A stretch of 27,099 nt of DNA, from NCBI GenBank assembly GCA_964035545.1, contig CAXIUT010000094.1, positions 1 through 27,099 of the forward strand, given 5' to 3'. Position 1 is the stretch's first letter; the number at the start of each line of letters is the position of its first letter. This DNA comes from Bugula neritina (Eukaryota; Bryozoa; Gymnolaemata; Cheilostomatida; Bugulidae). Both the position numbers and the translations under genes were made by a program. Shown here piece after piece: positions 1-27,099 of the stretch. Below the pieces are notes generated by a model. That model saw only the letters and a list, made by a program, of their open reading frames with translations, ran no database searches and was not told the origin of the DNA.

Positions 1-69
1 CCCAACCCCAACCCCAACCCCAACCCCAACCCCAACCCCAACCCCAACCCCAACCCCAACCCCAACCCC
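1..69. repeat. Left macronuclear telomere, (CCCCAA)n
   Basis: Uninterrupted CCCCAA units fill the first 69 bases and stop at a G at position 70. The C-rich strand reads 5'->3' inward, as expected for a left chromosome end. The repeat is pure C4A2, without the C3A3 variants typical of Paramecium. The adjoining sequence is the 3' part of a minus-strand CAP-domain reading frame, so there is essentially no subtelomeric spacer. Confidence 0.98.
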
Positions 70-734
70 GACTTAAAGAAATATTTTATTTATTCTATAA
101 TTTTAAAGATTATATTTCAGAAGATTCGATACTTATATTTTAAGAAGTTTTCTTTTTCGGTTATTTTCTTATTTGTATTTTATTTTCAGTTATATTGAAC
201 ACTGTTAAAATTTTATCATTTTGAATTTCAGATTTACATCCGATATATTTATACTGAGGATTAAAGATAGCTTTTCGATGACCTCGATTACTTACTCCAT
301 CATCAATTATTAAACTTAAAATTGTCATTTAAGCATGATTTCTATCTTCTATATTAAAATCAACTCCTATGACTTCTGCATTCCACCCTTTTCTTTTCTA
401 CAATACCTAAGAATCCTAGAACTGAATGAACTATTATCTGAACCCTTATGTCCAAAAATATCATTTTTAACAAGATCTTCAACATGTTGTCTAGCTGATA
501 ACTGTAATCCTTAATGGACTTGAAATGGTTATAAAGTAATTTGTTAAGTTAAAATTGTCTAGTTTCTAACCATAGACTTTTGCCTTAGTTCGTAGCATGA
601 ACTATTTCTTCATTAATTTATATTTATTTTTAGTTGATAAAGCTTTCAAGCTGTTTATCTATGAGGTTGACATAGTATGCTGGATACTGACGAGCAATAT
701 TGATAAATTTTATCATTTAGAGGTGATCGAACAT
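70..734 (-). CDS. CAP/SCP-domain protein, reading frame open into the telomere
   Basis: Read with TAA/TAG = Glu from the ATG at 734. The N-terminus has a helix like the IN-AR-YP start of CAP proteins. It is followed by LQLSARQHVEDL, the core motif GHKGSDNSS with RILRYC, then LIIDDGVSNRGHRKAIFNP. These are hallmarks of the CAP (cysteine-rich secretory/antigen 5/PR-1) family, usually secreted. A 20-nt intron (367-386, GT...TAG) restores frame before the GVDFNIEDRNH segment. A second frame change near 560-600 needs either a roughly 26-nt intron (577-602) or a one-base error. After GCKSEIQNDKILTVFN the frame continues through Lys/Glu/Ser-rich sequence to base 70 with no TGA. The gene therefore has no visible stop before the telomere and may be truncated. 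No signal peptide is visible after the chosen ATG; upstream sequence is open and hydrophobic but lacks an ATG. Confidence 0.65.
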
Positions 735-904
735 GTGTATTTATCCTATAGAAGAAATTATAACTTTAGTATTAAGTATAGTTAATTATGAGATAAAACT
801 GAATTGATAGAGTAATAATGTCAAAATTGTTTTTTATAATATCATCTTAAATACAAAAGTAGTTTGAATAGGATAGGATGTAACAAAAATAACCTATTAA
901 TGGT
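735..904. promoter_or_regulatory. Intergenic spacer between divergent genes
   Basis: A short AT-rich spacer lies between the minus-strand CAP gene and the plus-strand coiled-coil gene and must hold both 5' regions. No promoter motif can be recognised. The minus frame of the CAP gene stays open for part of it, so its true start could lie further upstream. Confidence 0.3.
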
Positions 905-1350
905 ATGGCATATGACTAATTAAAAAAGTAGAAAGAATTTGCACTTAAAATAAGTACATTTTAATTAATAAAAGAGCAAACAGACTAAATCAAGATTCTT
1001 CTAAAAAAACTATCTATTCTCAAGTAAGGAGTTCTGATTGAACGTTCCAGAAAAAGTTAACTTGAACATTAGCTTTAAAACGTGAAAAAGAAAATAAGCA
1101 AATACTAAGAAGAAAACAGTTTGAAATAAAAGAAATATTAATCACTAAACACTTAAATTAAACAACTCAAAGATGATCTTATTGTTGAAAGAAATAAAAA
1201 ACATGTATTTTGATTTTAAATCAGAAATTCTACGAGGCTTATATCAACAAAGAAACTTAATTTTCGAATTAAACGCCTGAAAATCAAAACTAAGGTCTTG
1301 GTTTAGGTCTATTTGGATTCAGAAAGTTATTTTCTGGTGATAGTTCGTGA
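905..1350 (+). CDS. Small coiled-coil protein, 141 aa
   Basis: Exons 905-1204 and 1225-1350 are joined over a 20-nt intron (1205-1224, GTATTT...AAATCAG). Ignoring the intron gives an immediate TGA. The protein starts MAYDELKKEKEFALKIS and is almost continuous amphipathic heptads to about residue 100, rich in Glu, Lys and Leu. Many of the Glu codons are TAA or TAG. After the splice it carries FYEAYINKETEF, then a Gly-Leu-Phe-rich tail (GLGLGLFGFRKLF). No family is recognised with confidence. It could be a tether, a coiled-coil adaptor or a cytoskeletal component. The stop is a TGA, and the next gene begins 21 bases later on the same strand. Confidence 0.75.
1205..1224 (+). other. 20-nt spliceosomal intron
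   Basis: GTATTT...TCAG lies between His-100 and the following Lys of the coiled-coil gene. Its removal keeps a long Glu-coded frame open, and retention gives TGA. It is one of twelve introns of exactly 20 nt in this window. Confidence 0.8.
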
Positions 1351-1371
1351 TTATTCTTTTATAATATTATC

Positions 1372-1949
1372 ATGAAGAAGATATTTATACTTCTAGTTCT
1401 TATACTAATAGCAACAAAAGTAAAAACATAATAAACAATCGAAAACTAGGTTGATTAAACTAGTTAGTTTTATGAAAAAATAAGAACTTGTTGTGTATTA
1501 ATATACAAACAATACTAGGAGGATTACAAAGACACGTATGAAAAAACTTTTTCTTAAAAATTTAGTTAAAACCCATCTAAATATAGAAACAGATTAATAG
1601 TTAAGGCTGTTTAATAATGTGAAGCATAGTACAATACTTCTGAGGTAAAAGATAAATATTTTAGTTCGTAGAGAAATGTGAGACAAATAGAGAATAATAT
1701 TTGCAAAATATGGTCGCAAAAATATAAATTTTTGAAATATCTATTTAATATAAATTATCAGACGATCAGAAATAGATTTTGAAGATATTGGATATTTAAA
1801 ATGGAATTATTTTGTTTGGATATAATCTTAAAAAATTACCTAAATCAGCTAAAGTATATTATCTTATTTTCTATACTCTGATCATAGCTTTTGCCTTGTA
1901 TTCAGGTTTAAAAGAAGTAAAACCTGCTCCTGCAGCTAAATAAGATTGA
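1372..1949 (+). CDS. Secretory-pathway single-pass membrane protein, 185 aa
   Basis: The start MKKIFILLVLILIATKVKT is a clear signal peptide. A 20-nt intron (1645-1664, GTAAAA...TTTTAG) joins the exons and puts FVEKCETNREEYLQN in frame. The ectodomain is about 110 residues with a CC pair (RTCCVLIYKQYEEDY), further single cysteines (VEECEAEYN, EKCETN) and mostly helical, charged sequence. Near the C-terminus there is a hydrophobic helix (YYLIFYTLIIAFALYSG) followed by KEVKPAPAAKED. This fits a type I membrane protein with a short cytosolic tail. No family is recognised. The organisation (signal peptide, Cys-containing helical ectodomain, TM) is common in ciliate surface or organelle proteins, but function cannot be assigned. 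Confidence 0.75.
1645..1664 (+). other. 20-nt spliceosomal intron
   Basis: GTAAAA...TTTTAG follows a GAG codon of the signal-peptide gene. The frame upstream would hit TGA later, whereas the spliced frame runs to a C-terminal TM segment and stop. Confidence 0.8.
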
Positions 1950-2048
1950 TTTCATTTAATTATAGTCAAATTTTGTAATATTAGAATAAAAATATTAAAA
2001 CTATCAGATTCTACTTGATGTCACTAGATAAAGTCATACTTCCGCAAG

Positions 2049-2974
2049 ATGAACTTATCGTCAACCAGGCTCTAGTGCCGTAGAATTTCAAAAAATCTTT
2101 GGAATCTAAAACCTTATTGTTTTAACTTTATTATTTAGAGGTTTTTTATAGGAAAATACGGTTCGTAAGAGATACGATCAGAGGTCAGAATGGGATTAAA
2201 AAAAGAGATGGCATGAATATTCTTAAAAGCAGAAATAAAGACATTTGAATGAGATGTATTTAAAGCAGCAAATTAAAGAAAATACGAAAAATGAATACAT
2301 TCAAGTGTACGATAAAATGATAAATGATCGGAAAGAAAAGGAAATCTAGTAAAAATAAAAAAGATTATGGTTATAAAGAAAATTATTAAATGATGGAAGT
2401 TGGCTTCCAGATATGCACGAACAAAAATAGATTTAAAAACAAAAGAAGTAAACTTTTATTGATTTAGAGTACAATATAGCAGATAACTTGAAAAATGTCT
2501 TAAACAATAAGAAAACAAAAGGCTTGAGGAAGCAATGAGAAGAAAAGAACTATATTAAAAGGCTAAGAATTCAATAGAGGAAATAACTAGTTAAAAATAG
2601 CAACAATTGATAAAAATGGAAAAGGTATATTTATACTTATTTAGAGGAATCCTTATTTGAAGAAAAGAGGAGTGAAATAAACTTTATCATGGAGTCAAGG
2701 TAATGAAGAGCACTAAGAAAGTTATAAAAATACACTAACTCCACGATTTGATCATATGATCAAAATTGAAAATCAAAAATATTTTGATAAGAATCGTCAG
2801 GTTCAAGAATACAAATCCTAAAACTAAAAAAAATATTTTTAAAGACAAAATCCATAGAGATATAGTTCAACTTTGAATCATGAGAGTCCTTCTCCTTATA
2901 ACCCGATAACAAACCCTATTCCGTATAATTATCGTAATCCAAATGTGCTAAGATCAATCTCAAGATTGAATTGA
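2049..2974 (+). CDS. Long coiled-coil protein of unknown function, about 290 aa
   Basis: The body is certain but the start is not. The continuous frame from about 2076 reads AVEFQKIFGIENLIVLTLLF, then RKRYDQRSEWDEKKRWHEY, a strongly charged helix with many Glu codons written TAA/TAG. Two 20-nt introns (2448-2467 and 2625-2644) join it to ELEKCLKQEENKRLEEAMRR and to a Pro/Asn/Tyr-rich tail ending LRSISRLN. The first ATG that can be linked is at 2049, via a putative 16-nt intron (2060-2075); an alternative start is the ATG at 2018. Neither is proven and a base error is possible. The LNDGSWLPDMHE patch in the middle interrupts the heptads and may be a conserved motif. A cytoskeletal or ciliary role is only a guess. 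The Rab gene starts 26 bp downstream. Confidence 0.65.
2448..2467 (+). other. 20-nt spliceosomal intron
   Basis: GTAAAC...ATTTAG. Splicing turns the frame into VQYSRELEKCLKQEE, whereas the unspliced frame ends at a TGA some 70 bases on. Confidence 0.75.
2625..2644 (+). other. 20-nt spliceosomal intron
   Basis: GTATAT...TTTAG follows the codons for MEK in the coiled-coil gene. Retention gives TGA within 10 codons, and removal opens the frame to the end of the gene. Confidence 0.8.
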
Positions 2975-3000
2975 TTTTTATAATAATTTCTATTGATTTG

Positions 3001-3752
3001 ATGAATAATTCAGTCAGCACAGTAACAGGTAAAATTAAAGTGAAAGTGGTTTTCTTAGGTAATCAAAGTGTTGGAAAATCAAGCATTATTGATAAATATG
3101 TTAATGATCGCTTCGAATAAACTGCACATGTACCAATATTGTTAATTAGCCTACAGTTGGAATAGACTTTCTGGCTAAAAATATTCTTTACAAAGCTAAA
3201 AACTATCGATTTCAGCTCTGGGATACGGCAGGGCAGTAGAGATTTAAATCTTTGATACCAGGTTACTTGAGAGATGCTCATTGTGCATTAATTATATTTG
3301 ATGTAAGTAGCAAGTCATCTCTAAATAGTGTTGAGAACTGGCTTAATTTGTATAATGAAAATAAGACAGGTGAAGGATTTACTTTACTGATAGGTAATAA
3401 AGTTGATTTAAAGGATATGAGAGAAGTGACTTCGTAGGAGGGAAAGCAAAAAGCTTAAGAACTAGGTGTGATATATTATGAGGTGAGTGCTAAAACGGGA
3501 TAGAATTTATAAGAATTGTTTAGTAATATTGTATAAATTTGTAGTGAAAAGTCACTTGAAGGAGCAAACTTTTCAATTAAAAATAATAAGTCTTTTATAG
3601 CGAATGGAAATGAGATAATTAAGGAAGATGATAATTAAGGTAAAGTAGAAGAAGAAAATAAAAATAAATAAAATAAAGATAAAGAAAAGGATAGTAAATT
3701 AGTTCTTAAGAATTAGAAAAAATAAGGCAAGGATAATAAAAAGTGCTGTTGA
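3001..3752 (+). CDS. Rab-family small GTPase, Rab6-like
   Basis: A GTP-binding membrane-traffic switch of 243 aa, encoded by two exons around a 20-nt intron (3130-3149). The P-loop GNQSVGKS is at residues 20-27, followed by the switch I region HPTVGIDFLAKN, WDTAGQERF (67-75), NKVD and EVSAKTGENLEELF. The protein ends in KKCC, a double-cysteine prenylation site. SLIPGYLRDAH after WDTAGQERF resembles Rab6 (SLIPSYIRDS), so a Golgi/retrograde traffic role is likely. An unusual Lys/Asn/Glu-rich hypervariable tail of about 50 residues precedes the CC. The conserved Glu-73 in WDTAGQERF is encoded by TAG (3237-3239), and the Glu pair in ENLEEL uses TAG and TAA. Both are direct evidence for TAA/TAG = Glu. 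The Rab identity is near certain; the Rab6 subfamily assignment is moderate. Confidence 0.95.
3130..3149 (+). other. 20-nt spliceosomal intron in the Rab gene
   Basis: GTACCA...AATTAG splits the switch I region. Excision gives the expected T-x-x-PTVGIDF continuity found in Rab proteins, so homology fixes both splice sites. Confidence 0.92.
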
Positions 3753-3875
3753 TATTAAATATTTTCATAATGAGTAATAATTAAACTAATATAAATTTTG
3801 TTAATTTCTGATAAATAATTCTTACTTACCCGCTCATATCCAAAATATATTTGATCATAATCAAATAAAAAATAA

Positions 3876-4808
3876 ATGTGCGGTCGCATTTTCCAAACTC
3901 TGCCTCTTGCCCGTTTGCTCCAGATAGCAAAAACTAAAAACTGTTCAAATGGCGAACTACATACTTCATCTTATAATGTTTGCCCTACAACATATATTCC
4001 CTGTATCAAAGCCAATCGTTTTTATATTGAAGAAAAAGGATAAGATCAAATTTAGAATGAAGATATGGAGAATGAGGATTGTAGAGAATTGGCCTATATG
4101 AAATGGGGAGCTCATACTAAATATAATATGGTTATCAATGGAAGAGTTTAAGAACTTTTAGATAAAAGAATGTTTGCTAGTATCATTTAAAATAGATGTG
4201 TTGTTATTATGGAAGGATATTTTTAGTGGAATTAAAAAAAAGAACCTTTTAGTCTTAAACCTAAAGATGGAGATCATTTTCTTGTAGCTGGTCTCTATAC
4301 TCCTGAAAATTAAATAGTTATCTTGACTAAAGACGCTACACCTTAACTAGCTAAAGTTCATAGCAGAATGCCAGTGATCCTATCTCATGAATAAGTCAAT
4401 TTATGGATGAATCCTAAAAATACTCGTGATATTAAAAAAGTTATTCATCATTCTTTGCTTAACAAGGATAAACAAGTCTGGAAAAATGTAGGAATAGCTA
4501 AAATAGCTCCTTATGTAAGCGATAAAAGTCAAAAATCTGTTAAATGTTTGATGACTTTTGAAGATTATAAAAAATAACTCGACAAAACTGGATTAATGAA
4601 GTACTGGAAGAAAGCTCCTGTAGTCGAGGCAATTCAAAGACCTAATGAAGCAGATCCAGATTAATAGAGTTCAAATAAAAATCTTAAAAAGCTAAATATT
4701 GATGAGATAGAAAGAGATAGGTAAGCCAAAAAAGAAAATTCTTAAAAAATAATTGGATAAGAAAATATTGAATTAGAATAAAAAAAATAGATGAAATAAT
4801 AATAATGA
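3876..4808 (+). CDS. HMCES: SRAP-domain protein (HMCES/YedK family)
   Basis: Shields abasic sites in single-stranded DNA by forming a thiazolidine DNA-protein crosslink through Cys-2. The 310-aa, intronless frame starts MCGRIF, so Cys-2 is exposed after Met removal, as in the family. It then shows YNVCPTTYIPC, KWGAHTKYNMVINGRVEE (like the family WG...NARxE), GYFEW with the catalytic Glu at residue 117, and KVHSRMPVIL with the catalytic His at 162. The catalytic Glu codon is TAG (4224-4226), and the Glu of the NGRVEE motif is TAA. The order and spacing match HMCES (Glu127/His210) and YedK (Glu105/His160). The last 70 residues form a Glu/Lys-rich tail not needed for the core fold. The start is unambiguous because Cys must be residue 2. 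Expected in the nucleus at replication forks. Confidence 0.93.
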
Positions 4809-5073
4809 TCTGTTTGACATTCTTTTGTTATATTTAATTTTTTTTTTTCCTATTTTCGATGTAGTTGCAACAAAAGAAAATGAGTTATTAAACAATATAA
4901 GTGAAAAATACAATATTTATCTATGTTTCTAATAGTTAAACAAGATACCATTTTTCGATAAATAAAAATATGTAAATGATAATGATGATTATCTTGAATA
5001 TTATTTTGAAGATAGATATGACATAAACATGAAAAGTTAATATATTTTTATATCAATAAAGAAAAATAAATGA
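4805..5073 (+). CDS. Short ORF, possible small secreted protein (uncertain)
   Basis: From 4867 to the TGA at 5071 the frame reads ATKENELLNNISEKYNIYL, then FEELNKIPFFDKEKYVNDND and ends SEYIFISIKKNK. This is protein-like composition with Glu codons written TAA/TAG. The ATG at 4805 overlaps the SRAP stop (ATGA) and gives a hydrophobic start MICLTFF. Joining the two needs either a 38-nt intron (4827-4864, GTTATA...GATGTAG) or a one-base correction in the run of T at 4838-4848. An undivided hydrophobic stretch in the second frame (LLLYLIFFFPIFDVVA) would make a plausible signal peptide. No family is recognised. It may be a real small gene or chance open sequence in the 3' flank of HMCES. Confidence 0.35.
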
Positions 5074-5824
5074 ATATCCTTTCTTTTTAGATCTTATTCT
5101 TTTAATATTTTTTTTATCAATGCATCAAAATGTAATTCCTTGAAAAAAAAAAAAGTAAAGTAAAATATTTAAAAAATATTTAAAATAACAAATATTTTTA
5201 TGATTATTTTTATGATTATTTTCGATAGTTTTTTATCATACATCTTTTAAATGTTGAGAAATAAAAAAAGCTTTATTTGTCAAATAAATGTAAAAATAAG
5301 CATTTAAGATGGTAATAATTAATTTATTTTCTATTGATAAATACTTTGGTGTTTTAAATTTGATATTCTCTTATTATTATAAACAGTTTTTATTTGAATG
5401 AAGTTGATATCAAGGATTTAATATCACTCATATAAAATTACTAAAAATATTTTGCTAAAAACAGTGTAGAAAATCTTCGATAGTTATGAATACAAAGTGT
5501 TTAGACTGACAAAGTCGTATATAGAATATTAAGGATTTTTTTTTTATATTAGTTTAAGTTATTGGAACAATAAAATAAAATTCCTTCTTAAACTTTAAAA
5601 AATTCTTTTGCAAAGTCATACTTTTTGGTTATTCTATGCACTCATCATAAAGATTGAACTATTCTGCTTATTATAAGTTACTATATGGCAAATGTTAATA
5701 TGAGAAAGAATTCTATGTTTAAAATCAATCAATAATATCACTTAAATATTGGTAAAATTAAAGGTAAAAAAGACTATAAATATCATTTTCAAATTGAAGA
5801 TTGATTCTCTTTATTGTAACAGAA
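5074..5824. other. AT-rich intergenic region without a recognisable gene
   Basis: About 750 bases of very AT-rich sequence with frequent TGA in all plus frames and no convincing minus frame. It holds homopolymer runs (A12 near 5143, T10 near 5532) and a short direct duplication of TTTTTATGATTA around 5198-5222. It is probably the 3' flank of the upstream gene and the promoter of the next. No terminator or promoter motif could be recognised. Confidence 0.5.
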
Positions 5825-6502
5825 ATGATTAATAAGTTTAGTGTTCTTTACATGTTATATGATTATAATTATTATTTAAAACCTAAGCTCATGAATTTCA
5901 TCACTGTGGCCCAATATATCTATTATGATAACATTTTAGTCCCACAAATGAATAACTCAAGAACTTCCTCTATCATTTAATGTAAAATCATCTAATATTA
6001 TAGATATGGGAAAAGCTCTTCGAATCAGTCTCTAAAAATACCAAAATGAATTAATTCTTATTAAAAATGACAAAAAAGAAGAAAGTATACCTAAGTAGAG
6101 AGTTTCTGAACTTTAGAAAGAAAAAATACTCTAATAAAGCCCTAAGTAAGAATAAAAGAACAATAAATACAAAAAAAAAATTGAAAAGATAGCAACTTCG
6201 AAGTTCTTTTAGATAAAGTCGAAAAAGAAGTCCAAAAAGTCACCAAAATTCTTACCCAATAAGTCATTGAAGATTTCGAACTCATTAAAGCATCAACAAA
6301 AAAATATCAATAGAAATAGTTCTTCAAGGTTTTATAGAATCAAAAAAGATATAAATCGGTCTAGAAGGTCTGGTTTTCATTTAAAAAGACCGGCTGTAAG
6401 TCTTATATCAACTGCTATTTGTCCTTCTTTATAGATTAAAAAAGAAGTTTTAATAGAAAAGAAGGAGAACTTGTTCAGCCGAAGGGTATTTAACTGGAAT
6501 GA
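5825..6502 (+). CDS. Charged, partly coiled-coil protein of unknown function (gene model uncertain)
   Basis: The frame starts MINKFSVLYMLYDYNYYLK (ATGs at 5852 and 5891 are alternatives). A 22-nt intron (5982-6003, GTAAAA...TATAG) joins it to YMGKALRISLEKYQNELIL and a Lys/Glu-rich stretch. Around 6146-6192 the frame must change to reach NFEVLLDKVEKEVQKVTKIL, clearly coding heptad sequence. A 47-nt intron (GTAAGA...GATAG) fits, as does a one-base slip in the A10 run at 6171-6180. The chosen frame ends at the TGA at 6500-6502. Two other frames stay open to 6554 and 6594, so the 3' end is uncertain. No conserved domain is recognised. Confidence 0.5.
5982..6003 (+). other. 22-nt spliceosomal intron
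   Basis: GTAAAA...ATTATAG. Without splicing the upstream frame ends at a TGA shortly downstream; with it, YMGKALRISLEKYQNEL follows in frame. It is close in size to the 20-nt class. Confidence 0.6.
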
Positions 6503-6753
6503 AAAGGTCATAAAAATCAAAGACAAGCGTGAAATAAAGATGCTAAAGTCTTGAGTTTTAGGAGATTGATCTAATTTATGATTTTGATAAATGATTACGA
6601 TTATTATTGCGTCAAATAAAATATCATAAAAATAAATAGTAGAGGTAAATAAACATGAGAGAATCAAGAAATAACCTTTTATTGAATAAACATCTTCTTT
6701 GTTATTAATTATTATTGATTAAACTCTTTTTAGGATAATGATGCTTTCTTTTT

Positions 6754-7245
6754 TCAACTTTGAAAATAATCAAAGCAAAAACAAACTTTTGTTGATGGTT
6801 TTACATTATTTGTCTTTTTAAGAGATATCTAACAAGGATAGCAGTGTTCTATCAGCTTAATAGTTTTATTTCTGAAAAAGTAGAACTAAAAAATATCTAC
6901 CACTTTTAAATTTATAAACTCTCCAACAACATACTTATTCTGAAAACAGAAAAATATAGGAATAGTAAAACTATTCTCTAACGACTTAATATTGATGTAA
7001 TTATATATATTTTGATTTAAAGACCTTGCTAAAATCCGAACTATCGATATTATAGACTGAAAAAATCAAAAATAATTCAAATTTAATATCAATAGATAGG
7101 CATCTTGAGGAACCTTCATTCAATCGGTAGAGCATATACGAATCACAGCCAAAAGGCCTCTAAATACTTTCCTTGTTTATGTTTTGAATATTTAAATCAT
7201 CAACTTATAATTTATCAACATTATAACATAACTCTTATATAATTA
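6754..7245 (-). other. Open minus-strand stretch downstream of the 7246-8813 gene, status unknown
   Basis: A minus-strand frame without TGA runs from about 7240 down to a TGA at 6756-6754, about 160 codons. It includes VDKLEVDDLNIQNINKES, DSYMLYRLNEGSSRC and a short hydrophobic FELFLIF. It is offset (+2) from the frame of the neighbouring gene, which stops at 7246. It has no ATG near its start, and no clean 20-nt intron links the two. It could be the C-terminal exon of that gene, a separate exon, or chance open sequence. The interval 6503-6753 shows no gene. Confidence 0.3.
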
Positions 7246-8813
7246 TCACTAATTAAAATATTACCTTTTGATTTTATCAATCAAAGATCTCGATATCTCT
7301 TTCATAAGATTCAAATGTAGTTCATAGCTGTCGCTCAGGCTATCAATATCATATATTTTATAAACATTTTAGTTTTATTCCAGCTTCTTAGTGGTTGGCA
7401 GCTGTGATTGCTGCATATAACTCTTCTTAAAATATACTACCTTATGCTCTTAGAACATATTCAAATTTTTACTACTGCTCAGCTTATGTTTAGATATCAA
7501 AATGTAAATACTGTTCTCATAACCTTTACAGTTTTCAGCACATACACGAGTTATCGAATATATTGGATTATATCCTTTAGATGATGACTTTGATTCACTT
7601 TTCTATTTCTTTTCTTCTTTTTTATCATCTTCAGAAGAAGTTCTTTTGGTTGCATGTTTTAAATAAATTGTATAGAATTCTTCATATAAGTGATCGTTTT
7701 TTATTTTACCATCAATAATGGTCTTGTAGTATGAATATTGTTTACCTGATGATGTTGAATCGATGTTCTAAAAGATAAAAAAAATATCACTTTTTATATA
7801 ATTTCTTAAAGTTTCATTAGATATCACTAATTCATTCTCTTCTTCAGTTGATACTGTAGCATTTTTTGTTAGTATCACATTTACATACTTCTTTGAGTCA
7901 TCTCTTTCATCTTTAACTATAGAGTAGGTTTATAATTTTTTATTATAGATTATGTTTAGTTTAGCATGAGCGACTCCTCTGACTATTTTTTATTTTATTT
8001 TGTCAGATTCCTCAAAAAGAACTAAACTTTCACCTATTTATGGTCTTTTGTAACAGTAAATAGGTAATAATTTGTAAAGAGCTGATAAAGAATTAGTTTA
8101 ATGTAGATAATTACCCAAAATAACAGGTAAAATAAAATTATTTATATACTTTTGATCTAAGCCAAGTCCTTAACTAAAATAAGTCAATCCTTATTCTTAA
8201 ATTTACCCAGGAAATGTATTTTTAACCAATCTACCGATAGATAAATGTTCCAAATTATACTTATAGATAGACGATGACTGTTTTGTGTTTTATGCAAACT
8301 TTTTAAAGAAGTCTTGAGCTGCATAGTTAGATAGCCCATAATTATATACAGAATTTAAAAAAGAAGTTTCTATTGAATATATATTGAACTCATTTTTATC
8401 ACTATTGATGGACATTTATCCAAAATATATCCCATATTCTTTGATATAATACTGCAAATTAGTATCATCTAGAAATTTCATCCATTCTTTCTAAACTCCA
8501 CAAAAACTAATCATCTTTTTTTACAACTAATCTCTCTAATCTTCAACAACTACTCCTTGAGGAGGTAATATCAAAGTGATGTTAAAATTAAGAACCTTTT
8601 CACGGTACATTGATTACTATTTTAACTGTTTATCTAGATACGATGTCAATAGGTATGCGTCAATTGAGTCTCCATAGATAACTATATTGTACGTGTAAAT
8701 ATCAGGTTTGTTTATTTTGCTATATTATGAGATAGATACAAGTAGAGGAGAAGAGGAAGGCCGATTGCTATTATACAGAATGTTATGAGGTAGTATTCGT
8801 CTATTATTTTCAT
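7246..8813 (-). CDS. N-terminally anchored membrane protein, possibly PIG-S-like
   Basis: Starts MKIIDEYYLITFCIIAIG with a transmembrane helix running into GLPLLLYFKINKPDIYTYNI. A 20-nt intron (8720-8739) lies within this stretch and its removal is required. The order TM helix - GLPL(x)-charged/aromatic - Y resembles the N-terminus of PIG-S, a GPI-transamidase subunit of the ER (human GLPLWWKTTE). The remaining 470 residues read as a large soluble, probably lumenal region with many Asn, Tyr and Ser and a Lys/Glu/Ser-rich insert (SEDDKKEEKKEKSESKSSSK). The total of 515 aa is near the PIG-S length. However, the expected C-terminal TM helix is missing before the TGA at 7248-7246, and the mid-protein PIG-S motifs were not recognised. 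The membrane-protein call is fairly sure; PIG-S is tentative. The promoter is shared with the divergent gene at 8945. Confidence 0.6.
8720..8739 (-). other. 20-nt spliceosomal intron
   Basis: On the minus strand GTATCT...ATATAG, 8739 down to 8720. It joins the TM-containing first exon (...GLPLLLY) to FKINKPDIYTYN; the unspliced frame reaches TGA about 25 codons later. Confidence 0.82.
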
Positions 8814-8944
8814 TTTTGATATCTAATTATTGTGAAATGGATATGAAGATGATTTTAGTTAGAATATATAGAATAGTAACTAAAGTTATGATTATTTGTT
8901 TGATTGATAAAGAATTTGTTAAATAATTTTCTTATTAATAAAAT

Positions 8945-9356
8945 ATGTAGTTTGAGTCGACTCAGATCAGTTCGCAAGTTCCTCTACCTCCTCCTGAACC
9001 TAAAATTTAGTATTATTCTATCTTATTTAGACCTATATCTGCTTTCCTACCTTTCGATAATTTTTAATTAGAGAGTTCTTCTCCTTTTTCTTCTACTTAA
9101 ATGCAACAATAACTGCATTCGTTTTCTCTCCAATCTTTTAGTGAGGCAGACACAATGTCAGACATCAAAGAAGAAGACTACAGCATTGAGGCTGAGTCTT
9201 TTGGTTGTAAAAGATCATGGTTTCAACTTGATGAGATTAATTCTCATGAGGTTAAACCAAAATTGCTTTCCAGGTTAGAAAGACCTCAAAGAGTGTAGTT
9301 AATATATTAAATAGACCAACGAAAAGACGTCATTTTTGAAATGGATCTTTTCTTGA
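8945..9356 (+). CDS. Small unknown protein, 129 aa
   Basis: Begins MEFESTQISSQVPLPPPEP, where the second codon is TAG. A Ser/Glu-rich, probably disordered region follows (SSSPFSSTEM, SFSEADTMSDIKEEDYSIE), with a more ordered patch CKRSWFQLDEINSHEVKPK. A 22-nt intron (9293-9314, GTGTAG...AAATAG) leads to TNEKTSFLKWIFS and a TGA at 9354-9356. Unspliced, the frame would run on through the convergent gene at 9427, which argues for the intron. No domain is recognised. The acidic/Ser-rich composition is compatible with a regulatory or phosphorylated linker protein. Confidence 0.6.
9293..9314 (+). other. 22-nt spliceosomal intron
   Basis: GTGTAG...AAATAG. Its removal lets the small gene stop at 9356, before the convergent Sec15-like gene, instead of overlapping it. 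Confidence 0.5.
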
Positions 9357-9426
9357 TTGTATTTAACTTCATTATATTATTCAAAAACATTCCTAGATTA
9401 ATATATTAATATCAACTTACTACTCA

Positions 9427-11670
9427 TCATTTCGGAGGTGCAGTCAACTTTTTAACTAAATTCTAAACATCCTTCTTCTTCAAGTCCCTTATCCTTCCCC
9501 CTGGAGATTTAGCTTGTACGTATTTCTTCAACATCAATACCACCATTTACAAATTGAGATTCGGATAGGATATTGATCTCTTCTGAGGATCAAGTAGATC
9601 TTGGATGTTATTCGTTAGCATAAGTGCATAAAACTACCTAAGAGATTTGAATTTATCAAGGATAGCTATATTTCCTACAAAACTTTTTGCACAATAGCGA
9701 TAGATGAAAGAAAGATCTGTATCTAGATTATGAATGATGATAAGATTGATTTCCTTTCTGCTTTTTAGATACTACCAATAAATTTAACACATTTATCTCA
9801 TAGTTTCAATAGTAATTTCCTAATAATTAGGACAATTGATTTATTTCATAAAAACTGTTATATTTCTAACAAACTAAAGCGACCATTCTACAAACTAGTT
9901 ATGACTCTAATTAACTACACTGCTCGACATCGAACTGTAATCCTACATCAAATTTACCAACTTATTTCGAATAACCTATAAAATATTATGAGTCAAGTTG
10001 ACAACCAATTGCTCGTATCGATCATTAGATGTGTTATTGATTACTATTCCATGATATGTTTATAGTTGTCTTAGAATGTATTTGTATATTTTGTTTATGA
10101 AGATTATATTGATCTAGCCTTGAATTATTTCGTAGTGTTGGTCTTTTTTTAGGATTTATTCGCCATATCTTTTGAGGATTCTATCGTAAAGATTATTTAT
10201 TGCCTAAAGGATGGTGTTTTGATTGATATCGCTGGATTATAGTAGTTTTGTTACCTAGTTATACGTTTTCATGAAATATTATAAGATGAAGATAACATAG
10301 CTGGTAAAAGTAAAAGGTTAACTTCCTAAATCAAGCATTTATCTAATAAGTATATTTTTTTAGTGATCTTCAGTTTGATAGTGAGTCATGTTATCATTAG
10401 CTATTTATTTTATAGATATAGACTAGTATGTTTAAATATTTCTATCATTGTGACTTTTAAGCAGACTGGTTATAATAGAGTTGTAGTTTTAATTGCTTTA
10501 ATTGAGTTTTAGAATGTTGAGTAATTTATGAAAAATAAGGAAATGTTCTTTCAAGATGATGATAGAGTTGATATCTTTGAGAATAAAGATCAATGATTTG
10601 ATTTATCTACCTATAAAGATGTACATTTGTGATAGAAATACTTTTTAATCTATTTTAGTATCAAAGAAAGCAGATACTTATCTCTTGACTAACATGAGTC
10701 CAATAAGTAGCGATAGTAAATTAACAAATTATTCTTATTTTTAACATCTATTTTATTCTTAAAATTTAATTAGATAATTTTTAATACTATTTCTTAACAT
10801 CTAGTTGAATATATTTTGATTATTCAATTAAACTATCATGACTTTAACTTTTTTAAGGCTAGACATCTAAACATTGATTCTATATGTTATTTTATTGAAA
10901 TAATCAATAGTTTACTATGAAGTTTTCATGATTCTACTAGAATTTTACTTTTATACAATAGTTGATCTAAAAGATGAGACATTGTTATTCATAATACTAC
11001 TTCTAGACATATTTTATCCAAAAAATATTTGATAAATATTCATCTTTTCTTGAAGATTAGAACTTATTTTGTTAAAACTTGATAAACCTATCTATAACAT
11101 CTTTCCATTATTTTACTACCAAAATAGTTATAAAAGTTTCTTCAGATGTTCTTGGATTTGTTTTTATAATAAAGGAAGTACATTGTTTAGAGGAGTATTC
11201 AACTATGGCTTATTTTTCTTATACTCGTTTATTATTTTAATAGCATTATTGTATTTCTACTATTTTATATTCATTGCTGCCTTTTTAGCCAATTTTACAT
11301 AATTCTATATTATATCATTTAATACCCTATACTCAGCTAGTTTTATTTTTATTTTTTTCATCATTTATAAATTCTTTTAACTCTTCTATATCTGTTGTTA
11401 GTCATATGCATTTAACTTTTGGGCTTTCTAGACATGTTTGCTAAATTACTAGCATTCAGCTTCTAATCTACGATGATAAAATAAGGTTTCGTGATGTTTC
11501 AAATAATGACTGATTACTGAATTGATATTATCTCCAAATAATTCACGTATTTCATGTTATTTTGTATCGATTTAGTTGTCTAAATCTTTCACACAGTCTT
11601 CAGTAGATCTGTTCCCTTCTTGGATAAAATCTTTTACTGTGTTAATTAGTTAGTTCAACTTGTCGCTCAT
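9427..11670 (-). CDS. Exocyst subunit Sec15-like (EXOC6 family)
   Basis: A single uninterrupted frame of 747 aa from MSDKLNELINTVKDFIQEG, almost entirely helical and close to the usual Sec15 length. Residues 115-185 (IKEEKYNNAIKIINEY and neighbours) resemble the N-terminal Sec15 segment 'kYy.ALk.le.L'. The central YILRQLETYHGIVINN and the C-terminal helices with DTDLSFIYRYCAKSF match the Sec15 C-terminal domain. So does YPNLNLEMVVLMLKKY, which recalls the family ending 'Y..v.p..v..LLeKy'. Sec15 is the Rab-binding exocyst subunit that tethers secretory vesicles at the plasma membrane. A Rab gene lies 6 kb away on this chromosome, though no functional link can be claimed. The identity rests on motif order and length, not on an alignment. 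Many Glu codons are TAA/TAG, and no intron is needed. Confidence 0.65.
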
Positions 11671-11833
11671 TTAATTATTAAAATCATAGATTTAACACTA
11701 TAAGATCTATCATTCTGATATATTGATCATAAAATTAAATCATCAAATACTAAATAAATAAAAACCGCTTAAAATTTAACAACTTCTTAAATTACATCAA
11801 AATTCAGTTTATAGTAATAATTATAAAAAGAAA

Positions 11834-14361
11834 ATGTCCTAAGACTCATATAATCCTCAATAATTTCAATAACTAATCACAACTGCAACAACCTACACAA
11901 CTAAAATATAATCTTTTTCAACAAAAATTTCATAATCTTCAATGTACTACTTATCTCATCTAGATATAACCAGCTAAAATGTCTCAGTCAGGCTCATTCT
12001 GTCCTTGCAGACCAATCAATACCAATAATAAAGAAACTTTTTACTATTAGATTCATTAAAGATACAATGCTACTTGCATCTCTTTCATTTATGTTATGTT
12101 TTTAGGTTAAAATCTTCCCTTGGTTATAAAAACTATCCAAATATCTGAAATTAGGCCAGTAAATCAAATTTCAAGAAATAAGTCGTTTTCTCAAAGGAAC
12201 TAAATAACTATCAACTCCATAAACTTCAGTTCGTAACAATTTTATCAATCTTGTTTAGGATTTTATCAAATGGATGGGCACGTATATTCAATAACATCCT
12301 TATTCTAAAATAAAATTTAGATCTGCTTTTAGAATTCTGCTTTAAAGATTACCTTATCTTAAATCAAGTTCTGTAAGTAAACTCAATTTTTTCAAAACTG
12401 ATGATCCCAAAAGATATCAGGCTTATTATTTGTAAAAGTAAAGTGGGTAGCTATATGGAGAAAGAATAACATAATATATTTAAAATACATTTGATAGCAT
12501 TTAAAAGATAAAAAATGATAATAATTTGGATTTATTTGTTCAAACAGGCGATCAGTATATTCCATATTATTTAGATTCGTTATTGATTCGATAATTAGAG
12601 AATATGATATCTTTTTCAATGATATGGATAGAAAGAAAGCTAGTAAAGGTCTTGTTATGATATAAAAATTGAATTAAATCATGAGAAGTGGAGATGTATA
12701 ACTATGTAATAAAGTAAAAAACTAGCTACTGCCTAAAATAGTGCAATTTGTTCTGATGGTAAATCATCATCAAATAATGTACAAAGGTTAAGAGGCAGGA
12801 ATGATAATGGCTAAAATGTTTTACGGCTGGAAAAAGCAATGTTAATTTTATAAACTTCCAAACAAAAGTTATTAATAGGCTATCGATGTTCTTTAAAGAG
12901 ATGGAATTTATATAGCTAATATGAATATCTAAGATAATATTGAGTAAAATTCATCTTTTGGACTTCTTCAATAAATAAATCAAGATAAAATTTCACAACT
13001 TTAACTCAATTAAAAACATAATATCAAGAAAATACAAATGTGTAAATTTATACCAACTTATTAAAGCTATGTCCCAGCTAAATAAGTTTCTAACTCGATG
13101 TTTCGACCCAATGATTCTAACAATTCTTTGGTAAACAAAAGTACAGATAAGAAGATAGGTTTTCTTGAGGCTTATTCCAAAATACCTCAAGTAATACCAC
13201 CTAAAAACACTTCTGAAGTAAAATAAATTCATTTCCAGCATAGTAATCTATCAGATAAATTTAATTACAGTCCTCAATAACAAAATGGCAAACAACTACT
13301 TATTTCATTTAAAAAAACATAAGAGCAATTGAAATTACCAGAAACATCGAATGTGAGATCAAAGGCATCTTTTTTGAAAGGTAGAGATAAAAATTATATT
13401 GATATTATAGAATAGAAATCAGAATATGTCATAAATTCATAAAATTCTAGAAGGTTAAAAGATGAACCAGCAAATGAAGATAGTATAAAAAAATAAGATA
13501 TTATATATTTACAGGAACAATCTAACAAAATATAAAAGGATCAGGCTAGCATAGTATCAGAATATTATCCTTAAATTAAATATTCAGCTAGTTTTATCAA
13601 AAAAAATTCATTTTAGCCTCAGGAAAGTATCAAAGGGAAAAATACCAAGTAAAAAATAAGAGAATTCGAATGAATATAAATATAAATAAAGAAATAGTTA
13701 ATTAGATTCAATAAGGAAAAGTAAACAGTCAATAAAATATAAATCATAGAAATCATCTTCAATTGATATTAATTTTAAATAAAAACAGTAAATTAAAAGT
13801 AAAATATTAAGTGGAAGTGGAATAAGACATACGTTTAAAAGTAGTTCAAAAGATGAGATGGTTAGATCTCCAATATCAAAAATATCTCATTCTAAAAGCA
13901 TTAAATTGATATAGTTTAATTAAGCATAAAAAAAAGGAGAACAAGGGTATGTGCTACCTTCATCTTCTAAAAGTTACCGATCACCAGAAGTAATTAAAGT
14001 ATAAAAAACAATATCTAAACCTAAATTTGGATTTAAAGTATAAAATTAAACAGAAACATAAGAAATATAAAGTCAATATTCTGATTCAAAGGTAGTTCAT
14101 TCGATAAGTAAGTCATAGAGTATATCAATTGATCCTTCTCTTGCTATTTCTGAATCAATTAAATAGATTCCTGATAATTTTGCTGACCTATTAACTGTTA
14201 GAAAATAGAAAATAAGGGTAAATGAGTATGATAATAAAATAAAAGAGTTGTAGACAAAGATATCTAGAATGAAAGATAAAAAAGATAAAATTATACAAGA
14301 AAGTTAATATCAAAGATTAGTAAATAAATAAGATTAAAAAATAAATGCCTATTCCTCTTGA
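11834..14361 (+). CDS. ANTH-like helical domain plus long disordered linker and coiled coil; probable endocytic adaptor N-terminal part
   Basis: Starts MSEDSYNPQEFQELITTATT. Two 20-nt introns (11944-11963 and 12555-12574) are needed. Residues 1-330 are helical: LKCLSQAHSVLADQS, RNNFINLVEDFIKWMGTYI, then after the second splice FVIDSIIREYDIFFNDMDRKKASK and EFYKLPN. The last pieces resemble the second half of an ANTH/AP180 phosphoinositide-binding domain ('...EDLIKIY...FFeMdr.kAlk...eFYk'). About 380 residues of Ser/Lys/Asn-rich linker follow, and a coiled coil (VRKEKIRVNEYDNKIKELET) ends the frame. Near 13650 the frame changes by +1. A 34-nt intron (13629-13662) or an A6 slip would explain it. 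The stop lies 17 bases inside the next ORF, so both are probably one gene. ANTH assignment is tentative. Confidence 0.6.
11944..11963 (+). other. 20-nt spliceosomal intron
   Basis: GTACTA...CATCTAG. It links KISESS to IYNQLKCLSQAHSV in the adaptor gene; the unspliced frame terminates after about 60 codons. Confidence 0.8.
12555..12574 (+). other. 20-nt spliceosomal intron
   Basis: GTATAT...TTTAG. It joins LFVQTGDQ to FVIDSIIREYDIFF and removes what otherwise looks like a frameshift in the adaptor gene. Confidence 0.82.
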
Positions 14362-15136
14362 AATATTAGAATAGTAAAATAAAAAATTATTAAAAGTATT
14401 AAAGCCAATTCGAAACCCAATAAAATAAAAGGGATTTACTACTTATTCTAACGAATTTAAAGGCTAGATAATTAATTTATCAATAGTTCCTCTCAAATAA
14501 TAAATAAAGAAACAAATGGTTTACTTAAAATGCCGTTTGTTTCATAATTAATACCTTTAGATTGGTCTTCAAACTAAAAACAAAATAATATCTCTTTATA
14601 TTACTTTTCTAAAATCAATATAATAATTTTATATCACTATTTAAGAAAATTCACTTCAACTTTCGGAAAATATTGATGCAAGAGTGTACAAAATAGATGA
14701 AGGCAAACAAGTTAAATTCAAAACTCAAATAAAAGGTTATCAACTCTTTGGAAACATTTTTTAATTGGCTAAATTAAACATTCTTCTCAAATTAGATAAA
14801 AATAGACAATCAAAACACTATACTATACCTCTTCCTTACAACCTATATAACTAGTTTACCTTCCATCCTCCCTCACATGATGTTAAATTTAATAAATGCA
14901 CTGATTGGCATTTCTGCTGTGAATCACTACTGACAAGTAACCATTACTTATAAGACCTTTTTCCTGAAGGATAATACTATGATGGTCTTTACTTAACCAA
15001 AGTATAGCTTAATGAGGAGTTATTTTAATATGGAATAGGAGTAGAAGGTTAGAAATGTAGTGTATATTTTAATAAAAAGCATGAATTAAAACAACTGGGC
15101 ATCCTTAAGTGTATTTTAAGCATAATATCAAGATGA
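14345..15136 (+). CDS. Alpha-adaptin appendage (ear)-like domain, probably C-terminal part of the preceding gene
   Basis: A 263-aa frame beginning MPIPLEILEEENKKLLKVLK. Residues 45-165 read as a beta-sandwich (IINLSIVPLKEEIKKQ, KGYQLFGNIFELAKLNILLK, PLPYNLYNEFTFHPPS). They resemble the alpha-adaptin sequence 'lnI.f......vqLPitlnKFfqP'. The rest (residues 170-263) parallels the platform subdomain: DWHF, LYLTKVELNEELFEYGIGV, CSVYFNKKHELKQLGILKCI. This is the AP-2 appendage architecture that recruits endocytic accessory proteins. The ATG overlaps the upstream coiled-coil frame by 17 bases. A fused product would need a +1 frame change, for example an intron of 13 or 55 nt starting at 14322, or a slip in the A6 run at 14336. 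As a separate gene it would be an orphan ear domain, which is less likely. Confidence 0.6.
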
Positions 15137-15146
15137 TGAATGACAA

Positions 15147-15812
15147 TCAGATTGTGATTTTTACTATTTCTTTTTTATTTCCTCCTTTTTCAGGATTTAT
15201 CTTGAGCAATGATTCCATGTGCATATTGTTAGCTTCTACACATTTTTTGAAGCTAAACATGTTGCCTCCTACTCCGAAATAGTAAACTTTGTTGGCGAGG
15301 ATTGCATATCCATCTTCTTTCAAACATTATTTTAAACATTTTAACAACTTATGATAGTTCTGTTCATTATAAATCAACTCGCTTCCGATTATGATGTCAT
15401 ACTTTTATGACTAACACTTTATTGCTTCCCAGTCTCCTGAAATAAAAATCATTTTCTAGCATTGTTCATCATTTATTTTCACGGTGGGCTTTGTCAATTT
15501 TTAAAGGACTTATTGATTGTAGTCCTGAAGACAAACTTCACTCGCTCCTAATTTAAGTGCCAAAATTCCAAGCAGGCCATGCCCACAGCCAATTTCCATA
15601 ACTTTTTTGTCTTTAAATAGCTTTTGATGATTAGCCATATATATGGATAGATCAACAGTACACTACCAAAGTTTAAAGCCTCCCTCATACGATCCAGGAA
15701 TGATGTCTACATTGTAAGCATTCATTTGGTTAGTATCAGAGATATATTTGAGCTTGAAGCCATTATCGATAGATAATAATGTTGTCTGGGGTTAAATTGT
15801 TTCTTGTTCCAT
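15147..15812 (-). CDS. METTL18: METTL18-type protein-histidine N-methyltransferase
   Basis: A class I SAM-dependent methyltransferase of 221 aa, intronless. Signature elements in order: SYEGGFKLWECTVDL (human METTL18 YEGGLKIWECTFDL), the SAM-binding motif I VMEIGCGHGLLGILAL, QDYN after the beta2 acidic position, GSELIYN and KVYYFGVGGNMFSF (human KAHYFGVGGG). METTL18 methylates a histidine of ribosomal protein uL3. The conserved Glu of KLWECT (residue 50) is encoded by TAG at 15665-15663, strong evidence for the Glu code. The protein lacks the long N-terminal extension of animal METTL18, giving a compact core. It is convergent with the adaptor gene; the two stops are about 10 bp apart. The ATG at 15812 follows immediately on AT-rich spacer. 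Confidence 0.9.
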
Positions 15813-16280
15813 AATGATTATTGAAAAAAAATGATGAAAAAATAATTTTAGAATTATAGTTCGAAACATTTGAAAAAAAGATTAAAATTTACATCTTTTT
15901 GATTTTTTACAATGATAAATGGTTTAAAAGCTTGTATTTCAATTTAAAAGGATAGCTAAAGATAGAAATCTCTAAAAGACTCTGAAAGTAAATAAAAAAG
16001 GTTCATCTTTAATCTTATCTACTTTTTTTTGTTCTCAGAAACCAATAAATAGCATTTAAGACAGCTTCAATATTTTCTGATTGCTCTATCATAACAATAT
16101 ATATAATAAATTCTAAGAAAAGCTAGTCATATTTATTTCAGACTTTAAGTGTTTTTGAGAATTTCACTGCTTTTATTCATAAAAATATTGTGTATAAACC
16201 TCAAATGAGCTCTTTAAATAGTTATTAGAATCAAGTTATAATAATAATATTATGGAACTAAGTTTAAACTAAAAACGGCA
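15813..16280. promoter_or_regulatory. Intergenic region between divergent METTL18-like and HTH genes
   Basis: About 470 bases of AT-rich sequence with TGA in all frames and no protein-like stretch on either strand. As the genes diverge, both promoters must lie here. No recognisable box was found. Confidence 0.4.
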
Positions 16281-16688
16281 ATGTCGAAGAGTTTCCATCA
16301 CAGTACTATGAATTCCATCTAGAAACGAAAAAAACTGTTCAGGGATGTGTTTGTAAAGAAAATATCGATTAATAGCTCAGCTAAGAATATTGGTATAAAA
16401 TACTCAACTGCGAAGGCAATAATAAAACGTTTTAAAGAAAATAAACTTAGTGGAAATCATTACGAGTCCTAAGATGAATCTTTTGACATAGAATTTTCAC
16501 CATAATTATTAGTTCAGGATAGAAGAGAAAATGAGAATCCAGAGCCAACTGAGTTGAACTAAAACCAAGAATTATTGAATACAAGCTATGTTTTTTAAAA
16601 CAATTATTATTACTATTGGAACTTTAATGGAGATTACGCTAATCCGAGCTGGTAACCATATATTCTAGTTCCTTTTTGGATGCCTTGA
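16281..16688 (+). CDS. Small helix-turn-helix protein, 135 aa
   Basis: Starts MSKSFHHSTMNSIEKRKKLF. Residues 27-55 (VKKISINSSAKNIGIKYSTA, then KAIIKRFKENK) have the shape of a helix-turn-helix. A first helix with the AAK-like SSAKNIGI and a recognition helix YSTAKAIIKRF are typical of homeodomain-like or transposase-type HTH units. The second half is acidic (ESEDESFDIEF, ENENPEPTEL) and then aromatic (YVFENNYYYYWNFNGDYANP), ending WMP. A DNA-binding regulator is the simplest reading. A remnant of a transposase DNA-binding domain is an alternative, but no catalytic domain is nearby. A longer 5' extension is blocked by TGA in frame. No intron is needed. Confidence 0.65.
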
Positions 16689-17026
16689 AATTCATTGATC
16701 AAAATAAAAATATTTAAAATTTATATATAAAATTTTTGCTTTCCCAATAATAGTATGAACAAAGGTTTTATTTCTAAGATTTTTTTCTTTCTTACAAACT
16801 TTTTAATTCTTGAAAAACATTTTTTAACAAATATTAAGATTTTACATTCTTTTCTTTGTTATAAAAATTATTAAAAATCTTTATAATTGTAGATTTAAAT
16901 TTGTAAGATAAGAAATATATCAGTTCCAAAAAATATTTATTTTGATTAAATATTTTAACATTTTTAATTTTCAATTCACTCACAAAAGTTGTATCTCTAG
17001 AATTATAGGATAGAATATTAATAAAA
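16689..17026. other. AT-rich intergenic region
   Basis: About 340 bases of highly AT-rich sequence between the HTH and BolA genes, without a coding frame on either strand. It presumably holds the 3' flank of one and the promoter of the other; no motif was recognised. Confidence 0.4.
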
Positions 17027-17356
17027 ATGATTAAATTATATCAAACTATCATCTTTAGAGCAAGCAAAGTTTAAACAGCCATCCAACATGCAATTCAAAG
17101 TCATTTGAAACCCTAAAGACTTGAAATAACAAATTAAAGTCATCGCCATTCTCGAGGAACTGATTCTCATTTTAACATCCTTATTGTATCAGATCAGTTT
17201 AAAGATCTTTCCAAAGTCAAACAACACCAACTGGTTTATTCTTCACTTGGAAGTTTAATGAAGTAAGTTCACGCTGTAACCCTGACATGTTACGAAAAAT
17301 AGCCCTAAAATGCAAAAGCTTGGAGTCTTGGTTGTTTTCATTCGAAATAAAAGTGA
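17027..17356 (+). CDS. BolA-family protein
   Basis: BolA proteins pair with monothiol glutaredoxins in iron-sulfur cluster trafficking. The 109-aa intronless frame starts MIKLYQTIIFRASKVETAIQ, whose first 15 residues are basic/hydrophobic without acids and could be a mitochondrial presequence. Then come LKPERLEITNESHRHSRG, TDSHFNILIVSDQFKD, KVKQHQLVYSSLGSLMKE and VHAVTLTCYEKEPENAKAW. This is the full BolA pattern: SHFNV-type strand, the conserved His/Arg-VY helix, and the invariant His of (I/V)HAL that ligates the cluster. The SHRH motif at the first loop is BolA1-like rather than BolA3-like. The calpain-like gene starts 41 bp downstream on the same strand. Confidence 0.9.
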
Positions 17357-17396
17357 TATATTAAACTCTTTGATAGTCATAATATTTTGAAACTTT

Positions 17397-20227
17397 ATGT
17401 AACACGATCCCGAAGAGCATCCTCTATCTGAGCCAGACTTGGGAGGAGATTAAGACATTTTTGATGGAGAAGATGATGACGAGGAAGAAAATCTCATGGA
17501 TGATGATGAAGGTGACGTCGCTTCTTCAGATTCGTAACTGCAAGTATAAGATCCTTCACATGAAAAAGGATAAAACTAAGAATTTAAATAGGAATAAGAT
17601 ATGGATGATCCCATGAGAGAATACTTCTAAAAGTAGACAGCAGTCTTACAATGGCTTGCAGCTAATCCTGGTCAAAAATGGGTAGATAAAGATTTTCCAA
17701 CGAATGGAACTCAGTTCTATTAAGATACTGCAAATCTTCCTACTTGGGGCTTGCTCTTTAAAAATCTAGAGTGGAAAAGACCTGAAGAAATCATTAAAGA
17801 TCCTAAATTCATGATCATAGAAGATTAAAAGGGAAGTAAAATTATTGATATTGATGCTAAACATGGCATGTTCGGAGCTAGTCAATTTATTTCTGGACTG
17901 TCGATTATTGGAACTCGTTCACACCTGATAGATAAACTAATTATCGAAAAAGATTATTTTGATAAAGGTTTTGTTTCCTTCCAATTCTTTAAAAATGGAA
18001 AATGGGTTCAAGTTATTGTTGATACTTTGCTTCCTTATGAAAAAGAACAAAATAACAGAACATGCATCTATAGTTCTTGCACAAATCCTCAATAGTTTTG
18101 GATTCAACTCATGGAAAAAGCCTTTGCTAAACTTCATAGAAATTATCAACGTATTACTAATGTTAGCACTCTTGATGTCCTTGTTGATATGACTGGAGGG
18201 CTCTCAGAACAAGTTGAACTTCAGTTCAAAGGTGATAAAAAAGACCCAGTTGCACTTTGGCAAGGTCTTTATGGATATCTCCAGCAAAAGTTTATTCTTT
18301 CAGCTCTTAACAGTGTTGAATAAAGAGGTTTAAAAGATGCTGAACAAGGTCAACAAGGAATTCTTGAAAATCATCAATATACTATCCTTGATATGAGAGA
18401 TTATCCTAAAGATAATTTAAAATTAGTCCGCTTGAGAAATCCTTGGGGAAATGAGGGAGTATGGACAGGTCCATTTTGTGAATAAGCTGATGATTGGTAA
18501 AAATATAAAGCAGTGAAGGAAGATGTTAAGAACGCACCAAAAACAAAGAAATCAGATGGATCATGGTGGATGTCATTCACTGATTTTTTACTTCAATTTG
18601 ATAAAGTTGCTGTTAACAAAGTATTTTCTGAGAATTGGGAGGTCTATTCAATAGAAAGTCAATGGACACCTAAAACAAACGGAGGTAAATGTCCAATTCC
18701 AAATGAAAAGGGAGGCTAAACTAAATAAAATTTTAAAAATGAACATCTTCAGCCATAAAGTGATGATCGTTGGTTCAATAATCCTCAATTCAGAGTAAAA
18801 ATTCAAAAAGATACTAAAATATATATCAGCTTAATGTTATAAGATCAAAATATCAGTGGACAACCTTACGTTTCTTGCGGATATATGCTTTCTTCAAGCA
18901 AATCAAAAAATGAACGATTCTGGTAACGACCTCCTGAAGCAGATATACTAGCTGAAGTTAACTATCATAATCAAATTCCTCTTCAAAGAGAGATTACTCA
19001 AATGTTTGTTCTTAAAAAAGGATAAAAATCACCAGGAATTTTTATAATAGTTCCTAACATCAATGATATCAAAGAACAGTTCAAAAAAGATTAAAGTAGA
19101 AAATTTTATTTAAGAATCTTTACTCCTGATGCAATAGATGTGACATAAATGCCTGAGACTATTGAACAAACTGTTGATGGAACATGGACTGAACAATTAG
19201 CAGGAGGAAGTAGAAAGATATAAATGAAATAGGATGGAAATAATAAAAAGAAAGGAGATTTCAAAGATAATCCTGCATGGTGCAAAAATCCTCAATATTT
19301 CGTAGTGGTCAAACAACCAACATTAGCTAAAGTTATTTTAAGAAAAGCTGGAACTAAAAAATATAAAGGATGGAAAATAGGTCTTACTGTTTGCAGATAT
19401 TAAGCTCCTGAAGAAAAGAAAATTTAAAAAGAACCTAGAAGAGATAAGAAAAATGCTGGTCACAATATTCAAAGACTTATCCAACAGACAAGTGAATTTC
19501 TTAAGCCTCCAGTGTTAGGTGATGTTTAAAGAAAACTTCAAATCGATACTCATGAAAAATACAAATAATCAGGATATCTTAGTGAAGAAGTATCAGCTCT
19601 TTTCTTCAGATGGAATCCAACTTAAGGCCCTTTTATTCTTATTCCCTCATCTGATGGAGAATAACGAGTATTCAGCTATAAACTCACCATATTCAGCAAC
19701 TCTCCAGTTGAAATGATTAGATTGGATGATTCAAAGAATCAAGTTTTAATGGGAAAATGGGAAAAAGATATTTCAGCTGGAGGATGCCATCTGAATGAAA
19801 AAGAAAAATAAGTATCTCATGTAATTATCTTGTTATTCAGAGAACATGGTCAATGAATCCTAAACTTTTACTTACTTTTAAAGAAGAAGAAATGATGTGG
19901 GAAGAACCCAGTCAACTCAAAATTACTCTTGCTATTGCAGAAAAGAACTGGAAGAAAATGAACCCAAACACAGTTAGTGGTATGATAGGCATATATCTGC
20001 TTGAAAAAAGATAAGGAAAGCTAGTTTATACTCCTGATGTCGTTATTTCTCAGACAAACTTTCTTCCAGTCAAGACAATAACTTTGGAGACCACAGTTGG
20101 TGGAGATAAACCTCTCCTGAAGGGAGGTTATATTATAATGCCCAGCACTTATGATAGAAACATTCAAGGAAGTTTTATTCTTTCAGTGAAGTGCGATCGT
20201 GCTTTCGATTTAGTTCCCACCAAATGA
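17397..20227 (+). CDS. Calpain-like protein with degenerate catalytic centre
   Basis: 933 aa from two exons around a 29-nt intron (19812-19840). Residues 1-75 are acidic and disordered. The calpain protease-core fold follows: KWVDKDFPTNGTQFY, the active-site segment HGMFGASQFISG, EFWIQLMEKAFAKLH, NHQYTILDMRDY and LVRLRNPWGNEGVWTGPF. In active calpains the first motif is GDCWFL; here it is GASQFI, so the nucleophile Cys is replaced by Ser-162. The His (residue 326) and Asn (348) of the triad are retained. Downstream are two calpain domain III (C2-like) units, around residues 450-620 and 625-930, the second including GGCHLNE and WSMNPKLLL. No EF-hands are seen. Probably a non-proteolytic calpain acting as scaffold or regulator. 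Glu-233 of EFW is TAG. Confidence 0.9.
19812..19840 (+). other. 29-nt spliceosomal intron
   Basis: GTATCT...TATTCAG in the second domain III of the calpain-like gene. Splicing restores the GGC...W..NP signature; retention gives TGA 14 codons on. It is the longest firmly supported intron here. Confidence 0.85.
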
Positions 20228-20280
20228 TGATCAATATCATAATTACATCTTATCAGTTATTATAGTAAATACAAATACAA

Positions 20281-22657
20281 ATGGGTATTCTTTAAAGTTG
20301 TGAAGGAGATCCTGGAATGAAGTTTACTCTTGATTAAAAACTATTTCGAGATTCTCAAGGACCTCGTTATTCATCTGATGATTATTTTTTTAAACCATCG
20401 AATGTTAAATTGTTTGGAGATCTACTTTATAAAAAAGGAAATAAAACTTAATTTGTACTTCAAACATTCTATACTAATAAAGGATCAAAAGTTGCTAACC
20501 AATCTTTGAGAATTTACGATTCTGCTCAATAATTTCTCGAGGAAAAAGGATGCAAAATCAAACTATAAACTCCCGTTTCCGATCCAAATATATTTGGCAA
20601 TCAATTTTTGGTCTGTAAAATGAAAGGTCATCACAATTAGATGACAATCAAGTACGTATCTTTCAACAGATACGAATAGGACAAATTTAAATAGGCGCTA
20701 TTTGAAGTCACTATGCTCCAAAAGAGTTTAACATAAGAAAACAATCGTTATGGTTATGTTTATAATTAAGCTTTTGTAGTTTAATCTGGCCTTCATAAAG
20801 ATAACAAAGACAAATGTTTGATAGTTTTAGGATAAAATGCCTCTGCCTCTCTTTCTGAATTGATTCACTACCGTAAAATGTCTAAATCTCCATGGACAGA
20901 AAGTCAATATACTTCTCTATGCTATAATCTTATTAAATGTGTTCATTAATTACATAAAAAAAAATTAGCTCATAGAGATATTCGTCCTTTTAATTTTGTT
21001 TATAATGCTACTAAAAGAAGTTTTATTTTAGGAGGATTGCAGCATGCTACATCTGTTGAAAGTGATCCTAAAACTGGATATAATCTTTGTGGTGTACCAT
21101 ATTATTTACCTCCAAAACTTATCTAAATTGGAAAACGATAAGATTTTTCTTAATATTATATCTATAGTCCTTATAAAGTTGATATCTATGCTCTTGGAGT
21201 CACTTTATTGAACTGTCTTTTTCTCGATCAATTTACATCTCCTCAAATATTGGCCTAATCTTTGAAAAAATACACTCAAAAATGGAATTTCCTTCACAAA
21301 GTAAAATAAATGATTGGAGAGAATCCACCTCGCTTAGACTAAATTTTAGCTTCAGTAGGTACAAGTGAATCATTTCTCGAGTAACGTGCAAGTATAGAAT
21401 CAATGCGTTATAGAATGAAACCTCAAGATAACTAATTTGTTGGTCGTAAGCAATCAATAGCTTAAAGTTATTATAGTATGTTTATGTATGATCAATGGGT
21501 TAGCTAAATTAATGAAGTAGTCAATTATTATGAAATGAATAAATGTTATATGCAGCTAGGAGATGTCTACAAGCAGATAGCTGATGTTTATCATGAACAT
21601 GATGATACTTAAAGTAAATCTTATGATATTTAGAGGAAATGAAATAGTTTTATGGAAAAGCTTGTTCAACTTATTTGTTTATTAGTCAAGAATGTATAGA
21701 TGAGAATAAAACATAGTAAGCTATAAAATATCTTTAAAAAGGTATTGATTGTAATCGAAAAGGATAAAGAGGATCGCCTAATCAATAACTTGCTTATCTT
21801 CTTAATCGTTTAGCTTTGACTTATCATAAAAAGGGTGATTGCGAAATAGCCAGAGCCTTTCAAGAGTAATCTCTAGATATCATTGCCAAGTATCTTTAAT
21901 ATCTATTCAGAGTTTATGGTACAAATACTCATTATTATGCTTAAATGTTAACTGATTCTGCTAAAATTGAATCTTAATTTCAATAATTCAAACAAGCATA
22001 AAATATGCTAAAAGCAGGACTCAAAATCATGGATAAAATAAAAGACTAAACACCTGAACAACATAGAATAAAAATAAAACTACTTGAAGCATTAGGAACT
22101 AATTATAGATTAAAAGCTCTTGAGAGGAGAGAGAAAAGTGATATTTATCGAAAAAAAGGAGAATAAGCTTTATTAGATGCTCTTTAAATAGCTTAAACTC
22201 ATTAAGGAAACATTAGTCCATTAGTTGGTACCATTTTAATGTCACTTGGGAATATTTATTTCGATAGACGTGATTTTGAAAAAGCAAAAAAGACTTACTA
22301 AAAGTATAATTTATTTTATTAAGATCTCTTATCATTAAACAACATACTCAAGGTAAAAGAGAAACAATTGAAGTAGGAGAGTGTTTGACATTTTTAGCTA
22401 ACTCAGAAAAATGTTTAAAATAACTTGATAAGGCAATCAAGCACTATGATTAAGCGATTGAAGTTTATCGAAGAGCATATGGAAATGATCATAATGAAAA
22501 TACTGCAGTTGCTATAGGAAATCTTGGAATAGTATACAAGTAACTAGGTCATAAAGAGCAAGAAAAAGAATATTTATCTCTTGCAAAAACAATTCTTAAA
22601 GATCTTTTAGGATAACAAAGTCCGGATTATCAATATTTTGATCGTCAAAGTCGTTGA
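20281..22657 (+). CDS. Pseudokinase with C-terminal TPR array
   Basis: 778 aa from three exons separated by two 20-nt introns (21614-21633, 22304-22323). Residues 60-350 have protein-kinase layout: MTIKYV with a VAIK-like Lys-124, the helix-C region EALFEVTMLQ, CVHELHKKKLAHRDIRPFN with HRD at 231-233, and the F-helix VDIYALGVTLL. Key residues are lost. The Lys of HRDxK is Arg, the DFG motif reads GGL (251-253) and APE reads PPK. Phosphotransfer is therefore unlikely. From about residue 420 there are repeated TPR-like helix pairs (ACSTYLFISQECIDENKTEE, LAYLLNRLALTYHKKGDCEI, AIGNLGIVYKELGHKEQEKE), similar to kinesin-light-chain-type TPRs. Such pseudokinase-TPR proteins usually scaffold partners. 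It lies 53 bp after the calpain-like gene on the same strand. Confidence 0.85.
21614..21633 (+). other. 20-nt spliceosomal intron
   Basis: GTAAAT...TATTTAG. It joins EHDDTEK to EMKEFYGKACSTY in the pseudokinase gene; unspliced, the frame stops at AAATGA. Confidence 0.88.
22304..22323 (+). other. 20-nt spliceosomal intron
   Basis: GTATAA...TATTAAG. It links FEKAKKTYEK to SLIIKQHTQGK within the TPR array; the unspliced frame meets TGA about 22 codons later. Confidence 0.85.
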
Positions 22658-23205
22658 AAATGATAATTATATGCAATTAATACTATATTTTTAATAACTT
22701 TTAACCTTTTCTTTACAAATCGAAGGTTTATCTTTGATTTTGAATTTAAAAGTGGGTAATTATTTATATTATCATTCGAACATATGGTCCGAGAGTTAAA
22801 AAGCGATAAATTTTTATTCTAATGAAAGAATTTCCTTCTACTTATCAAAATAAAATTATCTAATGCTATTTTTTGTTCTATATTTTTTTAAATTGAGAAC
22901 TCATCGAAGAATATTGGATAGAACATCTTTAACAAATCAATATTATTTGATTATTTAATCATTAATAAACTAATAACTATTATTCTTTCGACTTCTTTTT
23001 CACTCTACATTAGTAATGAGCTTTTGAACATTCTTTAAAAAATAAAACAACCATAAGTCAAAAATCCGGTCATTCAAAAAAATTCTTCTGAAAGCTTAAT
23101 AACTATATTTTTGAAGAGTTGAAATAATTCTTCGTTAAATTTTTCAAAAACTGATTTGATATAAAACTTACTTATTCATTAGTTTATATTTTAGCTTTTT
23201 TTGAT
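22658..23205. other. AT-rich intergenic region
   Basis: About 550 bases with TGA in every plus frame and no protein-like minus frame. It holds the 3' flank of the pseudokinase gene and the promoter of the following small gene. No regulatory motif was recognised. Confidence 0.45.
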
Positions 23206-23688
23206 ATGAATATTATAATTGTATTCGATTAAAACTCTTCTATGGAAATGCAAGCGCTAAATTCTTCGAAATGCTCTTAAGAAAACCAATTTACTTCTAG
23301 AATGGGTTACTTCTCATTTAGACATGAAATGATGAATATTTTGCCTCCTATGAAAAGAACATCTTAGTATATAGTTCACTTATGGAATTAACTATTAAAC
23401 AATTAAAAAAACACTTAAAAGAGCTAGAGTGATAATATTTCAATGAAATATTCAATTTAGCCTTAAAATTAAAACAATTTTGACTAAATACTTTTGAAGC
23501 CAGCAGAAAACTGTGATAATTTAAATATTCAACAATCTTTAAAATCTTAAATCAAAGAGGAAAAGGTTTTAGACACAAAAATAGAACTAGCATAGGTTAT
23601 TATTTAAGATATATCGAGTTCTACTCCAGAAAGTCGTAAAAAGAAGAACATCAAAAAGTTAATCAAACGTGCATCAACCAGATACTGA
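23206..23688 (+). CDS. Unknown polar protein, 160 aa
   Basis: Frame MNIIIVFDENSSMEMQALNS to SRKKKNIKKLIKRASTRY with TGA at 23686-23688, no intron. Alternative starts are Met-13 and Met-15. The middle is Asn/Ser/Glu-rich (NNEKNTEKSESDNISMK) with a few Trp/Leu patches (YIVHLWNELL) and ISSSTPESRKKK near the end. The last 20 residues are strongly basic and could bind nucleic acid or act as a nuclear signal. No domain was recognised. It is convergent with the coiled-coil gene carrying the telomeric tract; the two stops are 57 bp apart. Confidence 0.5.
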
Positions 23689-23744
23689 CCCCAAATTAAA
23701 AGTAATGACCTGATTTTATCAAATTATCAACTATAACAATAATA

Positions 23745-24982
23745 TCAATGATTAACTGAGCCAGGCATCTTCCCTTCTTTGAATCTTGTTGTCAGGGGTT
23801 GGGGTTGGGGTTGGGGTTGGGGTTGGGGTTGGGGTTGGGGTTGGGGTTGGGGTTGGGGTTGGGGTTGGGGTTGGGGATAGCGAGATAGTGATGCCTGACG
23901 AATAGGTCTGCTGGTTAGTGGTGAAGAACTTTGTCCTAGTTCATTATTTATAGTTGATAGTGAAGAGGTGTTTTTTGTTTTTTTTCCTTTAGAAGTAACA
24001 AGTTGTGAGGTAGTTCTTTTATTTTTTCTATCAACAAGAGCAACAAGAGTATCAGGGTTGGTTTAACTTAATTTATTCATCTAAGTATAAGATAAAATAC
24101 ATTAGAATGATGATAATCTTCTAAAAGTTGCATTTTTACATCTACTAAGGCATTTAAAATATTTTATTTTACTTGTTCTTTCATATACTTTGTCTTTATC
24201 TTAAACTCATTAAATATCTTCTGTTAACTATTCTCATTATTCATTTCAAAATGTTTTTTCATAGGTAAATTATGAGAGTTTACCATTTTCTTAGTATATT
24301 GATCAGCAACCTGCAAATCAAGTAACTAACTTCTCAGCTTAAAATAATCTTCAAGACTGGTTCCTGAATACTTATTACGAAAAATTACCTGATTATTCTT
24401 TTTCTAGACATGTCGATCCATCTAATTTAAAACTATTGATTTTTTGTTTTAAAATTATTTTTTAAATTAAGAAAATTCCTCAATCAGTTAATTACATTGA
24501 TTTTTTGCATCAGTTCCACTTGTTTTTGTTTTTCTACGACCTGATCTAGAACGTAATCTTCTTTGCTAAGATTTTTTAAGTTCATCTTTAAGTCCATATT
24601 TCTCCTTATCATTGGATCTTTTAATACGTTCCAATTGCTTGACATCTATTCCTGTAGTATTTTTATAACTTTGCAATAGTTTTTGAACTTGCTCTGAAAA
24701 CTCATATAGTTGTTACTAAAATTTGGTCAGCATATTTTGTTCAATACCTGATAAGTAAGAATCGTTAGGATCATTAATTCTTTTTAATAAGTCTAAAATG
24801 GTTGTAAGGTGATGTTGACAATCTGAAGTTGGATTGTAATTGAGATCTAGAGTACATTTAAGAATTGTTTAACGAATATGTTCATGCAGAATTATGTATA
24901 GTTTAGATAGTTCGCCTACTACCTCTTGAGATTTTTGAGATTTTTAGACAAATTTTCGCCATTATCTTTGAGTGTTTTCCAT
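23745..24982 (-). CDS. Coiled-coil protein with C-terminal (Pro-Gln)13 tract encoded by telomeric repeats
   Basis: 405 aa from two exons around a 20-nt intron (24081-24100). Starts MENTQREWRKFVEKSQKSQE. Residues 1-130 and 190-315 are helical/coiled-coil (EEQLYEFSEQVQKLLQSYKN, CNELIEEFSEFKKEFENKK, QVKENILNALVDVKMQLLED) with a basic patch RRLRSRSGRRKTKT between them. After the splice the tail is Ser/Thr/Lys-rich (TSQLVTSKGKKTKNTSS, SPLTSRPIRQASLSRY). It runs directly into 13 Pro-Gln repeats and ends LTTRFKEGKMPGSVNH. The Pro-Gln block is read from perfect CCCCAA repeats. The spliced length is a whole number of codons including the tract. Function is unknown; the basic patches would suit a nuclear or microtubule-associated protein. 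An assembly join at the tract cannot be excluded without reads. Confidence 0.7.
23762..23897. repeat. 8-bp inverted repeat flanking the internal telomeric tract
   Basis: CAGGCATC at 23762-23769 and its exact reverse complement GATGCCTG at 23890-23897 bracket the tract at 25 and 13 bases. The arms do not extend further. A match this short can occur by chance. Confidence 0.5.
23795..23876. repeat. Interstitial telomeric tract, (GGGGTT)13GGGG
   Basis: 82 bases of perfect GGGGTT repeats on the plus strand lie 3.2 kb inside the right end. Orientation is that of a right-hand telomere for the 1-23876 part. On the minus strand it reads CCC CAA CCC CAA in frame within the 23745-24982 gene, giving 13 Pro-Gln units followed by Pro-Leu. 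The frame is open on both sides and ends at a TGA 48 bases past the tract. Confidence 0.95.
24081..24100 (-). other. 20-nt spliceosomal intron
   Basis: On the minus strand GTATTT...ACTTAG, 24100 down to 24081. Unspliced, the frame stops at TGA directly after; spliced, it continues MNKLSETNPDTLVAL to the Pro-Gln tract. Confidence 0.8.
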
Positions 24983-25118
24983 AATAAATTTAATATTTGT
25001 TATTCAATTAACTATTATAATAGTTCTTAAAATTTTGACTTCATTTCTTTGATTAAAGATAATTTAGTCTTTATTTTCGTTCAATAAAAAAAATAATATT
25101 TATAAAATTAGTAAAAAA
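24983..25118. other. Short intergenic spacer
   Basis: About 136 AT-rich bases between the stop of the DNAJC7-like gene and the start of the coiled-coil gene on the same strand. No feature was recognised. Confidence 0.4.
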
Positions 25119-26762
25119 TCATGCAAAATTGCCTTTTTGATTGAAAGAACTAAAATTTCCAGAACCAAATCCTGGAAAACCTCCAAAGCCTCCAAAATTT
25201 TTAGCCTTTGATGATCCTCTGTTTTTTTTATTTCCATTTGTTCCACCTCTCATTCCTCCGAAATTCGATTAAAATCCTCCCAAATCATCTCCTCCTTGAT
25301 TAAAAAACATAGAAAACAATTGAGAAGGATCTATTCCTTGTCCTCCCATATCTTTTCCATTGAAGGTAAACTTAGTATTTCCACCTCCCATGTTTCCCAT
25401 ATTACTTGAACTGAAATAAGTCCCTTGCTGACCCATATCTTGGAATCCATCAAAACCAGTATCACCATCATATTCCATTTGTCCACAGTCGTATTTCTTT
25501 CTTTTCTCTGGATCAGTTAGTACTCCATGAGCTTCAGCTATGTCTTTAAATTTCTTTGCTGCTTCTTCTTGTTCTATGTCGCTTTTGTTTCTATTTCTGT
25601 CTGGATGGAATTTCAAAGCTAAAGATTTATATGCTTTCTTGATTTATGCATCTGTTGATTTCTTTGTTACTCCTAATATAGCATAGTAATCTTTTTTCTT
25701 GGCTTGTCTTTATTTTTTCTGAGCCTCTTATATTTTAGCTTTTAAGTTTATTTTTGGGTCAAGTTCTTGAATTTTACCATAATCCTGGATAGCTGCAGAG
25801 TATTCAGCTCTTTCCATGTTGAGTTCAGCTCTTCTTACTAAAGATTTCATGTAATTTGGGTCTAGTTCAAGAGATTTATTAAGATCTTGAAGAGCTTTGA
25901 TCTTTTATCCTGTTTTCATATAACATAGAGCTCTGTTGGAATAAATAACTGAGTTAAGTTTTTTATTGTAGGGATCCAAATTAAGAGCTTATGAATATTT
26001 TGCTTCTGCTTCTCTATATTTCTTTTCTTTTATCAATTCGTTTCCTTGTTATTTAAAAACTTAACATCTTTTGGCCTTATTAAGAGCTTTTTGACATTTA
26101 GTATTTTATGGGTCTAATCTCATACCATCAGAAAATAGTTTCTTAGCTTTTGTACTATCGCCATTATATAGTTCGATTATTCCTTTCAAATAGTAAAACT
26201 AAGGAGTATTTTAGTTATGCATTGAGGATAGTAATTGACTTGCTTCAGTAGTTTATCCAGTCTTAGCTAAACATTAAACTTTATTGAGTTTCAATGTTTT
26301 GTTTATTGGTATTTTTGTAACCAAATAGTTGATACAAGAAAGAGCTTAAGAATAATCGTTAGATTTATCTCCTGCAAGATATCGATCGTAGTTAGATTTG
26401 AGAGATTATACTTCTTCAAGTTAGTTATTTGATGTAATATTTTTTTAGATGTTTGCATAGGATTTCATGGCTTCAACAGCTTCTTAGAATTTTAATATAT
26501 TGACACATGCTTGAGACTTTTTTTTGTAAACCTTAGCAAACTGAGGATTCAATCGAAGAGCTATATTACAATCTCTAATGCACTCTTCAAAACGATTCAA
26601 GTTGAAATAGCAAAGAGATCTGTTTGAAAAGAATGAAGGATCTTCATAAACTTCGATAGCTTTGGTATAGTATTGAATAGCTTTGTTGTAGTCTTGCGAT
26701 TTGTAGGCTTGATTTCCTTGATCTTTGTATTTTTGAGCAACACTGTTGTATTAGATATCCAT
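25119..26762 (-). CDS. DNAJC7: TPR and J-domain co-chaperone, DNAJC7 (TPR2)-like
   Basis: 547 aa, one uninterrupted frame starting [23 protein letters not shown] motifs run from about residue 8 to 340 ([60 protein letters not shown]). A basic helix and the J domain from about residue 360 follow: [20 protein letters not shown], then [16 protein letters not shown] with HPD at 386-388 and [11 protein letters not shown]. The HPD tripeptide stimulates Hsp70 ATPase, and the TPRs dock Hsp70/Hsp90 C-termini. Unlike human DNAJC7, the C-terminus continues for about 120 Gly/Phe/Asn-rich residues ([34 protein letters not shown]), recalling a G/F region. The Glu of DAEIKKAY is TAA (25646-25644). The gene is the last before the right telomere. 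Confidence 0.93.
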
Positions 26763-26982
26763 TGTTTTGTTTTATTATACTTGTCAGTTTTTTCTAATTT
26801 GATCTATATAAAATAGAGTTTTCTAGAATACTCTTTTTATTTGTTGATTTCTGATAAAAACAATCAAAATAAAAGTTGTTCTTTTTGTTAAATTTTGATA
26901 AACAAGTATTAGTTAGGTGAGTTTTATTCTTACTAAGTATATTATCAAGATAAGATAATGATATATTTTAAAAACAAAAAGA
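26763..26982. promoter_or_regulatory. Right subtelomeric spacer and presumed promoter of the DNAJC7-like gene
   Basis: 220 AT-rich bases between the first ATG of the terminal gene and the telomere. No coding frame and no recognisable motif. This is the whole 5' region available to that gene. Confidence 0.45.
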
Positions 26983-27099
26983 GGGGTTGGGGTTGGGGTT
27001 GGGGTTGGGGTTGGGGTTGGGGTTGGGGTTGGGGTTGGGGTTGGGGTTGGGGTTGGGGTTGGGGTTGGGGTTGGGGTTGGGGTTGGGGTTGGGGTTGGG
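26983..27099. repeat. Right macronuclear telomere, (GGGGTT)n
   Basis: 117 bases of uninterrupted GGGGTT to the end of the window. With the left CCCCAA end this shows that the window is a complete linear chromosome. Confidence 0.98.

Follow-up and report, generated by a model that had tools for sequence, protein, structure and literature searches.

An internal telomere tract within a gene as a probable alternative telomere-addition site in a peritrich macronucleus

The window analysed here is a whole contig of 27,099 bases (C92), one of 295 contigs in an assembly of 215.8 Mb. It carries a telomere at each end, at 1-69 on the left, beginning CCCAACCCC, and at 26983-27099 on the right, ending GGGGTTGGG. 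Between them lies a single internal telomere tract, (GGGGTT)13GGGG, at 23795-23876; all three are annotated on the plus strand. The internal tract is perfect, as a sequence-only reading of this DNA had described it: 82 bases with a period of six and 100% matches. In the window CCCCAACCCCAA has 38 matches, confined to the internal and the two terminal tracts, and the mean in 100 shuffles is 0.00. The tract divides the window into a left part, A (70-23794), which has telomere tracts on both sides, and a right part, B (23877-26982), which is single copy in the assembly. By eye, an inverted 8-base similarity, CAGGCATC, can be seen flanking the tract. A search with window positions 5000-23794 listed no near-identical second copy, and the window's own copy was likewise unlisted.

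The right part contains a DNAJC7-like gene with TPR repeats and a DnaJ domain on the minus strand (25119-26762, within a frame of 25119-26783, the ATG placed by eye). A kinase-TPR gene lies at 20274-22657, and a copy that is 72% identical is found in different surroundings in contig C183 (L031, 2587-4965). The genetic code was read from this pair. TAA or TAG stands opposite Glu codons 19 times and opposite Gln codons 4 times, all in the one paralogous gene pair, and this fits the earlier guess that the DNA comes from a peritrich. The peritrich placement is drawn from the genetic code alone, and the Pfam scores under both codes are close. The large contigs, which make up most of the assembly, look like another eukaryote; their GC is 0.30-0.31 in three 2-kb samples (C1, C5 and C6). 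Near the end of C5 and near the start of C6, contigs of 16-18 Mb, there are long CCCCAAA-type telomere arrays with variants (L001-L003).

The tract interrupts a minus-strand gene. Exon 1 spans 24101-24982, with its ATG at 24982, and encodes 294 residues; it is followed by an intron of 20 bases, GT..AG, at 24081-24100, placed by eye. Exon 2 as assembled (23745-24080) starts with 204 bases to the right of the tract, crosses it and closes with 47 bases and a TGA on the left side. The gene reading has 294 + 111 residues with a TGA only at its end, and the spliced two-exon gene proposed earlier is consistent with these open frames and the short intron. The tract reads (PQ)13-P in the frame of the gene, i.e. 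every CCCCAA unit is Pro-Gln as had been claimed, and is followed by a codon that straddles its edge, 15 residues and the TGA at 23747-23745. The stop codon had been placed 48 bases beyond the tract; it is there, with 47 bases intervening.

The tract and the frame are real in the given sequence. The six frames of the telomere repeat read GV, GL, GW, PQ, PN or PT and never a stop, so an open frame is not evidence of coding, and any gene that receives a telomere is read through. No Pfam family was found for the reading frame 24077-25003, which holds exon 1, and searches with exon 2 and with the frame of a second interrupted contig, C26, gave only weak sub-cut-off matches. A (Pro-Gln)13 repeat that is truly coding and telomere-like by resemblance only would agree with the frame being open on either side of the tract and with the CCCCAA runs of 20-25 bases in three further contigs. 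We consider it barely credible. The codons are identical in all 13 units, the sole Pfam match is to a repeat family at 23.1 against a cut-off of 100 bits, and the end phase and orientation of the tract match those of hundreds of tracts that lie mostly in AT-rich DNA. The earlier proposal that telomeric repeats serve here as coding sequence is not supported, as the tract bears the marks of a whole chromosome end; very probably the organism has no such Pro-Gln repeat in a protein.

The marks of a chromosome end are seen when the tract is compared with the other telomeres of the assembly. The two strands have 3408 and 6533 occurrences of a 22-mer of the repeat. Among internal tracts that are followed by A or C, 206 end in the phase TTGGG (185 forward, 21 reverse), 37 in GGGG (29 and 8) and 30 in TT, TTG or TTGG combined (25 and 5, a few of them irregular or part of terminal tracts); these are the five phases that were searched. 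The share of GGGG, 37/243 or 15%, is about the share of G, as expected where the next base happens to be G. Some 400 internal tracts in total would be expected if roughly every second one is followed by A or C. The counts obtained with a reversed pattern as a 'control' are not chance nulls, as the backward pattern matches the beginnings of tracts.

The contig ends have the same phase. Telomeres are present at 24 of 27 right ends, and 21 of these 24 end with exactly GGGGTTGGG; of 20 contigs whose start was read, 17 begin with exactly CCCAACCCC. Eleven junctions had been picked before the phase search (three in C10, two each in C11 and C14, one each in C150, C200 and C290, and the window); nine end in TTGGG, with C200 ambiguous, and two in GGGG, including the window. 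A later set of 38 junctions has 35 TTGGG and 3 GGGG ends, but many of these were picked by such an end and the script required it, so the set is not independent. In most internal tracts the repeat stops in the same phase, ..TTGGG, as at the free contig ends. The tract in the window is a complete telomere in the free-end phase, as expected of an alternative telomere-addition site.

Internal tracts are somewhat shorter than free telomeres, with medians of 77 and 89.5 bases (n = 38 each, p 0.0003; one value in the free-telomere sample is a 5-base parsing artefact), and 37 of the 38 are at most 99 bases long. A limit on the overhang that is tolerated would fit these lengths, and a fusion of short telomeres would fit them equally.

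An exact end phase is also that of a blunted end, and it therefore suits the main rival explanation, a ligation chimera formed during library construction. Here the blunted telomere of a whole 23.9-kb chromosome would have been ligated to a 3.2-kb fragment broken from the end of an unrelated chromosome. Such multi-chromosome chimeras with embedded telomeres were present among Oxytricha long reads (PMC6937825). However, telomeric ends should then also join each other, and the one exact form of a telomere-telomere join that was searched in the assembly gave 0 matches with at most one mismatch. The large contigs are a further difficulty: most of the assembly seems to belong to another eukaryote, yet those right parts that can be judged end in ciliate telomeres.

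The orientation of the tracts bears on the same question. We checked twelve contigs below 48 kb with both telomeres and a clear tract (C11, C14, C21, C26, C30, C31, C33, C34, C42, C92, C150 and C200), and in each of the twelve the internal tract reads GGGGTT along the contig. The reverse type, at full length and clear of the left end, is confined among the listed places to contigs of 47.6 to 417.6 kb (C15, C20, C24, C35, C39, C40, C51, C55, C58, C70, C94, C97, C120, C132, C133, C171, C216 and C263). The short contigs C93, C112 and C290 have reverse-type runs of 20-25 bases only. These CCCCAA runs, below telomere length and away from the ends, are found at L132 175-199 (C93), L134 about 586-605 (C112) and L025 1339-1360 (C290).

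Because the strand of a contig is arbitrary, one-way tracts are not expected of real double-stranded joins, natural or ligated. Ligation should show no orientation bias, and the twelve one-way contigs argue against it. The layout of reads by an assembler can yield one-way tracts, if the assembler retains the unaligned tail of a read but not the head of the next. Long contigs built from several stretches would presumably mix both orientations.

The same observation weighs against a real internal telomere, either from breaks that were capped by telomerase in the macronucleus and then rejoined, or from a repeat encoded in the germline. This would explain natural neighbours on both sides of a tract, and 'extremely rare' cases are described in the macronuclear assemblies of Oxytricha and Stylonychia (PMC7285179). 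We nevertheless regard it as very improbable. The orientation tracks the arbitrary contig strand, the far end of the tract retains the free-end phase, and hundreds of near-perfect tracts show no decay. It is just as hard to accept that telomerase caps hundreds of internal macronuclear breaks, that the ends rejoin their old neighbours and that some genes read the repeats as protein.

Most of the sites lie in AT-rich surroundings. In the sample of 38, the GC of the left flanks is 0.18 in the last 25 bases and 0.31 at 100-150 bases; with such AT-rich flanks most sites lie outside genes. The tendency towards non-coding DNA is found in this sample, with the window as the exception: its left flank has a GC of 0.40, the highest of the set, and its site, unlike most, is in GC-rich and probably coding DNA. 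Two tracts in C14 lie close to apparent genes. A tRNA-Ser-like start was noticed by eye one base past the first (L016, from 8552), where ARAGORN listed no tRNA in L016, and an arrestin-like gene has its ATG 17 bases past the next (L017, from 96).

To see whether the two sides of a tract are natural neighbours, we compared true with false pairs of sides. GC is flat to the right of the tracts, as would also be expected from random partners. Open frames do not continue across the 33 junctions more than by chance (mean 63 against 57 with random pairing, p 0.11), and at least 60 codons are open on both sides in 11 of them, against 11.6 by random pairing. Neither frame continuity nor Pfam domains at the starts of the right parts separated the models. 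The flat GC and the lack of an excess in frame continuity fit random partners, i.e. a ligation chimera.

Three contigs suggest neighbours. In C11 the internal telomere adjoins an array, about 2.2 kb long, of a 29-base satellite (L012, 5310-7534), with a related short stretch opposite. The satellite at the end of the left side recurs on the right side, where it takes up the first 2.2 kb. No other strong match is seen among the 38 true pairs, and the false pairs have none, bar one pair of the same DNA. In C26 one frame stays open for 233 codons up to the tract, through it and for 232 codons beyond, and the 50 codons on either side have coding scores of 5.8 and 5.9; a PDB search with this frame gave nothing. 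A coding score of at least 5 on a junction is reached by 1 of 33 true and 1 of 1056 false pairs, and a score of at least 0 by 2 of 33 and 5.3%. The third contig, C94, starts with a telomere, 89 bases and another telomere (L133, 1-337), and the 89 bases align with the DNA that follows, with a score of 35.5 against 25.5 for the best of 300 shuffles. C94 carries one chromosome end twice. It is the only positive in the homology test for doubled ends, which was negative in C93, C126, C10, C11, C14 and the window.

The GC of the nearest 40 bases on the two sides is correlated across junctions (rho 0.48, p 0.002, n=33), also without the window (0.43, p 0.006). The correlation is lost at 80 bases (0.16, p 0.19), one of several spans that were tried. 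By GC, the 40 bases that precede the tract in the window rank in the top 1.9% for the left part, and the 60 that follow it rank in the top 0.16% for the right part. To the left of the tract the gene's frame is the best of six, with a score that is reached by 9% of 111 control frames. The evidence from single contigs that the two sides are natural neighbours is moderate, while frame continuity over all junctions is no better than random pairing. For the window, GC and frame at the flanks favour the adjacency of B to A, again to a moderate degree and short of proof. Together with C11, C26 and C94 the flanks in the window make a ligation chimera doubtful, and we consider it improbable, although it is a more serious possibility than the other alternatives. 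Since the right part has no left telomere, we rejected a head-to-tail join between two complete chromosomes.

In our view a macronuclear chromosome of a peritrich probably has an alternative telomere-addition site at position 23794, the telomere of a short isoform having stayed in the contig in place of about 82 native bases. Three elements of this explanation are inferred: the isoforms, the role of the assembler and, for the window, that A and B are adjacent. Some molecules would end at 23794 with a telomere of about 82 bases, and A would be the body of this short isoform. Other molecules would continue for about 3.1 kb to 26982, with the rest of the gene and the DNAJC7-like gene, so that B would be the native continuation in the long isoform. 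The assembler may have set a short-isoform read against long-isoform reads and retained its unaligned terminal telomere. It would then have resumed the long isoform, so that the telomere covers about an equal length of native sequence; we propose that the first ~82 bases of B are overwritten in this way. The Pro-Gln segment would then be absent from every transcript. In the long isoform the gene would cross the site with about 27 other codons, and the short isoform would lack most of the gene.

The sequence-only reading had also suggested that the tract is a telomere-seeding or breakage point whose orientation caps the left 23.9 kb, and this is supported. It had named an assembly join of two chromosomes as an outcome that would refute it. 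A join is indeed close to what we propose, although the two parts resemble natural neighbours more than they do unrelated chromosomes.

With alternative telomere addition, an assembly can hold the telomere of a short isoform inside a contig. Such a telomere passes any gene as an open frame and may be annotated as a repeat protein. The interest of the tract is as a pointer to alternative chromosome ends and not as a new protein repeat. Properly read, such tracts map the choice of chromosome ends in a peritrich; a literature search at the level of titles and abstracts found no such map for peritrichs. The choice between chromosome ends is of a known kind, here in a little-studied group.

Alternative telomere-addition sites (ATASs), or alternative fragmentation of macronuclear chromosomes, are reported for Blepharisma, with 46,705 potential ATASs (PMC9942806), for Paramecium bursaria (PMC7702705) and for Oxytricha, where the alternative fragmentation sites are described as lying mostly in AT-rich DNA (PMC3558436). 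The tracts described here resemble these systems in that telomeres occur at many internal places and the sites are mostly AT-rich and gene-poor. According to the cited accounts those sites were found from reads, whereas here the telomere is inside an assembled contig. A telomere embedded between two chromosome stretches is also a feature of the chimeric long reads of Oxytricha (PMC6937825). However, the filter patterns given there include telomere-telomere joins, of which none was found here, and the short contigs are one-way. The macronuclear assemblies of Oxytricha and Stylonychia are reported to have 36 and 39 cases of internal telomeric repeats, with at least two repeats each (PMC7285179). 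Those repeats are likewise away from the contig ends, but here there are hundreds, mostly of full length and with one end phase.
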